Source: a virus. Taken from it: 59,131 nucleotides of DNA. The DNA is taken from IMG/VR virus record IMGVR_UViG_3300042542_005002, positions 1-59,131 of that record. One strand, given 5' to 3'. Within the stretch, counting starts at the first letter, position 1. Each line of letters starts with the position of its first letter. Shown here piece after piece: positions 1 through 59,131 of this stretch. The notes beneath the pieces were generated by a model. It saw nothing but the letters and a program-made list of their open reading frames with translations. It made no database searches and was not told the DNA's origin. The position numbers and the translations under genes were made by a program.

Positions 1-44
1 ATGGTTCTTGAAGCCATCCGGGGGTTCGAATCCCTCTCTGTCCG
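1..44 (+). tRNA. tRNA-Ser, 3' part only
   Basis: This is the 3' half of a class II tRNA cut by the window edge. Bases 1-17 form a hairpin that fits a long variable arm. Bases 20-36 form the T arm (5 bp, loop TTCGAAT), 37-43 are the 3' acceptor strand and G44 is the discriminator. The T arm, acceptor end and G73 closely resemble bacterial tRNA-Ser. The anticodon lies outside the window, so the isoacceptor is unknown. Confidence 0.75.
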
Positions 45-49
45 TTTGG

Positions 50-121
50 TGGCTCGTAGCACAACGGTAGTGCATCCCGCTGTTAACGGGAGGGTTGAAG
101 GTTCGAATCCTTCCGAGCCAG
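50..121 (+). tRNA. tRNA-Asn (GTT)
   Basis: A full cloverleaf is visible. The acceptor stem has 7 bp (50-56 with 114-120). The anticodon stem TCCCG/CGGGA carries loop CTGTTAA with anticodon GTT. The T loop is TTCGAAT and the discriminator is G121. CCA is not encoded. It lies 5 nt after the tRNA-Ser end and 1 nt before tRNA-Gln, so the four tRNAs are probably one precursor. Confidence 0.95.
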
Positions 122-122
122 T

Positions 123-193
123 TGATCTGTGGTGTAAAGGTAGCACAGGAGATTTTGATTCTCCTTGTCTTGGTTCAAATCCAGGCAGATCAG
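123..193 (+). tRNA. tRNA-Gln (TTG)
   Basis: The acceptor stem TGATCTG/CAGATCA (123-129 with 186-192) is perfect. The anticodon stem GGAGA/TCTCC holds loop TTTTGAT, giving anticodon TTG. The T loop is TTCAAAT and the discriminator is G193. CCA is not encoded. Confidence 0.93.
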
Positions 194-195
194 TA

Positions 196-269
<74 letters not shown>

Positions 270-272
270 TTC

Positions 273-300
273 TTGACATAGTTAGAGTTGCTGTTATAAT
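273..300 (+). promoter_or_regulatory. Early promoter, consensus sigma70 type
   Basis: TTGACA (273-278) and TATAAT (295-300) are both perfect, with a 16-bp spacer. The expected transcription start, 7 nt after the -10 box, is the A of the ATG at 307, so the mRNA should be leaderless. Confidence 0.9.
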
Positions 301-306
301 TATCAC

Positions 307-849
307 ATGAACATTTTTGTACTAGATTCTGTTCCACAAGTAGCCGCACGAAACCTTTGCGACAAACATGTTGTAAAGATGATTGTCGAGAGCGCACAGA
401 TGATGTCAACGGCACATCGTGTACTAGACGGAGAACCTACCACCCGTGTAACTAAGACAGGTAGGAATGTTAAGCATTGGGATCACAGTAATCAGATGTT
501 GTGCCTTGCAACGATGATTCATCACCCATGCACACAGTGGGTAATGAGTACAAATAAAAATTACCAATGGTTGTATCAGCATGCGTCAGCCATGCTTATG
601 GAATACAATCTTCGGTATAACAAGATCCATGCCATGGAAAAGTTGATTTCTGTTCACCTCAGTAGTTGCCCTAAAAATATTCCACTTGGCGATCTCACAC
701 CCTTCGCACAGGCGATGCCTGAAAAGTATCGTTCTGAGGATGCGGTCACCGCCTATCGCAACTACTACCTCGGTGATAAGGCAAGATTTGCCAAGTGGAA
801 GAATGTTCAAGCACCGAATTGGTGGGTAGGGGTAAATTTTGGGAAGTAA
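307..849 (+). CDS. Conserved phage protein, CDKHVVKM family
   Basis: A 180-residue protein that I recognise only as a conserved phage family. It has an N-terminal strand (MNIFVLD), then a Cys-Asp-Lys-His segment (residues about 18-30) and an ESAQMMSTAHR stretch. The Lys and His residues suggest an enzyme or nucleic-acid-binding role, but no function can be assigned. It starts exactly where transcription from the promoter at 273-300 should begin, and no ribosome binding site is possible. Its 3' end overlaps the next small gene by 11 nt. I see no signal peptide or membrane segment. Confidence 0.85.
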   Translation: MNIFVLDSVPQVAARNLCDKHVVKMIVESAQMMSTAHRVLDGEPTTRVTKTGRNVKHWDHSNQMLCLATMIHHPCTQWVMSTNKNYQWLYQHASAMLMEYNLRYNKIHAMEKLISVHLSSCPKNIPLGDLTPFAQAMPEKYRSEDAVTAYRNYYLGDKARFAKWKNVQAPNWWVGVNFGK

Positions 850-979
850 GCACAGCGCAGGAAAGGGAGACACCTACCGAAAGGTAGATTATTCCAAATG
901 GTCTAAGAATTGGGATAGTATATTTGGTAAAAAGCGTAAACCTAAGGTCACACGAAAGTCTCGTAAGACGAAGTCATAA
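839..979 (+). CDS. Small basic phage protein, 46 aa
   Basis: A short gene starting at TTG 839, with an AGGGG ribosome binding site about 6 nt upstream (828-832). The product begins MGSKHSAGKGDTYRKVDY and contains KWSKNWDSIFGKK, followed by a Lys/Arg-rich tail. I recognise the GKGD...R...KW..NWD.IFGK pattern as a small protein common in tailed phages, of unknown function. It overlaps the upstream gene by 11 nt, and its stop TAA lies inside the late-promoter box at 976-982. The TTG start is inferred because an in-frame stop (833-835) lies just upstream and no ATG or GTG is available. Confidence 0.75.
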   Translation: MGSKHSAGKGDTYRKVDYSKWSKNWDSIFGKKRKPKVTRKSRKTKS

Positions 980-982
980 ATA
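976..982 (+). promoter_or_regulatory. Late promoter box ATAAATA
   Basis: It matches the core of the T4 late promoter (TATAAATA). It overlaps the TAA stop (977-979) of the small gene before it. The next ATG (988) begins 6 nt after the box, about where transcription should start. Confidence 0.65.
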
Positions 983-987
983 CGAGT

Positions 988-1359
988 ATGAACATCATTA
1001 CGCAACTTTTAACGGTTCAGTCGCAAATTAAAGTGTATCACTGGCAAACTAAGTCTTATGCAGAACATAAGGCTTTAGGTAAGTTGTACGAAATTCTTGA
1101 CGAACTGACTGATCAATTTATTGAAACTATGTCTGGATCTAAAGGTGGAGTCCCGACCGCAAAGGACAATTTCACCTTCATAGCAGAAAACTACAAATCA
1201 AAAGAGAATGTTATCCAATTTCTTGATGAGTTTGTGGTTTATTTGAACCAAGATATACCTCAAATGATAGATCCACAGAAGGATACTGATTTACTTAATA
1301 TTCGTGATGAGATTCTTGGTGCAGTAAATAGAACAAAGTATCTTCTGAGGCTAAAGTAA
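988..1359 (+). CDS. DUF5856-like small helical protein
   Basis: A 123-residue protein, mostly helical, with Q.K.YHWQT..Y..H.ALG.LY near the N terminus. This resembles phage DUF5856 proteins, whose helical bundle and His residues recall ferritin or Dps-like folds. The family assignment is from memory and no metal site is proven. The ATG lies 6 nt after a late box with no ribosome binding site, so translation is probably leaderless. The next gene follows 3 nt after the stop. Confidence 0.7.
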   Translation: MNIITQLLTVQSQIKVYHWQTKSYAEHKALGKLYEILDELTDQFIETMSGSKGGVPTAKDNFTFIAENYKSKENVIQFLDEFVVYLNQDIPQMIDPQKDTDLLNIRDEILGAVNRTKYLLRLK

Positions 1360-1362
1360 TTA

Positions 1363-2046
1363 ATGCTTAAATTTCAGCAAATTCATTCAATGGATAGTAT
1401 TATTGGTTATTCGAATCCAAGATCTCTTGCGAAAATGGAGGATGACAAGAAAGATCCATTTTCGGTGTTGGGTAAATTCTTAAGATCGGGGGTTCCCGTT
1501 TCAAGAGTGATTGATAGTCCCCCCATTAATAGTAGTACAAAAACTCTGAATGAAATTAACTATATCACCAGAAGAATGAATGATTCTACTGAACAAGAGA
1601 AGAAGTTTGCCATTGAAATGGATCCAATAGAAAACCATTACAAATTCTGGGCAGAACAAGCATCAGTTATGACAGGGGAGAACTATTCTAAAGATATGTT
1701 CTCCAATATTACTAAAAACACAGATGGAATTCTTTCCTATTTCAAGGTCTACTTTAACCGTGCTAGACCATATCAGATTTCAAATGAATACGGTAAGAAA
1801 ATAACCATTCTAGTTGCAGATCCTTATACTCCGGCCTATCCTTCGGGTCATACTTTTGAAGCATGGTTGTTTGCTTTACTTCTTTCGAATAAGCATACGG
1901 ATCACAGAGAAAAATTTGAAAGTATTGCCAATCAAATAGCGGACTCTAGAGTCGTTGCTGGTGTTCACTATCCATCAGATAACATTGCAGGAAAAAGACT
2001 AGCAACTTATATCGTAAAAAACAAATTAGTGGAACCCCTCAAATGA
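1363..2046 (+). CDS. PAP2-family phosphatase
   Basis: A 227-residue protein carrying all three motifs of the PAP2/class A acid phosphatase superfamily: K128-x6-R135-P136, P160-SGH163 and S195-R196-x5-H202-x3-D206. His163 and His202 are the expected catalytic pair. The family removes phosphate from lipids, nucleotides or sugars through a phospho-His intermediate. No transmembrane helices or signal peptide are evident, so a soluble enzyme is likely, with substrate unknown. It overlaps the following HAD phosphatase gene by 4 nt, which suggests a coupled pair of phosphatases. Confidence 0.88.
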   Translation: MLKFQQIHSMDSIIGYSNPRSLAKMEDDKKDPFSVLGKFLRSGVPVSRVIDSPPINSSTKTLNEINYITRRMNDSTEQEKKFAIEMDPIENHYKFWAEQASVMTGENYSKDMFSNITKNTDGILSYFKVYFNRARPYQISNEYGKKITILVADPYTPAYPSGHTFEAWLFALLLSNKHTDHREKFESIANQIADSRVVAGVHYPSDNIAGKRLATYIVKNKLVEPLK

Positions 2047-2576
2047 AAGACTTTTTAGACTACTTCAAAGAAGATTCTAGTAAAAGACCGACCATCTATT
2101 GCGATATGGATGGTGTTCTAGTTGATATAATTGGAGGTATGTCCAAAATTTTAAATATTCCAAATCTATCACAGAAGAATTTTGATAGTATTATCAATCC
2201 AATCAAACCTAAAATTGATGAAGATCATCCAGATTTATTTGCTAAACTGCCTTGGATGCCGGATGGTAAAACACTTTGGAAATATATCTCAAAGTACAAG
2301 GTAGAAATTCTATCAGCACACACAACAACTTGGCAACCGAAATCTAAATCGGGTAAGATAAAGTGGATTGAAAATAACTTGCGTCCTAAGCCTCACTTTT
2401 CAAATATAGTTCTTCGCACACAGAAAAAGGACTATGCCAAAACTGATGGCGTTCCCAATATTTTAATTGATGATTGGAGCAAGAACATTAAAGAATGGCA
2501 ATCTGCTGGTGGTATTGCCATTCAGCATAAGAGCGCAAATCAAACCATTCTTGAACTTAAGAAGTTAGGTCTTTAA
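2043..2576 (+). CDS. HAD-superfamily phosphatase, 5'-nucleotidase-like
   Basis: A 177-residue HAD hydrolase. Motif I is CDMDGVLVD (nucleophile D21, acid/base D23). Motif II falls in ILSAHTTTW (Ser/Thr), a Lys lies in the following KSKSGK segment, and ILIDDW supplies the final acidic pair. The layout resembles phage and bacterial 5'(3')-deoxyribonucleotidases, so nucleotide or sugar-phosphate dephosphorylation is likely. The ATG overlaps the stop of the PAP2 gene (ATGA). An early promoter for two tRNAs starts 3 nt after its stop. Confidence 0.85.
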   Translation: MKDFLDYFKEDSSKRPTIYCDMDGVLVDIIGGMSKILNIPNLSQKNFDSIINPIKPKIDEDHPDLFAKLPWMPDGKTLWKYISKYKVEILSAHTTTWQPKSKSGKIKWIENNLRPKPHFSNIVLRTQKKDYAKTDGVPNILIDDWSKNIKEWQSAGGIAIQHKSANQTILELKKLGL

Positions 2577-2579
2577 GGC

Positions 2580-2607
2580 TTGACAAACTTTTCGGTGTGG
2601 TTATAAT
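2580..2607 (+). promoter_or_regulatory. Early promoter upstream of tRNA-Leu
   Basis: TTGACA (2580-2585), 16-bp spacer, TATAAT (2602-2607). The -10 region sits inside a 15-bp dyad, GGTTATAATTTAACC (2599-2613, 5-bp arms). Transcription should start near 2614, just before tRNA-Leu. Confidence 0.88.
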
Positions 2608-2616
2608 TTAACCAAA

Positions 2617-2700
2617 GCCGAAGTGGATGGAATGGCAGACACGGCGGATTCAAAATCCGCTGCCTTCACGGGCGTGTGGGTTCGACTCCCACCTTCGGCA
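2617..2700 (+). tRNA. tRNA-Leu (CAA)
   Basis: A class II tRNA of 84 nt. The acceptor GCCGAAG/CTTCGGC (2617-2623 with 2693-2699) is perfect. The anticodon stem GCGGA/TCCGC holds loop TTCAAAA, giving anticodon CAA. It has a long variable arm, T loop TTCGACT and discriminator A2700. Confidence 0.93.
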
Positions 2701-2704
2701 TTCT

Positions 2705-2777
2705 GCTTCCTTAACTCAGTGGCTAGAGTGCTTCCTTTACACGGAAGAAGTCGTAGGTTCGAATCCTATAGGAAGTA
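2705..2777 (+). tRNA. tRNA-Val (TAC)
   Basis: Acceptor GCTTCCT/AGGAAGT (2705-2711 with 2770-2776, first pair G-U). Anticodon stem CTTCC/GGAAG, loop TTTACAC, anticodon TAC. T loop TTCGAAT, discriminator A2777. The next gene's ATG is only 2 nt beyond the tRNA. Confidence 0.93.
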
Positions 2778-2779
2778 TT

Positions 2780-3064
2780 ATGGCAAAGCGTAAACTATGG
2801 GCAATCGGTATCATGCATGGTAACGATCTACAGGGTCACTTGGTTGAGAGATCCAACATCATAGCAGTATACGAGAGCGAGGAAGCAGCCAAAAAGGAAG
2901 CCAAGTGGCTCAACGAATTCCATAGAAAGTCATCTTCCAAGACGATTTATGAGCCTGTACGGTGGAAGGATGATGGGAGTGAAACTTCTATTCAGTCTAA
3001 GGACGAAAAGATAATCAACTATTCGAAAATGGACGATGGACTGACTGCTTTGTTTGAGGATTAA
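2780..3064 (+). CDS. Unknown protein fused in transcript to tRNA-Val
   Basis: A 94-residue protein of unknown function beginning MAKRKLWAIGIMHGND. It has a short beta-like N terminus, an Ala/Glu/Lys-rich helix (residues about 33-50) and an acidic C terminus. The start at 2780 is chosen because the same frame further upstream runs through two tRNAs. There is no ribosome binding site. Cleavage at the tRNA-Val 3' end would leave only two bases before the ATG, so translation probably starts on a leaderless processed mRNA. A late promoter for the next gene follows. Confidence 0.75.
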   Translation: MAKRKLWAIGIMHGNDLQGHLVERSNIIAVYESEEAAKKEAKWLNEFHRKSSSKTIYEPVRWKDDGSETSIQSKDEKIINYSKMDDGLTALFED

Positions 3065-3070
3065 ATCGTC

Positions 3071-3077
3071 ATAAATA
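3071..3077 (+). promoter_or_regulatory. Late promoter box ATAAATA
   Basis: The box ends 7 nt before the ATG at 3084, and no ribosome binding site lies between. The arrangement matches the late boxes at 976 and 16173. Confidence 0.65.
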
Positions 3078-3083
3078 ATCAAC

Positions 3084-3509
3084 ATGAACAATCCATTTAA
3101 AAACACTAGTAAAGAAATGCTTGATGCAATCAATAGCATCATTAATGAGCAAAATCAACCACAGGCATTGAAGGCTTTAAATATTGGTGGTAGAGTTGCA
3201 CAAACAATCGATTTTACCATGTCAACTGATGACCCCGATGTTTACCTTAAGGGACTAGGGACATTACCCCTCTCAATGATAAAGAAACTGGTTAAGCAAG
3301 ACTTGATCAGATTTGCTGATAAAGTCGGAGTGGCTAGTTCAAAAGAACTAATTTCTTTCATGATCGACATTGAAGGCAAGAAAACAAATAATCCGTTTGG
3401 ACAATTTGCGTATCGTCTTCATGGATTAGCAGAAATTGAAGAATTCTTGAGTAAACCAGAAACTAAGCGCAAAATCTCCCTCATGAAGAAGAAGAGTGGT
3501 ATTGTCTAA
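3084..3509 (+). CDS. Unknown late protein, possible head-targeted N terminus
   Basis: A 141-residue, mostly helical and basic protein with no family I recognise. Its N terminus, MNNPFKNTSKEMLDAINSII, is a short helical segment leading to I-N-E followed by Gln. That resembles the T4 prohead-protease cleavage pattern (L/I-x-E), though the motif is short and may be chance. It is expressed from the late box at 3071 with no Shine-Dalgarno sequence. The next frame opens 14 nt before its stop. Confidence 0.75.
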   Translation: MNNPFKNTSKEMLDAINSIINEQNQPQALKALNIGGRVAQTIDFTMSTDDPDVYLKGLGTLPLSMIKKLVKQDLIRFADKVGVASSKELISFMIDIEGKKTNNPFGQFAYRLHGLAEIEEFLSKPETKRKISLMKKKSGIV

Positions 3510-3903
3510 ATCACTTAGAAATACAGCAAAAATTCAAAAATGCCGATCAGCCGATTGCTCCCCAAATAGCGACGAGATGGCAGAGGTTTCAATGCGTCTT
3601 GGAAAATCAGGGAAGTCTAAGATGGCCGGATTTACGCATCTGAACAAATTGGTATCGATGATGAAGGAATCAAATGTTTGGACGGGTTCCATCAAAGGAT
3701 ATTTCTTCCGAGGCACAATACCAACTAAAATGAAGTCTGAGATAAAAGAGTATTCAAAAGTCGCTGGATGGCAAAGTAAAACCACCAAACGGATGAGTAA
3801 GTCTGGAATAATGTGGAGAGCCAAAGGTAAAAGATATCTCTTGATCTTTGCCAACTACCGTGGAATGGGCAATCGAATTTATTGCTCATTGACCATAATC
3901 TGA
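3496..3903 (+). CDS. Unknown basic protein
   Basis: An open frame of 135 codons from GTG 3496, overlapping the previous gene by 14 nt. An alternative start is ATG 3577 (108 residues). The product is rich in Lys, Arg and Ser (KTTKRMSKSGIMWRAKGKRY), suggesting nucleic-acid binding or a basic structural role, but I do not recognise it. The C-terminal part alternates hydrophobic and charged residues as in a small alpha/beta domain. The TGA stop abuts the -35 box of the next promoter. Confidence 0.65.
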   Translation: MVLSKSLRNTAKIQKCRSADCSPNSDEMAEVSMRLGKSGKSKMAGFTHLNKLVSMMKESNVWTGSIKGYFFRGTIPTKMKSEIKEYSKVAGWQSKTTKRMSKSGIMWRAKGKRYLLIFANYRGMGNRIYCSLTII

Positions 3904-3931
3904 TTGACAAAACCGAAAACGCTGATACAAT
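3904..3931 (+). promoter_or_regulatory. Early promoter for small membrane protein
   Basis: TTGACA (3904-3909) begins directly after the TGA stop at 3901-3903. The spacer is 16 bp and the -10 box is TACAAT (3926-3931). A strong ribosome binding site, AGGAGGT (3944-3950), precedes the ATG at 3956. Confidence 0.85.
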
Positions 3932-3955
3932 CTCACAACACAAAGGAGGTGCTAT

Positions 3956-4195
3956 ATGCACAATATTTCAGGATTAGGTTTGGGGCTTGTTGTTTCATCG
4001 GTTCTCAATGGAGTTCTTCTTATCCTTCTTTATCTGAAGAGCAAGGCACACGCAGAAGATATGAATGCACTCAATAATGTGCAAAAAAACATGGAAGATG
4101 AACGCCGTCACGATGCTATGTGGAGAGAAATCGATAGCCTCAGCGAAAGCATCAGGGAACTAAAGAGCAATCGCACAGGTGGAATTCGAAAGTAA
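3956..4195 (+). CDS. Small membrane protein with coiled coil
   Basis: A 79-residue protein. Residues about 5-27 form one hydrophobic transmembrane segment (GLGLGLVVSSVLNGVLLILL). The rest is charged and helical (MNALNNVQKNMEDERR, IDSLSESIRELKS), typical of a coiled coil. It is likely an inner-membrane protein with a cytoplasmic coil. Function is unknown; many phage proteins of this shape act in lysis timing or superinfection exclusion, but nothing here proves either. It has its own early promoter and an excellent ribosome binding site. Confidence 0.82.
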   Translation: MHNISGLGLGLVVSSVLNGVLLILLYLKSKAHAEDMNALNNVQKNMEDERRHDAMWREIDSLSESIRELKSNRTGGIRK

Positions 4196-4201
4196 AATTA
4201 A

Positions 4202-4219
4202 GTGGATCGTAAGATCCAC
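4202..4219 (+). other. Perfect 7-bp hairpin before tRNA-Thr
   Basis: GTGGATC and GATCCAC pair perfectly around a GTAA loop, starting 6 nt after a stop codon and ending 4 nt before tRNA-Thr. There is no T run, so it is not a classical terminator. It may protect the upstream mRNA end or guide tRNA 5' processing. Confidence 0.6.
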
Positions 4220-4222
4220 GCC

Positions 4223-4294
4223 GCCATCTTAGCAGAGTGGTAATGCAGTCGCCTTGTAAGCGACAGATCATGGGTTCGATTCCCATAGATGGCT
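4223..4294 (+). tRNA. tRNA-Thr (TGT)
   Basis: Acceptor GCCATCT/AGATGGC (4223-4229 with 4287-4293) is perfect. Anticodon stem GTCGC/GCGAC, loop CTTGTAA, anticodon TGT. T loop TTCGATT, discriminator T4294. Confidence 0.94.
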
Positions 4295-4304
4295 TTACGA
4301 CGGC

Positions 4305-4311
4305 CTAAATA
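4305..4311 (+). promoter_or_regulatory. Late promoter box CTAAATA
   Basis: The box lies 10 nt after tRNA-Thr. Its last base is the A of a first ATG (4311). The second in-frame ATG (4317) lies 6 nt after the box and is the more likely start. Confidence 0.65.
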
Positions 4312-4316
4312 TGAAC

Positions 4317-5561
4317 ATGAGACCGATTTGTCTGTCCGACTTTATTCGTCAGCAAGAATCTTTGGAGCCTGAGATACTAATTTCAGAAGGTGCTTGCCCT
4401 CCTATTAGTGGGCATGGATTTGCATTAGAGAGATCTATTGCGACAGCAATGAAGTGTGCTGCTGAAAATTTATTGAAAGATACTCGTCAAGACAGATTTG
4501 ATATTGGAGACAGTGCAGGAAATGACAATGATAAGCCCGATTTGGTTATCAGAGTAAGAAAAGTTGCGGGATCGTCTTTCTCAGGTAACATCAATATTGA
4601 GATCAAAGATGAAAGTGCACAGGGAACGCAGATTGGATTGCGGAATAATTTTGACCCTTTCAGTTCCGAAGATGTGACTGAGACATCTTGGACCCAAAGT
4701 GGGCGAAAAAAGATTCAGGTTGAAAAAGAAATTTGGCTAGGAATCATTCGGGCAATTCACACCAAGAAGTTTGAAATGATTCGACAGATGCAACAGTATC
4801 TTCGAACTTCTATGGACCCATCAGCACTACACAAGAAGTACATTATTCCTGGTAGACTACCCTTTGGTAAGGTTTCTAAAATTGCGTGGAAACAGGTAGG
4901 AAACAAGGGAACTATTTTCACTCAGAGTGGAGACAAACTCTCCTACAATATCAACGAGTATATTCAAGACTCAGCCAATATTAGATTTTATGAAGAAATC
5001 TTGCGGCAAAAGAATGTGCATTTCATTTACATCAATGGAAGAGGACTATATTCAACTGGCCTTAGTAGTTCTCCCTCTATTAAAGGATTGCCAAGACTCG
5101 TAGATTCGTGTAAAGGTGCTGCTCAAGTCGAAATTAGACTCAAAGCGAGTGGCGGCTCATATACAAAAAGCGATGCTGCGTTGTCTGAACAGTCAATCGT
5201 TACTCATCTGTATTGTAATCAAGATCCAACCACCATTAAAGCCAAGCGCATTTACATGGAGGATTGGGCTGGAAGTACGCCAGTTAATCAATCCAAACTC
5301 TACATGTTTGATGATGAGGATAAACTTCCTTCCGGAATTTCCCACGCCAAGGGAAACGAAGTTGCTAAACTAGTCAGCATTAAGAGCATTAAACCCACAA
5401 ACGAACCCTCCAAGTGGTCAGTTCGTATGGATATTAAACATAGAACTACAAGTCCAACTCTTCAGTTTACGACCCGAATCACATCCAAGAATTTTACGGA
5501 ATCTCCCTATAAATTCGACACACAAGAAGATATGATAAATTTTCTTCAGTCTATTCCATAA
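4317..5561 (+). CDS. PD-(D/E)xK nuclease-like late protein, possibly head-packaged
   Basis: A 414-residue protein. An acidic segment KPDLVIRV is followed about 20 residues later by NINIEIKDES, giving the PD...ExK spacing of the PD-(D/E)xK nuclease fold (residues about 75-105). The remainder has no motif I recognise. The N terminus (MRPICLSDFIRQQESLEPEI, then L-I-S-E-G) resembles T4 internal-protein targeting peptides that are cut after L/I-x-E. It is transcribed from the late box at 4305 and probably leaderless from ATG 4317. ATG 4311 is less likely because it overlaps the promoter. The nuclease call is an inference from motif spacing only. Confidence 0.6.
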   Translation: MRPICLSDFIRQQESLEPEILISEGACPPISGHGFALERSIATAMKCAAENLLKDTRQDRFDIGDSAGNDNDKPDLVIRVRKVAGSSFSGNINIEIKDESAQGTQIGLRNNFDPFSSEDVTETSWTQSGRKKIQVEKEIWLGIIRAIHTKKFEMIRQMQQYLRTSMDPSALHKKYIIPGRLPFGKVSKIAWKQVGNKGTIFTQSGDKLSYNINEYIQDSANIRFYEEILRQKNVHFIYINGRGLYSTGLSSSPSIKGLPRLVDSCKGAAQVEIRLKASGGSYTKSDAALSEQSIVTHLYCNQDPTTIKAKRIYMEDWAGSTPVNQSKLYMFDDEDKLPSGISHAKGNEVAKLVSIKSIKPTNEPSKWSVRMDIKHRTTSPTLQFTTRITSKNFTESPYKFDTQEDMINFLQSIP

Positions 5562-5588
5562 GTTGTTGATATCAAATAACTTGTAAAA

Positions 5589-5595
5589 CTAAATA
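5589..5595 (+). promoter_or_regulatory. Late promoter box CTAAATA
   Basis: The late box lies in the 68-nt gap before the protease gene. Unlike the leaderless cases, it is followed by a 34-nt leader with a strong ribosome binding site, AAGGAGGTG (5617-5625), before ATG 5630. Confidence 0.6.
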
Positions 5596-5629
5596 TACTG
5601 TAGGGCTAAACCCCCGAAGGAGGTGTTCC

Positions 5630-6376
5630 ATGAGAAACCTTTGGGTAGTAGGACTGCTGCTTGCAGTCACAGTAAGTACATCGGTAGATCGTGCGGGAGT
5701 CAAGGCAAAAATAGCCGAGGCTCCCGTGGTCGTTTATGGGGATGGCCTTTCAGTTGCAGAGAGAATTTTATCTCACTCTGTGGTAATTCTATATGAAACA
5801 CTAGAGGGAAAGAAGAGTCTTGGATCCGGCGTTCTTTATAATAAGAATGGTTCTTGGTTTGTGATGACCGCCGCACATGTAATTCAAGATGAGAAGGAAT
5901 TTGGTAAGGGTAAAATTTCAATAGCATTCACTCCATATAATTCAGACATTCCAACGCATGCGTGGAAAGGAATTTTACTAGCGCACAATGAATCTCTAGA
6001 TGCAGCCATAATAGGATTAGAAGACGCAAAAGATCTTAAAGATTCTATGGACTCAGTATTCGATAGAAATGAGCCTAGAATAGGAAAAGAGATATATGCG
6101 GTAGGCAATCCTTTAGGTGAAATCAATACAGTTACCGATGGAATAATCTCCAACAACAGGCGAAAGGTCGATTGGACAAATGAACACCATGTGCAAATCA
6201 CCGCAAATGGTGCGCCCGGATCAAGTGGGGGTGGAGTATTCACTAAAGATAAGGGTCAATGTATTGGTATCGTTGTAAGAATAAACTATGGAACTAGAAT
6301 TCTAATGGTTGTTCCTACAAATAGAATATTCGATTGGCTTGACGCAAATAATCTTTCCAATATAGCACCTGACTGA
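5630..6376 (+). CDS. Exported trypsin-like serine protease
   Basis: A 248-residue protein with an N-terminal hydrophobic segment (about residues 4-18) that looks like a signal peptide or anchor. It has the catalytic triad of the HtrA/trypsin-like (S1 clan) fold: TAAH (H83), SLDAAI (D124) and GSSGG (S199). No PDZ domain follows. Export would place it in the periplasm or on the membrane, where it could degrade host envelope proteins or protect infected cells. The ribosome binding site AAGGAGGTG is near ideal. The TGA stop abuts the next promoter's -35 box. Confidence 0.85.
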   Translation: MRNLWVVGLLLAVTVSTSVDRAGVKAKIAEAPVVVYGDGLSVAERILSHSVVILYETLEGKKSLGSGVLYNKNGSWFVMTAAHVIQDEKEFGKGKISIAFTPYNSDIPTHAWKGILLAHNESLDAAIIGLEDAKDLKDSMDSVFDRNEPRIGKEIYAVGNPLGEINTVTDGIISNNRRKVDWTNEHHVQITANGAPGSSGGGVFTKDKGQCIGIVVRINYGTRILMVVPTNRIFDWLDANNLSNIAPD

Positions 6377-6404
6377 TTGACTTTTTGTTCGTAGGCCGTA
6401 TACT
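6377..6404 (+). promoter_or_regulatory. Early promoter for gene 45
   Basis: TTGACT (6377-6382) directly follows the protease stop codon (6374-6376). The spacer is 16 bp and the -10 box is TATACT (6399-6404). The ribosome binding site AAGGAGG (6418-6424) precedes ATG 6429. Confidence 0.85.
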
Positions 6405-6428
6405 CTCCACATCTCACAAGGAGGAAAT

Positions 6429-7121
6429 ATGCCTACAACTACTAACTGCGTCAAGATTTCACCTGAGACTCTTTCGATTCTCAAGAATTTTGCTTCCATC
6501 AATCCTAGCCTGTTAATTCGATCAGGCAGTAAACTTAATACGGTTTGTCCGTCCAACCGAATTCTTGCAGAGGCACAGGTTTCTGAGCACTTTCCTGTCG
6601 ATTTTGCGATTTACGACATGGCTCAATTTCTTGGTATTGTTAGTTTGTTCAAGTCACCTGTGTTTGAGTTCAAGGATACACATTTAGTCATCTCTTCAGA
6701 TGGTGATGGTGGATCTAGTTCTGTCAAGTATTTTTATACTAACCCCGAATTCATTCAGAACAAGGGAGATAAGAAGATCAAGATGCCGAACTCTGTGGTT
6801 GTCTTCGATATTAGCGAGAGTGATCTCGCCTCTATCATGAAGGCAGCATCTGTTCTTCAAGTTCCTGATATGTGTATCACAGGTGAGGAGGGAAACCTTC
6901 TTGTTAGAGTTTGTGATAAGAAGAACCCGACAGGTAATAGTTGGGAACTGATTGTCTCTGAAGTTGCAGAAGAGGCCGATCACTTCCCCTTCTGGTTCAG
7001 TATCGACACAATGAAAATGGTTCAGGATGATTATGCGGTTTCAATCGCATCTAAGGCAGTAGCAAATCTCAAGGGAAAGAATGTGCCTGTTCAGTATTGG
7101 ATCGCTATGAGTGCAGGATAA
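6429..7121 (+). CDS. 45: Sliding clamp, T4 gp45 homologue
   Basis: A 230-residue DNA polymerase processivity factor. It forms a ring around DNA, tethers the polymerase (gp43) and, in T4, also activates late transcription. Recognition rests on family resemblance at the N terminus (ISPETLSILKNFASINPSL, then SGSKLNT) and on its position directly upstream of gene 44, as in T4. Length matches T4 gp45 (228). It has its own early promoter and a strong ribosome binding site. The late boxes in this window imply a gp45-dependent late system, as in T4, but gp33 and gp55 are not in the window. Confidence 0.92.
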   Translation: MPTTTNCVKISPETLSILKNFASINPSLLIRSGSKLNTVCPSNRILAEAQVSEHFPVDFAIYDMAQFLGIVSLFKSPVFEFKDTHLVISSDGDGGSSSVKYFYTNPEFIQNKGDKKIKMPNSVVVFDISESDLASIMKAASVLQVPDMCITGEEGNLLVRVCDKKNPTGNSWELIVSEVAEEADHFPFWFSIDTMKMVQDDYAVSIASKAVANLKGKNVPVQYWIAMSAG

Positions 7122-7125
7122 TAAA

Positions 7126-8064
7126 ATGAATCACTTTTTGTGGGTAGAAAAATATCGACCGAAAGATATCGACTCCTGTATCCTTCCTGACAGGATTCAG
7201 CAGACATTTCGTGATGTTGTAAAGTCTGGTCAAATGCCCAACATGATTTTAACGGGAAGTGCAGGTTCAGGCAAAACGACTGTCGCCCGAGCATTATGCA
7301 ATGAGATGAACTTGGACATGCTGTTCATCAATGCATCGGACGAGAGTGGAATTGATGTTCTTCGAACTAAGATTCGCAACTTTGCTTCTACTGTTTCGAT
7401 CAGTGGGGGAAATAAAGTGGTGATCTTAGATGAAGCAGATTATCTAAATCCGTCTTCCACTCAACCTGCACTTCGTGGTTTCATGGAAGAGTTTGCTGCT
7501 AATTGCAGATTTATTCTGACTTGTAATTTCAAGAATAGAATAATTGAGCCATTACACAGTCGATGCAATCTGATCGACTTTAAAATCTTCTCAAGTGAGA
7601 AAGTTAGTGTTGCTGCTAAATTCAGCCAAAGAGTGAAGCATATTCTTGATGCTGAAGGGATCAGTTATAACGATAAGGTTATCGCTGATTTGATTATCAA
7701 GAATTTTCCCGATTTCCGTAAAACCATCAATGAACTGCAAAGATATTCATCGGGCGGAAAAATTGATGTGGGAGTTCTTTCAACTAGCGAGAATAACCTT
7801 GGAATCAAGACTTTGGTCAAGGCTCTCAAGGCAAAAAGTTTTAATGAAATTCGGAAGTGGGTCATAGACAATAGTGATAAAGACTCTTCGCATTTATTCC
7901 GATCAATCTACGACGGTTTACAGGACCACTTGACCCCTGACTCCATTCCACAGGCGGTTTTAATTATTTCAGAATATCAGTATAAGGCAGCATTCGTCGC
8001 AGACCATGAAATAAATTTAACCGCATGTTGTATTTCTCTTGCCGCCGACTGTACCTTTAAGTGA
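7126..8064 (+). CDS. 44: Clamp loader large subunit, T4 gp44 homologue
   Basis: A 312-residue AAA+ ATPase that loads the clamp together with gp62. It begins with VEKYRPKDIDSCILP, typical of gp44/RFC. Walker A is GSAGSGKTT (about residues 43-51) and Walker B is VVILDEADY. The arginine-finger motif SRC occurs in EPLHSRC, and NFPDFRKTINELQ matches gp44 closely. ATG 7126 is preferred over the in-frame GTG 7111, which lies inside gene 45 and would only add QDNK-like residues. AGGA (7115-7118) serves as ribosome binding site. Four bases separate it from gene 45. Confidence 0.95.
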   Translation: MNHFLWVEKYRPKDIDSCILPDRIQQTFRDVVKSGQMPNMILTGSAGSGKTTVARALCNEMNLDMLFINASDESGIDVLRTKIRNFASTVSISGGNKVVILDEADYLNPSSTQPALRGFMEEFAANCRFILTCNFKNRIIEPLHSRCNLIDFKIFSSEKVSVAAKFSQRVKHILDAEGISYNDKVIADLIIKNFPDFRKTINELQRYSSGGKIDVGVLSTSENNLGIKTLVKALKAKSFNEIRKWVIDNSDKDSSHLFRSIYDGLQDHLTPDSIPQAVLIISEYQYKAAFVADHEINLTACCISLAADCTFK

Positions 8065-8082
8065 CTTGAAGCGATGTTTCTC

Positions 8083-8090
8083 TATAAATA
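8083..8090 (+). promoter_or_regulatory. Perfect T4-type late promoter TATAAATA
   Basis: This is the only exact 8-base match to the T4 late consensus found in the window. A 27-nt leader with AGGAGG (8114-8119) leads to ATG 8125. Confidence 0.75.
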
Positions 8091-8124
8091 GATTCGTACT
8101 ATCCCCTAAGACTAGGAGGCAGAA

Positions 8125-8862
8125 ATGGAATCAGTTAAGAGCCTCAATGACCTTTCCATAAAAATTCACGAAATAGGAAAGAAGTACGATATAAAAAGTT
8201 TCGTGACTGAATTTAAGTCATCTGTCCGTGAAGTTAATCAGAAGGCATGGGACGAGATTGATTCCATAACTGCATCAGATGTTTTTGAATCGACACCATT
8301 ATCCAAGATAATGTTGATGTCGAGTATCTTAGATGATGAAGATCTCAGTAAAGTCATTAAAATATCAGAGGGTTTGAATAAAAAATATCACTACGAAACA
8401 TTCAGTAAAGAGTGTGAAGTAGTCCGTCGCAAATTTCTAGAAGATAGAAGTAATTATTTTTCTGTCAAGGCAATTCAAACCTCAAAAGAACGGGATACAG
8501 GAGGTCTTAACTCTTATGTTGAGATCACCGGAATGTCAGACATGATGTTAGGCAGTTGGATATACAAGATTCTTGAGAGAATATATCCATACTCACTCGA
8601 CATTGAGTATGAGAACTTGAACGGTACTATAACGAAGACTAAAATTGTACACAAAAACAACATGGTCTCTGACAATTATGTTGAGTGTCCTCTGATTCCT
8701 CGCTACCATGGCAGTAATGGATATGACCAATTCCTTCTAAATTCTTACTACGACAGTAACAAGATGAAGTGGGTTTATATCCCCATAAGATTAATTGTGA
8801 ATCTCTCATCGCCCGATGGGATAAACATTGATGATTTGGACTTACCCGATGAAAACGAGTAA
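8125..8862 (+). CDS. Unknown protein inserted between genes 44 and 62
   Basis: A 245-residue protein of no family I recognise. Its N-terminal half is helical and charged; its C-terminal half looks beta-rich (YSLDIEYENLNGTITKTKIV, then KWVYIPIRLIVNLSS) and ends in an acidic tail. In T4, genes 44 and 62 are adjacent, so this is an insertion into the clamp-loader operon. It has a perfect late promoter and a strong AGGAGG site, so it is likely made late, possibly as a virion or regulatory protein. Its 3' end overlaps gene 62 by 14 nt. Confidence 0.8.
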   Translation: MESVKSLNDLSIKIHEIGKKYDIKSFVTEFKSSVREVNQKAWDEIDSITASDVFESTPLSKIMLMSSILDDEDLSKVIKISEGLNKKYHYETFSKECEVVRRKFLEDRSNYFSVKAIQTSKERDTGGLNSYVEITGMSDMMLGSWIYKILERIYPYSLDIEYENLNGTITKTKIVHKNNMVSDNYVECPLIPRYHGSNGYDQFLLNSYYDSNKMKWVYIPIRLIVNLSSPDGINIDDLDLPDENE

Positions 8863-9250
8863 AAGACTTTCCCCGTTCGATTTCGTGAAGAGCATAAATG
8901 AAAAGACCGAAAATCTGATTCAGGTTCAGCCTGATGCTGAGAGGGACTATGTTCCTTTCATGGTCAATCGTTCACTATCTTTTAGCCCTGATACCATTCT
9001 TTATGCCAACATGATGAATGAGAAATGGATGCTAGACAAAAAAATGCAGTATGATTTTCTGTACGGATCAGTTCGCCGCCGACGCAGATTCGACAAGTGG
9101 ATGAAGCGTGAGGAGGACGATATGATCCCCTTGGTCATGGAGATCTATAAGGTAAACCAAAGAAGGGCAATCGAATATCTGTGTCTCATGAATGAAGATC
9201 AGAAGAAAGAATTGCGAATTGGACGGGGAGGAAGTAATATTCCTAAATAA
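8849..9250 (+). CDS. 62: Clamp loader small subunit, T4 gp62 homologue
   Basis: A 133-residue protein, shorter than T4 gp62 (187). The family pattern is visible: SPFDFVKSIN, DYVPFMVNRSLSFSPDTILY, then a basic RRRRRFDKWMK segment like the KRYGKWAK of T4. It partners gp44 in loading gp45. ATG 8849 is chosen because MKTSKRLSPFDF is the natural family N terminus; upstream in-frame starts at 8828 (TTG) and 8831 lie deeper in the previous gene. The stop codon lies within a late box, and the regA hairpin follows. Confidence 0.82.
   Translation: MKTSKRLSPFDFVKSINEKTENLIQVQPDAERDYVPFMVNRSLSFSPDTILYANMMNEKWMLDKKMQYDFLYGSVRRRRRFDKWMKREEDDMIPLVMEIYKVNQRRAIEYLCLMNEDQKKELRIGRGGSNIPK
9243..9249 (+). promoter_or_regulatory. 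Late promoter box CTAAATA before regA
   Basis: The box overlaps the stop codon of gene 62 (TAA, 9248-9250). Transcription would start near 9255, within the 5' arm of the regA hairpin. Confidence 0.55.
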
Positions 9251-9271
9251 CTTCCGAAGACAATTCGGGAG
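9251..9271 (+). promoter_or_regulatory. Hairpin covering the regA ribosome binding site
   Basis: CTTCCGAA (9251-9258) pairs with TTCGGGAG (9264-9271): 8 bp, one G-U, loop GACAA. The 3' arm contains GGGAG, the regA ribosome binding site, 5 nt before ATG 9277. The fold would hide the site. Ribosomes finishing gene 62, or a transcript started at the late box, could open it. Confidence 0.7.
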
Positions 9272-9276
9272 TTATT

Positions 9277-9696
9277 ATGTCATTAGTAGATACATTTGTT
9301 GAAGTAACTTTGAAAGATCCTCAAGACTTTTTAAAGATCAAAGAAACATTGACTAGAATTGGTGTCTCATCGAAAACTGAGAATAAACTGTATCAGTCAT
9401 GTCACATACTTCACAAAAAGGGAAAATACTATATTGTTCACTTTAAGGAACTTTTTGCCCTAGATGGATTGTCTAGCATTTTCCCTGACCAAGATAAAGG
9501 CAGAAGAAATACAATAGCAAATTTACTAGAGGAATGGGGTTTGCTAAAGATTGTAAATAAGAGTGTGACAAAGGATCCCATTTGCCCAATCAATCACATG
9601 AAAATTCTTCCCCACTCAGAGAAGAAAGATTGGCAACTGATACCAAAATACACTATAGGAACTCGCCACAAAGGTATTGACAGTAGCGACAATTAG
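9277..9696 (+). CDS. regA: RegA translational repressor
   Basis: A 139-residue homologue of T4 RegA (122 residues), which binds the start regions of early mRNAs, including its own, and represses their translation. Strong matches to T4 include EVTLKDPQDFLKIKETLTR, LYQSCHILHKKGKYYIVHFK and the near C-terminal KYTIG. Gene order 62-regA is as in T4. Its own ribosome binding site lies in a hairpin (9251-9271), consistent with translational control. An early promoter for dut overlaps its last codons. Confidence 0.96.
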   Translation: MSLVDTFVEVTLKDPQDFLKIKETLTRIGVSSKTENKLYQSCHILHKKGKYYIVHFKELFALDGLSSIFPDQDKGRRNTIANLLEEWGLLKIVNKSVTKDPICPINHMKILPHSEKKDWQLIPKYTIGTRHKGIDSSDN

Positions 9697-9705
9697 GTGT
9701 AAGAT
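9677..9705 (+). promoter_or_regulatory. Early promoter for the dut operon
   Basis: TTGACA (9677-9682) lies within the last codons of regA. The spacer is 17 bp and the -10 box is TAAGAT (9700-9705). The GAGG at 9723-9726 can serve as ribosome binding site for ATG 9735. Confidence 0.75.
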
Positions 9706-9734
9706 GTAACATACAACAAAGTGAGGTATAAATT

Positions 9735-10280
9735 ATGACTATGAGCGGCCCTATCCGCAATGTTTCCGTTGGCATACACAAACTTCACCCAGAAGCATTT
9801 GATCCAATTTACGCAACTACTGGTTCTGCTTGTTTTGATATCCGTGCTTGTTTCGTAAATGGAAAATGTATGGTGAAGTCATTTTCTCCTGACGGTAAGG
9901 AATACAATTCTCTAGCCGCATCAGAAACAAACGAGAATAAGTACATCAGTATAATGCCCGGACATAGGGCAATGATTCCAACACAACTTGTATTCGACAT
10001 TCCAGAAGGTTGGTCTATGCGTTTGCACATGCGATCTGGATTGGCAATCAAAGGTGGTCTGATCTTGTCTAATTCTGAGGGGATCATCGATTCTGACTAC
10101 ATCAATGAACTGATGGTTCTAGTAACAAATACAAGTCAAGTTCCTGTTAGAATTAATCATGGAGACCGAATTTGTCAGGCTGAATTGGTTCCTGTTTACT
10201 CATGTATTTTCTATACATGTCCAGAACCACAACCAAAAACCAATAGGAGCGGCGGATTCGGTTCCACGGGTAAATCATGA
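9735..10280 (+). CDS. dut: dUTP diphosphatase
   Basis: A 181-residue trimeric-type dUTPase that converts dUTP to dUMP and pyrophosphate, limiting uracil in DNA and feeding dTMP synthesis by ThyX (44792). All five motifs are visible: GSACFDIRA, the MRSGLA loop, GIIDSDYINELMV, HGDRICQAEL and the C-terminal RSGGFGSTG. A segment of about 30 residues (VNGKCMVKSF to ENKYIS) enlarges the loop after motif 1. It starts an operon of tightly overlapping genes reaching gene 43; its stop overlaps the next ATG by 4 nt. Confidence 0.95.
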   Translation: MTMSGPIRNVSVGIHKLHPEAFDPIYATTGSACFDIRACFVNGKCMVKSFSPDGKEYNSLAASETNENKYISIMPGHRAMIPTQLVFDIPEGWSMRLHMRSGLAIKGGLILSNSEGIIDSDYINELMVLVTNTSQVPVRINHGDRICQAELVPVYSCIFYTCPEPQPKTNRSGGFGSTGKS

Positions 10281-11098
10281 GCCAAGAACAAAAGTCATAT
10301 GAAGAAGATGATAAGCCCTACATTGTGGGGTATGAATTCGGTTCAATGAAAGATTGTTTTGAGTTAGTTTCTTCAGAGCCTACTCGGGATTGGATGGATT
10401 TAACACCGAATAAATTTGCGTATCGGTGTTTACCGCTGATTATGGGCAATTCTATAGGTTGGCAACTAAAGACTAAATTCCCATTTATTGTTCATTGGAA
10501 TGGTGGAGATTCACCTAAGGATCTGACTATTGGATTTCCTGATACTGATCCAAAAAGAAATGCATCTCAAAAATCATGTACGATATCTCATTTCGGATCA
10601 GGAATTCTAACTTTCAGTTTACCCTTTCTGTTCAGAACTAGCAAGGGCCATAATCTTTTTGTTATGGGTCCGGTGAACGAGCCAAGATCTCATATCACCC
10701 CATTGGTGGGTATCGTTGAGACCGATTGGCTTCCCTTTACATTCACAATGAATTGGAAAGTTACCACACCAAACACTCCGATCATTTTTAAGCCAAACGA
10801 TGTTATCTGTCAATTCTTTCCTTACCCTAGAGGATATCCGGAAAAATTTACAGCACTAACGGACAATATTTCAAACAATCCATCCGTTTATGCCGAATAT
10901 AGAAAGTGGAGTGATTCTAGAGGCGATTTCAATGCAAGACTAAAAGATCCAAATGATCCATCTGTTACCGGAAAGGATTGGCAAAAGAACTACTTCAAAG
11001 GCACCCATAAGGATGGAACCAAATTTGAAGAGCATCAGTCTAAGTTTAACATTTGTCCATTTATGAAGTTGCCCAAGGGCAAGGAGACCACAGAATGA
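10277..11098 (+). CDS. DUF6065-like phage protein
   Basis: A 273-residue protein that I link from memory to the DUF6065 family (GWQLKTKFPFIVHWNGG region, then beta-rich SGILTFSLPFLFRTSKGHNLFVMGP). The central part looks like a beta sandwich; the C terminus has conserved-looking Trp and Cys residues (DWQKNYFKG...NICPFMK). Function is unknown. It overlaps dut upstream and the next gene downstream by ATGA, so translation is probably coupled within a nucleotide-metabolism operon. Confidence 0.75.
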   Translation: MSQEQKSYEEDDKPYIVGYEFGSMKDCFELVSSEPTRDWMDLTPNKFAYRCLPLIMGNSIGWQLKTKFPFIVHWNGGDSPKDLTIGFPDTDPKRNASQKSCTISHFGSGILTFSLPFLFRTSKGHNLFVMGPVNEPRSHITPLVGIVETDWLPFTFTMNWKVTTPNTPIIFKPNDVICQFFPYPRGYPEKFTALTDNISNNPSVYAEYRKWSDSRGDFNARLKDPNDPSVTGKDWQKNYFKGTHKDGTKFEEHQSKFNICPFMKLPKGKETTE

Positions 11099-11427
11099 CC
11101 CGTGATGAACTATTGAAGTCCCATAATGAATTAACGAAAAGGGCTTATGAACTCATGAAGCGAAAGAACGCTGATTATGCCGGTAAGGCTGGCACAGAGC
11201 CTTTCGCAAACTTTACTCGCTGCGAGGCGATGGGCATCTGCACTACAGAGGCAGGAATGCTTGTTCGAATGACAGACAAGTTATCAAGACTTTCTTCGTT
11301 TGTTGAAGCAGGGACTTTCCAAGTTAAGGACGAGAGTCTTGAAGACACCTGTGTTGACATCATCAATTATGCCGTTCTGTTTCACACCTTTGTTCAGGAC
11401 AAGAAGAATTCAAACCGAAAGGATTGA
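11095..11427 (+). CDS. Nucleotide-modification-associated protein (DUF1599-like)
   Basis: A 110-residue helical protein with the pattern ADYAGKAGTEPFANF...CEAMGI.T.EAGMLVRMTDKLSRLSSF...DTCVDIINYAVL. This matches the DUF1599/Nmad1 family, found with phage DNA base modification and distantly related to MazG-like nucleotide enzymes. The start at ATG 11095 overlaps the previous stop (ATGA). Neighbours dut and a DNA methyltransferase fit a role in nucleotide or base modification, but no dedicated base-hypermodification enzyme was recognised. Confidence 0.82.
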   Translation: MTRDELLKSHNELTKRAYELMKRKNADYAGKAGTEPFANFTRCEAMGICTTEAGMLVRMTDKLSRLSSFVEAGTFQVKDESLEDTCVDIINYAVLFHTFVQDKKNSNRKD

Positions 11428-11431
11428 TTTC

Positions 11432-11842
11432 ATGAAATGGATTCTTATTCTCGCATGCGTGTGTGCGCTTGCGTGTGCGCCTGCGCCCGTGCGTGTACCC
11501 TCTGCATTGACACCCAAACTTCTTGCTGCTATTCGACAAGTCGAAAGTGGCGGGAACGATAATGCTGTTGGTGATCAAGGTCGAGCGATTGGCCCCTATC
11601 AGGTATGGGAAATTTATTGGAAAGATGCGGTCGAGTACGATAAAACAATTGGCGGTTCATATAAGGACTGCTATAATCCCGAATATGCAAAGAGAGTTGT
11701 TGTCGCATACCTAACTCGGTATGCTCCAAAGAATGCAACGGCAGAAGATTTAGCAAGGATCCACAATGGGGGTCCAAGCGGACATAAGAAGTCTGCAACA
11801 ATTAAGTATTGGAAGAAAGTTGAAAAGGAGATGAAAAAGTGA
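11432..11842 (+). CDS. Exported i-type lysozyme-like glycosidase
   Basis: A 136-residue protein. Residues 1-17 form a signal peptide that ends with Cys in a lipobox-like context (CALACAP), so it may be a lipoprotein. The mature part has IRQVESGGNDNAVGDQGRAI (Glu as likely catalytic acid), GPYQVWEIYWKDA and ARIHNGGPSG, the pattern of destabilase/i-type lysozymes. Export by its own signal suggests it attacks peptidoglycan from the periplasm during lysis or remodelling. The start is ATG 11432, 4 nt after the previous stop. The next gene overlaps as GTGA. Confidence 0.78.
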   Translation: MKWILILACVCALACAPAPVRVPSALTPKLLAAIRQVESGGNDNAVGDQGRAIGPYQVWEIYWKDAVEYDKTIGGSYKDCYNPEYAKRVVVAYLTRYAPKNATAEDLARIHNGGPSGHKKSATIKYWKKVEKEMKK

Positions 11843-12234
11843 AAAAGCCATTCGGATACTCGTATTATCTTGATATGTACAAATGTCGTGTTGGAGCAGC
11901 AGACGATTTGGAACTACATTATCGGTTTCTCGAAAATGTAGTTGACAAGATCGGCATGACTCGCATGAGTCAGCCTTTCGTGATCCATGCTCCAACCCAC
12001 AACGGCGTGGAGGTGTACCCCAATAAGGCAGGAGTCAGTGGTTGGGTTCCGCTTATTGAGAGTGGCATTCAGATTCACTCCATTGAACCCACTCATTTCA
12101 TCACGCTTGATGTTTACTCCTGCAATAAATTCGACAAGGATATTATTCTTCAGTATGCAAGGGCATGTTTCGGGTTTAAGAAATTCGAAGAGCATTACTT
12201 TGAGCGTGGAATTGAATATGGAGATGATGAATGA
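11839..12234 (+). CDS. speD: S-adenosylmethionine decarboxylase proenzyme
   Basis: A 131-residue protein of the short bacterial AdoMetDC type, which cleaves itself at Glu-Ser to make a pyruvoyl cofactor and provides decarboxylated AdoMet for spermidine synthesis. E74-S75 is the likely cleavage site. H80 and C95 lie 5 and 20 residues after the serine, the same spacing as Ser63/His68/Cys83 in the Thermotoga enzyme. The start is GTG 11839, with AAGGAG 9 nt upstream. Polyamines could neutralise packaged DNA. No spermidine synthase was seen in this window. Confidence 0.8.
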   Translation: MKKPFGYSYYLDMYKCRVGAADDLELHYRFLENVVDKIGMTRMSQPFVIHAPTHNGVEVYPNKAGVSGWVPLIESGIQIHSIEPTHFITLDVYSCNKFDKDIILQYARACFGFKKFEEHYFERGIEYGDDE

Positions 12235-13187
12235 CGAATTATCAAATCATTCAGGGCGACTGCATTGAAGGCATGAAGACTCTGCCTGACGGGTGCGTAC
12301 ACACTTGCATCACATCACCTCCCTATTTCGGACTCCGTTCATACGATGGTGGTGACAGCGAGATCGGACGGGAGGATACCGTTGACGGCTATGTGCAGAA
12401 GATGGTAGAGGTGTTTCGTGAGGTTCATCGCATTCTCCGTGATGACGGTACTCTGTGGTTAAATCTTGGCGACTCGTACATGAGTGCAAAGAACTGTGCC
12501 CCGCCACCACAGACTATTGGTGGGCAGCGTGGAATGCCTTCAGACTTCATCCCTCCTAATCGCAAGGATCAAAGAGGGCTTAAGGGTAAGGACTTGATTG
12601 GTATTCCTTGGAGAGTTGCACTTGCCCTACAGGCTGATGGATGGTATCTGCGGCAGGACATCATCTGGAGCAAGCCGAATCCGATGCCTGAAAGTGTGGA
12701 AGACCGCTGCACCAGAGCGCATGAGTACATTTTCATGTTGACTAAGAAGCCCAAATACTATTACGATCACAATGCCATTAAGGAGGACGCTGTGGGTAAG
12801 CCTCATGCTCCTGGTAACAAGAGCCGCACACAACCCGAAGAAAAGGGTGCCCGTGATCCAGCATTAGAGCCTGATAGGGTGTGGGGAGCAGACGGCAAGC
12901 GCAACAAGCGTTCTGTGTGGACGGTGAACACGAAGGGCTACAAGGGTGCACACTTTGCTGTATATCCCGAGAACTTGATTGAGCCGTGTGTGCTTGCGGG
13001 ATGTCCTGAAGGGGGAACTGTATTCGATCCGTTCACAGGCAGCGGCACCACGGCTGTAGTTGCCATGAAGAACGGTCGCAACTACATCGGCACCGAACTG
13101 AACCCCGAGTATGTGAAGATCGCAGAAGAGCGTATTGCAGATGAAATAAAACCTAATCTTTTGGAGATGATGAATGAGCAAATTTAG
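12231..13187 (+). CDS. DNA methyltransferase, beta-class (N4-C or N6-A)
   Basis: A 318-residue AdoMet-dependent DNA methyltransferase. Catalytic motif IV is TSPPYFGLRSY (S29-P-P-Y32) and the AdoMet-binding motif I is FDPFTGSGTT near residue 265. The order IV before I marks the beta class, and SPPY is most usual in N4-cytosine enzymes. The target site cannot be read. No cognate restriction gene is present, so it likely protects phage DNA from host restriction. It overlaps the next gene by 14 nt. Confidence 0.92.
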   Translation: MTNYQIIQGDCIEGMKTLPDGCVHTCITSPPYFGLRSYDGGDSEIGREDTVDGYVQKMVEVFREVHRILRDDGTLWLNLGDSYMSAKNCAPPPQTIGGQRGMPSDFIPPNRKDQRGLKGKDLIGIPWRVALALQADGWYLRQDIIWSKPNPMPESVEDRCTRAHEYIFMLTKKPKYYYDHNAIKEDAVGKPHAPGNKSRTQPEEKGARDPALEPDRVWGADGKRNKRSVWTVNTKGYKGAHFAVYPENLIEPCVLAGCPEGGTVFDPFTGSGTTAVVAMKNGRNYIGTELNPEYVKIAEERIADEIKPNLLEMMNEQI

Positions 13188-13443
13188 ACCGATTGGCAAA
13201 TGGGTAAGCGTTAAGACACCAGGACTTGGTCAGCAAAAGAAGACCAAGGAAGGTATCATTTATACTGAAAAAATTACCAACAAAAACATTTGGAGTGTTG
13301 TTGTATCCGTTGGAGACAAACTAACAGAGGACATCAAAATTGGGGATAAAATTCTTTGGGATTTGACAAAAAATGGTGGACGAGGACATGGTGGTTGTGA
13401 TATAGTACACCAAGATTGGATCTTAGCAGTAGAGCGTGAATGA
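13174..13443 (+). CDS. GroES-like co-chaperonin (gp31-type)
   Basis: An 89-residue protein with the Cpn10 pattern: RPIGKWVSVKTPG, a mobile-loop region (LGQQKKTKEGIIYTEK), GDKLTEDIKIGDKILWD and a final DIVHQDWILAVERE. GroES is about 97 residues. T4 gp31 and marine phage homologues replace host GroES so that GroEL can fold the major capsid protein. It lies in the replication operon, overlapping the methyltransferase upstream and gene 43 by ATGA downstream. Confidence 0.85.
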   Translation: MSKFRPIGKWVSVKTPGLGQQKKTKEGIIYTEKITNKNIWSVVVSVGDKLTEDIKIGDKILWDLTKNGGRGHGGCDIVHQDWILAVERE

Positions 13444-15992
13444 GCAAATTCTACACACATGTTGCCTGCAAAGGCGGTAAGATCCTGCATCGGGGGTGGG
13501 ACGATGATGGTAGACGGATTCATGAATCTGTTCCATTTCGTCCTTCCCTCTTCGTGAGAGATTCAAAATCATCCGATCCGCCAAAGTACAAGACCATCAA
13601 CGGTATGGCTCTCCGTGAAATCGACTTCCCGAATCAGTATGATATGCGGGAGTTCATGGATGAATATGGCAAGTACGAAGGATTCACCATCTACGGTGAG
13701 ATCGATTCCCAATATCAGTTTATTGCTAAAGAATACAGAGGAGACTCCGAAGTCGATTATAATCCTAATCACATTAGGGTAATGTATATCGATATCGAAG
13801 TTGAGAGTGAGAACGGGTTTGCATCCCCCGAAGATCCTACTGAAAGAGTTAATGTTATTACTATTCGAATGTCGGATGGTAAAGGATATACTCTCGCTCT
13901 ACATGACTTCGATGTTTCGGGTGTCAAGTGTTTCTCGTTTGATGATGACGAGAGAGCCTTGCTCAGTCACTTCGTTGATCTTTGGGAGTCATTAGACACC
14001 GATATTGTTTCAGGGTGGAATGTCAATGCCTTTGACATGCCATATCTCTACAACAGAATTACTGCTCTACTAGGTAAGAAGACAGCACAGAAACTATCTC
14101 CTTGGAATATTGTTCGTGATCGTAAAGTGACTGATCAGAATAGAACATATACCGTCTATGAGTTTACGGGGATGACTATTCTCGACTATATTGAATTGTA
14201 CAAGAAGTTCACTTTCGTTAAGCAAGAGTCATATCGATTGGGATTCATTGCATCTACCGAACTTGGCGAAGATAAGATCGCTTACGATGACATCGGCACA
14301 ATCACAGACTTTTATCGTCGTGACTTTCAGCGATTCGTGGAGTATAATGTTCGTGATGTTGATCTTGTTGTTGGGCTTGAGAATAAGTTACGCCTGATCG
14401 AACTTGCGCTCGGTCTTGCATACTCTTCAAGAACAAACTATGGTGATGTGTTTACACAGGTTCGCATGTGGGATTCCATCATTTACAATTACTTGTTGCA
14501 GCGTAACACGATCATTCCGCCACGAAAGAAGTCGGATAAAGACGAGCAATTTGAAGGTGCTTATGTAAAAGACCCACAAGTGGGACAACACGATTGGGTT
14601 GTCTCGTTTGACTTGGACAGTCTCTATCCCCACCTCATCATGCAGTATAATATCTCACCTGAAACAAAGACGGACAAGTCTTTCTTGTTTCTTCGTGGCA
14701 ATCTTAATCCTGATATGATTCTAGACAATACTGACAAAGTCGAGGATCAGAGTCGATCTGCTTCTGAGAACGGCGTTAGCATCTGTGCAAATGGTGTGGC
14801 ATTTACTAATGAGTTTAGAGGATTTCTCCCCGAACTCATGGATACCATGTATGAGCAGAGAAAGCAGTTCAAGAAGAAGATGCTTGAGTTGAAAGCATTC
14901 CTTAAGAACAATCCCGATTTGTCTGCTGATGAGGTCGATGAAAAGAAGCGAGAGATCGCCAAGTACGGCAACTTCCAACTTGTCCGAAAGGTGCAGTTGA
15001 ACTCTGCGTATGGTGCATTGGGCAATCAGTACTGTCGTTACTATGATTTGGAAATGGCAGAGGCCATTACTGTTTCAGGTCAGTTGTCTGCTCGTTGGAT
15101 TGAAAAGCAATTGAACGAGTTTCTAAACAAAGTTTGTGAGACTGTAGGTGTTGACTATGTTATTGCATCGGATACAGATTCAGTATATCTGCGAATGTCC
15201 GAGTTGGTGAATAAGATGTCTCCCAATAAGTCTCAAGAGAAGACAGTTGACTTTATCGATAAGTCCTGCAAGAGCATCATCCTCCCATTCATCGCAAAGA
15301 AGTATGATGAATTAGCAAAGCGTATGAATGCTTACGCCAACAAGATGTCCATGAAGCGAGAATCGATTGCGGCCAAGGGAATTTGGACTGCAAAGAAAAG
15401 ATATGCTTTAACTGTTCTGAAGGGTGAAGACGATGTTTATATGGACACACCCGAACTCAAGATTACCGGTCTTGAGATGGTGAAGTCATCCACTCCCGCC
15501 ATCGTGCGTAAGCGACTCAAGGAGGCCATGGAGATCGTCATGCTGAAGGATGAGAGTAACCTCCGTAGGTTCGTTCAGGACTTCCATGCTGAGTTTATAC
15601 GGCTTCCTGCCGACAAGGTAGCCTTCCCCCGTGGATGCAATGGGCTTGACACCTACGGGGACTACAGCAGCATATACAAGAAGGCGACACCAATTGCCCC
15701 CAAGGGTGCGCTGATATACAATCATTGGATTCGAATGAAGAAACTTGGTAAGAAGTATCCTATGATCCGTGAGGGCGAGAAGATTAAGTATCTTTACCTT
15801 CGAATGCCTAATCCTATCAACGAAAAAGTAATTTCATTCGTAACTTCTTTGCCCGAGGAACTCTCCTTAGATAAGCACATCGACTACGAAATGCAGTTTG
15901 AGAAATCTTTTGTTCAACCTCTGACTGCAATCGTTGAGATAATTGGTTGGAAACTTGAAGAAACATCATCATTAGAGGATCTATTTGTATGA
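13440..15992 (+). CDS. 43: DNA polymerase family B, T4 gp43 homologue
   Basis: An 850-residue replicative polymerase (T4 gp43 is 898). The 3'-5' exonuclease domain carries YIDIEVE (D118, E120). The polymerase motifs are FDLDSLYPHLIMQYNISPET (motif A, about residue 390), KVQLNSAYGALGN (motif B, about 520) and IASDTDSVYL (motif C, about 577). The C-terminal tail SSLEDLFV resembles the clamp-binding peptide that docks to gp45. No intein or intron is visible. It overlaps the co-chaperonin gene and the next membrane-protein gene by 4 nt each. Confidence 0.98.
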   Translation: MSKFYTHVACKGGKILHRGWDDDGRRIHESVPFRPSLFVRDSKSSDPPKYKTINGMALREIDFPNQYDMREFMDEYGKYEGFTIYGEIDSQYQFIAKEYRGDSEVDYNPNHIRVMYIDIEVESENGFASPEDPTERVNVITIRMSDGKGYTLALHDFDVSGVKCFSFDDDERALLSHFVDLWESLDTDIVSGWNVNAFDMPYLYNRITALLGKKTAQKLSPWNIVRDRKVTDQNRTYTVYEFTGMTILDYIELYKKFTFVKQESYRLGFIASTELGEDKIAYDDIGTITDFYRRDFQRFVEYNVRDVDLVVGLENKLRLIELALGLAYSSRTNYGDVFTQVRMWDSIIYNYLLQRNTIIPPRKKSDKDEQFEGAYVKDPQVGQHDWVVSFDLDSLYPHLIMQYNISPETKTDKSFLFLRGNLNPDMILDNTDKVEDQSRSASENGVSICANGVAFTNEFRGFLPELMDTMYEQRKQFKKKMLELKAFLKNNPDLSADEVDEKKREIAKYGNFQLVRKVQLNSAYGALGNQYCRYYDLEMAEAITVSGQLSARWIEKQLNEFLNKVCETVGVDYVIASDTDSVYLRMSELVNKMSPNKSQEKTVDFIDKSCKSIILPFIAKKYDELAKRMNAYANKMSMKRESIAAKGIWTAKKRYALTVLKGEDDVYMDTPELKITGLEMVKSSTPAIVRKRLKEAMEIVMLKDESNLRRFVQDFHAEFIRLPADKVAFPRGCNGLDTYGDYSSIYKKATPIAPKGALIYNHWIRMKKLGKKYPMIREGEKIKYLYLRMPNPINEKVISFVTSLPEELSLDKHIDYEMQFEKSFVQPLTAIVEIIGWKLEETSSLEDLFV

Positions 15993-16180
15993 CAAACGAA
16001 ATCAATCATGCACAGTCGCTCATGAATCTTATTACTATTCTGGTCATTTTAGGTGGACTTGGTATTCTTTGGTCTAGTTTCTTAGAATGGTTGTATGTTG
16101 AAAAACCAAACAAGAATACTAAAAACACCAGAAAGCGATCAGTTGCCAAAAAGAAGAGGCAAGATAAGTTCGCTAAATAG
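15989..16180 (+). CDS. Small membrane protein
   Basis: A 63-residue protein with one hydrophobic helix (LMNLITILVILGGLGILWSS, residues about 11-30), then a Trp/aromatic interface and a strongly basic tail (NKNTKNTRKRSVAKKKRQDK). It probably sits in the inner membrane with the basic tail inside. Function is unknown. The ATG overlaps the gene 43 stop, and its TAG stop overlaps a late box. Confidence 0.72.
   Translation: MTNEINHAQSLMNLITILVILGGLGILWSSFLEWLYVEKPNKNTKNTRKRSVAKKKRQDKFAK
16173..16179 (+). promoter_or_regulatory. Late promoter box CTAAATA
   Basis: It overlaps the TAG stop of the preceding gene (16178-16180). The ATG of the deacetylase (16185) begins 6 nt after the box, so this late mRNA should be leaderless. 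Confidence 0.65.
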
Positions 16181-16184
16181 TTTC

Positions 16185-16931
16185 ATGGATCGTTTCGGGA
16201 CTTTCACATCTCATAAGGTAAAACTACCACATGCTCATCTGTGTTTTGATGATCATTGTATATCTAATTGGCATTACAATGCTAGAGACATTCTCAGAAA
16301 ACATGATGCTAAAGCCGTATTTTACATCGATTCATTCGATCAATTGAGTAATTCAGACATTGATTTGATTTTTGAATTAAAGAAAGATGGTCATGTTATA
16401 GGGTGTCATGGGGTTTCTCATAAGGATGCCCTAGAGTACGGTGAAACGGATAATTACATAGATGAAGAGGTAATTCCTGCTATGGAGTCAATGGCAGCGG
16501 TTGGACTTCCACCAACACATTTCGCTTTCCCCTATTCAAGTTTCAATTCTTCTCTTTATGATGCAGTATCTGATATGTTCTGTTATATCAGGCTTAGACC
16601 AGGACAAAACACTCTATACAATGATAGATTTTTATTGATGCGACATGCTGATATGCTACGGGAAAGAGAAGGCGGAAGAAATAGCGAGACCTACGAACAC
16701 AGAATTCGTCGTGGAGATATGGTCAATGTTATTGATGAAATCGACACCAAATTGAAAATGGGTCTAGGCATAAACTTAGTTTTCCATGATGTTCACCCAC
16801 AGTCGCAGAAAAATAATGGAACACATGCAGATAAATTGGGATTTGTCACAAAGGAAGAACTAGATACCGTGCTGTCTGCCGTTAAGATGGCAGGTGCTTC
16901 ATTTGAGACATTTGAATGTTCAACTAATTGA
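16185..16931 (+). CDS. Polysaccharide deacetylase (NodB/CE4 family)
   Basis: A 248-residue carbohydrate esterase family 4 protein. Visible motifs are LCFDDH (D22, D23), GCHGVSH (metal ligands H75 and H79) and HFAFPYSSFN. The family removes N- or O-acetyl groups from polysaccharides. Expressed late, it may act on capsule, LPS or peptidoglycan, or be part of the particle. It lacks a signal peptide. ATG 16185 is preferred because the frame upstream lies inside the previous gene and contains the late box. Its stop abuts the uvsX promoter. Confidence 0.85.
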   Translation: MDRFGTFTSHKVKLPHAHLCFDDHCISNWHYNARDILRKHDAKAVFYIDSFDQLSNSDIDLIFELKKDGHVIGCHGVSHKDALEYGETDNYIDEEVIPAMESMAAVGLPPTHFAFPYSSFNSSLYDAVSDMFCYIRLRPGQNTLYNDRFLLMRHADMLREREGGRNSETYEHRIRRGDMVNVIDEIDTKLKMGLGINLVFHDVHPQSQKNNGTHADKLGFVTKEELDTVLSAVKMAGASFETFECSTN

Positions 16932-16960
16932 TTGACACACTAACTTATAGGGGATATAAT
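16932..16960 (+). promoter_or_regulatory. Early promoter for uvsX with a dyad over the -10 box
   Basis: TTGACA (16932-16937) directly follows the TGA stop (16929-16931). The spacer is 17 bp and the -10 is TATAAT (16955-16960). The -10 lies inside GGGGATATAATCCCC (16950-16964), a dyad with perfect 6-bp arms that could be an operator. Confidence 0.9.
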
Positions 16961-16988
16961 CCCCAAATCACTTTGTAATGGAGATACT

Positions 16989-18026
16989 ATGAACTTTTTG
17001 AAGAGTCTTGTTAAGAGTAGTGGAAACGAACATGCAACTATTGCAATCGACGGAACCGAGGCCGATGTTTCGGGATTTGTTGACACCGGATCCTATGCGT
17101 TCAACGCATTAGTATCAGGTACGCTCACGGGCGGAATTGCTAACAATAAGATCATCGGGATTGCGGGTGAATCTGCTACAGGGAAAACATACTTTGCTCT
17201 TGGTATTGCAGGACAGTTTTTGAAGGACAATCCTGAAGGGGCTGTGCTTTACTTTGACAGCGAACAGGCAGTCACACGGGAAATGATCAAGTCCCGTGGT
17301 CTTGATCCAACCAAGGTTGCCGTATTTCCTGTGGCTACTGTTGAGAACTTCAGATTCCAACTGATTCAGATCCTTGACAATTACGGTAAGTTGAACAAGA
17401 GTGAGCAGAAGCCAATCATGGTTGTTCTCGACTCCCTTGGAATGCTTTCGACATCCAAGGAAATGAATGACACAGCGGAAGGCAAGGAGACCCGTGATAT
17501 GACTCGTAGTCAAGTCATCAAGGGAACTTTCCGTACTGTGACCCTTAAGTTAGGAAAGTACAACATTCCTTTAATCGTTACTAACCACACTTATGATGTT
17601 GTGGGGGCGTATGTACCAACCAAGGAGATGGGTGGAGGTAGTGGTCTAAAGTATGCTGCCTCAACTATTGTTTATCTGACGAAGAAGAAGCACAAGGTCG
17701 ATGATGAGATTGTTGGCAACATCATTCATTGTAAAACCTACAAGAGCCGTCTGACAAAGGAGAATCGTCAGGTGGATGTTCTGCTCAACTACGACACGGG
17801 TCTAGACCGATACTATGGTCTTGTTGAACTGGGGCTGTCTCAGGGATTATTCACCAAGGTCTCCAACAAGATTCAATTTCCAAACGGTGTTGCTGCATTC
17901 GAAAGTCATATCAACAAGAATCCCGAGAAGTACTTTACTGATGATATCATTAAGGCTCTTGATGATGCTGCTGCGAAGGAATTCAAGTATGGTGGTAATG
18001 GAGAAGAAACGGAGGAATCAGAGTGA
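16989..18026 (+). CDS. uvsX: UvsX recombinase (RecA-like)
   Basis: A 345-residue strand-exchange ATPase of the T4 UvsX type. Walker A is GESATGKT (residues 60-67) and Walker B is IMVVLDSLGML. It drives recombination-dependent replication and repair. The family's NHTY segment and an acidic C terminus (GEETEESE) are present. It has a strong promoter, and a GGAG lies before the ATG. Its stop overlaps the GTG start of the first glycosyltransferase, so read-through transcription into the sugar island is likely. Confidence 0.95.
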   Translation: MNFLKSLVKSSGNEHATIAIDGTEADVSGFVDTGSYAFNALVSGTLTGGIANNKIIGIAGESATGKTYFALGIAGQFLKDNPEGAVLYFDSEQAVTREMIKSRGLDPTKVAVFPVATVENFRFQLIQILDNYGKLNKSEQKPIMVVLDSLGMLSTSKEMNDTAEGKETRDMTRSQVIKGTFRTVTLKLGKYNIPLIVTNHTYDVVGAYVPTKEMGGGSGLKYAASTIVYLTKKKHKVDDEIVGNIIHCKTYKSRLTKENRQVDVLLNYDTGLDRYYGLVELGLSQGLFTKVSNKIQFPNGVAAFESHINKNPEKYFTDDIIKALDDAAAKEFKYGGNGEETEESE

Positions 18027-18793
18027 GACTAGTAGTTAAAATGCCTACAAGAAGTAGGCCACAGAAGTTCGCTTCTGTCATTGACCGATATGTTAATTTT
18101 GCTTCTGGAATGCGAGATGTTCATTTCGTAATTTCTATGGATCATGATGATCCAAGCATGAACAATGATAATATGATCTCTTATCTAATGAGACTTAGAA
18201 ATCAATTAGATAATAAGATTCATTTTGCATTTGGTTCTTCCAATAGTAAAATTTCTGCTTGCAATGCTAATCTCGACATCGTTATGTCATTAAATCCCGA
18301 TGTCATCATGCTTGCTTCGGATGACATGATTCCCGTTATTTCGGGTTATGATGACATCATTTGCAAAGACATGGCAAGATTTTTCCCCGATACTGATGGG
18401 GTTCTGCATTACAATGATGGTTTTTCTGGACAGGATAAACTGATTACTTTGAGTATTCTTGGTAGAAAGTATTATCAGAGATTTGGTTATCTCTACAATC
18501 CCGAATATAAGAGCGTTTTTGCTGACGATGAATTCACGCAAGTTGCTCGTATGTTGAATAAGGTTGCTTATATTGACCGCTGCATAATTCAACACCAATG
18601 GGTTGGAATTCCTTACATCAGGGCTTCCCGTGGAGAGATTCAACCGCAAGAAGTTTCCCGTGATCCTCTACATGAGAGAAACGAGTCACAGGAAATGTAT
18701 GATCATGATCGTATTGTCTATGAAAGACACAAAGAAAATAACTTTGGTGTCGATGTAAAGGAGAATGAACATGCCGTGGCGACCAACTCATAA
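18023..18793 (+). CDS. Glycosyltransferase-like protein (GT-A fold)
   Basis: A 256-residue protein beginning MRLVVKMPTRSRPQKF, with FVISMDHDDPSM and VIMLASDDMIPVISGYDD. The DD pairs resemble the nucleotide-sugar/metal site of GT-A transferases. A later FADDEFTQVARMLNK segment resembles the acceptor-side part of family 2 enzymes. The start is GTG 18023, with GGAGG 7 nt upstream, overlapping uvsX. It is the first gene of the sugar island. Donor and acceptor are unknown. Confidence 0.72.
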   Translation: MRLVVKMPTRSRPQKFASVIDRYVNFASGMRDVHFVISMDHDDPSMNNDNMISYLMRLRNQLDNKIHFAFGSSNSKISACNANLDIVMSLNPDVIMLASDDMIPVISGYDDIICKDMARFFPDTDGVLHYNDGFSGQDKLITLSILGRKYYQRFGYLYNPEYKSVFADDEFTQVARMLNKVAYIDRCIIQHQWVGIPYIRASRGEIQPQEVSRDPLHERNESQEMYDHDRIVYERHKENNFGVDVKENEHAVATNS

Positions 18794-19367
18794 ACTTTCA
18801 ATCTTAATTCCTAGTTTGGTTGAAAGAAAGAAGTCGTTAGATCAATTGACTCAAGAACTTGATCGTCAGATCGGCAAGAAGAGTGTTCAAGTCCTGTACC
18901 TATCTGATGATAGGCAGATGAGTATTGGACAAAAGAGAAATATGTTATTGATGCAGTCGATGGGTGAATATGTCTCATTCGTAGACGATGATGATTCAGT
19001 CAGTTCTGACTATATCGAAAAGACCCTCGCAGCACTTAGCAAGAATCCCGACTGCTCTTCTCTGACTGGGCAAGTAGTTTTCTCCGATGGCTACTCAAGA
19101 CCATTTATCCATTCACTTAAGTACGATAAGTGGATCGATGATCACGAAGGTAAAGTCTATTACCGTCCGCCTAATCATTTAAATGCGGTCAAGCGAGAAT
19201 TTGCAATTAAAGTCGCATTCCCTTCAATCAATAGCGGAGAGGATAGGTGGTTTAGTATGGGTATTAAACCGTATCTTAAAAAAGAAGAGTGGATTGATGG
19301 AATCATCTACAACTATAGATGTAGAAAAACATTTGAAGAAACACACAATAATCAGGTGACGAGATGA
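18771..19367 (+). CDS. Family 2 glycosyltransferase
   Basis: A 198-residue GT2-type protein: LSILIPSLVERKKSLDQL, IGQKRNMLLMQSMGEYVSFVDDDDSV (DxD motif) and a late SGEDRWFSMGI segment where the base would lie. ATG 18771 is chosen over 18765 because AAGGAG (18758-18763) is correctly spaced for 18771 only. It overlaps the gene before by 23 nt and the gene after by 4 nt. It is paralogous in pattern to the GT at 26366. Confidence 0.82.
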   Translation: MPWRPTHKLSILIPSLVERKKSLDQLTQELDRQIGKKSVQVLYLSDDRQMSIGQKRNMLLMQSMGEYVSFVDDDDSVSSDYIEKTLAALSKNPDCSSLTGQVVFSDGYSRPFIHSLKYDKWIDDHEGKVYYRPPNHLNAVKREFAIKVAFPSINSGEDRWFSMGIKPYLKKEEWIDGIIYNYRCRKTFEETHNNQVTR

Positions 19368-20029
19368 ATTCAATAATGGTATATCATCATCTCGGTTTAG
19401 GAGATCACTTTGTTTGTAATGGATTGGTTCGTGCTGTGCTTGAGCAGACAAAAGCAAAACGCTTATATCTTCCAACCAAAGAAAACAATATGGTTACAGT
19501 GCAGCAAATGTACTCTGATGATTCTAGAATTGTCTGTCTGCCAGTGAGGACAGACAACGATGTATTTTCTCTTCCGGAAAATTCTCATACGAATGGATTT
19601 ATTAGGGCTGGCTTTGAAAAAGCCACTAATTTCGAATGGGATGTTTCTTTCTACAAATCCGTAAACTTGCCTTGGGAGATTAGATGGTCTAAATTTTCAT
19701 GTAACAGGAACAGAGAGAGTGAGAAGGTATTGGAGTCTTTCCTTAAAATCTCAAAGGGAGATAAGTTTGTTTTGGTTCATGATCAAGGTTCATTTGAGCA
19801 ATATCCTATTGAAGTTGCCACAGACTTGAGAATAGTGAAGGTCATGCCCTATACAAGATCGATGCTTGATTGGTGTGGTCTGGCGGAGAAGGCGGAAGAG
19901 GTTCATTGTACAGATAGTTCTTTCGTTCATCTTGCTCAGTGTTTAAATGTACGCAAGGGAGTCTTTCACAATAATCGAACAAAAGACTTTACTTTTTCAT
20001 TACATAGTAGTTGGAAAAAAGGAGATTAA
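19364..20029 (+). CDS. Glycosyltransferase-like protein (GT-B/heptosyltransferase-like)
   Basis: A 221-residue protein. The N-terminal MVYHHLGLGDHFVCNGLVRAVLE resembles the Gly-rich start of GT-B enzymes such as ADP-heptose transferases. The C-terminal part (AEEVHCTDSSFVHLAQCL) resembles their donor-binding DSxxxHLA segment. The family is short for a complete GT-B enzyme. The heptose-type genes nearby make an activated heptose a plausible donor, but this is inference. Confidence 0.6.
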   Translation: MNSIMVYHHLGLGDHFVCNGLVRAVLEQTKAKRLYLPTKENNMVTVQQMYSDDSRIVCLPVRTDNDVFSLPENSHTNGFIRAGFEKATNFEWDVSFYKSVNLPWEIRWSKFSCNRNRESEKVLESFLKISKGDKFVLVHDQGSFEQYPIEVATDLRIVKVMPYTRSMLDWCGLAEKAEEVHCTDSSFVHLAQCLNVRKGVFHNNRTKDFTFSLHSSWKKGD

Positions 20030-20032
20030 ATT

Positions 20033-20152
20033 ATGATAGATGTAATAAATTTCAAAGGCAAGGTATACTCCAGATTCCAAAATACAGGTAATGCGTCTAG
20101 TGTGGTCATGGGTGAAAAATCTAACCGTAATACAGAAAGCGATGTCCGATGA
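20033..20152 (+). CDS. Small unknown protein, 39 aa
   Basis: A short gene with ATG 20033, 3 nt after the previous stop, and a good GGAG site 8 nt upstream (20021-20024). The product begins MIDVINFKGKVYSRFQNTGN and is polar. Its stop overlaps the next start as ATGA. The spacing, ribosome binding site and double coupling support a real gene. Function is unknown. Confidence 0.65.
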   Translation: MIDVINFKGKVYSRFQNTGNASSVVMGEKSNRNTESDVR

Positions 20153-20907
20153 CAGAATCTTGCACTACTGTATTTGGCGATGCATGTATTGATAGATTTG
20201 TTTATGGAAAATGTCCTAGACTATGTCCAGAGGCTCCTGTTCCCATTTTCACTCCTTCATTCACGGAAGAAAATGATGGTATGGCGTTAAATGTTGCTAA
20301 TAATATTAAGAGTCTTGGTTTTAATTGCGTGTCTGTAACTAATAAAAAAACACAGATAGTCAAAGAGCGTTTGGTAGACGATTCGACAGATCAAATATTG
20401 CTGAGGATCGATTATGGAGACACAGCGTCCCCTGTAGATTGGCATTCGATATCGCCTACTGCGTGGGACTCTCGCTGTGCCGTGGTTTCCGACTACGATA
20501 AAGGTTTTCTGAACGAGGAAGACATGACTTCCATAGCGAGAAGATTTCCCATCTCTTTCCTTGACACTAAGAAGCCATTAGGAGAATGGGTTCTTCCTTT
20601 CACCTTCGTGAAGATTAACGAATCGGAATACCTAAAGACAAAGGCTACAGTTTCCAAAGACATTGAAAGCAGACTGTTGGTTACTCTTGGAAATCGGGGT
20701 TGTATGTTTGGTGGGAAGATATACAATACCCCTCATAAAGTCATAGTGTCTAATGTGTGTGGGGCAGGAGATACTTTTTTGGCAGGATTTGTCACGAAGT
20801 ATATTGAAACTGTGGATATCGAAGATTCGATTAAGTTTGCTTTGTATTGTGCTGCCGATGTCGTGGGAAGAAGAGGTGTGTCTGTTCCTTTTGGAGAATC
20901 AAAATGA
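20149..20907 (+). CDS. PfkB-family sugar kinase, HldE kinase-domain-like
   Basis: A 252-residue ribokinase/PfkB kinase. It starts with VFGDACIDRFVYGKCPRLCPEAPVPIF, like the kinase domain of HldE/RfaE (D-glycero-D-manno-heptose-7-phosphate kinase). It has the anion-hole and catalytic-base motif NVCGAGDTFLAGF near the C terminus. The likely reaction is phosphorylation of heptose-7-phosphate at C1. It is shorter than typical (about 310), lacking part of the lid region. It overlaps the small gene before and the cupin after. Confidence 0.8.
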   Translation: MTESCTTVFGDACIDRFVYGKCPRLCPEAPVPIFTPSFTEENDGMALNVANNIKSLGFNCVSVTNKKTQIVKERLVDDSTDQILLRIDYGDTASPVDWHSISPTAWDSRCAVVSDYDKGFLNEEDMTSIARRFPISFLDTKKPLGEWVLPFTFVKINESEYLKTKATVSKDIESRLLVTLGNRGCMFGGKIYNTPHKVIVSNVCGAGDTFLAGFVTKYIETVDIEDSIKFALYCAADVVGRRGVSVPFGESK

Positions 20908-21269
20908 CCAAAAAAACTAAGTCTGTTTCCGTTACAAAGGGTTGGGGTAGCGAAATCATATTTGCTAATAATGAAATGTATTGCGGCAAACTATTAAATT
21001 TTAACAAGGGAGCGAAGTTCAGTATGCACTTTCATATGCTCAAGGATGAGACTTGGTTTGTTGCAAAAGGAAGTTTTTTACTCCATTGGATAGATACTTC
21101 AACGGCGGAAAAATTTACTGAGACACTATTGGAAGGTGATGTAGTCAGAAACAGTAGAGGAGAACCTCACCAACTTGAGGCTCTTACCGACTCTGTGATT
21201 TTTGAGGTATCGACTCAACATTTCGACACCGATAGTTACAGGGTACTTCCTGGAGACAGTCAATCGTGA
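20904..21269 (+). CDS. Cupin protein, phosphomannose-isomerase-like
   Basis: A 121-residue single cupin. Motif 1 is MHFHMLKDETWFVAKG (His residues and Glu as metal ligands) and motif 2 is GDVVRNSRGEPHQLEAL. KGWGSEIIFANNEMYCGKLL matches the cupin C-terminal domain of mannose-6-phosphate isomerase/guanylyltransferases. It could isomerise or epimerise the sugar made by its neighbours. The start is ATG 20904, overlapping the kinase stop. Confidence 0.78.
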   Translation: MTKKTKSVSVTKGWGSEIIFANNEMYCGKLLNFNKGAKFSMHFHMLKDETWFVAKGSFLLHWIDTSTAEKFTETLLEGDVVRNSRGEPHQLEALTDSVIFEVSTQHFDTDSYRVLPGDSQS

Positions 21270-22006
21270 TATATTCTTTTGATATAGATAATACCTTGGT
21301 CTTAACCGAGGGAAATGACTATATTAATTCTAAGCCTATATTAAATAGAATATACGATGTAAATCGTCTATTCGAAGAAGGGCATACCATAATACTGTTC
21401 ACTGCCCGAGGGTCTGCTTCAGGTAAAGACCACAAAAGTTTAACAGAAAATCAGATGAAACAATTTGGTATAAAATATCACCATATTGTTTTTGGAAAAC
21501 CTGCTTCTGACATATTTATTGATGACAAATCAAGCAATTCCTCTGAATGGGGAACATCTGTTCCGAACGATAGAGTCGTTTGGACAAATGGGTGCTTCGA
21601 TGTTATGCACATAGGACACATTCGTTTGCTGAAGGAGTGTATCCAACATGCTAAAAATCATGATGCAAGAGTTGTGGTTGCTATCGATTCGGATAAACGA
21701 ATAAGACAGACCAAGGGGTATGGGCGACCTTATAATTCAGAAGAGTCAAGGAGAGAGTTTTTATTGTCTCTGAATGGGATCAGTTCCGTACTGACTTTCG
21801 ACAATAATTTTGAACTTGAATCTCTATTGGAAAAGGCTTCACCTGAAGTCATGGTGGTTGGAGAAGAGTATAGAAACAAGATTGTTATAGGAGCAGCCCA
21901 CAGTAAGAGAGTCGTATTTTTTCCTTTAGTGGAAGGATACTCCACAAGCAAAATACTGAGACATGAATCAAACGAAGAAATTTATAATAACGAGGTGGAA
22001 AAATGA
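21266..22006 (+). CDS. HAD phosphatase fused to HldE-type nucleotidyltransferase
   Basis: A 246-residue two-domain protein. Residues 1-100 are a small HAD phosphatase: FDIDNTLVLTEG, then ILFTARGS and IFIDDKSS. Residues 104-240 are a cytidylyltransferase-like nucleotidyltransferase: VVWTNGCFDVMHIGHIRLL (HxGH motif) and EGYSTSKIL, like the C-terminal domain of HldE. The two activities correspond to GmhB and HldC steps of ADP-heptose synthesis, which are normally separate or joined differently. The start is GTG 21266. The genes either side overlap by 4 nt. Confidence 0.82.
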   Translation: MIYSFDIDNTLVLTEGNDYINSKPILNRIYDVNRLFEEGHTIILFTARGSASGKDHKSLTENQMKQFGIKYHHIVFGKPASDIFIDDKSSNSSEWGTSVPNDRVVWTNGCFDVMHIGHIRLLKECIQHAKNHDARVVVAIDSDKRIRQTKGYGRPYNSEESRREFLLSLNGISSVLTFDNNFELESLLEKASPEVMVVGEEYRNKIVIGAAHSKRVVFFPLVEGYSTSKILRHESNEEIYNNEVEK

Positions 22007-22947
22007 AGGTTTGTGTAACTGGTGGTGCAGGATATATTGGTTCTCATTTAGTTTCCTCCCTTCTTTCGAAAGGGCATGAAGTAATCGTCATAGACGATTT
22101 GTCCAATGGCGAGTTTTTTGGTGCGGTGCATCCGAATCACAGATACTTTTCTCATGACATTCGTGAAATTCACTATTTGACCAATGTATTGAAAGATACT
22201 GAAGTCTTTTTTCATTTGGCAGCAGACAAAAGAGCAGCAGCAGAGGACTATTACGATATATCTTCAGTAAATATTGCAGGAACAACGGCAGTTCTTGAGG
22301 CAGCAAGAAAAGTAAATGCTAGAAGATTTGTTTTTTCATCTTCATGCGCTGTATACACTAAAAACATGTATTCGAAGGGGAAAGTTTCCGAAGCCGATGC
22401 AAATGAAGAAGTGGGAACTCAACAAGGAATGTATGGTCTCAGTAAACTATTGGGTGAAGACATTTGCAAGTTTATGTCGAAGGGCGGCATGACAACTGTC
22501 GCTCTGAGATACTTTAATGTTTGGGGCGGAAGATATTTGAAGGCTCCTAAACTCCACAAGTCTGCCATGGAAGTTTTTTTGGATAGAAAACATGATAACT
22601 CACCAATCAAAATTAATGGTGACGGGACAACGACGAGAGACTTTGTTCATGTTAACGATGTAGTTGATTCCAATTTGCTTGCCATGAATCACAAGGTTGA
22701 TGGTGAAATTGAAACTTTCAACATTTGCACGGGAGTCGGTACTAAAATTATTGACATAGCGAAGATGATAGCAGGAGAAGACCATCCCATCACCTATGGT
22801 CCTATCTCTGATGTTGAGTTACCTTGGTGTGTTGGATCCTACGAGTTAGCGAAAAATAGATTGGGTTGGGAACCTGTATATAAAATTGAAGAGGTAAAAG
22901 ACCTCTATAACAACTGGCTTCGTAGCAAGGACATTAAGGCAATATGA
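22003..22947 (+). CDS. NAD-dependent sugar epimerase/dehydratase (GalE/HldD-like)
   Basis: A 314-residue extended short-chain dehydrogenase. TGGAGYIGSH binds NAD, SSSCAVY and YGLSK provide the catalytic Ser/Tyr-x3-Lys, and RYFNVWG is the family's central motif. It acts on a nucleotide sugar, most like UDP-glucose 4-epimerase or the ADP-heptose epimerase group. The neighbouring glf favours UDP-galactose supply; the kinase and nucleotidyltransferase genes favour a heptose. Both readings remain open. Confidence 0.88.
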   Translation: MKVCVTGGAGYIGSHLVSSLLSKGHEVIVIDDLSNGEFFGAVHPNHRYFSHDIREIHYLTNVLKDTEVFFHLAADKRAAAEDYYDISSVNIAGTTAVLEAARKVNARRFVFSSSCAVYTKNMYSKGKVSEADANEEVGTQQGMYGLSKLLGEDICKFMSKGGMTTVALRYFNVWGGRYLKAPKLHKSAMEVFLDRKHDNSPIKINGDGTTTRDFVHVNDVVDSNLLAMNHKVDGEIETFNICTGVGTKIIDIAKMIAGEDHPITYGPISDVELPWCVGSYELAKNRLGWEPVYKIEEVKDLYNNWLRSKDIKAI

Positions 22948-24059
22948 AATATGACTATCTAATAGTTGGGTCCGGACTTTTCGGATCAATTTTTGCCCGT
23001 CAAATGCACGATAGCGGAGCAAAATGTCTTGTTATTGATAAAAGAAATCATATAGGTGGAAACTGTTATACGAGTAATCACAACGGTATCCATGTTCACG
23101 AATATGGCCCTCATATATTTCACACCAATAGTGATAAAGTTTGGGAGTACATGAATAGATGGACAAAGTTTAATCACTTTGTTAATAGACCGAAAGTTCG
23201 TCATGGAGATAAGGTTTACTCTTTCCCAATAAATCTTCTCACTCTGTATCAACTTTGGGGGGTTTCTACACCCCAAGAGGCTAAAGCAAAATTAGAGCAG
23301 GTTAGAATCCCTATTTCATCCCCCTCCAATCTAGAAGATTGGATCCTATCACAGGTTGGTGAAGAAATCTATAAGAAGTTTGTTTATGGTTACACGAAGA
23401 AGCAATGGAATCGAAACCCCAAAGATTTGCCTGCATCCATAATAAAGAGATTACCAATCCGTCTTACTTATGATGACAACTACTTTGAGGATCGATATCA
23501 AGGAATACCAATTGGAGGGTATACATCTATTTTCTCAAAGTTACTCAAAGGTATTGCAACTGAAACTGAAGTTGATTTCCTAAAAGATAGAGACTATCTT
23601 GAATCCAAAGCAAAGAAAGTAGTCTATACTGGCGCAATTGATGAGTTATTTGATTGTGATATGGGAAGACTTGAGTGGAGGAGCCTAAGATTCGAACATG
23701 AAACTTTGATGGGAGACTTTCAAGGAAATGCCATATTTAATTACACAGAAGAAAGTGTTCCCTTCACTCGCATATGTGAGCACAAGCACTTTGAATTTGG
23801 TAAGCAAGATCATACTATAATAACAAAAGAATATCCTCAAGATTGGAATCAGAATCGTGAGAAGTTCTATCCTATAAATGATGAAGAAAATAATCTCTTG
23901 TATAGAAAATACCGTGATCGCCTTAAGGATGAACGATACATACTAGGCGGTAGATTGGCAGACTACAAATATTATGATATGCATCAAGTTGTTGGCTCTG
24001 CTTTGGTGAGATCAGAAAAGGAAATACATAATGAACATAGTGATTGCGAATCAATTTAA
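22944..24059 (+). CDS. glf: UDP-galactopyranose mutase
   Basis: A 371-residue flavoprotein that converts UDP-galactopyranose to UDP-galactofuranose. The FAD-binding start is DYLIVGSGLFGSIFARQ. HIGGNCYT, HEYGPHIFHT, FPINLLTLYQLWG and YTKKQWNRNPKDLP are all Glf hallmarks. Length is normal. It implies that galactofuranose enters a phage- or host-surface glycan. It overlaps the next gene by 29 nt. Confidence 0.95.
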   Translation: MKYDYLIVGSGLFGSIFARQMHDSGAKCLVIDKRNHIGGNCYTSNHNGIHVHEYGPHIFHTNSDKVWEYMNRWTKFNHFVNRPKVRHGDKVYSFPINLLTLYQLWGVSTPQEAKAKLEQVRIPISSPSNLEDWILSQVGEEIYKKFVYGYTKKQWNRNPKDLPASIIKRLPIRLTYDDNYFEDRYQGIPIGGYTSIFSKLLKGIATETEVDFLKDRDYLESKAKKVVYTGAIDELFDCDMGRLEWRSLRFEHETLMGDFQGNAIFNYTEESVPFTRICEHKHFEFGKQDHTIITKEYPQDWNQNREKFYPINDEENNLLYRKYRDRLKDERYILGGRLADYKYYDMHQVVGSALVRSEKEIHNEHSDCESI

Positions 24060-24849
24060 GAATGAATCAAGACGAATTCCCGAGTGGTTGGAATATTATA
24101 GAGATCGTGGAATCACCGAATTTGTTTTGGTTGATGACAACTCTACAGATAATTCGCTTGAAGCAATAAACTCAGTCAAAGGAGTAAATGTATCTGTTCT
24201 GAAATCTGACAGTACAAATTTACCATTTCAAAATTCACTTGACACTGAAAGATACAAGGGAGATGTTTCTCTCGCAGACAGCATTTCAAGGAATTTTAGA
24301 AAAATCCATAAGTATGTTTTAGGTAAGTATGGAACTAATACTATTCTTGGCTTCTTTGATGTTGATGAGTATATCGTTGGTGAGACCTCAGACCTTAATA
24401 AAATAATTAGAGAAACTGTATCTCAATACCTGATGGTTTCGCTTTGCTCATTTGAAATTGACTCAGATACTATCAATATTGATTCAAACACTCCTCTGAT
24501 AAAGCAGAGCACACGATCAACATCAACATTCGGAAGAACAAAATGCACTAGATGGGGTACAGTCAAATCGTTCGCTAATTTGAGTAGAGAGGATTCCAAT
24601 ATCATTTTTTCCACTCCCATCGAAGACTATGGGGAATCTGTTCACGCATGTGGTATTCCTTTAAAAATGCGTGGTGGTAAACTAACTCAATTTATAAATC
24701 AACCAAAGAGTGATACTGATGAAGAAGTAACCGATGGTAGACTTCTACTTGCTCAACCAAAGCATCTAAAGTTTTTGCACTACAGAATTCCTTCTTACGA
24801 TTTACAAATTAACAAACCACTTTTCGACACCAACCATAGAGTTCCTTAA
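24031..24849 (+). CDS. Glycosyltransferase (GT2/GT92-like)
   Basis: A 272-residue protein. FKNESRRIPEWLEYYRDRG, VLVDDNSTDNS and FFDVDEYI are typical of the GT92/DUF23-like branch of GT-A transferases, where the DVDEY acts as the DxD motif. RTKCTRWGTVKSF is a later conserved segment of the same group. It overlaps glf and has AAGGAA upstream as ribosome binding site. Confidence 0.8.
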   Translation: MNIVIANQFKNESRRIPEWLEYYRDRGITEFVLVDDNSTDNSLEAINSVKGVNVSVLKSDSTNLPFQNSLDTERYKGDVSLADSISRNFRKIHKYVLGKYGTNTILGFFDVDEYIVGETSDLNKIIRETVSQYLMVSLCSFEIDSDTINIDSNTPLIKQSTRSTSTFGRTKCTRWGTVKSFANLSREDSNIIFSTPIEDYGESVHACGIPLKMRGGKLTQFINQPKSDTDEEVTDGRLLLAQPKHLKFLHYRIPSYDLQINKPLFDTNHRVP

Positions 24850-24853
24850 TGCC

Positions 24854-25507
24854 ATGAATGTAATATCATTTAGCCTATGGGGCGATAAAGATAAGTACAC
24901 TAAAGGTGCAATTAGAAATGCAACTTTAGCATCTACCCTCTACCGTGGATGGGAATGTAGATTTTACTCCGACGAGGATACTGTACCCAAGTCTATCCTA
25001 GAACAACTTGAATCAATGCAGAATGTAAAAGTCATTAGAATGTCGGCTTCGAAAGAACCTCATTGGTCGATGTTTTGGAGATTTTATGCAGCGGGAGATT
25101 CAAGTGTCGATTGTGCTATTTTTAGGGATGCAGATTCTAGAGTCACTCAAAGAGAAATGATGGCGGTTCAAGATTGGATTGCAAGCGGAAAATCATTTCA
25201 TGTGATGAGAGATCACCCACACCACGGAGCCAGAATGTGTGGTGGAATGTGGGGAGTTAGAAACGGTAAATTGCTCAAGATTCGTGAGATGATAGATGAG
25301 TACTACTCGACGGAACTCGTTAAAACTGTTGTTTTCGGACTTGATCAAGATTTCCTACTACACAGAGTCTGGAATATGGCAGAGGATGACATGATAGAAC
25401 ATGATGAATTTTTTGCCAAGAAGCCCTATCCGATGCAAAGAGATCCGAGACATTTCGTCGGTCAAGTATACGATGAGAATGACAATCCATTGAGTTTAGA
25501 TTTTTAG
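24854..25507 (+). CDS. Glycosyltransferase-like protein
   Basis: A 217-residue protein that looks like a GT-A fold: ISFSLWGDKDKYTKGAIRNA at the N terminus, WSMFWRFYA, then FRDADSRV as a DxD motif, HHGARMCGGMWGVRN and GLDQDFLLHRVW. This pattern occurs in uncharacterised glycosyltransferases of surface-glycan clusters. Substrates are unknown. It sits 4 nt after the previous gene and 12 nt before the next, which has a good AGGAG site. Confidence 0.7.
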   Translation: MNVISFSLWGDKDKYTKGAIRNATLASTLYRGWECRFYSDEDTVPKSILEQLESMQNVKVIRMSASKEPHWSMFWRFYAAGDSSVDCAIFRDADSRVTQREMMAVQDWIASGKSFHVMRDHPHHGARMCGGMWGVRNGKLLKIREMIDEYYSTELVKTVVFGLDQDFLLHRVWNMAEDDMIEHDEFFAKKPYPMQRDPRHFVGQVYDENDNPLSLDF

Positions 25508-25519
25508 GAGACAAATCAA

Positions 25520-26278
25520 ATGAGTCATATAGGAAATAATACTATTAAACTTGAAGCAAAAGTAATTTCAATGGTCGGAGATAATCTTACGGAGGAGCAA
25601 AAGCGCAGATACCTTCCCAGAAATGAATATCTTATGGGGGAATTTGTTCCGAAGATGACGAACTGTGGATTTACCACATCTTTATTCCCTGCTATCACAC
25701 CACAAGATGAAGACTTTTTGATTGAAGATAGTGTTGTCACCTACAGAAATCATCGATACACAAGAGGTAAAAATCGACAAGGCGAACTCGCATCAACATT
25801 CCAAATAGCATTGACATTAGGCCATCTTATGCTTTGGGAAGAGTCGATTGCCGAAAACAAGGCTATACTTATCCTTGAGGATGATGTCTATCTCCCAAAA
25901 GAAAACGAAGAAATTGTAAAAAATGCAATCGAAGACTTTTTATCTTGCAAAGACCCAAGAATCGAAAGAGGTATATTATACCTCCAATCTACATGTCCTT
26001 GGCGATCTGGAAAACCAAAAAAGGAATATGCGCCATGGGCATTGATGAAAAATGATTTCGGGTTATTCAGAATGGCCCCCACATGGAATGATACATCGGG
26101 TACAGCAGCATATCTAATCACACCGTCTTCCGCATCTTTTTTAGCAGAATATGTTAGAAATAGTCCACTTTGGACTCCGGATGGAATGTTTGATGATGCC
26201 AAAAGATGCGGAGCAGTTGATTTATATCTACCGAAAGAATATACAAAAAACTTTGAACTTCATCCAATTTTCGCATAA
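25520..26278 (+). CDS. Family 25 glycosyltransferase
   Basis: A 252-residue GT25-type protein. LTLGHLMLWEESIAENKAIL followed by ILEDDVYL (the EDD metal site) and GTAAYLITPSSASFL match the LPS-type galactosyltransferase family GT25. The same family contains the collagen galactosyltransferases of animals and giant viruses. The genome also encodes a Lys-rich collagen-like fibre (45515), so that fibre is a conceivable acceptor. AGGAG precedes the start. Confidence 0.82.
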   Translation: MSHIGNNTIKLEAKVISMVGDNLTEEQKRRYLPRNEYLMGEFVPKMTNCGFTTSLFPAITPQDEDFLIEDSVVTYRNHRYTRGKNRQGELASTFQIALTLGHLMLWEESIAENKAILILEDDVYLPKENEEIVKNAIEDFLSCKDPRIERGILYLQSTCPWRSGKPKKEYAPWALMKNDFGLFRMAPTWNDTSGTAAYLITPSSASFLAEYVRNSPLWTPDGMFDDAKRCGAVDLYLPKEYTKNFELHPIFA

Positions 26279-26365
26279 TTGAGAGATAAAATGAAACAAT
26301 CTAGGTGTGATAATACAGAGTTCGGATTACATTTATGACTGTATTGCAAAGTTTGGAGGTAAAAT

Positions 26366-27019
26366 ATGAATGACATGATCAAACTAACCATAGGCATACC
26401 AACAATACCCAATAGAAATAGAAGATATCTAGAACCATTGGTTTCTAAATTAATGGGTCAAGTTGGTGATGCAAGAGATATCGAAATCATTGCGCTGATG
26501 GATAATAAAATGATGTCGATTGGAAGGAAGAAGACTCTTCTTTTCAATATGGCAAGAGGTAAGTATGCTTGCATCATCGATGATGACGATGATGTTGCAG
26601 ATGATTATGTTGCGACACTCAGAAATGTAATTAACGACCAATTGAATGTCGATGTGATTTGCTATAATCAGGAAGCAGACATCAATGGTAAAAAGTGGCT
26701 AGTTAAAACTAGTCTTAATCACAACAGAAAGCACCCATTTGATCAGTTAGAAGTAGATAAGAATGGGAATACCATTCCTTGTAAAAGACCACCTTGGCAG
26801 TGGTGTGCATGGAGGACTGATTTCATTAAGACTATCCCATTTGGTGATACTAACTGGTCCGAAGATGCTGCATTTACACTTTCTGCTATAGAGGCGGCTA
26901 AAAGCGAATTAGTTATTGATAAAGTGATGTGTAAGTATCGGTACTCTCCATCAGTATCGGAGACTTACCCGCCTAAACAATCAATTGACCCTAATCAGAT
27001 GACCCGTGTAACAATTTAA
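26366..27019 (+). CDS. Family 2 glycosyltransferase
   Basis: A 217-residue GT2-type protein: KLTIGIPTIPNRNRRYLEPL, SIGRKKTLLFNMARGKYACI followed by IDDDDD (DxD), PPWQWCAWRTDFIKTI and WSEDAAFTLSAIEAA (catalytic ED region). It resembles the GT at 18771. An 87-nt gap precedes it, with GGAGG before the ATG but no clear promoter. Confidence 0.82.
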   Translation: MNDMIKLTIGIPTIPNRNRRYLEPLVSKLMGQVGDARDIEIIALMDNKMMSIGRKKTLLFNMARGKYACIIDDDDDVADDYVATLRNVINDQLNVDVICYNQEADINGKKWLVKTSLNHNRKHPFDQLEVDKNGNTIPCKRPPWQWCAWRTDFIKTIPFGDTNWSEDAAFTLSAIEAAKSELVIDKVMCKYRYSPSVSETYPPKQSIDPNQMTRVTI

Positions 27020-27021
27020 AC

Positions 27022-27726
27022 ATGAAAATTCATATTAGTTATGCTCATGGACGGTATTTGAGATCTCAAGATCATTGCACAAAAACTGCATTAGATCATG
27101 GATTTGACATATCGATTCCATACAGAATAGGAGATATAGATTCGCAGTTCGTAAACACGAACGCATATACCTTTTCTCAACCAAGAGGAGCAGGGTATTG
27201 GATATGGAAACCATATTTAATTCTCAAAACCATGGAGAAAATGAACTCTGATGATTGGTTGATGTATACTGATTCCGGAATGTATTTTGTTCGTAATCCT
27301 TGGGAATGGATTTTGCCCATGGAGAATCAAATTGGAGAAAAGGGAATAGTCACATTTGGTTGCTGTGGAAGAGCCAGACAGTTTACAAAAAGAGATGCAT
27401 TTGTTTTGATGGGGCAAGACGAACCAAAATACACAGATTCAATTGATGAAGATCAGAGAATGGCTAGTGTATTTGTTTGCAAGAAAACTCCATTCTCAGT
27501 GGAATTCGTCAAGGAGTGGTTAAAGTATTGTTGCGACTCTAGAATCTTGACCGACTTACCAAATACACAAAAATTACCCAATTATCCTGAATTCAGGGAT
27601 CACAGGCACGATCAAGCCATCATGAGTCTACTTTGCATCAAGTATGATACTTTCTTGGTCAAAGAAGACATTACGCAGTTCAGTAACTCTAACCCATATT
27701 TAATTCATCATAGAAACCCAAATTGA
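27022..27726 (+). CDS. Glycosyltransferase-like protein
   Basis: A 234-residue protein with RGAGYWIWKPYLIL, WLMYTDSGMYFVRN (TDSG replacing DxD) and a late HDQAIMSLL. This set is seen in poorly studied glycosyltransferase-like proteins of capsule and LPS clusters. No signal peptide is evident. It follows the GT2 gene by 2 nt, so it is co-translated with it. Confidence 0.68.
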   Translation: MKIHISYAHGRYLRSQDHCTKTALDHGFDISIPYRIGDIDSQFVNTNAYTFSQPRGAGYWIWKPYLILKTMEKMNSDDWLMYTDSGMYFVRNPWEWILPMENQIGEKGIVTFGCCGRARQFTKRDAFVLMGQDEPKYTDSIDEDQRMASVFVCKKTPFSVEFVKEWLKYCCDSRILTDLPNTQKLPNYPEFRDHRHDQAIMSLLCIKYDTFLVKEDITQFSNSNPYLIHHRNPN

Positions 27727-27739
27727 AAGGAAATTCACA

Positions 27740-28312
27740 ATGGAACACATCTACAACATGCCAAATTTTGGTCAAAACTGGTTCACTTATCCAAAATTAT
27801 ATTCTTGGTTCGTGCATCAAATGGAAAATGGTTCAAGAATAGTTGAAGTTGGTGCATGGAAAGGAAAGAGCATTGCTTACCTAGCAGTGGAAGTTATTAA
27901 CTCAGGTAAAGATATCAAAATCGATGCAGTCGATACATGGGAGGGATCGCTTGAAGAGATTGACCATCTTCAGGATGTTTATGTTAAAACGGGGAGACTG
28001 TATCAATTATTTTTGTCCAATATCGCTCCTGTTTCTAGTGTTGTGAATCCTGTAAAGATGAAGTCTGTGGATGCTGCTAAGATGTACGAAGATAATTCTA
28101 TCGATGTTGTATTCATCGATGCTTGCCACACATACGAGTGTGTCAAGGAGGACATTCTTGCATGGTATCCAAAAGTTAAAGTTGGTGGTTACATATCAGG
28201 ACACGATTACTCTTGGAGCGATGATGTTCGTAGGGCAGTTGACGAAACACTTAAGGAACTTGGTAAGATCGATGAAACCGAGGGGTGTTTTGTGATGAAG
28301 AAATTATCATAA
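27740..28312 (+). CDS. Class I methyltransferase, copy A
   Basis: A 190-residue AdoMet-dependent methyltransferase of the Methyltransf_24 type. IVEVGAWKGKSIAYLAVEV is the AdoMet loop, IDAVDTW follows, and DVVFIDACHTYECVKEDILAW is the acidic catalytic/metal region. Such enzymes methylate sugars or small molecules in glycan clusters. The gene at 28435 is a clear paralogue sharing MEHIY, NWF, PKLYS, KGKS and FIDACH. AAGGAA lies before the ATG. Confidence 0.82.
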   Translation: MEHIYNMPNFGQNWFTYPKLYSWFVHQMENGSRIVEVGAWKGKSIAYLAVEVINSGKDIKIDAVDTWEGSLEEIDHLQDVYVKTGRLYQLFLSNIAPVSSVVNPVKMKSVDAAKMYEDNSIDVVFIDACHTYECVKEDILAWYPKVKVGGYISGHDYSWSDDVRRAVDETLKELGKIDETEGCFVMKKLS

Positions 28313-28319
28313 TATCTGA

Positions 28320-28347
28320 TTGACTTTATAACATAAGTGACTACAAT
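28320..28347 (+). promoter_or_regulatory. Early promoter, now driving a gene 41 remnant
   Basis: TTGACT (28320-28325), 16-bp spacer, TACAAT (28342-28347). Transcription would start near 28354, one base before an ATG (28355) that opens a 23-codon copy of the gene 41 start. It probably now drives methyltransferase copy B. Confidence 0.75.
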
Positions 28348-28354
28348 AACTAAA

Positions 28355-28426
28355 ATGCCAAACGACAAGATCGAATTCGTTGTACTTCGTAACTTGTTGT
28401 ACAATGAAGATTATACAAGATCATAA
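28355..28426 (+). pseudogene. Remnant of the gene 41 5' end
   Basis: A 23-codon frame (MPNDKIEFVVLRNLLYNEDY, then TRS and stop) that repeats the helicase N terminus and then breaks off. Bases 28364-28420 match 29050-29106 at 56 of 57 positions. It keeps its own promoter and near-leaderless ATG. The near-identity at silent positions points to a recent event. Confidence 0.85.
28364..28420 (+). repeat. 57-bp direct repeat, copy 1
   Basis: Upstream copy of the gene 41 start. It flanks methyltransferase copy B together with 29050-29106. The single difference is G28369 versus A29055. Recombination between the copies would delete the methyltransferase gene and leave gene 41 intact. Confidence 0.93.
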
Positions 28427-28434
28427 GGATTAAC

Positions 28435-28995
28435 ATGGAACACATTTACGAACAACCACAATTTGGCGAAAACTGGTTTTCATTTCCCAAACTCTACTCT
28501 CGCTTTGTTCATGAACTTTCAAGTGGGTCAAAGATTGTTGAAGTTGGCTGTTGGAAGGGAAAGAGTTTGGCTTATCTAGGCGTAGAAATTGTCAACTCGG
28601 GAAAATCGATTTCCGTAGATGCGGTGGATACATGGGATGCATTGGATACTGAGTATTATCACAAGACAGATACCTATGTGTTGTCGAAATGCTTGTACCC
28701 ACTATTTCTGAGCAACATCGCTCGTCTGAGCCACATCATTAAGCCCGTTCGAATGAAGTCTTTGGACGCTGCAAACCTATACGAAAATGAATCATTGGAT
28801 GTAGTCTTCATTGACGCATGTCACGAATACGAGTGTGTCAAGGAGGACATCAATGCATGGCTACCGAAGGTGAAGAAAAATGGCTATCTATCGGGACATG
28901 ATTACAGTAGCCATCCATCTGTTGCTCAGGCAGTACACGAACTGCTTGGCTCAGTTGAGAGTGGTGAAAATTGTTGGGTCTATCGAAAGCCTTGA
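28435..28995 (+). CDS. Class I methyltransferase, copy B
   Basis: A 186-residue paralogue of the gene at 27740, with IVEVGCWKGKSLAYLGVEI, VDAVDTW and DVVFIDACHEYECVKEDINAW. The two proteins have diverged much more than the 57-bp repeats that flank this gene, so this copy probably arrived separately rather than by recent duplication of copy A. AAGGA (28425-28429) serves as ribosome binding site. Likely role: methylation of a glycan or small molecule. Confidence 0.82.
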   Translation: MEHIYEQPQFGENWFSFPKLYSRFVHELSSGSKIVEVGCWKGKSLAYLGVEIVNSGKSISVDAVDTWDALDTEYYHKTDTYVLSKCLYPLFLSNIARLSHIIKPVRMKSLDAANLYENESLDVVFIDACHEYECVKEDINAWLPKVKKNGYLSGHDYSSHPSVAQAVHELLGSVESGENCWVYRKP

Positions 28996-29004
28996 TAAAT
29001 CCCC

Positions 29005-29033
29005 TTGCTTTTTGTGTGTTAATGTGGTATAAT
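29005..29033 (+). promoter_or_regulatory. Promoter of gene 41
   Basis: TTGCTT (29005-29010), 17-bp spacer, TATAAT (29028-29033). Transcription should start near 29040. The ATG at 29032 overlaps the -10 box and cannot be used from this promoter; ATG 29044 leaves a leader of about 4 nt. Confidence 0.75.
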
Positions 29034-29043
29034 GATGGAATCC

Positions 29044-30456
29044 ATGACAGACAAAATCGAATTCGTTGTACTTCGTAACTTGTTGTACAATGAAGATTAT
29101 ACAAGAAGAGTTCTGCCCTTCCTAAAGAAGGAGTACTTCCATGACCCATGTGAGAGAAGACTATTTGAATGTGTTGAAGAATTCATTCAGAAGTATTCCT
29201 CTTCTCCAACTACAGAAGCGTTGAATATCATTCTCTCCGAGCAAGATGGCGTTTCTCAGGGTGAATATGACAATTGCACAAAGATTCTTGATTCACTTAA
29301 TCAATGCAAAGATACACAGAATGAAATCGACTGGCTGATCGACCAAACTGAAAAGTTTTGTAAAGATAAAGCAGTTTACAATGCATTAATGGATTCTATC
29401 CAACTACTTGATGAAAAGAAGTCGAAGGGAAAGTCAAGGAATGCAATTCCAGAAATTCTCACTAAAGCATTGAGCGTTTCATTTGATGCTAGTATTGGTC
29501 ATGACTTCGTTGAGGATGCAGACAAAAGATTTGAATTCTATCATCGGGTAGAGCAAAAGACTCCTTTTGATTTGGACTATTTGAACAAAATTACAAATGG
29601 TGGAGTTCCAAACAAAACTCTAAATGTGATCCTTGCGGGTACAGGTGTAGGTAAGAGTCTGTTCATGTGTCATCATGCAGCGTACTGTTTGACCATGAGT
29701 AAGAATGTCCTGTACATTACATGCGAAATGGCGGAAGAAAGAATCGCAGAAAGAATTGATGCAAATCTAATGGATATTGCGGTCGATGATCTCAAGTCTC
29801 TTCCGAAAGACATTTACGACAAGAAATTATCAAAAATTTCATCGGGAATGACCGGCAAATTAATTATCAAGGAATATCCAACAGCAACGGCGAGTGTTGA
29901 CCATTTCCGTCATTTACTAGATGAACTTAGACTCAAGAAGAACTTCAAACCCGATGTCGTTTTCATAGACTATCTTAATATTTGTGCCTCTAGTAGATTT
30001 AAAGCGGGTGCGAATGTTAACTCCTACACCTATATCAAGGCAATCGCTGAAGAACTAAGAGGACTTGCAGTTCAATTGGACTTCCCTATCTTCACCGCAA
30101 CACAAACGAATAGATCGGGATTTTCAAATACTGATGTGGAACTAACTGATACATCGGAGTCATTCGGTCTACCAGCAACAGCGGATTTGATGTTTGCTAT
30201 TATTGCAACCGAGCAACTTGATGAGTCGGGACAAATCATGGTGAAGCAACTAAAGAACAGATATAATGATCCAACTCTTCACCGAAGATTCATTTTAGGT
30301 ATTGACAGATCTAAGATGAAACTGTATGATGTGCAAGAAGATGACCAAGTACTGTTTGAGCAAATGGGAAAGGGATCAGAATCTGTCGATGATGAGGAAG
30401 ACATGAGTAAGTTCAAAATCAAGAAGCCCAGATCTTTGTCAGGTTGGGGAGAATAA
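29044..30456 (+). CDS. 41: Replicative DNA helicase, T4 gp41 homologue
   Basis: A 470-residue DnaB-type hexameric helicase that unwinds the fork and works with primase gp61. Walker A is ILAGTGVGKS (about residues 196-205), VVFIDYLNI is Walker B, and TATQTNRSG is the family H3-type motif. The start is ATG 29044 (MTDKIEFVVLRN), supported by the conserved remnant at 28355, whose peptide has the same register, and by promoter geometry. Codons 3-21 are duplicated upstream as a 57-bp repeat. Confidence 0.96.
   Translation: MTDKIEFVVLRNLLYNEDYTRRVLPFLKKEYFHDPCERRLFECVEEFIQKYSSSPTTEALNIILSEQDGVSQGEYDNCTKILDSLNQCKDTQNEIDWLIDQTEKFCKDKAVYNALMDSIQLLDEKKSKGKSRNAIPEILTKALSVSFDASIGHDFVEDADKRFEFYHRVEQKTPFDLDYLNKITNGGVPNKTLNVILAGTGVGKSLFMCHHAAYCLTMSKNVLYITCEMAEERIAERIDANLMDIAVDDLKSLPKDIYDKKLSKISSGMTGKLIIKEYPTATASVDHFRHLLDELRLKKNFKPDVVFIDYLNICASSRFKAGANVNSYTYIKAIAEELRGLAVQLDFPIFTATQTNRSGFSNTDVELTDTSESFGLPATADLMFAIIATEQLDESGQIMVKQLKNRYNDPTLHRRFILGIDRSKMKLYDVQEDDQVLFEQMGKGSESVDDEEDMSKFKIKKPRSLSGWGE
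29050..29106 (+). repeat. 57-bp direct repeat, copy 2
   Basis: Functional copy within the 5' end of gene 41. It is paired with 28364-28420, 56 of 57 bases identical. Confidence 0.93.
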
Positions 30457-30457
30457 A

Positions 30458-30709
30458 ATGCCTTACAGAATTCACATTGACATTCCGATTGAATCTGTTA
30501 GCGTTGACGATGCTCAGATTGAAGCAAAGGACATTCTCGCAAAGTTAGGAATTCTGATTGCAGATAATCCTCAATTGATAGGATCTGACTTGGAAATCAA
30601 CTACAGACTTGGACATGATGATGATCGACAGCGTTCGAACTATCTTGACATGGATAAAATGGGCCATTGCACCCACAGGAAAAACCGTGTCAAATTCGCA
30701 AATGGGTAA
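30458..30709 (+). CDS. Unknown small protein
   Basis: An 83-residue protein: an N-terminal beta strand (YRIHIDIPIESVSV), an Ala/Glu helix and a polar C terminus with HDDDRQRSNY and CTHRKNR. No family is recognised. It lies 1 nt after the gene 41 stop and overlaps the next gene by 8 nt, so it is likely co-expressed with the helicase. Confidence 0.7.
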   Translation: MPYRIHIDIPIESVSVDDAQIEAKDILAKLGILIADNPQLIGSDLEINYRLGHDDDRQRSNYLDMDKMGHCTHRKNRVKFANG

Positions 30710-30956
30710 TGGAGAGTGTCCATCTTGCCCTAAATGTGGCTGTGCAACAATTCGTTCACGGCAAGATCTTTCTTTCGAAATTGGTGGTGGAGAAATTAGA
30801 ACAGAACCTTTAGTTAGTGCCACAATTGTCATGAATGTTCCGATCTTTCAATGTATAAATCCTAGTTGTAGGAACGGAATGTATGGAGAAGAAGCAGAAA
30901 AAATCATGGAGCCTATAAAGAAAGTATTGACAAAACACGCAGTAGTTAAAAGTTAA
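30702..30956 (+). CDS. Small zinc-ribbon-like protein
   Basis: An 84-residue protein from ATG 30702. CPSCPKCGC near the N terminus and CINPSC about 45 residues later give two Cys clusters typical of a zinc ribbon. It has an alternating beta middle and a helical Lys-rich tail. Possible roles are nucleic-acid or transcription-factor binding, neither proven. An earlier in-frame start at 30609 would overlap the previous gene by 100 nt and is less likely. Confidence 0.7.
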   Translation: MGNGECPSCPKCGCATIRSRQDLSFEIGGGEIRTEPLVSATIVMNVPIFQCINPSCRNGMYGEEAEKIMEPIKKVLTKHAVVKS

Positions 30957-30961
30957 AATTT

Positions 30962-31031
30962 GTGCCGTGGGAGGTCAGCATCTCAGGTCGGCTTATACCC
31001 GAGCAACACAAGGGCAGCACTTGTACGGCAT
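30962..31031 (+). ncRNA. tRNA-like cloverleaf with non-canonical T loop
   Basis: A 70-nt segment folds as a tRNA. The acceptor is 7 bp (30962-30968 with 31025-31031, first pair G-U). The D stem is 4 bp (30971-30974 with 30981-30984). The anticodon stem is 4 bp (30988-30991 with 30999-31002) around a 7-nt loop CTTATAC with T33 and apparent anticodon TAT (Ile). A 5-bp T stem (31008-31012 with 31020-31024) has loop GGCAGCA. It lacks T8, the D-loop GG and TTC of the T loop, so it is not a normal tRNA. It may be a decayed tRNA-Ile or a tRNA mimic. Confidence 0.4.
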
Positions 31032-31076
31032 ATTAAGATAGTTTATATCTCGCTTCAGGCGAACAGAAACAACAGA

Positions 31077-31083
31077 ATAAATA
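31077..31083 (+). promoter_or_regulatory. Late promoter box ATAAATA
   Basis: The late box is followed by a 25-nt leader to ATG 31109, with a weak GGAAT/GGGAAT site. It starts the operon of likely head-packaged enzymes. A TTGACT at 31085 has no matching -10 box. Confidence 0.6.
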
Positions 31084-31108
31084 ATTGACTAACCCAAAGG
31101 AATAGGGA

Positions 31109-32323
31109 ATGCTGTCATTTACACAATACAATCATGAGATAATCCAAGAGGAAACTGCTAGAAATAAACACTTGGATCATATCGAAGATTTGATGATCCT
31201 TTACGGACAAAAGGGATTAGATGACTCAATAGCATTCCTCAAGGATATAATCGAAAGCCTAAAAACCGGAAATACTAGTTTGGGAGTTTCCACCAAATGG
31301 GATGGGAAGCCTGCAATCATTTGTGGCGAAAACCCTGATAATGGTAAATTCTTCGTATCGACAAAGTCTGTTTTCGGTGCTAAAGAGCAAAAAGCATATC
31401 ATACGGAGGCTGAACTTAAAAAATCTGGATTGCCTTCTGATTTGATTGATAAGATGGCAGTGTGTTTGAAAATGCTTACTAAGGTTGGTATTGGCAAGAG
31501 AATTTTGCAAGGCGATTTGATGTTTACTGCCGATATGAAAAAGGCAGTAAATATCGATGGTAAGCCACATATAGGATTTCAGCCAAACACAATCATGTAC
31601 GCTGTTCCAAAGAATAGTGATATTGGGTCGGCAATCTCTTCAGCAAAATTAGGAATCGCATTTCATACTGAATATAAGGGAGACAGTCTGAAGTCTATTC
31701 AGGCAGTATCTTATAATTTCAATTCCAAGGTTTTAAAACAAACAAGTGAGGTTTGGGTAACAGATCCAAACATCTACGATCTCTCTCCTGCCCTTATGAA
31801 GGGCGGCGAATCAGAGATGGCAATCAGGATGCTCAAGGAATGCGAAGCCCTAGCATCTAAAGTGAGGCCGTTTATCAAGACTCTAATCGCACAGAAAGAG
31901 ATAGCAGAAACTTATTTACTGCCTTATGTCAATAGTACAATCAATGGCGGAATGAGCAATTTCAATGCATCCAGTCTCAAACTAAACATCAAAGGTAAGT
32001 TTGAAAAGGACATAAATAAACTAAAAACCGACAAAGCCAAGCAAGCAAAAACTGAATTAATGCAGAAGCAATTAGATTTCGTTGATGCGTATTCAAAGCA
32101 GATCGATCAAATGTTTGAACTTCACAATAAAATTGCCAACATCAAAGAAATTCTTTTGCGTAAACTGTATGCCATTTCAACCCTAGGTCATTTCTTCATG
32201 GATGAGAATGGAATTCGCCCAACAAATCCTGAAGGTATTGTAATCTATCGATCAGGATCGGTGATTAAACTAGTTAATCGTTTAGAATTTAGTAAACAAA
32301 ACCGAATGGTGAATCAGAGGTAA
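31109..32323 (+). CDS. Ligase-superfamily nucleotidyltransferase, possibly head-packaged
   Basis: A 404-residue protein with motifs of the covalent nucleotidyltransferase (DNA/RNA ligase) superfamily: STKWDGKPAI (KxDG, K63), ILQGDLMF (motif III-like, about 132-139), EGIVIY (motif IV, from about 375) and VIKLVNR (motif V). Similar proteins (DUF6267-like, from memory) occur in marine T4-like phages. The N terminus MLSFTQYNHEIIQE, followed by Glu, resembles T4 internal-protein targeting peptides cut after L/I-x-E. The product may seal nucleic acids or adenylylate another target. It is one base apart from the next gene. Confidence 0.68.
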   Translation: MLSFTQYNHEIIQEETARNKHLDHIEDLMILYGQKGLDDSIAFLKDIIESLKTGNTSLGVSTKWDGKPAIICGENPDNGKFFVSTKSVFGAKEQKAYHTEAELKKSGLPSDLIDKMAVCLKMLTKVGIGKRILQGDLMFTADMKKAVNIDGKPHIGFQPNTIMYAVPKNSDIGSAISSAKLGIAFHTEYKGDSLKSIQAVSYNFNSKVLKQTSEVWVTDPNIYDLSPALMKGGESEMAIRMLKECEALASKVRPFIKTLIAQKEIAETYLLPYVNSTINGGMSNFNASSLKLNIKGKFEKDINKLKTDKAKQAKTELMQKQLDFVDAYSKQIDQMFELHNKIANIKEILLRKLYAISTLGHFFMDENGIRPTNPEGIVIYRSGSVIKLVNRLEFSKQNRMVNQR

Positions 32324-32324
32324 A

Positions 32325-35300
32325 ATGCTTAACTTCTCAGACCGCAATAATCAGATTGATGAAGCGAAAAAAGATAGTGTAGTTTTTGCATTCGGTAGAA
32401 TGAACCCACCAACTATCGGCCATAAGGTAGTTGTGGATAAAGTTCTAAGTGAAGCCGCAGCAAAGGGAGCAGATCATTTTATCTTTGTGTCTAAAACTCA
32501 GGACACCAAAAAAAATCCACTCAGTCAAAAGTCAAAGATCGATTATCTGAAGAAGTTGTTTCCGAAGGTTAAGTTTCCTTTTGGTAAATCGACAAATCCA
32601 TTCGATACTGTTTTGTATCTCTGTGAACTAGGATATAAAAACATCTATGTGGTCACAGGAAGTGATCATGTTGCAGAATACAACCGTATTAAGGAATACA
32701 AAGGTAAAGTAGCGACAAACGATCCAAAAAAGCGGTCGTACTCATTTGATAATCTTGAGGTCATAGTTGCAGGCAAGGCAAGAGTTAAAGTTACTCTTGA
32801 TATGATAGATGATATGCTCAAGAAGGGTCAACAAGTTGATCCTATGTACATGTCTGCATCTCTTATGCGTGAAGCGGCATTTAAGGACCGATTTGATATA
32901 TTCTCAATCGGCATTCCTGGAAATAAAACTCTTGCACAGAGTTTATGGAAAGATGTTCGTAAAGGTATGAGTTTGAAAGAGGACTTTGATCTTTTAAATG
33001 AGGCAACCAAAAAAGAGGATGTGACAATCATCGCTCTCACATCATCAGAAAAAGATTTGAGTGATACCATAGAAAAAACTGAAGCGATCTGCAAAAGGCG
33101 TAAGATAAAATTCTATCCTGTAAAAACAAGCAAAGCACAGGTAGAAATATCAAATGTCGCTTCGAAGAAGATTACTATAAAGAACTACGATGGAGAGGGA
33201 AAAGATGTAACCATCGTTCCAGAGAACACAGTTGCAATCGTTCGTGGTGGTGTGATGAACACCGAAATTGGTGTAGCCATTATGACGATCTTACAGAATA
33301 ATGGTGTGTTCATGGTAAACGAAAGAGCGGGTATGGAACTGTGTGCCAATAAGTTGGAAACGGCTATCGCACTCAAGAAACACGGTTTGCCTCACCCACG
33401 CACGGCTTTCGTCGCAAATGAAGAGAATATCGAATCGGCTGTCAAGGAAGTCGGAGGTAAGTTTCCGATCATCTGTAAGACCCTTACAGGCGCAGAAGGA
33501 ATCGGTGTGTCCAAAATTGAGAGCATGGAAAGTCTCAAGTCTGTGCTACAGACATTATGGAAGTATGGTGCAGAGATCATCATCCAAGAGTTTCTTCCTG
33601 AATTCAAGAATGATGTTCGTAGCATAGTACTCAACGGGAAGATATTTGCATGTGCCAAAAGAGACAAAGCACCTAAAGACTTCCGAACCAATATTGCCCG
33701 TGGCTCTAAGGGCGGATCACATCAATTGTCTGACGAAGAGATTAAACTAGTTGAGCAAGCCGCACGGGTCAGTAAATGTTTCTATGTTGGTATAGACCAT
33801 GTTATCAACGATGGTAAGCCATACATCATTGAAATGAACGCAAGTCCAGGTAGTGGAAATATCTATTATCGTTACTATGAGGATGGCGAAGGTAAAGATA
33901 ATGTTAAAGGTGAAGAACTTGTAGAAGACTTTGTGGAATACATTCTCAACAAGGCACATTGGAAACTATTTTCGAATCTTGCTGTTCGTGAGAATGTTAA
34001 GGTCGATGGCAATGAATATACCGCAAAGATCGATACTGGAAATAGCGGTTACAATATGATTCATGCCGACAACATAAAAGATAATGGTGACCACACCGTT
34101 TCATTTAAGTTAGCAGACGGTAAGAAGATTACGAAGAAGATTGTCAGCAGAATCAAAGTTAAGAGTGGCATCGGGGAGAAAGAAAGAATTGTGGTTTTCA
34201 TGGACATTGAGTTCCATGGTAAGAGATATCCGAACATCAAATTCAGCCTTGGTGACAGAAACCATATGTCAACCAAGGTTCTTCTTGGACTGAGATTCCT
34301 TGAGAAGACTGGCTATGTTGTTGATCCAGCAAACGCAATATATCCACAACCAGATGTCAAGAAAAAAACATCAGGGGAAGAGGAAGAAGAAGAGGAACTA
34401 TCTGAAAGTATCATTCCTAAAGGCAAAGCAAATATTGCGGGTGCCTTATTTAAAGTGATGACCACTAAAGAAATGGTTGGGAAAATATTTGAACTATCCA
34501 AACTGTGGAAATCCAACTCAGTTGAGTTCAAGAAAAAACTACAGGATCTTGAGACAGAAATAGTGATTGACTACAATAAGTCTTTAGAAACGGGAGCAAA
34601 AACTGCTTTTTTTGTAGATAGATTCAAGTTACAGAGTATCATTGATAAGATTTTGTATAAAATGCTTGATGTCGCTGGTGTAGATTTACAGACATATGTG
34701 GCTAAATTGTCTTCAGTATTTGGATCTCAATTAACCATGGGATATTCAATCGACGGAGAATCAATACAAGAAGCCGATATTACTAAGGGGAAAAAATTCT
34801 ACACGAAGAGTGGAAAGATTAAGGCATCCCCAAAAGATAAAAAGACTGGATTGCCAAAGAAGTATGTCTCTGGATTATCGAAGCGAGAGGCTGAACTTCG
34901 AAAGAAGAGACTTGCAAAGCGTAAGGATATGTCAGATGACGATCCGAAGACTTGGGAGTTTGTTAATCCTAGAGAAAAGAATATCAAGACTAAACCTTCG
35001 AAATATACGACTGCTTTCAAGAAACTTGCCAAAAAAGGTAAATTGAAGGTAGAAAACAAAAATGAAATAAGAGAGTCTCTTTCTGCTATTAAGGCATTTG
35101 AGAATCTTGATTATATGACGAGAATGAACAGAGCCATAATGCTTGAGCAAAAGGCGATTCAAAACGGTAAAACAGATTCCGCAAAAATTTACCGATCATT
35201 TATAGAATATGAAAAGGACTTAAGATATAGAAATTACAAAGTTGATTTAGATATATCTGAAGAAATAGAATCTCTTCTTTATGAGGTGAGTCCTCCATCT

Positions 35301-36038
35301 GGTCCTGCTCGTCGCTTTTCAAAGAAGGAAAAAATTAAAAAGCAGTTTCAGAAGAGATACGGTAAAGACTGGAAAAGAGTTTTCTACGCTACAGCATGGA
35401 AGATGCACGGAGAGGAAGTAGAGTCCACCCGATGGCTTAATGAATCGAAGAAGATCAATGCAACCATGCAATGGACTGCTATCGGTAAGAGGGGACCTCT
35501 TCTGATCGGCTCTGACGAAATCGTCAAGACCTACAAGAAAGACACCCCTGGTGAGCGGGAGCGATTGGGTGAAGATAAGCCTTGTTGGGTAGGGTTTAAA
35601 CAATTGGGAATGAAGACAAAGAATGGAAAAAAAGTTCCTAATTGTGTGCCTGTGAAGGAAGATACTTCTGAAGAAGAGAAGTCTGCGCTTTACAAAGAGT
35701 GGCAGAAATTAGTGAATATGTCCGGCAAAGAAATACAAAGTTTTCTTGACTCAGAAGAGGGTAAAGAGGCAGGACTATCACGAAAAGAAGCAGGCAAGGC
35801 AGGAGCAGATGGGGGTAAAATTACAAGTGGAAGAGATTCTGCCCGGGCCATTATTCGTATGCTTGATACTCCCAAAGAGGACTGGACGGCAAATGATTGG
35901 AAATGGGCGAGTAAGCAAGTCAGTTTCATCAGTAGAATGCAAGGTGTGAAGGGCGGTATGAGGGATGAGAAAGGTCATCCAACCCGAAAACTTCTTGCTC
36001 TGAAAGTTTGGGGTCATAATCCGGAGAGGAAATCATGA
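32325..36038 (+). CDS. Multidomain protein: nucleotidyltransferase, RimK-type ATP-grasp ligase, retropepsin-like protease
   Basis: A 1237-residue protein. Residues 15-200 are an NMNAT/cytidylyltransferase-like domain (FGRMNPPTIGH, TGSDHV). Residues 232-545 are a RimK-type ATP-grasp ligase (NERAGMELCANK, FPIICKTLTGAEGIGV, IIEMNASPGSG). Residues 557-660 are a retropepsin-like domain (KIDTGNSGY, D570; VLLGLRFLE). An acidic linker follows. Residues 995-1030 match a phage KKQFQKRYGKDWKRVFYATA domain, and 1140-1237 a DUF6321-like domain. Residues 1-13 (MLNFSDRNNQIDE) look like a head-targeting peptide. L/I-x-E sites fall at several domain borders (226, 694, 987, 1040), suggesting a polyprotein cut by the prohead protease. 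Confidence 0.75.
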   Translation: MLNFSDRNNQIDEAKKDSVVFAFGRMNPPTIGHKVVVDKVLSEAAAKGADHFIFVSKTQDTKKNPLSQKSKIDYLKKLFPKVKFPFGKSTNPFDTVLYLCELGYKNIYVVTGSDHVAEYNRIKEYKGKVATNDPKKRSYSFDNLEVIVAGKARVKVTLDMIDDMLKKGQQVDPMYMSASLMREAAFKDRFDIFSIGIPGNKTLAQSLWKDVRKGMSLKEDFDLLNEATKKEDVTIIALTSSEKDLSDTIEKTEAICKRRKIKFYPVKTSKAQVEISNVASKKITIKNYDGEGKDVTIVPENTVAIVRGGVMNTEIGVAIMTILQNNGVFMVNERAGMELCANKLETAIALKKHGLPHPRTAFVANEENIESAVKEVGGKFPIICKTLTGAEGIGVSKIESMESLKSVLQTLWKYGAEIIIQEFLPEFKNDVRSIVLNGKIFACAKRDKAPKDFRTNIARGSKGGSHQLSDEEIKLVEQAARVSKCFYVGIDHVINDGKPYIIEMNASPGSGNIYYRYYEDGEGKDNVKGEELVEDFVEYILNKAHWKLFSNLAVRENVKVDGNEYTAKIDTGNSGYNMIHADNIKDNGDHTVSFKLADGKKITKKIVSRIKVKSGIGEKERIVVFMDIEFHGKRYPNIKFSLGDRNHMSTKVLLGLRFLEKTGYVVDPANAIYPQPDVKKKTSGEEEEEEELSESIIPKGKANIAGALFKVMTTKEMVGKIFELSKLWKSNSVEFKKKLQDLETEIVIDYNKSLETGAKTAFFVDRFKLQSIIDKILYKMLDVAGVDLQTYVAKLSSVFGSQLTMGYSIDGESIQEADITKGKKFYTKSGKIKASPKDKKTGLPKKYVSGLSKREAELRKKRLAKRKDMSDDDPKTWEFVNPREKNIKTKPSKYTTAFKKLAKKGKLKVENKNEIRESLSAIKAFENLDYMTRMNRAIMLEQKAIQNGKTDSAKIYRSFIEYEKDLRYRNYKVDLDISEEIESLLYEVSPPSGPARRFSKKEKIKKQFQKRYGKDWKRVFYATAWKMHGEEVESTRWLNESKKINATMQWTAIGKRGPLLIGSDEIVKTYKKDTPGERERLGEDKPCWVGFKQLGMKTKNGKKVPNCVPVKEDTSEEEKSALYKEWQKLVNMSGKEIQSFLDSEEGKEAGLSRKEAGKAGADGGKITSGRDSARAIIRMLDTPKEDWTANDWKWASKQVSFISRMQGVKGGMRDEKGHPTRKLLALKVWGHNPERKS

Positions 36039-36295
36039 AATATTACGACAACCTAATTAAAAACATTAATGAGGCAAGAATTGCTGGATTGGAAAAGAAA
36101 TCAAAACAAAGTGGAATTTCTTATGGAATTTTGAAACAAGTATTCGATAGAGGCATGGCTGCATGGAAAAGTGGACATAGACCTGGAACAACGCCTCAAC
36201 AATGGGCTTTTGCCAGAGTTAATTCATTTATTGTTGGCGGCAAAACTCGTAGAACCGCAGATAAAGATTTGTGGAAAAAAGCAAAGGGCGGCTAA
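36035..36295 (+). CDS. DUF5824-like small protein, possibly head-packaged
   Basis: An 86-residue protein. The core SGISYGILKQVFDRGMAAWK, then SGHRPGTTPQQWAFARVNSF, matches a phage family I recall as DUF5824. The N terminus MKYYDNLIKNINE, followed by Ala, again resembles a T4 internal-protein targeting peptide with I-x-E. It overlaps the end of the 1237-residue gene by ATGA. A late box follows 3 nt after the stop. Confidence 0.75.
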   Translation: MKYYDNLIKNINEARIAGLEKKSKQSGISYGILKQVFDRGMAAWKSGHRPGTTPQQWAFARVNSFIVGGKTRRTADKDLWKKAKGG

Positions 36296-36297
36296 GA

Positions 36298-36304
36298 CTA
36301 AATA
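36298..36304 (+). promoter_or_regulatory. Late promoter box CTAAATA
   Basis: The late box is followed by a 29-nt leader with GGGGGAG (36321-36327) before ATG 36334. Confidence 0.62.
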
Positions 36305-36333
36305 TTGATACCTAACTTCCCGGGGGAGAAAAA

Positions 36334-37986
36334 ATGGCAGTATTCTATTGGGTCGGCGGATATACAGGTTATACAGGTCCAGAAAGTGGATATAACACAA
36401 CAGGTTCATATTGGACTAACTATGTTACGGGACTAACCACCTCGTATGGAGATGTATTTTATTCACCGTATGCATGGGATATTCGTCAAAACTGGAGGTT
36501 GGAGCACACTGGCCAACAACAACCTACTGATCCTGAAATTAGAGTGATTAGAGATTCAGTACCAACGAGATTACCTAAGGGTGGTGATGATGTCATCATA
36601 GGTGGAGTTGCTGCATATATTGGAACCGGACCTTATGGTGGGGGCAGCACATCCTCAGGTGGAGCGTCTGGCGGTGGATCGGGACAGTTCTTAAGTTCAC
36701 CATTAATATTTACGCCGAATATTGCACCGAATAATTTTTCACTTTTATTCGGAGGAATGTCTGGTGATGGAATCACCTCTGCCGGATTAACCGCTTGGAA
36801 AGAAGGCGGATCAACTAAACTGGCTTCATTTACAGTTAAACCATATTTCACAAGACTTGATAAAACCATTAATTTTGGAGCATCTGGCAGCAGTATATCA
36901 ATAAGAACGGGAGAGATTGGAAGTTGGGGACTCTCTTATTTGTGGGGAAATTCAGTCCCTTCAGATTTTACTGGTGCCGCTCTTGGTAGAGCATTGACTC
37001 TTGTTAGTAATCCGATAAACTTAATTTTGGCTGATACTAACAACAACTGTTTTGTAAACAGATTACAATCTTCAAGAAGTGCAACGGGTGGAGCAGTTAT
37101 TCATATCAAATCTATGAATTATGATGCTGGTTTTACTTCTGTAAGTTTTAATATGCACGGTAGATTTGGAGCAGGTTATACTGCTTCAGTTTGGGGGACA
37201 AATGAAACTTCTGCAATCAACCACTACTTAGTGCCAAGAGGAGAATGGGACAGAGTATTGAATGATTGTGCAAATACAGAAATGAGTAATGTGGTCTGTA
37301 ATTTTGTGAGGCACGGTGGATTCAGTTGGGATCGAGCGACGGGGTATTTCTCATCAGACAGAACTGCAAATATCAATGAATTTTTCATTTCATCAACTAC
37401 AATAAATGGATCGAATAATAAAACTGGTGTTAATATAGAATGTTATGAACAGGCGGCAGTTGGAAAGATTCTTGCTATAGGTTGGAGAAATCAAAGCCCA
37501 ACTAACTGTATGACAATAGGAAATCTCGGTGGAATACCGTCAACAGTGAATCAACTGTTAACTGTCTATACTGGAATCGGTATTTCAGGAAATCCTTATT
37601 TCGATTATCAATTTCCGCTAAACGCATGGAAAGAATCATATCCTTGGAGCATCAGTAATTGGTGGACTGGACCAATAGTAATGATAAGAAACTGTTTTGT
37701 GGAAGATCTAATTCATGGTGGTGGAGTGATCTTAGCAGATCCAAATTCGTCTGCGAATGATTATGTCATTCTGAAAGATGGCTTTATGGATTATCCGGCT
37801 CAAATAATATGCAAGAATTTTGAAAATCCTCAATGGAAAAATTTCTTACTTGGATATTCCCCCAACTCAGACCTGGGAATTGGTGTAAGAACAAGAAATA
37901 TTTCAAGTTCTTATTTAAACACTTACGCTAAACGGTATTTCATGATTCCGTATGATGGTCAAGGAACAACTATAACTAGAGACTGA
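36334..37986 (+). CDS. Virion adhesin-like protein, paralogue A
   Basis: A 550-residue Gly/Ser/Thr/Asn-rich protein that begins with YWVGGYTGYTGPESGY and a repeated aromatic pattern (FYSPYAWDIRQNWRLE). A Gly-rich linker (GPYGGGSTSSGGASGGGSG) joins it to a beta-rich body. It has no enzyme motif. The neighbour at 38033 shares the N-terminal domain and the GGMSGDG segment, so the two are paralogues with diverged C-terminal parts. It is probably a tail-fibre, baseplate or capsid decoration protein, expressed late. Confidence 0.72.
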   Translation: MAVFYWVGGYTGYTGPESGYNTTGSYWTNYVTGLTTSYGDVFYSPYAWDIRQNWRLEHTGQQQPTDPEIRVIRDSVPTRLPKGGDDVIIGGVAAYIGTGPYGGGSTSSGGASGGGSGQFLSSPLIFTPNIAPNNFSLLFGGMSGDGITSAGLTAWKEGGSTKLASFTVKPYFTRLDKTINFGASGSSISIRTGEIGSWGLSYLWGNSVPSDFTGAALGRALTLVSNPINLILADTNNNCFVNRLQSSRSATGGAVIHIKSMNYDAGFTSVSFNMHGRFGAGYTASVWGTNETSAINHYLVPRGEWDRVLNDCANTEMSNVVCNFVRHGGFSWDRATGYFSSDRTANINEFFISSTTINGSNNKTGVNIECYEQAAVGKILAIGWRNQSPTNCMTIGNLGGIPSTVNQLLTVYTGIGISGNPYFDYQFPLNAWKESYPWSISNWWTGPIVMIRNCFVEDLIHGGGVILADPNSSANDYVILKDGFMDYPAQIICKNFENPQWKNFLLGYSPNSDLGIGVRTRNISSSYLNTYAKRYFMIPYDGQGTTITRD

Positions 37987-38032
37987 CAGAAATTAATATG
38001 AATCGAATAAATCAAATCAATCGGAGACAAAA

Positions 38033-39694
38033 ATGAACTACTACTGGGTTGGTGGACACACAGGATACACAGGTGCAAATAGTGGTTATAGTGGAGGGCT
38101 TTGGTTTAAACCCGGTTCAGTAACTGGCGGAATCACAGCCGGAGATCTATACTTCGGACCTTATTCATGGGGTGTTGTAGAAAACTGGAGAGTCATTGAA
38201 ATAAGTGATGCCATATCAGGTCTTGCTATTTATGGGATTCCAACGCAACTGCCGCAGGGAGGTGATGATTCGGCATTCTTTGGAAAAGTTGTAAATGCTT
38301 ACACTATTTCTGGAGATTCTACTGGAAGTTCTATACTAAATCCCCACATGTATTCTTGCTTATATGGAGGTATGTCTGGAGATGGATTTACTGCATCTTC
38401 GGCAACTGGATGGGCAGGAAACAACGGAGCAGCAAGATTTCAGCCAATTGATATAAGAGTAGACAAATCATTTATTCCAGGAAGCACAACGGGTCTTCTT
38501 TTAACTGATTTAGGGAGAATAGGTGCGATTGGAATCACATCAGATAATCCTCTTCGGGTTTATCCTGGAAATACTGTTATATTTGAAAAGGCATCTGAAA
38601 CTGTTGGTGCCAACATTTCTCTGAGAAGTATGTTCACTTCTAAGAGTGTTATTCAGAGTTATTCTAATGATTCTAGACTAAATCCATCTGTGGCACTTGC
38701 TTCGGATGGATCTCCTGATAATCCCGTAGTCAGTTTGGGAAGAAAATTAAAAGTAGACTTAAAGGGCGGATGGTCAAGAGTTCGCCAAGATGCAGGAACT
38801 CTAGTATTAGGACAGATGTTTACAACAAATCTTCCCGGTTATCCAGATGCGTTCGGAATAACATGGGCAAATCAACCAGCCAGTGTATTGGTTGATGGAA
38901 AAATTAGAAAATTCCTTGCTAAAGAAGATAGCAGCGTTCACTACTATATGATTAAACCGGGATCTGTGCTTGAAGGTGTTGAGATTATTGGCAGATCTTC
39001 ATTCCCTCTATCTGCAACTCATGGTCCTAATCCATCGATCATTAGAGTTTCAGGGTGGGCCGGTATGTCCGAACCTCTTTCTTCTACTGGTGGCTCAGGT
39101 AATGTAGGAACTCGTCCGCAAAATGGTATAATTTTAGGTAAAATTCCCACAACCAACGGTCTGACTGCTGGATTACCTTTCTACATTGAAGATCTTCATA
39201 TAGATAATTTCCTTAATAGTTCAGTTTTCGGAGGAACGCATCCGCCGAATGTTTGGCTTGCAAATACTGAAATTAAAGAGTTTAAGGGAGTGGCGGGAAG
39301 AGCAATCCCCCTGACAAATGACCCCTATAACACTCCGAATAGAGTTCGCATTAAGAATGGATTCTTGATGAATGGGTTTACTCTTGAAACTTCTGATGCA
39401 TATATTGGTGCCCAAGATGGTCTTGTGAGTTTGGTAGTGGGTATCACAAATACTTCAGGATTTAGCGGTGCCTACGCAACTGGAGTGGCTTCGAACATTG
39501 GACTCACGACAATAAGTGGTTCAATTTATGGTCTAAGATACGATAATGTATCTCCTTTTGGAACTCAAGGTTTTCCTCCTGTTTGCACGATAACATATCC
39601 ATCCTTCTTTGATGAAGGAATCATTGGGGCAACTGCATATGTCAGAACTTGGAATACAACATCACTTCAAAGACCCGCAAGTGATCCTGATTAA
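38033..39694 (+). CDS. Virion adhesin-like protein, paralogue B
   Basis: A 553-residue paralogue of the gene at 36334: YWVGGHTGYTGANSGY, LYFGPYSWGVVENWRV, LPQGGDD and YGGMSGDGFTASSATGW correspond. The C-terminal half is beta-rich with many Gly and Asn residues and differs from copy A. CGGAGA before the ATG is the likely ribosome binding site. It may provide an alternative receptor-binding surface; the exact virion location is unknown. Confidence 0.72.
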   Translation: MNYYWVGGHTGYTGANSGYSGGLWFKPGSVTGGITAGDLYFGPYSWGVVENWRVIEISDAISGLAIYGIPTQLPQGGDDSAFFGKVVNAYTISGDSTGSSILNPHMYSCLYGGMSGDGFTASSATGWAGNNGAARFQPIDIRVDKSFIPGSTTGLLLTDLGRIGAIGITSDNPLRVYPGNTVIFEKASETVGANISLRSMFTSKSVIQSYSNDSRLNPSVALASDGSPDNPVVSLGRKLKVDLKGGWSRVRQDAGTLVLGQMFTTNLPGYPDAFGITWANQPASVLVDGKIRKFLAKEDSSVHYYMIKPGSVLEGVEIIGRSSFPLSATHGPNPSIIRVSGWAGMSEPLSSTGGSGNVGTRPQNGIILGKIPTTNGLTAGLPFYIEDLHIDNFLNSSVFGGTHPPNVWLANTEIKEFKGVAGRAIPLTNDPYNTPNRVRIKNGFLMNGFTLETSDAYIGAQDGLVSLVVGITNTSGFSGAYATGVASNIGLTTISGSIYGLRYDNVSPFGTQGFPPVCTITYPSFFDEGIIGATAYVRTWNTTSLQRPASDPD

Positions 39695-39700
39695 TCTTGA

Positions 39701-39707
39701 CTAAATA
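39701..39707 (+). promoter_or_regulatory. Late promoter box CTAAATA
   Basis: A 16-nt leader with AAAGGA leads to ATG 39724. Confidence 0.62.
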
Positions 39708-39723
39708 CAATTAAAGGACAAAA

Positions 39724-40578
39724 ATGTTTACAAACCCTCACAATCAAAATCTTCTCAATGATGTTATGCGTGTTCTCAGTGGAGAAACGACAGAAACTCC
39801 AATTAAGCCAGTTCCTCAGTGGATATCAGAAGCAGCGAAGAAGGCTGCTGCTGAAATTAAAGATGTCTTAAGTGAGGGTGTGGTTGTGACTAGCGAGAGC
39901 AGAAGAGATATTCTTCGGAAGAACCTATCCGAAGCACTTGATACTTGCAATTGCTCTGTAAACACCGAAACTTCATTGCAATTTGAAGAAGAAGTTAGAA
40001 AACTTGAAAATCAAATTACAGAAGCCAAGCAAGCATCTGCTGGACAGATTCTTGATATGTTAGAAAAGTCCTACAAGCAAAATGGACTTGATTCTATTCT
40101 TCTTGGATGGAAAGAACTAGGGCTTTCAGAGCCAATAAGAGTTGGAGAAGTACTAGAAGATTTCAAGTCTATATTTGAACCAAAGGATCAAAAGTCCGCT
40201 GCTGCCGATATTAAGAGTTGGCTAAAGCCAAATGATTACAACAAATATAAGAAGATGATGGAAGGTGTTGAAATCACTTTGAATGACGATGAAGTTGAAT
40301 TGGATGAAATGGTGCCGGGATCGAAGACCGATAAGAGAGGAAATAAATCCGCAGCGTCAAAACTTCGTAAAGACAGATTGGCTAAGATCCGCAAAGAGAA
40401 GGAAGATATCAAGAGAGCCGAATTGGTGAGAATATTAAAAGCCCAAGGTGTATTGCCTACTAAAAAGGAAGAGGCTGAAGGAATCAATGAAATGGTTGAC
40501 GGCCTTCTTGAATTTGTATCGAAATTGTCTGATGAAGAAGTGTCGGTGCTTCGCACAATCATTGACGAAACTAACTAA
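39724..40578 (+). CDS. Unknown late protein, helical
   Basis: A 284-residue, strongly helical and charged protein with likely coiled coils (EEEVRKLENQITEAKQ; KLRKDRLAKIRKEKEDIKRA). An L-S-E followed by Gly at about residues 49-52 could be a prohead-protease site. The C-terminal part (KLSDEEVSVLRTIIDE) is a short helical hairpin. The composition suits an internal head, scaffold or assembly protein, but no family is recognised. It has its own late box, and the stop lies in the next late box. Confidence 0.68.
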   Translation: MFTNPHNQNLLNDVMRVLSGETTETPIKPVPQWISEAAKKAAAEIKDVLSEGVVVTSESRRDILRKNLSEALDTCNCSVNTETSLQFEEEVRKLENQITEAKQASAGQILDMLEKSYKQNGLDSILLGWKELGLSEPIRVGEVLEDFKSIFEPKDQKSAAADIKSWLKPNDYNKYKKMMEGVEITLNDDEVELDEMVPGSKTDKRGNKSAASKLRKDRLAKIRKEKEDIKRAELVRILKAQGVLPTKKEEAEGINEMVDGLLEFVSKLSDEEVSVLRTIIDETN

Positions 40579-40581
40579 ATA
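40575..40581 (+). promoter_or_regulatory. Late promoter box CTAAATA
   Basis: The box contains the TAA stop (40576-40578) of the preceding gene. GTGGAG lies in the leader before ATG 40602. Confidence 0.65.
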
Positions 40582-40601
40582 CCACAAAGTGGAGAAAATA
40601 A

Positions 40602-41726
40602 ATGTCGCACTGGAATAACAACGATAGAGAAGAATCAAAACCATCATGGCTCACACCAGCCCAAAAAATCAACTGCGTGAGAACATCAAAGGGATGGGAA
40701 GTTCCTCTTAATGGAACGAATGTTGGTGGAAGTCCCGATGGATTGAAGAATCTCACCGGTCCTAGTCTTACGAGCCAAACATTCAACACCGAACTTTTAG
40801 TTTGCATGCCTAACGATGTGGTTTATGACCCGAACATTGTTGTTGCATTGACAGGTCCGATGACCATGTTCCACTTCGGTTCATCAGCAACAGGATTCTC
40901 CCTGACAGGTAATACAATTTACTATTACAATCCAGAAGCGAACTATGCAGGTGGAAGTACATCGGGTGTCGCTGCAATCGGGGTTATTGTGGCTGCAACT
41001 GCCGCTGCCGGTGCATACAATGTCCAACTCAAAGGATTCCAAAATCCCCCTAGACCGGTTCTTAGTGGTCCCCGTGATATAAACTCAACAGGAATTATGC
41101 ATCCTGCTGGAGTTACTAGTGCAACTGCATCAGTTTCCTCTGTAGTGCAAATTATTGACAATGTGTTCTCAACTAGTTCACTCTATACTGGTAGAATTGC
41201 GGTGACTGGCGGATTGGATACAACCGTTGATCTTCCTAACTATGCCCCATATATCACATGCCCATTTACCGGAGACTCAGCAACTGTTGGGGGCATCGAC
41301 GGCAGAGGGGTTTCTTTCGGCACTAGTTTAACGGGAAGCGGCGGCGCACAAGGATACTATGGAGTAGGTGCTTTTGGAAACTCCACTTTGAATTTCCCGG
41401 GGGCAACCGCTTATATCAAGATTGTTGCCAACGACAGTAACTTCACCAATAACATTTCATTCTCAATAGTTTCAAGCACTCCTGCATTTGGAAATACAAC
41501 ATTGCTTGTTACAGGCTCAAGCCTTTTGACATCGACAAATGTTCCTACAGGAGTTTATGAAACATTCTTCGGACCTACCGCATCGATAAACAACAACATT
41601 GCTGTTCTCAGAATTAACAAGCCTGGTGCAACTGCAAACACGACTCGTACAGTTGTTGTTCGTGCAAATGACGGTACGGTCGATGCTGATTCGACATTTA
41701 CAATTTCATTTGGCGCAACTGCCTGA
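40602..41726 (+). CDS. Virion surface protein with Ig-like region
   Basis: A 374-residue protein starting MSHWNNNDREESKPSWLTPA, an N terminus I associate with structural proteins of marine T4-like phages. The middle has a small-residue segment (SGVAAIGVIVAATAAAGAYN). The C-terminal 90 residues look like an Ig-like or beta-sandwich domain (AYIKIVANDSNFTNNISFS; NTTRTVVVRANDGTVDADST). Probably a head decoration or neck protein. The late promoter and a good ribosome binding site support abundant expression. Confidence 0.7.
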   Translation: MSHWNNNDREESKPSWLTPAQKINCVRTSKGWEVPLNGTNVGGSPDGLKNLTGPSLTSQTFNTELLVCMPNDVVYDPNIVVALTGPMTMFHFGSSATGFSLTGNTIYYYNPEANYAGGSTSGVAAIGVIVAATAAAGAYNVQLKGFQNPPRPVLSGPRDINSTGIMHPAGVTSATASVSSVVQIIDNVFSTSSLYTGRIAVTGGLDTTVDLPNYAPYITCPFTGDSATVGGIDGRGVSFGTSLTGSGGAQGYYGVGAFGNSTLNFPGATAYIKIVANDSNFTNNISFSIVSSTPAFGNTTLLVTGSSLLTSTNVPTGVYETFFGPTASINNNIAVLRINKPGATANTTRTVVVRANDGTVDADSTFTISFGATA

Positions 41727-41737
41727 TAGGATTTATT

Positions 41738-42214
41738 ATGCGTAAATTCAAGGAACTCAGAAAAACGATTTCAGAAACATCAACTGGTCTTGATATTTCT
41801 GGAATTAATCGTCCTAGAGTTGGTCCTATGGATAGTGATAATGGAATAGATTTCAACCAAAATCTTTCACAACTAAACCCATCGGAAGTTGATAGAATTA
41901 ACATGTTTTTAGGTGCTTTGTCGGCAAAACCTTATCTTGATCCGAATCAGGCAATCAAGGAAGCACAAAGTAAATTGTCAACTGTTGGACTTCAATTCAA
42001 CCTTAGCAATAATGATGATTTGAGAAAGAGTGGAGAAAGAATTTACCCACTAAGTTTGTTTGGCGGATCATTCGGATCTGATGGTAAAACCTATGGCACA
42101 TCAACTGACGATAACATTGAGCGTAAAATTGGATATAAGTTAGGATTAATGGTAACATCTGTTCCGACATCAACAGGCATGACGAGTCTCAAAGCAGAAA
42201 TAATGCCCATGTGA
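41738..42214 (+). CDS. Unknown phage protein, possible prohead-protease substrate
   Basis: A 158-residue protein beginning MRKFKELRKTISE followed by Thr, again L/I-x-E after a short basic helix. The rest (LNPSEVDRINMFLGALSAKPYLDPNQAIKEAQ, in parts) is mixed helical and Gly-rich. It lies 11 nt after the surface-protein gene with AGGA as ribosome binding site. Function is unknown. Its position among virion genes suggests a particle or assembly component. Confidence 0.65.
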   Translation: MRKFKELRKTISETSTGLDISGINRPRVGPMDSDNGIDFNQNLSQLNPSEVDRINMFLGALSAKPYLDPNQAIKEAQSKLSTVGLQFNLSNNDDLRKSGERIYPLSLFGGSFGSDGKTYGTSTDDNIERKIGYKLGLMVTSVPTSTGMTSLKAEIMPM

Positions 42215-42229
42215 TATAAGTAATTCGTA

Positions 42230-42616
42230 ATGATCAATGAGCCTTTAACTGAAAAAAACTACATTCAATATGCCATGAAGAACTACGACAATCCTTCGGG
42301 TGGGATTGATGAGTTTGAAGAGGACATGGCTAGAATGGTATACCTTAAAAGACTTTTCCGTAAGTACCACAACTCAGGAATACTTCGTGAAAGGTTGGTT
42401 TTAAATCACATCATCACATTCTATAATGTATTTGGAGTCGAGGTAGCAACTCGACTTCTTTTCTTTAAAATAGAAAACGAACTTCACTACATACTTAAGA
42501 CCTTTTTGATTTTCCTCAATTATCTTCCAGAGGGAAATCCTAAATTCAGCGTTGGTGTGGATGTTGTTTCTATACCTCTTGACAATATAATCATAAAAAT
42601 TTTGAGGAAAATTTAA
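42230..42616 (+). CDS. Conserved T4-like phage protein
   Basis: A 128-residue helical protein. LTEKNYIQYAMKNYDNPSGG, DMARMVYLKRLFRKY, LRERLVLNHIITFYNVFG and KTFLIFLNYLPEG match a small protein conserved in marine T4-like phages (DUF7207-like, from memory). Role unknown. Its stop overlaps the start of the next gene (TAATG), and the pair is likely translated together. Confidence 0.78.
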   Translation: MINEPLTEKNYIQYAMKNYDNPSGGIDEFEEDMARMVYLKRLFRKYHNSGILRERLVLNHIITFYNVFGVEVATRLLFFKIENELHYILKTFLIFLNYLPEGNPKFSVGVDVVSIPLDNIIIKILRKI

Positions 42617-43308
42617 TGTCTATAAACATGCTTGATACATTTATAGCCTATAAGTTTATAAAGATCATATCAACCCCATGGAAAGATATGGACGCTTTCA
42701 AACTAGGAATAGTTGATGGTAACGGTAAAATTCTCAAGAAAAGGGGAACTCTAACATCTCAAGCAGAGAGAGCAGCATACCCAAGTATCTTCTATACATT
42801 ATGCTGGAACATTAAGAAACTATTAGATAAAGTTCCTGTTATCAATCTTAAGAGTAAACCTGGCGCATTCATAGCATCAGTTATGCTTCTTCGTGAAGTG
42901 TGTTCAAAAGATACAAAAGATCCCACCATGATTGAAGATCTGATAAAACAGGAATTGCTAAAGCGAGGCATGCATATCGATGTTATCTCTGAATCTGCTT
43001 TCAGTCCAAAGACAATTCCAATCGGAACATATTCGATTCGTGGGCGGACAATTAAAGTTAAATCTGATATTCTTCCGATAGATGAATGTTTTGGACATCC
43101 TGTCTATAAAGTAGATGGTATTTTTTTCATATTATCTGAGGCAAAGAAAGTCAAAGAAGAAGCACCCGTGAACAATGTGGGCGGTGGAGCAATTGCTGGG
43201 GCTTCTCCGGGACAAGAACCTCCTGGCCCAAGATTTGCAAAAGGCATCAGAAGACTGAGGAAAAAGAAGCCTCCGCAGATTCCTCCTATGGATGGGACAT
43301 CCCGATAA
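42616..43308 (+). CDS. Conserved T4-like phage protein
   Basis: A 230-residue protein: LDTFIAYKFIKIISTPWKDM, DAFKLGIVDGNGKILKK and a helical FYTLCWNIKKLLDKVP segment resemble a conserved neighbour of the previous gene in T4-like cyanophages. The C-terminal 45 residues are Pro/Gly/Lys-rich and probably disordered (GQEPPGPRFAKGIRRLRKKKPP). Function is unknown; capsid assembly is possible. A 148-nt regulatory gap follows. Confidence 0.75.
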   Translation: MSINMLDTFIAYKFIKIISTPWKDMDAFKLGIVDGNGKILKKRGTLTSQAERAAYPSIFYTLCWNIKKLLDKVPVINLKSKPGAFIASVMLLREVCSKDTKDPTMIEDLIKQELLKRGMHIDVISESAFSPKTIPIGTYSIRGRTIKVKSDILPIDECFGHPVYKVDGIFFILSEAKKVKEEAPVNNVGGGAIAGASPGQEPPGPRFAKGIRRLRKKKPPQIPPMDGTSR

Positions 43309-43357
43309 TTTGGCTATCTAGTCATTGTGTCAAGAAAAAGTTATAGAATATAGTAAT

Positions 43358-43369
43358 TTTCTTAAGAAA
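43358..43369. promoter_or_regulatory. 12-bp palindrome upstream of the gene 61 promoter
   Basis: TTTCTTAAGAAA is a perfect palindrome, 52 bp before the -35 box in an AT-rich 148-nt gap. It could be a protein-binding site; the AT-rich context makes chance occurrence fairly likely. Confidence 0.35.
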
Positions 43370-43421
43370 TTATATGGAAATTTCAGAAGAACACTATATT
43401 ATTAGACTTTCATAAATTTTG

Positions 43422-43449
43422 TTGACACTAATAATTTTGGCTGTAAGAT
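43422..43449 (+). promoter_or_regulatory. Early promoter of gene 61
   Basis: TTGACA (43422-43427), 16-bp spacer, TAAGAT (43444-43449). Transcription should start near 43456, one base before ATG 43457, so the primase mRNA should be leaderless. Confidence 0.85.
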
Positions 43450-43456
43450 TCTGCCA

Positions 43457-44482
43457 ATGGCGCAGTTCATAGACACCAAGTTTATAAACTTACTGTCCCC
43501 GAGACTTGAGCGGTTTCACTGGAAGAAGCCAAATTTGGCGACATGCCGCTGCCCCATCTGCGGGGATTCGGCAAAAAACAAACGAAAAGTTCGATTTTAT
43601 TTCTATGAGAAGAATGGCAATTTCTTCGTTAGATGCCACAACTGCGATTACGGAACAACTCTAGGCGGACTACTTCGTTACTTAGATGGTAATCTTTACA
43701 GACAGTACTCATTTGAAAATCTAAAAGACAAAGAGAGCGGCAAATCCTTCACCAAAAGGATCATTGCTGTGAAGCAAGATATCGTTTTGCCTGAGAATGA
43801 AGTTCTCAACAAGATGCCAAAATTGTCAAACCTGTCTAACTCGCATCCTGCTGTTGTTTGGGCCAAAGACCGAAAAATTCCTAAGTCAAAACTTAATTTA
43901 CTTCATTACGCAGAGAACTTTGCTGAATGTGTATCTGATATTGATCCTGATGCAAAAGTGGGGGATGACCAAAGAATCGTAATACCCATTTTTTCAAGAG
44001 GGGGGTCTCTTGTCGGAGTGCAGGGTAGAGTTCTTGATAAAAGCCAAGGCAGGAACATTAGATATTTGACGATCAAGGCAAATAAAGAAGGAGAACGGCT
44101 TTGGTATGGACTTGAGAGAATAGATCCGGATAAACCTCTGATAGTTGTTGAGGGTCCGATTGATAGTTTGTTTCTATCGAATAGTGTGGCAATGCTGGGT
44201 CTGTCAGATCCACTAAACATTCCTGTTGGAGTTCCAACAGATAAATTGGTATATGCTCTTGATAATGAACCTAGAAACAAACAAGTCGTGGATGCTGTGG
44301 CAAATCTCATAGATGCAGGTAGATCTGTTTGCATTTGGGATTCTAGAGTTGGTGGAATCAAAGATATCAATGACATGATTCTTAGCGGAATTCACGCTGC
44401 TCAAATTGAATCGATAGTGAGAGAACGAACACTATCAGGACTTTCTGCTAAACTTGCCTTGGAGTCATGGAAGCGTGTCTAA
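43457..44482 (+). CDS. 61: DNA primase, T4 gp61 homologue
   Basis: A 341-residue primase that makes RNA primers on the lagging strand with gp41. The N-terminal zinc site is C32-PI-C35 and C60-HN-C63. A TOPRIM-type catalytic core is seen around IVVEGPIDSLF (about residue 231), then YALDNEPRN, with acidic DIND near the end. Length matches T4 gp61 (342). The predicted leaderless start parallels gene 41. Its stop lies in a late box. Confidence 0.94.
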   Translation: MAQFIDTKFINLLSPRLERFHWKKPNLATCRCPICGDSAKNKRKVRFYFYEKNGNFFVRCHNCDYGTTLGGLLRYLDGNLYRQYSFENLKDKESGKSFTKRIIAVKQDIVLPENEVLNKMPKLSNLSNSHPAVVWAKDRKIPKSKLNLLHYAENFAECVSDIDPDAKVGDDQRIVIPIFSRGGSLVGVQGRVLDKSQGRNIRYLTIKANKEGERLWYGLERIDPDKPLIVVEGPIDSLFLSNSVAMLGLSDPLNIPVGVPTDKLVYALDNEPRNKQVVDAVANLIDAGRSVCIWDSRVGGIKDINDMILSGIHAAQIESIVRERTLSGLSAKLALESWKRV

Positions 44483-44485
44483 ATA
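44479..44485 (+). promoter_or_regulatory. Late promoter box CTAAATA
   Basis: The TAA stop of gene 61 (44480-44482) is part of the box. GTGGGAG in the leader serves ATG 44504. Confidence 0.65.
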
Positions 44486-44503
44486 GAAATGTGGGAGTAA
44501 TTT

Positions 44504-44776
44504 ATGGCGAATAATGAAGAACTAAAAGAAGAAATGACCAACGGCGATGAAGATGAAGAGATTAGTTTTGATGACATTGATCCTATTCCGACAGAAGATT
44601 CGGATATTGAAGAGGGTGAATATTCGACTACAGATATTCCTCCAGCGGACCTCGTTGACTTGATTGCAAACCAAAAAGCAAGTGAAGCGAAATCGGAGAT
44701 TTTCCGTTCTCTTTACAATAAAGTCGGTGAAAGAATCGAAGGACTTAAGTCTGAGATTCGTAAAAGTTCTGAGTGA
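44504..44776 (+). CDS. Small acidic protein, possible prohead core (gp67-like)
   Basis: A 90-residue protein, very acidic over residues 5-45 (EEMTNGDEDEEISFDDIDPI), then a helix DLVDLIANQKASEAKSEIFR with a further helical tail. Late expression, size, acidity and a DLI..QK...A..EI...L..K pattern recall prohead core proteins of the gp67 type, which are digested during head maturation. Identity is uncertain because such short proteins diverge quickly. Confidence 0.6.
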   Translation: MANNEELKEEMTNGDEDEEISFDDIDPIPTEDSDIEEGEYSTTDIPPADLVDLIANQKASEAKSEIFRSLYNKVGERIEGLKSEIRKSSE

Positions 44777-44791
44777 AGATAGGATTTTATT

Positions 44792-45496
44792 ATGATTCCA
44801 AATATGATTCCTGTTCTAGGGGCAGGATTTGTTCAATATGTTGATCACATGGGAAGCGACTTGACGGTCGTAAATGCTGCCCGAGTCTCTTTCAACAAAG
44901 AAAGTGAATGGGAACATCCAGATAGCCATGTCCCTGCCAATATTCTTTCGGAAAAAGATAAGAAGTTAATCTATTATCTTGCAAAGCATAATCACTGGAC
45001 TCCATTCGCACATCCACAGATTACTTTGCGAATCAAGGCTCCAATTTCAATTCGCACACAACTATTTAAACACAAGCAGGGATTCGTAGAAAACGAAGTA
45101 TCTCGCCGCTATGTTTCGGATTCACCGGAATTTTATTTGCCCAAATGGAGATCTAAGCCATCTAATGGTGCAAAACAAGGTAGTGAGGATTTCATCGATG
45201 ATCAGCAGCGTATTGAACACTTTAACGATCTTTATAGCCAAGTTATTTCGAAGGCTCATGGATACTATGAATTCTTGATTGAACAAGGTGTGGCCCCTGA
45301 ACAAGCGAGGTTTATTCTTCCTCAGGGAGCATATACGGAATGGTGGTGGACTGGAAGTCTTGCAGCATATGCTAGAGTATATTCTTTAAGATCGGATCCC
45401 CATGCTCAATGGGAAGTTAGATCTTATGCCCAAGCCATTTCCAATATTATTAGTTCGATATATCCTGAGTCTTGGAACGCTCTAACTTGTCAATAA
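44792..45496 (+). CDS. thyX: Flavin-dependent thymidylate synthase ThyX
   Basis: A 234-residue ThyX, which makes dTMP from dUMP using FAD, NADPH and methylene-tetrahydrofolate. VVNAARVSF, KHNHWTPFAHPQITLRIKAP, IRTQLFKHKQGFVENEVSRR followed by Y, and LPQGAYTEWWWTGSL are family segments; the EVSRRY region is the ThyX signature in the form common in phages. It completes a dUMP-to-dTMP route with dUTPase (9735). AGGA precedes the ATG. The TAA stop lies within the next late box. Confidence 0.94.
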   Translation: MIPNMIPVLGAGFVQYVDHMGSDLTVVNAARVSFNKESEWEHPDSHVPANILSEKDKKLIYYLAKHNHWTPFAHPQITLRIKAPISIRTQLFKHKQGFVENEVSRRYVSDSPEFYLPKWRSKPSNGAKQGSEDFIDDQQRIEHFNDLYSQVISKAHGYYEFLIEQGVAPEQARFILPQGAYTEWWWTGSLAAYARVYSLRSDPHAQWEVRSYAQAISNIISSIYPESWNALTCQ

Positions 45497-45499
45497 ATA
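45493..45499 (+). promoter_or_regulatory. Late promoter box ATAAATA
   Basis: It contains the ThyX stop codon (TAA 45494-45496). AGGTGG (45501-45506) lies in the short leader before ATG 45515. Confidence 0.65.
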
Positions 45500-45514
45500 C
45501 AGGTGGTGCGGTGA

Positions 45515-47515
<2,001 letters not shown>

Positions 47516-47541
47516 AAGAGTGTTAATATTGGGTAATTACT

Positions 47542-48510
47542 ATGATTACAGGAAACAGCATTATTCGAATAAGGCGTGGTGCTACAGGTGGAGTGATACC
47601 TGTAGGGCTAACCTATGGCGAACTTGCTGTAAATATTACGGATCGAAAACTCTATGTTGGTAATGAAACTGGTGCATCCGTAGAAATTTTAGGTTCAGGT
47701 GGAATAGGAACGGGTGGCGCAGAGACAACATGGGACAATCCCAACCCAACAACTGCTACGGATATAGATGGTGTTCCAGCCGGAACGACATTTGAATTCG
47801 GAACTACTGCCATAGAAATATTAGAGCAGATTTTGTATGCAACTCCTGCACCCCCTCCTCCACCTCCATACACATCAGTATCATTCTCTAATTTTTCATC
47901 CGGCCTCGCTTCTACCTATGAGTTAGGTGAAACAGCAGGAAATGGATCACTATCCGTTTCATGGACAGCATCTCAGCCGCACGATAATTGGGTTCCTGCG
48001 AGTGCATACATCAGTTACAGCGGATTGTCAAACGGACAAGCATTAACAGGTGCAAGCCCGACCGCAGGAAGTGCAGTTGCTGTATATCCAGCATTCAGGT
48101 CTACAAATCTATCATCAAATACAGTTACAATTACTCTGACTGGTCAGCAAGATCAAGGATCGAATCCATCGATATCGACAACAAGTAGATGGTGGACTAA
48201 AGCATATTGGGGTAAGTCAACAAATCCCTCTTTGACGGATCCTTTGTCTCTGTCAAATGGAAGTGATGTAATTGTAACATCAGGTACAACGAGAACAATC
48301 AGTACAACTGATGCAGGTGGTTACTTTTATTTCTTCATCAATGACTATTACTCAGTTAGCAGTATGACACTTGCAGGATTCTCTGTTGCTTTGAATGGTG
48401 TATCAACAGCATCGGTACTAAATTCTCAAGGATTCTCATCGACATATAAAATATACAGGAGTTTCTATGAACTTCCTGGCCCTCTAGATATTGTTATTAC
48501 TTATTCATAA
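47542..48510 (+). CDS. Tail-fibre/adhesin protein
   Basis: A 322-residue protein. The N terminus (IIRIRRGATGGVIPVGLTYG, ELAVNITDRKLYVG) is the short attachment domain found at the start of many phage fibre proteins. A Pro-rich linker (APPPPPPYTSVSF) leads to a beta-rich body. The C-terminal part (GGYFYFFINDYYSVSSMTL...YKIYRSFYELPGPLDI) resembles the C-terminal domains of the fibres at 48514 and 50059. Likely role: receptor binding. Confidence 0.82.
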   Translation: MITGNSIIRIRRGATGGVIPVGLTYGELAVNITDRKLYVGNETGASVEILGSGGIGTGGAETTWDNPNPTTATDIDGVPAGTTFEFGTTAIEILEQILYATPAPPPPPPYTSVSFSNFSSGLASTYELGETAGNGSLSVSWTASQPHDNWVPASAYISYSGLSNGQALTGASPTAGSAVAVYPAFRSTNLSSNTVTITLTGQQDQGSNPSISTTSRWWTKAYWGKSTNPSLTDPLSLSNGSDVIVTSGTTRTISTTDAGGYFYFFINDYYSVSSMTLAGFSVALNGVSTASVLNSQGFSSTYKIYRSFYELPGPLDIVITYS

Positions 48511-48513
48511 ATT

Positions 48514-50046
48514 ATGCCAATCACAGGAACAGTTCCATTAACAGGTGTACTTGCCCCAACTTCAGAGTTGGCAACATATCCTGTTACAGATCCACGATGG
48601 GGTAAAGGTGGTCTTCGAACGGTAGGAACTACAGCAGATCGTGATTCTATCCCTCAACTTCGTCGTGAAGAGGGAATGATTGTGTATGTAAGTGGTCTTA
48701 GTGGAGGACTATATTACACTCTAAAAGGCGGAACTGGAAATGAGCATTGGGAAATTTTCCAATCCGGAACTGGCGACACAGTATTCAATATCACAAATAT
48801 TAGTGCCACAGGATTCTATGGTCTAACTGGTCCAACTAGTGGAAATTTCCCACAAGGAATTTCAGGAACAGGAGAAACTGGTGATCGCTTACTTATTGCT
48901 ACAGGACCACCGGCAGATCCATTTAGAAATTACATAAGATTTGGAAATGCGTGGTTCCAAACAGGTGTTGTAGGAACTCAATCGCAATCGAACAATGTTC
49001 GTATTGCATCCCATACATTAACAGGTGTTGCTTCATTTGATCCTAGATTCTTTGGTGTTGGTGCTTCAGGACATGTTCTACTTGCTTCAGCATACCAAGT
49101 CACAGGCGATACAGTAGTTGCAGGAACTAATATTACAATAACAAGAGATGGTAATACGGTTACTGTAAATTCAGATTCAAATGACTTCTACGGTCTAACT
49201 GGTCCAACTAGTGTAAATCTCCCACAAGGAATTTCAGGAACAGGAGAAACTGGTGATCGTTTGCTCATCGCCACAGGACCACCGGCAGATCCATTTAGAA
49301 ATTACATAAGATTTGGAAATGCGTGGTTCCAAACAGGTGTTGTGGGGACTAGAGCAAATACATCTTTAGCAATTGTTGATTCGTTGACTGCGTCTTTCGG
49401 ACCTGTAATACTTAAGGGAAATACTGCACAGAGTTTAAATGGGGAAACTATTTCAGTTTCTTACCTAGGAGGGATTGCTCCTGCTACTGCATCTGTTCAT
49501 TTAGTTGATCCTACGCAAGGAACAGGCTTTCCTGCGTATTTTCCAACTTCATCAATGGATACACTTACATTTACAAATCAAACAATAACAGCAGGGGTTG
49601 GAGAATCCGTAACACTTCGTCTTGTGGTCACAGGGCAACCAGGTCCAGCATACACAGATATATTTGATTTATCCGTAAAGTTTGGAAATGCAATTTTATG
49701 GGGAAGTAGCAGTTTAACGAGCCTGAATGGCGTTGAAATACAATCTTTGGATAAAAGCATACTGGCTGCGAATAGTTCTGAACTATTTCCACACACAATT
49801 ACCGCATCTGCCGGAAACGGTGAATTCATATTCTATGCCTTTCCAACTAGAATGGGTTTCAATATAAAGCACAGTATAAATAGTGGTGGATATGGAGGAA
49901 TGCATTTCCAAGGCGAATATGGCATTCCTGGCGATGCGTCTGTAACCTCATCGAATTCTTTGGGGTTTACGGAATCTTTCTATGTGGTAAGAAGCCGAAA
50001 TGAAAATCTAGGTGATTCTCTAGAAGTTCGAACGGTAAAAACCTAA
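48514..50046 (+). CDS. Modular tail-fibre protein with internal duplication
   Basis: A 510-residue fibre. The N-terminal domain is unlike that of 47542. Two nearly identical modules (FYGLTGPTS to WFQTGVVGT) lie at 48813-48978 and 49186-49350. They are separated by a VASFDPRFFGVGASGHVLLA-type module also found in the last gene. The C-terminal domain (PTQGTGFPAYFPTSSMDTLT onward) is shared with 50059. It starts 3 nt after the previous stop, with no clear ribosome binding site, so coupling is likely. Confidence 0.82.
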   Translation: MPITGTVPLTGVLAPTSELATYPVTDPRWGKGGLRTVGTTADRDSIPQLRREEGMIVYVSGLSGGLYYTLKGGTGNEHWEIFQSGTGDTVFNITNISATGFYGLTGPTSGNFPQGISGTGETGDRLLIATGPPADPFRNYIRFGNAWFQTGVVGTQSQSNNVRIASHTLTGVASFDPRFFGVGASGHVLLASAYQVTGDTVVAGTNITITRDGNTVTVNSDSNDFYGLTGPTSVNLPQGISGTGETGDRLLIATGPPADPFRNYIRFGNAWFQTGVVGTRANTSLAIVDSLTASFGPVILKGNTAQSLNGETISVSYLGGIAPATASVHLVDPTQGTGFPAYFPTSSMDTLTFTNQTITAGVGESVTLRLVVTGQPGPAYTDIFDLSVKFGNAILWGSSSLTSLNGVEIQSLDKSILAANSSELFPHTITASAGNGEFIFYAFPTRMGFNIKHSINSGGYGGMHFQGEYGIPGDASVTSSNSLGFTESFYVVRSRNENLGDSLEVRTVKT

Positions 50047-50058
50047 AGGGAAGCGTCG

Positions 50059-51915
50059 ATGCCAATTAGAATATCAGACTTAATAGAACAAATGAACCGT
50101 GAGCAAAATCTCACAGGTCCAGGATTTTTCCATCTAATTCATTCGGGAAATGTTGATTTTACCGTCAATGGTATAGTCGGAACGGATGAGACAAAATTTG
50201 GATCGTATTTACCGGTTTCATACGGTCAAAAATATATTATAGAAAACGAAGCAAACTGGAATGCATTTAGTTCTAGCGCAGCCCTGCCATCAGGTTTTGG
50301 GTTGGGCGACATCTTACAAAGAGGATCGTCCACATGGGAAATCTATCTTGATGCGAGTAATTCTAAATCCGAAGGTGCTATTGTTTATAATAAGCACGAC
50401 AACAAGTTCTATTTCTACGATGGGACTAATTGGGTTGCTGTCGGAACTGGTGCTGCTGGTGGAGGTGGAGACAGCGGCGTAACAGGAATTGGTTTTGGTG
50501 ATGATGTTGGACTGACGGGTAAAGTTAATATTACTGGTGATGCTGGTGGTGTTGGTCTCGGTGGCGTTTACATAACAAGGGATGGAAACACCATTTCAGT
50601 AGGATTGTCCGCTGCTGGTGCTTCAACATATGTTCAATATAGAGATGCTAATGGCCGATTGGCGGGAAATTCAGGATTAAACTGGACTAATGTCACTAGA
50701 ACTCTTGTTGTTGGTGACATTGGTTCTTCTTCCCCTTCTACATCGGGCAAAATTAGAATTGTCGGTTCCAAGGGTTATCTTCAATTCCCCGATGGAACAA
50801 CACAAACTACTGCAAGAAATTTCTTTGGTTTAACTGGACCAACGCACCCGGATTTTGTTAAAGGAATATCCAGCAGCGGTCATACTGGTGACCGTTTACT
50901 GATTGCCACGGGACCATCTGCAAATCCATTTAGAACATATGTTCGGTACGGAAATGCTTGGTTCCAAACTAATGTTGCTGGAGTTGGTAGAGCGGGAGCA
51001 CAAGGAACTACAGGTCCAACTGGTGGATTTGATATCTCTGGTGTCACTTTCCAACAAAATACAGGAATTACTCATCAGTCAAATGACACTCTTGGAACCG
51101 ACACAGGCAGAGCAAGAAAGATAATGTTCCTTCAAGATGATGGAACTTTGACATTTGATTATATTCGTAATTACGATGTATTTAAGCCAACAGACTTCAC
51201 ATTCTCAGTAAAAACATTTACAAGCAACATTTCATCACCTGTACTCATTGGAATAAACAACTACCTGTTGAGTGATGGGCCGGTAACGGTAAATGCAACT
51301 TATCAGTTCGGGCCTCCTATTACAGGAAATGTTTATGTGATAAATCCTACGCAAGGAACAGGCTTTCCTGTTTACTTCCCAACAAGTGCTATGGATAGCA
51401 TCACATTTAGTTCACAGACATTGACTGCTGCGGCAGGGGGAAGTTTGGTTCTCAGACTTGAAGCCACAGGTTATACGGGAGTAATAGGTGGACCAGGAAG
51501 ACAAGTATCGACTAAAGATATAACAATTTCCTTTGCCAATTCTTTCCTTTATGGTGTTTCGGGGGGATCAAGTTTGGATGGAAGTTCTTTGGGAAGTGGA
51601 TTTACTGGTAATTGGGTCACTAGAACCACCACAAATAGTATAGATCAAACTTTCACTGTAAATGTTCCCGTTGGACAATACATTTACTTTGCATTCCCTG
51701 AAAGAATCGGTGAAGCGACATATCAAATAAATGACCTGGGTATCGGTGGATTTAGTCCACAGGGTTTGAATGGAGTTCCTGGTGTCAGCGCACAAACTTG
51801 GGGTAATGCTAACGGTTATCGTGAAAAGTATTTCTTCTATCGATCAATAAACTCAGGTCTTGGTGATAACACTAAAGTTGATGTTGCTCCAATAACTAAT
51901 CCTGAATTACTATAA
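50059..51915 (+). CDS. Modular tail-fibre protein
   Basis: A 618-residue fibre. Residues 1-130 (MPIRISDLIEQMNREQNLTG) form an N-terminal domain shared with the short protein at 51926. A GVTGIGFGDDVGLTGKVNIT module and a diverged FFGLTGPTH...RLLIATGPSANPF module (near 50821) follow. GYLQFPDGTTQTTA is a trimeric-autotransporter-like fibre motif common in phages. The C-terminal receptor-type domain (PTQGTGFPVYFPTSAMDSIT onward) is shared with 48514. Confidence 0.82.
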   Translation: MPIRISDLIEQMNREQNLTGPGFFHLIHSGNVDFTVNGIVGTDETKFGSYLPVSYGQKYIIENEANWNAFSSSAALPSGFGLGDILQRGSSTWEIYLDASNSKSEGAIVYNKHDNKFYFYDGTNWVAVGTGAAGGGGDSGVTGIGFGDDVGLTGKVNITGDAGGVGLGGVYITRDGNTISVGLSAAGASTYVQYRDANGRLAGNSGLNWTNVTRTLVVGDIGSSSPSTSGKIRIVGSKGYLQFPDGTTQTTARNFFGLTGPTHPDFVKGISSSGHTGDRLLIATGPSANPFRTYVRYGNAWFQTNVAGVGRAGAQGTTGPTGGFDISGVTFQQNTGITHQSNDTLGTDTGRARKIMFLQDDGTLTFDYIRNYDVFKPTDFTFSVKTFTSNISSPVLIGINNYLLSDGPVTVNATYQFGPPITGNVYVINPTQGTGFPVYFPTSAMDSITFSSQTLTAAAGGSLVLRLEATGYTGVIGGPGRQVSTKDITISFANSFLYGVSGGSSLDGSSLGSGFTGNWVTRTTTNSIDQTFTVNVPVGQYIYFAFPERIGEATYQINDLGIGGFSPQGLNGVPGVSAQTWGNANGYREKYFFYRSINSGLGDNTKVDVAPITNPELL

Positions 51916-51925
51916 AGGATGACAA

Positions 51926-52321
51926 ATGGCTATTAGAGTTGGCGATGTACTTGAGCAGTCGAATCGAAAGAACACAGTTTCCACATCTGATTTTTTCTAC
52001 TTAATGGGAGTATCAGATATTGACTTTTCTGTTGATAAAATCCTTGAATCTGGAGACACCAATATAGTCACAACTCTAGGAACAAAGTATGTAATACTTG
52101 ATGCGGGAACTAACGACATCACTCCTGACGGATTAGGAAATAATGATATTGTTAAGTATGACGGAAATGAGTGGATTATCTACAAAGATGTCAGTAACCC
52201 CGAAACTAATTTCGGAATAATTTATGACAAAGAAACTAAATTATTCTATCAGTATGATCCAAGTGAAGGTTGGTTGGTTATGTTGAAAAGTGGGCAAATT
52301 GATGGTGGAACTTTCCCCTAA
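51926..52321 (+). CDS. Stand-alone fibre N-terminal domain
   Basis: A 131-residue protein, MAIRVGDVLEQSNRKNTVST, homologous to the first 130 residues of the fibre at 50059 (both have FFxL, a VDF/IDF segment, KYVI/KYII and a final FYxYD...W). It lacks the fibre body. It could be an attachment adaptor for a partner fibre, such as the 384-residue protein just downstream, or a remnant of a split fibre gene. The stop lies within the next late box. Confidence 0.72.
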   Translation: MAIRVGDVLEQSNRKNTVSTSDFFYLMGVSDIDFSVDKILESGDTNIVTTLGTKYVILDAGTNDITPDGLGNNDIVKYDGNEWIIYKDVSNPETNFGIIYDKETKLFYQYDPSEGWLVMLKSGQIDGGTFP

Positions 52322-52324
52322 ATA
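52318..52324 (+). promoter_or_regulatory. Late promoter box CTAAATA
   Basis: Contains the stop codon TAA (52319-52321) of the previous gene. AAAGGA in the leader serves ATG 52347. Confidence 0.65.
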
Positions 52325-52346
52325 CATTTACTAAAGGAACAAAAAG

Positions 52347-53501
52347 ATGCCAGGACCAGGAGAATTTAATCCCCCCGCAACACCCGCTGATGGCGAAGGA
52401 TACACATTTGGTGGTGTTGAATGGAAGTTTGACGCACAATTTGGCGTTTGGAACATTGCTGAAGGTACAATCATCGGTGGTATAGGACCGCCGGGTCCGG
52501 TTGGTCCTGCTGGTCCTCCGGGTGCGGGTGGGCCTCCTGGTCCTGCTGCTGTTGGTGGTGTCACGGGAATTGGTTTTGGTGATGATATTGGTTTGACTGG
52601 AAAGATCAACCTGACTGCTGCTTCCAATTCAGGAATTTCAATTAGTCAAAGTTCTAGAACAATAACTTTCAGTAATACGGGTATCACGGGGGTTAGGGCT
52701 AAAAATGCTAGTGCAGCCGGGGATTTTATTCACACTGGACTTTTAACTATAACCGGTGGAAATGCTGTAAGTGTATTGAGTACAAGCACTGGCATAATCA
52801 ATATTGATCTTAAGTCAGGAGTCACTGGTGATACAGTAGTTGCAGGATACGGTATTGATGTTGTTGCTGACGGCAAAACAAAGACAATCAACAATACGGG
52901 TGTCACCAGTTTCAATGGATTGACAGGTTCAATCGTTGCAGGACAAACTGGATGTGTTGTTTTCAGACACACAAGCGGCCAATTAACTGGCAGCACAGAG
53001 TTCCAATATGATGGACTTGGACTAACTTACACAAGTAGTAGAATTCGTATAGCAAATACAAATTTGAATTTAACCGTTACTGGTCCAAATATAACATTAG
53101 GACAACAAACGCAAATCACTGGTGGTATATTTACAAATCCTGCTGAAAAATGTGCGTCTTTTGTTGTTACTGCCGATGACCTTGTAATTAATGGTGCGTC
53201 AGGATCAATTCAAAGATTTACAGTTACTCCATCAAATAGAGTTACTATTAAAGCAGGAACTGGATGGAACACAACAACTGATGGTGCCACCGAAACAATT
53301 GCAGTAATTGTTAAATGGGGCGGTGGATATTTAACTGGTTCATTTGATAATACGATCATATCAGGAAATCCCGTTTTGTTTGGGGTTACAGGTGGAATTG
53401 AAATGTTTACCCTCATGCGTGTAAACATGGCAGGCGCAGGGTTAACCATGGGACTCCCGATTGCGAATGGACTGACTGGAAGAAACTATAACTGGACTTG
53501 A
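52347..53501 (+). CDS. Modular tail-fibre protein with short collagen-like stretch
   Basis: A 384-residue fibre. Residues 1-45 (MPGPGEFNPPATPADGEGYT) include a domain seen at the start of phage fibres. Then about 8 Gly-X-Y-like triplets (GPPGPVGPAGPPGAGGPPGP) lead to a VTGIGFGDDIGLTGKINLTA module. After this come ITFSNTGITGVRAKNASA and GDTVVAGYGIDVVADGKTKT, all nearly repeated in the last gene. A beta-rich C-terminal domain completes it. The shared modules suggest recent exchange between fibre genes. Confidence 0.82.
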   Translation: MPGPGEFNPPATPADGEGYTFGGVEWKFDAQFGVWNIAEGTIIGGIGPPGPVGPAGPPGAGGPPGPAAVGGVTGIGFGDDIGLTGKINLTAASNSGISISQSSRTITFSNTGITGVRAKNASAAGDFIHTGLLTITGGNAVSVLSTSTGIINIDLKSGVTGDTVVAGYGIDVVADGKTKTINNTGVTSFNGLTGSIVAGQTGCVVFRHTSGQLTGSTEFQYDGLGLTYTSSRIRIANTNLNLTVTGPNITLGQQTQITGGIFTNPAEKCASFVVTADDLVINGASGSIQRFTVTPSNRVTIKAGTGWNTTTDGATETIAVIVKWGGGYLTGSFDNTIISGNPVLFGVTGGIEMFTLMRVNMAGAGLTMGLPIANGLTGRNYNWT

Positions 53502-53516
53502 TACGGAGATAAATTA

Positions 53517-55883
53517 ATGGGATTTGCTTGGCACAAACTTTATAAAATTGTAGTAGATTCCGTAACAGGGGAAATTTGGTGCATTCCTAATGGTTATACC
53601 TGTGTTGGACCAGTAACCTCTGGAGAATTTTGTTATACCACAGGCTATGGAGTTGGTGGAATAACTGACTCCGGTGGAATTGGTGTGGGCGTAATCACAG
53701 GAGATCTTGAAACTATATGCGTGACAGTCACAGGTCAATCATGTACATTGGGATTTGGAGATGGCATCAGCGGTTTTATTAGTAGAACTGTTCTTCCTTG
53801 GATGTGGCAGACATCGTCTGGAAGATGGCATGATGGTGGCGCAGGCGATGCAGCGAGTATTGAAGTACATGCAAGAATGAATGAAAAACCTTGGTGTCCA
53901 ATTGATGTTCGATTTGAAACGCCAAGGTCATGTTGGAGAGCAAATGCTGTTGGGCAAAGTGGTGGAGTTTTTTGTCACACAGATTTACAGACCGCAGACG
54001 GCGGTATTCCATTTTACTTAAGAAGTCCATCCTCTCCTAGTTCTATTCCAGGACTAATAAATCTTCAGCGAGTTTCGCTACATTGGTATGAAACTCTTTT
54101 ATGGCCGAAAGGAACAACTTTTGGCGGTGGTGAGCCATACTCTTTGAATCATCAGTTTATAGAACGAAAAAATACAAGTTGTCAACAAAGAATACTTGTA
54201 GTTTCTGGCTACAACAGAGAGCATTTCGTGGGTCCATATGTTCCTGGTGTCGGATGTAGTCTATATGGAATAACTGCCTTTAATAAAGGAATTATAGATG
54301 GAAATCAATTAGAGAGAGCAGGCGGCGGTCTAGGTGGAGGAAACGGAAAAATTGCTAGAAATACTTTAGTTTACGGTTCAACTACAGGATCGTCAATATT
54401 AGAATTTTTTGACCCTTTAGTTAATACCGATTATGTTCGTGGCGTGACTGGCATTAAGGCTTTGGAAGAATCTCTCGGCAGATCCTTCCCGCTCTCTCAC
54501 GATGTACTAGCATTCCCATTGTTTGGTGGATGGAATTATGTTAATTATTCACCAACAGGATCAACACAAGCCTGTTATGAGGGGGCAGATTGTGGTCCAG
54601 TTGAGTGTGAAGAAAACATGGGGTGCAGACGAGCAACATGTGCACGGTGCAATTATCCACCTGATCCTTGGACGGGAGTAGGTCACTATACTCCATATAT
54701 TGCATTCTCAAATCAGTCTGGAACAGATCCGTCTTTTGGTCCATATGGACTTTATTGTGGGTGTACAGGTGCAGCGTTAACACAGGGTCACCCAATATGC
54801 CCAGGACACACATCGACTCATAGAGGCGATGGCAGAGGAATAGGTCCGTTCTCATTTGCATGTTTCAATGCACACGGATATTTCAACTCAACAGGCGTTG
54901 GAGATTCTTATTATCACGAATCACCAGATGTTGGAAATCAAGGAATTCCAGTATGTTCGGTTTGGTCACTCTTGCATGCAATATACTATAGAATTCATGC
55001 AGATATAGCATATTTACATGGATCTGCAAACGCAAGTAAACATCTTCATTATAATATCACACCAGATTCTTGGAAAAATCTAGATCCATCAGGTCTAACA
55101 GGATTTACTGGAGATTTCCAAATGGTTCGCCATGTGATGGAAAGGGTATCTGATGCTGTGATGAATCAGGGGCTATCAAGAGATTATACAGATCCTTTAG
55201 GCGGTGGTGCAACAGCAACAACGGGAGGTCTTGGATCGAACATCGGTGGTAAACGATCTCAGGGAACCAATTACGGTCCAAACTGGAGTTTCGTTTATCC
55301 AAATGTTTTCCTTTGGGATAAGGATGCATATCTGGCAGCAGGAACCAACGAAGATAAATGGAAACACCTGTATGTCATAGGAAATTCAAACATCATCTAT
55401 GATAGCCAAGTGAGTCGCCCATTGTATAGAGATGATGGATCTTCATACACAGGAAGTTCATATACAGCCCTAATAGAACTAGATGAATGTTCACACGAAG
55501 CAGTACCAGGAAGTACACATAATGCTAGATTCATTGGGTTTGGTTCCGCTGATAATAGTGGACATACATCAGGTCCAGCGCAAATATCTTTCAAATTACT
55601 ATCCTATCCTGTTGCATGTGGAACTGGAACGGATGAAAATAATTACTATGAAACTTATTGTAATGATCTAGATGATTTATGTGACGAGTTCTGTAATAAT
55701 CCCAATACATGGCTTTCTTACTCTGATGCGGAGGTGTGCCGTCAATGTCGAGATCAGGCTGAAAACTGTCCCAATTGGGTCTTGAATCAAGGAAATTTTC
55801 AAAGGTATAGATGGGATCCTGATGGTAGTGGTGCGGTAGTTCAGACTGCCGTCTATGGAAGTTGTGGCCTCACAAGTTTATAA
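53517..55883 (+). CDS. Large cysteine-rich virion protein
   Basis: A 788-residue protein of no family I recognise. It is rich in Gly, Tyr, Trp, His and especially Cys. Cys clusters lie at CEENMGCRRATCARCNYPPD and near the C terminus (CNDLDDLCDEFCNN, CRQCRDQAENC). Many His-rich segments (SLLHAIYYRIHADIAYLHGS, KHLHYN) could bind metal. It lies between fibre genes, so it may be a baseplate or fibre component held by metal ions or disulfides. No signal peptide is evident. Its stop overlaps a TATAAATT late-like box. Confidence 0.75.
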   Translation: MGFAWHKLYKIVVDSVTGEIWCIPNGYTCVGPVTSGEFCYTTGYGVGGITDSGGIGVGVITGDLETICVTVTGQSCTLGFGDGISGFISRTVLPWMWQTSSGRWHDGGAGDAASIEVHARMNEKPWCPIDVRFETPRSCWRANAVGQSGGVFCHTDLQTADGGIPFYLRSPSSPSSIPGLINLQRVSLHWYETLLWPKGTTFGGGEPYSLNHQFIERKNTSCQQRILVVSGYNREHFVGPYVPGVGCSLYGITAFNKGIIDGNQLERAGGGLGGGNGKIARNTLVYGSTTGSSILEFFDPLVNTDYVRGVTGIKALEESLGRSFPLSHDVLAFPLFGGWNYVNYSPTGSTQACYEGADCGPVECEENMGCRRATCARCNYPPDPWTGVGHYTPYIAFSNQSGTDPSFGPYGLYCGCTGAALTQGHPICPGHTSTHRGDGRGIGPFSFACFNAHGYFNSTGVGDSYYHESPDVGNQGIPVCSVWSLLHAIYYRIHADIAYLHGSANASKHLHYNITPDSWKNLDPSGLTGFTGDFQMVRHVMERVSDAVMNQGLSRDYTDPLGGGATATTGGLGSNIGGKRSQGTNYGPNWSFVYPNVFLWDKDAYLAAGTNEDKWKHLYVIGNSNIIYDSQVSRPLYRDDGSSYTGSSYTALIELDECSHEAVPGSTHNARFIGFGSADNSGHTSGPAQISFKLLSYPVACGTGTDENNYYETYCNDLDDLCDEFCNNPNTWLSYSDAEVCRQCRDQAENCPNWVLNQGNFQRYRWDPDGSGAVVQTAVYGSCGLTSL

Positions 55884-55899
55884 ATTTGATCAATTGATC
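55879..55899 (+). promoter_or_regulatory. Late-like box TATAAATT and a 12-bp palindrome
   Basis: TATAAATT (55879-55886) differs from the T4 late consensus only at the last base and overlaps the TAA stop (55881-55883). GATCAATTGATC (55888-55899) is a perfect palindrome just downstream. Both lie in the leader of the last fibre gene. Confidence 0.5.
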
Positions 55900-55933
55900 T
55901 AGCATAATTAATTAATGGAGAATAGTCTGAATA

Positions 55934-58900
55934 ATGGCCCGTGACGAATACATTCGCATATACAGATCAAGCACACCAGGCGCAGAACCCTCATTAACTT
56001 CAGGGGAAATTGCAGCAAATCTGGTTGACAACAAACTATTTGTTGGTGGAACCAACGGATCTCTTATTACATTTTATGCAGACGGAATGACGGGGGTTAT
56101 AACTGGTGGAGTGGCAACAGATGTTGTGCGAACGGGAAATGAAATAAGAATAGACAATACTGGTGTAGTGGAGTTCAATGGTATAGTCGGAGGGGCGACT
56201 CTTACTGGTGACTCAGGTGCTGTTCAAGGTAAAGGTAACAATAGAATCACAGTTCGTATTGCATCCGATGCATTAACAGGTGTTGCTTCGTTTGATCCTA
56301 GTCACTTTACAGTTGGTACTTCAGGGCATGTAAGAAGTAAAGGTGTCATAACAATTAATAATCAGGCACCCGATGCAAATGGTAATTTTGAAGTTGCATC
56401 TTCAACAACTACAGTGAATGGTGTCACAGGAATTGGTTTTGGTAATGACATTGGTTTGACTGGAAAGATCAACCTGACTGCTGGTTCAGGAATTTCAATC
56501 AGTCAAAGTTCTAGAACAATAACTTTCAGTAATACGGGTATTACGGGGGTTAGGGCTAAAAGTAATAGTGCTCCTGATGATTTTATTCACACTGGACTTT
56601 TAGTTATAACTGGTGGAAATGCTGTAAGTGTATTGAGTACAAACACAAATCAGATAAGTATTGATCTTAAGTCAGGATACCAAGTCACAGGTGATACAGT
56701 AGTTGCAGGATACGGTATTGATGTTGTTTCTAGCAACAACCAAAAGACAATCAACAACAGAGGTGTCACCAGTTTCAATGGATTGACAGGGAATGTTACT
56801 TTAACTGGTGATGGTCAAGCGATTCAAGGTAAAGGTAACAATACGATTACTGCTCGTATTGCAACTACTGCGTTAACTGGTGTTGCTTCATTTGATCCTA
56901 GTCACTTTACAGTTGGTAGTACAGGACATGTAAGAAGCAAAGGTGTCATAACTATTAATGGATCCTCACCTGATGTAGATGGTAATTTTACAGTTGCATC
57001 TGCTACTGTTGTTACAGGTGATGGTGGTGCAATTCAAGGTAAATCAGATGCTTATATTACTGCTCGTATTGCAACTACTGCGTTAACTGGTGTTGCTTCA
57101 TTTGATCCTATATTCTTTGGTATTGGTGCTTCAGGACATGTTCTACTTGCTTCAGGATACCAAGTCACTGGTGATACAGTTGTTGCAGGATACGGTATCA
57201 ATATTGTTTCTAGCAACAACCAAAAGACAATCAACAACAGAGGTGTCACCAGTTTCAATGGTTTGACTGGTAATGTCACTTTAACTGGTGACGGTCAAGC
57301 GATTCAAGGTAAAGGTAACAATACGATCACAGTTCGTGAAGCAACCAATTCTCTAACTGGTGTTGCTTCATTCAACTCAAATCACTTCAGCGTAGTAAGT
57401 GGTGCAGTAAGTCTTGCTTCAGGAGTCACTGGTGATACAGTTGTTGCAGGATACGGTATTGATGTTGTTGCTGACGGCAAAACAAAGACAATCAACAACA
57501 GAGGTGTTACTAGTTTCAATGGATTGACAGGGAATGTTACTTTAACTGGTGACTCAGGTGCTGTTCAAGGTAAAGGTAACAATAGAATCACAGTTCGTAT
57601 TGCATCCGATGCATTAACTGGTGTTGCTTCATTTGATCCTAGATTCTTTGGTATTGGTGCTTCAGGACATGTTCTACTTGCTTCAGCATACCAAGTCACT
57701 GGTGATACAGTAGTTGCAGGAGACAATATTACAATAACAAGAGATGGTAACTCAGTTACTGTAAATTCAAATTCTGCATCTTCAACAACTATAGTAAATG
57801 GTGTCACAGGAATTGGTTTTGGTAATGACATTGGTTTGACTGGAAAGATCAACCTGACTGCTGGTTCAGGAATTTCAATTAGTCAAAGTTCTAACACAAT
57901 AACTTTCAGGGGTATTACTTCGTTCTACGGTCTAACTGGTCCCACCAGTGGAAATTTCCCAAAAGGAATTTCGGGAGCAGGACAAACTGGTGATCGTTTG
58001 CTCATCGCCACAGGACCACCAGCAGATCCATTTAGAAATTACATAAGATTTGGAAATGCGTGGTTCCAAACAGGTGTTGTAGGAACTCAATCGAACAATG
58101 TTCGTATTGCATCCGATGCATTAACAGGTGTTGCTTCATTTGATCCTAGATTCTTCGGTATTGGTGCTTCAGGACATGTTCTACTTGCTTCAGAGTATCA
58201 AGTCACAGGTGATACAGTTGTTGCAGGATACGGTATCAATATTGTTTCTAGCAACAACCAAAAGACAATCAACAACAGAGGTGTAACAAGTTTCAATGGA
58301 TTGACAGGGAATGTTACTTTAACTGGTGACGGTCAAGCGATTCAAGGTAAAGGTAACAATACGATAACAGTTCGTGAAGCGTCAACATCAGTTACAGGTG
58401 TTGCTTCATTCAACTCAAGTCACTTCAGCGTATCAAATGGTGCAGTAAGTCTTAAGTCAGAGTATCAAGTCACTGGTGATACAGTAGTTGCAGGATACGG
58501 TATCAATATTGTTGCTAGTAACAACCAAAAGACAATCAACAACAGAGGTGTCACCAGTTTCAATGGATTGACAGGGAATGTCACTTTAACTGGTGATGGT
58601 CAAGCAGTTCAAGGTAAACTTAATAATACGATAACAGTTCGTGAAGCGTCAACATCGGTCACAGGTGTTGCTTCATTCAACTCAAATCACTTCAGCGTAT
58701 CAAATGGTGCAGTAAGTCTTAAGTCAGAGTATCAAGTCACTGGTGATACAGTTGTTGCGGGATACGGTATTGATGTTGTTGCTAGCAACAACCAAAAGAC
58801 AATCAACAACAGAGGTGTTACTAGTTTCAATGGTCTTACTGGTAATGTCACTTTAACTGGCGACTCAGGTGCTGTTCAAGGTAAAGGCAACAATAGAATC

Positions 58901-59131
58901 ACAGTTCGTATTGCATCCGATGCATTAACAGGTGTTGCTTCGTTTGATCCTAGTCACTTTGCAGTTGGTAGTACAGGACATGTAAGAAGTAAGGGTGTCA
59001 TAACAATTAATAATCAGGCACCCGATGCAAATGGTGATTTTACAGTTGCATCTGCTACTGTTGTTACAGGTGATGGTGGTGCAATTCAAGGAAAATCGGA
59101 CGCTTATATTACTGCTCGTATTGCATCCGGT
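55934..59131 (+). CDS. Highly repetitive tail-fibre protein, 3' end outside window
   Basis: An open frame of 1066 codons from ATG 55934 that runs to the window edge with no stop. It begins MARDEYIRIYRSSTPGAEPS, a fibre attachment domain like 47542 (SGEIAANLVDNKLFVGG). The body is built of repeated modules: GDTVVAGYGI...KTINNRGVTSFNGLTGNVTL, QGKGNNTITVREAS, GVASFNSNHFSV and others. The TGDTVVAG unit occurs seven times, at 56687, 57167, 57428, 57698, 58205, 58472 and 58739; the last three are exactly 267 bp apart. GGAG precedes the ATG. Likely a long fibre shaft. Confidence 0.88.
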   Translation, partial: MARDEYIRIYRSSTPGAEPSLTSGEIAANLVDNKLFVGGTNGSLITFYADGMTGVITGGVATDVVRTGNEIRIDNTGVVEFNGIVGGATLTGDSGAVQGKGNNRITVRIASDALTGVASFDPSHFTVGTSGHVRSKGVITINNQAPDANGNFEVASSTTTVNGVTGIGFGNDIGLTGKINLTAGSGISISQSSRTITFSNTGITGVRAKSNSAPDDFIHTGLLVITGGNAVSVLSTNTNQISIDLKSGYQVTGDTVVAGYGIDVVSSNNQKTINNRGVTSFNGLTGNVTLTGDGQAIQGKGNNTITARIATTALTGVASFDPSHFTVGSTGHVRSKGVITINGSSPDVDGNFTVASATVVTGDGGAIQGKSDAYITARIATTALTGVASFDPIFFGIGASGHVLLASGYQVTGDTVVAGYGINIVSSNNQKTINNRGVTSFNGLTGNVTLTGDGQAIQGKGNNTITVREATNSLTGVASFNSNHFSVVSGAVSLASGVTGDTVVAGYGIDVVADGKTKTINNRGVTSFNGLTGNVTLTGDSGAVQGKGNNRITVRIASDALTGVASFDPRFFGIGASGHVLLASAYQVTGDTVVAGDNITITRDGNSVTVNSNSASSTTIVNGVTGIGFGNDIGLTGKINLTAGSGISISQSSNTITFRGITSFYGLTGPTSGNFPKGISGAGQTGDRLLIATGPPADPFRNYIRFGNAWFQTGVVGTQSNNVRIASDALTGVASFDPRFFGIGASGHVLLASEYQVTGDTVVAGYGINIVSSNNQKTINNRGVTSFNGLTGNVTLTGDGQAIQGKGNNTITVREASTSVTGVASFNSSHFSVSNGAVSLKSEYQVTGDTVVAGYGINIVASNNQKTINNRGVTSFNGLTGNVTLTGDGQAVQGKLNNTITVREASTSVTGVASFNSNHFSVSNGAVSLKSEYQVTGDTVVAGYGIDVVASNNQKTINNRGVTSFNGLTGNVTLTGDSGAVQGKGNNRITVRIASDALTGVASFDPSHFAVGSTGHVRSKGVITINNQAPDANGDFTVASATVVTGDGGAIQGKSDAYITARIASG
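56687..59005 (+). repeat. Tandem and dispersed 89-residue fibre modules
   Basis: Repeated units of about 261-270 bp, all multiples of three, with long identical stretches such as AACCAAAAGACAATCAACAA. Related copies occur in the fibres at 48514, 50059 and 52347. For example, the FYGLTGPTS module lies at 48813-48978, 49186-49350 and 57923-58087. The repeats keep the reading frame, so unequal recombination would change fibre length without breaking the gene. Confidence 0.9.

Follow-up and report, generated by a model that had tools for sequence, protein, structure and literature searches.

A methyltransferase gene probably captured together with a promoter at the start of the gp41-like helicase gene of an uncultivated T4-like virus

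The window, by which we mean the whole stretch of 59,131 bases analysed here, is an uncultivated virus record of the IMG/VR type with a T4-like gene set. Its gp41-type DnaB helicase matches the T4-type profile phrog_19 over the whole protein (residues 1-449), and among cultured phages it is closest to those of Methylophilales phage Melnitz (62%), cyanophages and pelagiphage HTVC008M. Upstream of the helicase gene lie two genes of the Methyltransf_24 family, copies A and B, scoring 71.1 and 69.4 bits against a cut-off of 26.3, in a neighbourhood of genes for an epimerase, UDP-galactopyranose mutase and glycosyltransferases. The locus consists of two in-register units, each composed of a methyltransferase gene, a promoter-like site and a gp41 start (Table 1). 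The units, 27740-28420 and 28435-29106, can be aligned end to end with about 66% DNA identity, and near-identity is confined to their last 57 nt. No terminator-like sites or stem-loops were found in 27000-31200. The only long open reading frame in the 686-bp block is the Methyltransf_24 gene; an endonuclease is absent, and self-mobility of the block is thus not indicated.

Table 1. Features of the methyltransferase-gp41 locus, with positions in the window
Feature	Coordinates	Strand	Evidence
Methyltransferase copy A, Methyltransf_24, 190 aa, resident	27740..28312	+	Pfam PF13578 E=1.7e-19; 89% aa to L141
P1, type-1 promoter-like site, TTGACT-16-TACAAT, original gp41 promoter	28320..28347	+	score 10/12
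23-codon remnant ORF, original gp41 start (MPNDK...)	28355..28426	+	translation; L141 match
Repeat copy 1	28364..28420	+	repeat finder
Left junction and Shine-Dalgarno-like AAGGA for copy B	28421..28434	+	gp41 homology stops at 28420
Methyltransferase copy B, Methyltransf_24, 186 aa, probably acquired, intact	28435..28995	+	Pfam PF13578 E=5.8e-19
P2, type-2 promoter-like site, TTGCTT-17-TATAAT, before gp41, probably acquired with copy B	29005..29033	+	score 9/12
gp41-like DnaB replicative helicase, rebuilt start (MTDK...)	29044..30456	+	phrog_19 E=5.9e-126
Repeat copy 2, with native gp41 codons fused to a foreign start within about 5 codons	29050..29106	+	repeat finder, start comparison

The first-pass annotation had described a methyltransferase gene with a second promoter between two copies of a 57-bp repeat, and both the repeat and the interposed gene with P2 were recovered here. 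The repeat finder returned a two-copy family of 57 nt with 98% identity (56/57) and a spacing of 686. The sole mismatch is at position 6 (GACAAG in one copy, GACAAA in the other), so that 51 nt are perfect between the copies. Since the gp41 starts of the nearest relatives, L004 and L141, match the repeat at just 40-44 of the 57 positions, identity at 56 of 57 is neither chance nor background divergence and points to a recent duplication or conversion. Both repeat copies occur with the same spacing in two other IMG/VR records, one of which (L083) has 10 differences from the window in 14,420 bp, none within the repeats or copy B, while the other (L084) is identical to it over 4,082 bp. All records with the two-copy arrangement belong to one population (at least 99.9% identical), and they thus represent one event, without an independent replicate. 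For the single-copy, excised form, an exact-pattern search for the conserved repeat core in viral contigs gave two-copy records only. Similarly, a second gp41 start was found at 0 of 102 other gp41 loci, some of them redundant and each with at least 300 nt upstream; the best control score was 34, versus 109 in the window.

In the nearest clade, gp41 is preceded by its own sigma-70-like promoter, without a Shine-Dalgarno sequence, and the -10 box lies 6-11 nt before the start codon. Two types of promoter and start can be distinguished. Type 1 (TTGACT..., 7-8 nt to the start codon, mostly MPNDK, MSTDK or MTTDK, body IELVVLRNLLYN) is found on the nearest gp41 genes, which are 84-94% identical to the window (L003, L004, L141, L132, and L135). 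Type 2 (TTGCNTT..., 10-11 nt to a start reading ATGAC-GACAA, body IELIILRSLLHR) is found on gp41 genes that are 72-75% identical to the window (L099, L087, L089, L090, and L146). In the upstream copy of the window, the type-1 promoter sits 7 nt from ATGCCAAAC, and in the downstream copy the type-2 promoter sits 10 nt from ATGACAGACAA. Both copies encode the type-1 body VVLRNLLYN; type-2 genes encode IILRSLLHR. The downstream copy has a type-2 promoter and start, with the start codons changed to MTDK from MPNDK, but a type-1 body, and it is thus a hybrid, in which a donor segment was joined to the resident gene in the first few codons. An ATG at 29032 overlaps the -10 box of P2, which makes 29044 the likelier gp41 start. 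Elsewhere in the window, the genes at 307-849 and 43457-44482 lack a Shine-Dalgarno sequence and have a strong sigma-70-like promoter, with 6-7 nt between the end of the -10 box and the ATG; they are possible cases of leaderless transcripts besides gp41.

The upstream copy, recognized at first pass as a 23-codon remnant with its own promoter and found as such here, reads MPNDKIEFVVLRNLLYNEDYTRS before its stop codon. Its first 21 nt are identical to gp41 of L141, its end is 8 nt from the start codon of copy B, and its stop codon (28424-28426) overlaps the AAGGA site of that gene. This copy is of type 1 throughout, in promoter, start and body, as are the gp41 genes nearest to the window. The comparison with relatives thus fixes the direction of the event: the remnant is the original gp41 start and did not arise as a by-product of the insert.

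A relative without copy B, the comparison proposed at first pass, is available in L141, where the site is unoccupied and gp41 is intact. The gene order there is glycosyltransferases, copy A, promoter, gp41, and the upstream genes are 77% identical to the window over 26322-28414. Copy A directly precedes gp41, with TTGACT-16-TACAAT seven bases before ATGCCAAACGACAAG, that is, with the same P1 type and MPNDK start as the upstream copy of the window. The insert thus lies between two genes that adjoin in the relative. Two other genomes, L003 and L004, have gp41 proteins 94% and 90% identical to that of the window and lack both methyltransferases; their alignments to the window start at 29047 and 29050, and upstream of gp41 they have an epimerase gene and a methyltransferase-like gene of another kind. 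The gp41 genes of the window and L003 share about 55-73% identity over their first 300 nt and 90-100% beyond, which suggests that this part of gp41 has recombined further. In L132, the 3' part of the methyltransferase gene is nearly identical to L141, the middle part is 60-80% identical, and the gene is out of frame; this mosaic is further evidence that the locus recombines. The first 830 positions of L132 join the 3' end of an epimerase gene to a scrap resembling a glycosyltransferase 3' end, followed by the out-of-frame methyltransferase mosaic, and appear to be another recombination scar of the same locus. Elsewhere this edge of gp41 is taken by other genes, as in Melnitz, where a 2OG-Fe oxygenase gene is upstream of gp41.

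The two methyltransferases, with about 66% DNA identity, are far more diverged than the 57-bp repeats beside them, as the first-pass annotation had pointed out. A tree of 35 family members places copy A with L141 (support 100/99) and copy B not with copy A but with the upstream methyltransferase of L090 (support 100/99); a clade of A and B is rejected by the AU test (p-AU 0.0008). The L090 relative is 79% identical to copy B over 106 aa and stands in tandem with a second methyltransferase, after which come a P2-like promoter and the start ATGACGGACAAG. When a close donor was sought for copy B, nothing nearer was found than these 79% at the protein level, measured on the overlapping part of a relative that ends at a contig edge. 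The GC content of copy B is 43.3%, compared with 38.7-39.1% in its neighbours copy A and gp41, and its GC3 is 0.44 (mean 0.35, sd 0.07); this slightly higher GC content weakly backs a foreign origin. Members of the family stand directly before gp41 in many contigs, and donor and recipient therefore probably had the same layout, from which the register of the two units follows.

The neighbouring epimerase, UDP-galactopyranose mutase and glycosyltransferase genes suggest a glycan as the substrate of copy B, and we infer a role in O-methylation of a sugar or glycoprotein. No solved structure matched copy B by sequence. The PHROG label 'DNA methyltransferase' (phrog_2675) was dropped, as the match covers about 150 of 599 profile positions; it is also disfavoured by the generic nature of the Pfam family and by the sugar-nucleotide and glycosyltransferase genes nearby.

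We consider it probable that a segment comprising methyltransferase B, the type-2 promoter and the first gp41 codons was captured from a related lineage by non-allelic recombination and entered the resident gp41 gene at its 5' end. The capture probably took place during co-infection. The right joint would have formed by homology in the conserved GACAARATCGAA (codons 2-6), whereas the left joint, which shows no homology, would follow codon 22 in a second copy of gp41. Such an exchange would bring in about 686 bp and duplicate some 51-57 bp from the start of the helicase gene, which lie on both sides of the insert, 686 bp apart, because the two joints fall at different points of gp41. The proposal made at first pass, insertion at the helicase start while restoring it, is therefore supported, given the empty site in L141, the foreign copy B and promoter, and the native body in both repeats, with the refinement that the restoration was inexact, as the promoter and start are foreign.

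A two-step history would leave the same appearance: a tandem duplication of the methyltransferase, promoter and gp41 start, followed by replacement of the second methyltransferase and promoter by a diverged allele via homologous recombination. It would account for the alignment of the two units in register over their full length, and it has counterparts in the tandem methyltransferases of L090, which lack a gp41 remnant, and in the L132 methyltransferase recombined between lineages. However, two events are needed where one suffices, the register also follows from a donor with the same layout, and the second unit has a foreign gene (copy B), promoter (P2) and start codons, with no trace of a duplicated copy A or P1; we thus regard this history as unlikely. 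A further reading, compatible with the insertion history, takes the remnant for more than a mere scar, namely for a leader peptide or RNA selected to regulate methyltransferase B. The promoter 7 nt upstream of the remnant ATG and the overlap of its stop codon with the Shine-Dalgarno site of copy B agree with it, but the remnant is present in one population only, without variation for testing constraint, and the idea seems to us quite doubtful. Plain divergence after an old tandem duplication, in which the methyltransferases drifted while gene conversion or selection preserved the identity of the 57-bp repeats, is very improbable: repeats 686 bp apart could conceivably be homogenised in a recombining phage, but the clade of A and B is rejected, two lineage types are represented among the promoters and start codons, and L141, the closest relative to have copy A, carries that copy only. 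Least credible is an assembly artefact or chimera, which a metagenomic contig might suggest and which the first-pass annotation had named as grounds for abandoning its proposal, since the junctions are common to three records, one with 10 differences elsewhere, and a normal short read is longer than the 57-bp repeat.

After the proposed capture, P2 with the acquired start would transcribe gp41, and P1 would transcribe the remnant together with copy B. The old promoter and start presumably supply transcription to methyltransferase B and perhaps translational coupling, which is possible because the remnant stop codon overlaps AAGGA. Joining the sequence in silico across the repeats removes 686 bp and yields an intact type-1 gp41 of 471 aa starting with MPNDK under P1, which is the arrangement of L141. 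Excision by recombination between the repeats is a prediction, and a testable one: methyltransferase B would be lost across the 57-bp repeat and the older promoter restored.

The arrangement can be compared with several known systems. Morons, described by Hendrix and co-workers, are genes that entered between phage genes and have transcription signals of their own. Like a moron, copy B is an extra gene, perhaps of slightly different composition, between two genes adjacent in a relative, and it came with a promoter. Unlike in a moron, the promoter brought in lies behind the new gene and now would drive the downstream core gene, the old core promoter precedes the newcomer, there is no terminator, and the coding start of the target gene is duplicated. 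Promoter-linked shuffling is already known in T4-like phages from PeSLs, mobile regulatory cassettes of T4-type phages (Arbiol 2010 and Comeau 2014, as cited in PMC4503421). In both cases a promoter-carrying sequence beside a gene is a place of exchange for modules. As outlined in that source, however, the PeSL is an intergenic element of an early promoter and a stem-loop terminator, whereas here the sites are promoter-like, no stem-loop or terminator was found, and it is the 5' coding part of gp41 that supplies the shared homology. Insertion at the upstream edge of gp41 is also seen in S-SRM01 (NC_070963), where a homing endonuclease gene and the gp41 start share 14 nt; the 686-bp block, in contrast, contains no endonuclease. 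In the ORFanage region of cyanophage S-PM2, where gene loss is described and mis-packaging was proposed (PMC4503421), flexible genes of a T4-like aquatic phage can likewise be gained and lost as a block; no mention of repeats was found in that account of gene loss. Our finding is a single well-resolved example of known modular gene gain, moron-like and promoter-carrying, and not a new system.

The locus bears on a question often raised, namely how lytic phages can take up accessory genes next to essential ones while avoiding a lethal intermediate. Sequence comparison identifies the unoccupied site, both types of promoter and start, the lineage of copy B with its donor-type relative, the native gp41 body in each repeat, and the scar, so that the likely path of exchange is readable in one place, as a snapshot of gene gain in a T4-like phage without loss of an essential gene. 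More tentatively, the promoter with the first gp41 codons might be a portable, nearly leaderless start unit and a recurrent docking place for gene gain in this clade: donor segments ending in promoter, ATG and GACAARATCGAA could land there while gp41 stays working and the displaced start becomes the leader of the new gene.

Several other features of the record were observed. The 666-aa protein encoded at 45515-47515 contains long stretches of collagen-like Gly-X-Y repeats, and the same record has a Glyco_transf_25 gene (25520-26278), a family that elsewhere includes collagen galactosyltransferases. In 52800-59125 there are many direct repeats of 60-300 nt (65-96%) in the last 3 kb, which also match parts of 48.8-52.9 kb. 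No long open reading frame is listed in these last 3 kb, although the repeats derive from coding regions; perhaps an open frame runs off the contig end. Finally, the 1,237-aa open reading frame at 32325-36038 fuses cytidyltransferase-like, RimK-like ATP-grasp and zinc-protease-like regions.
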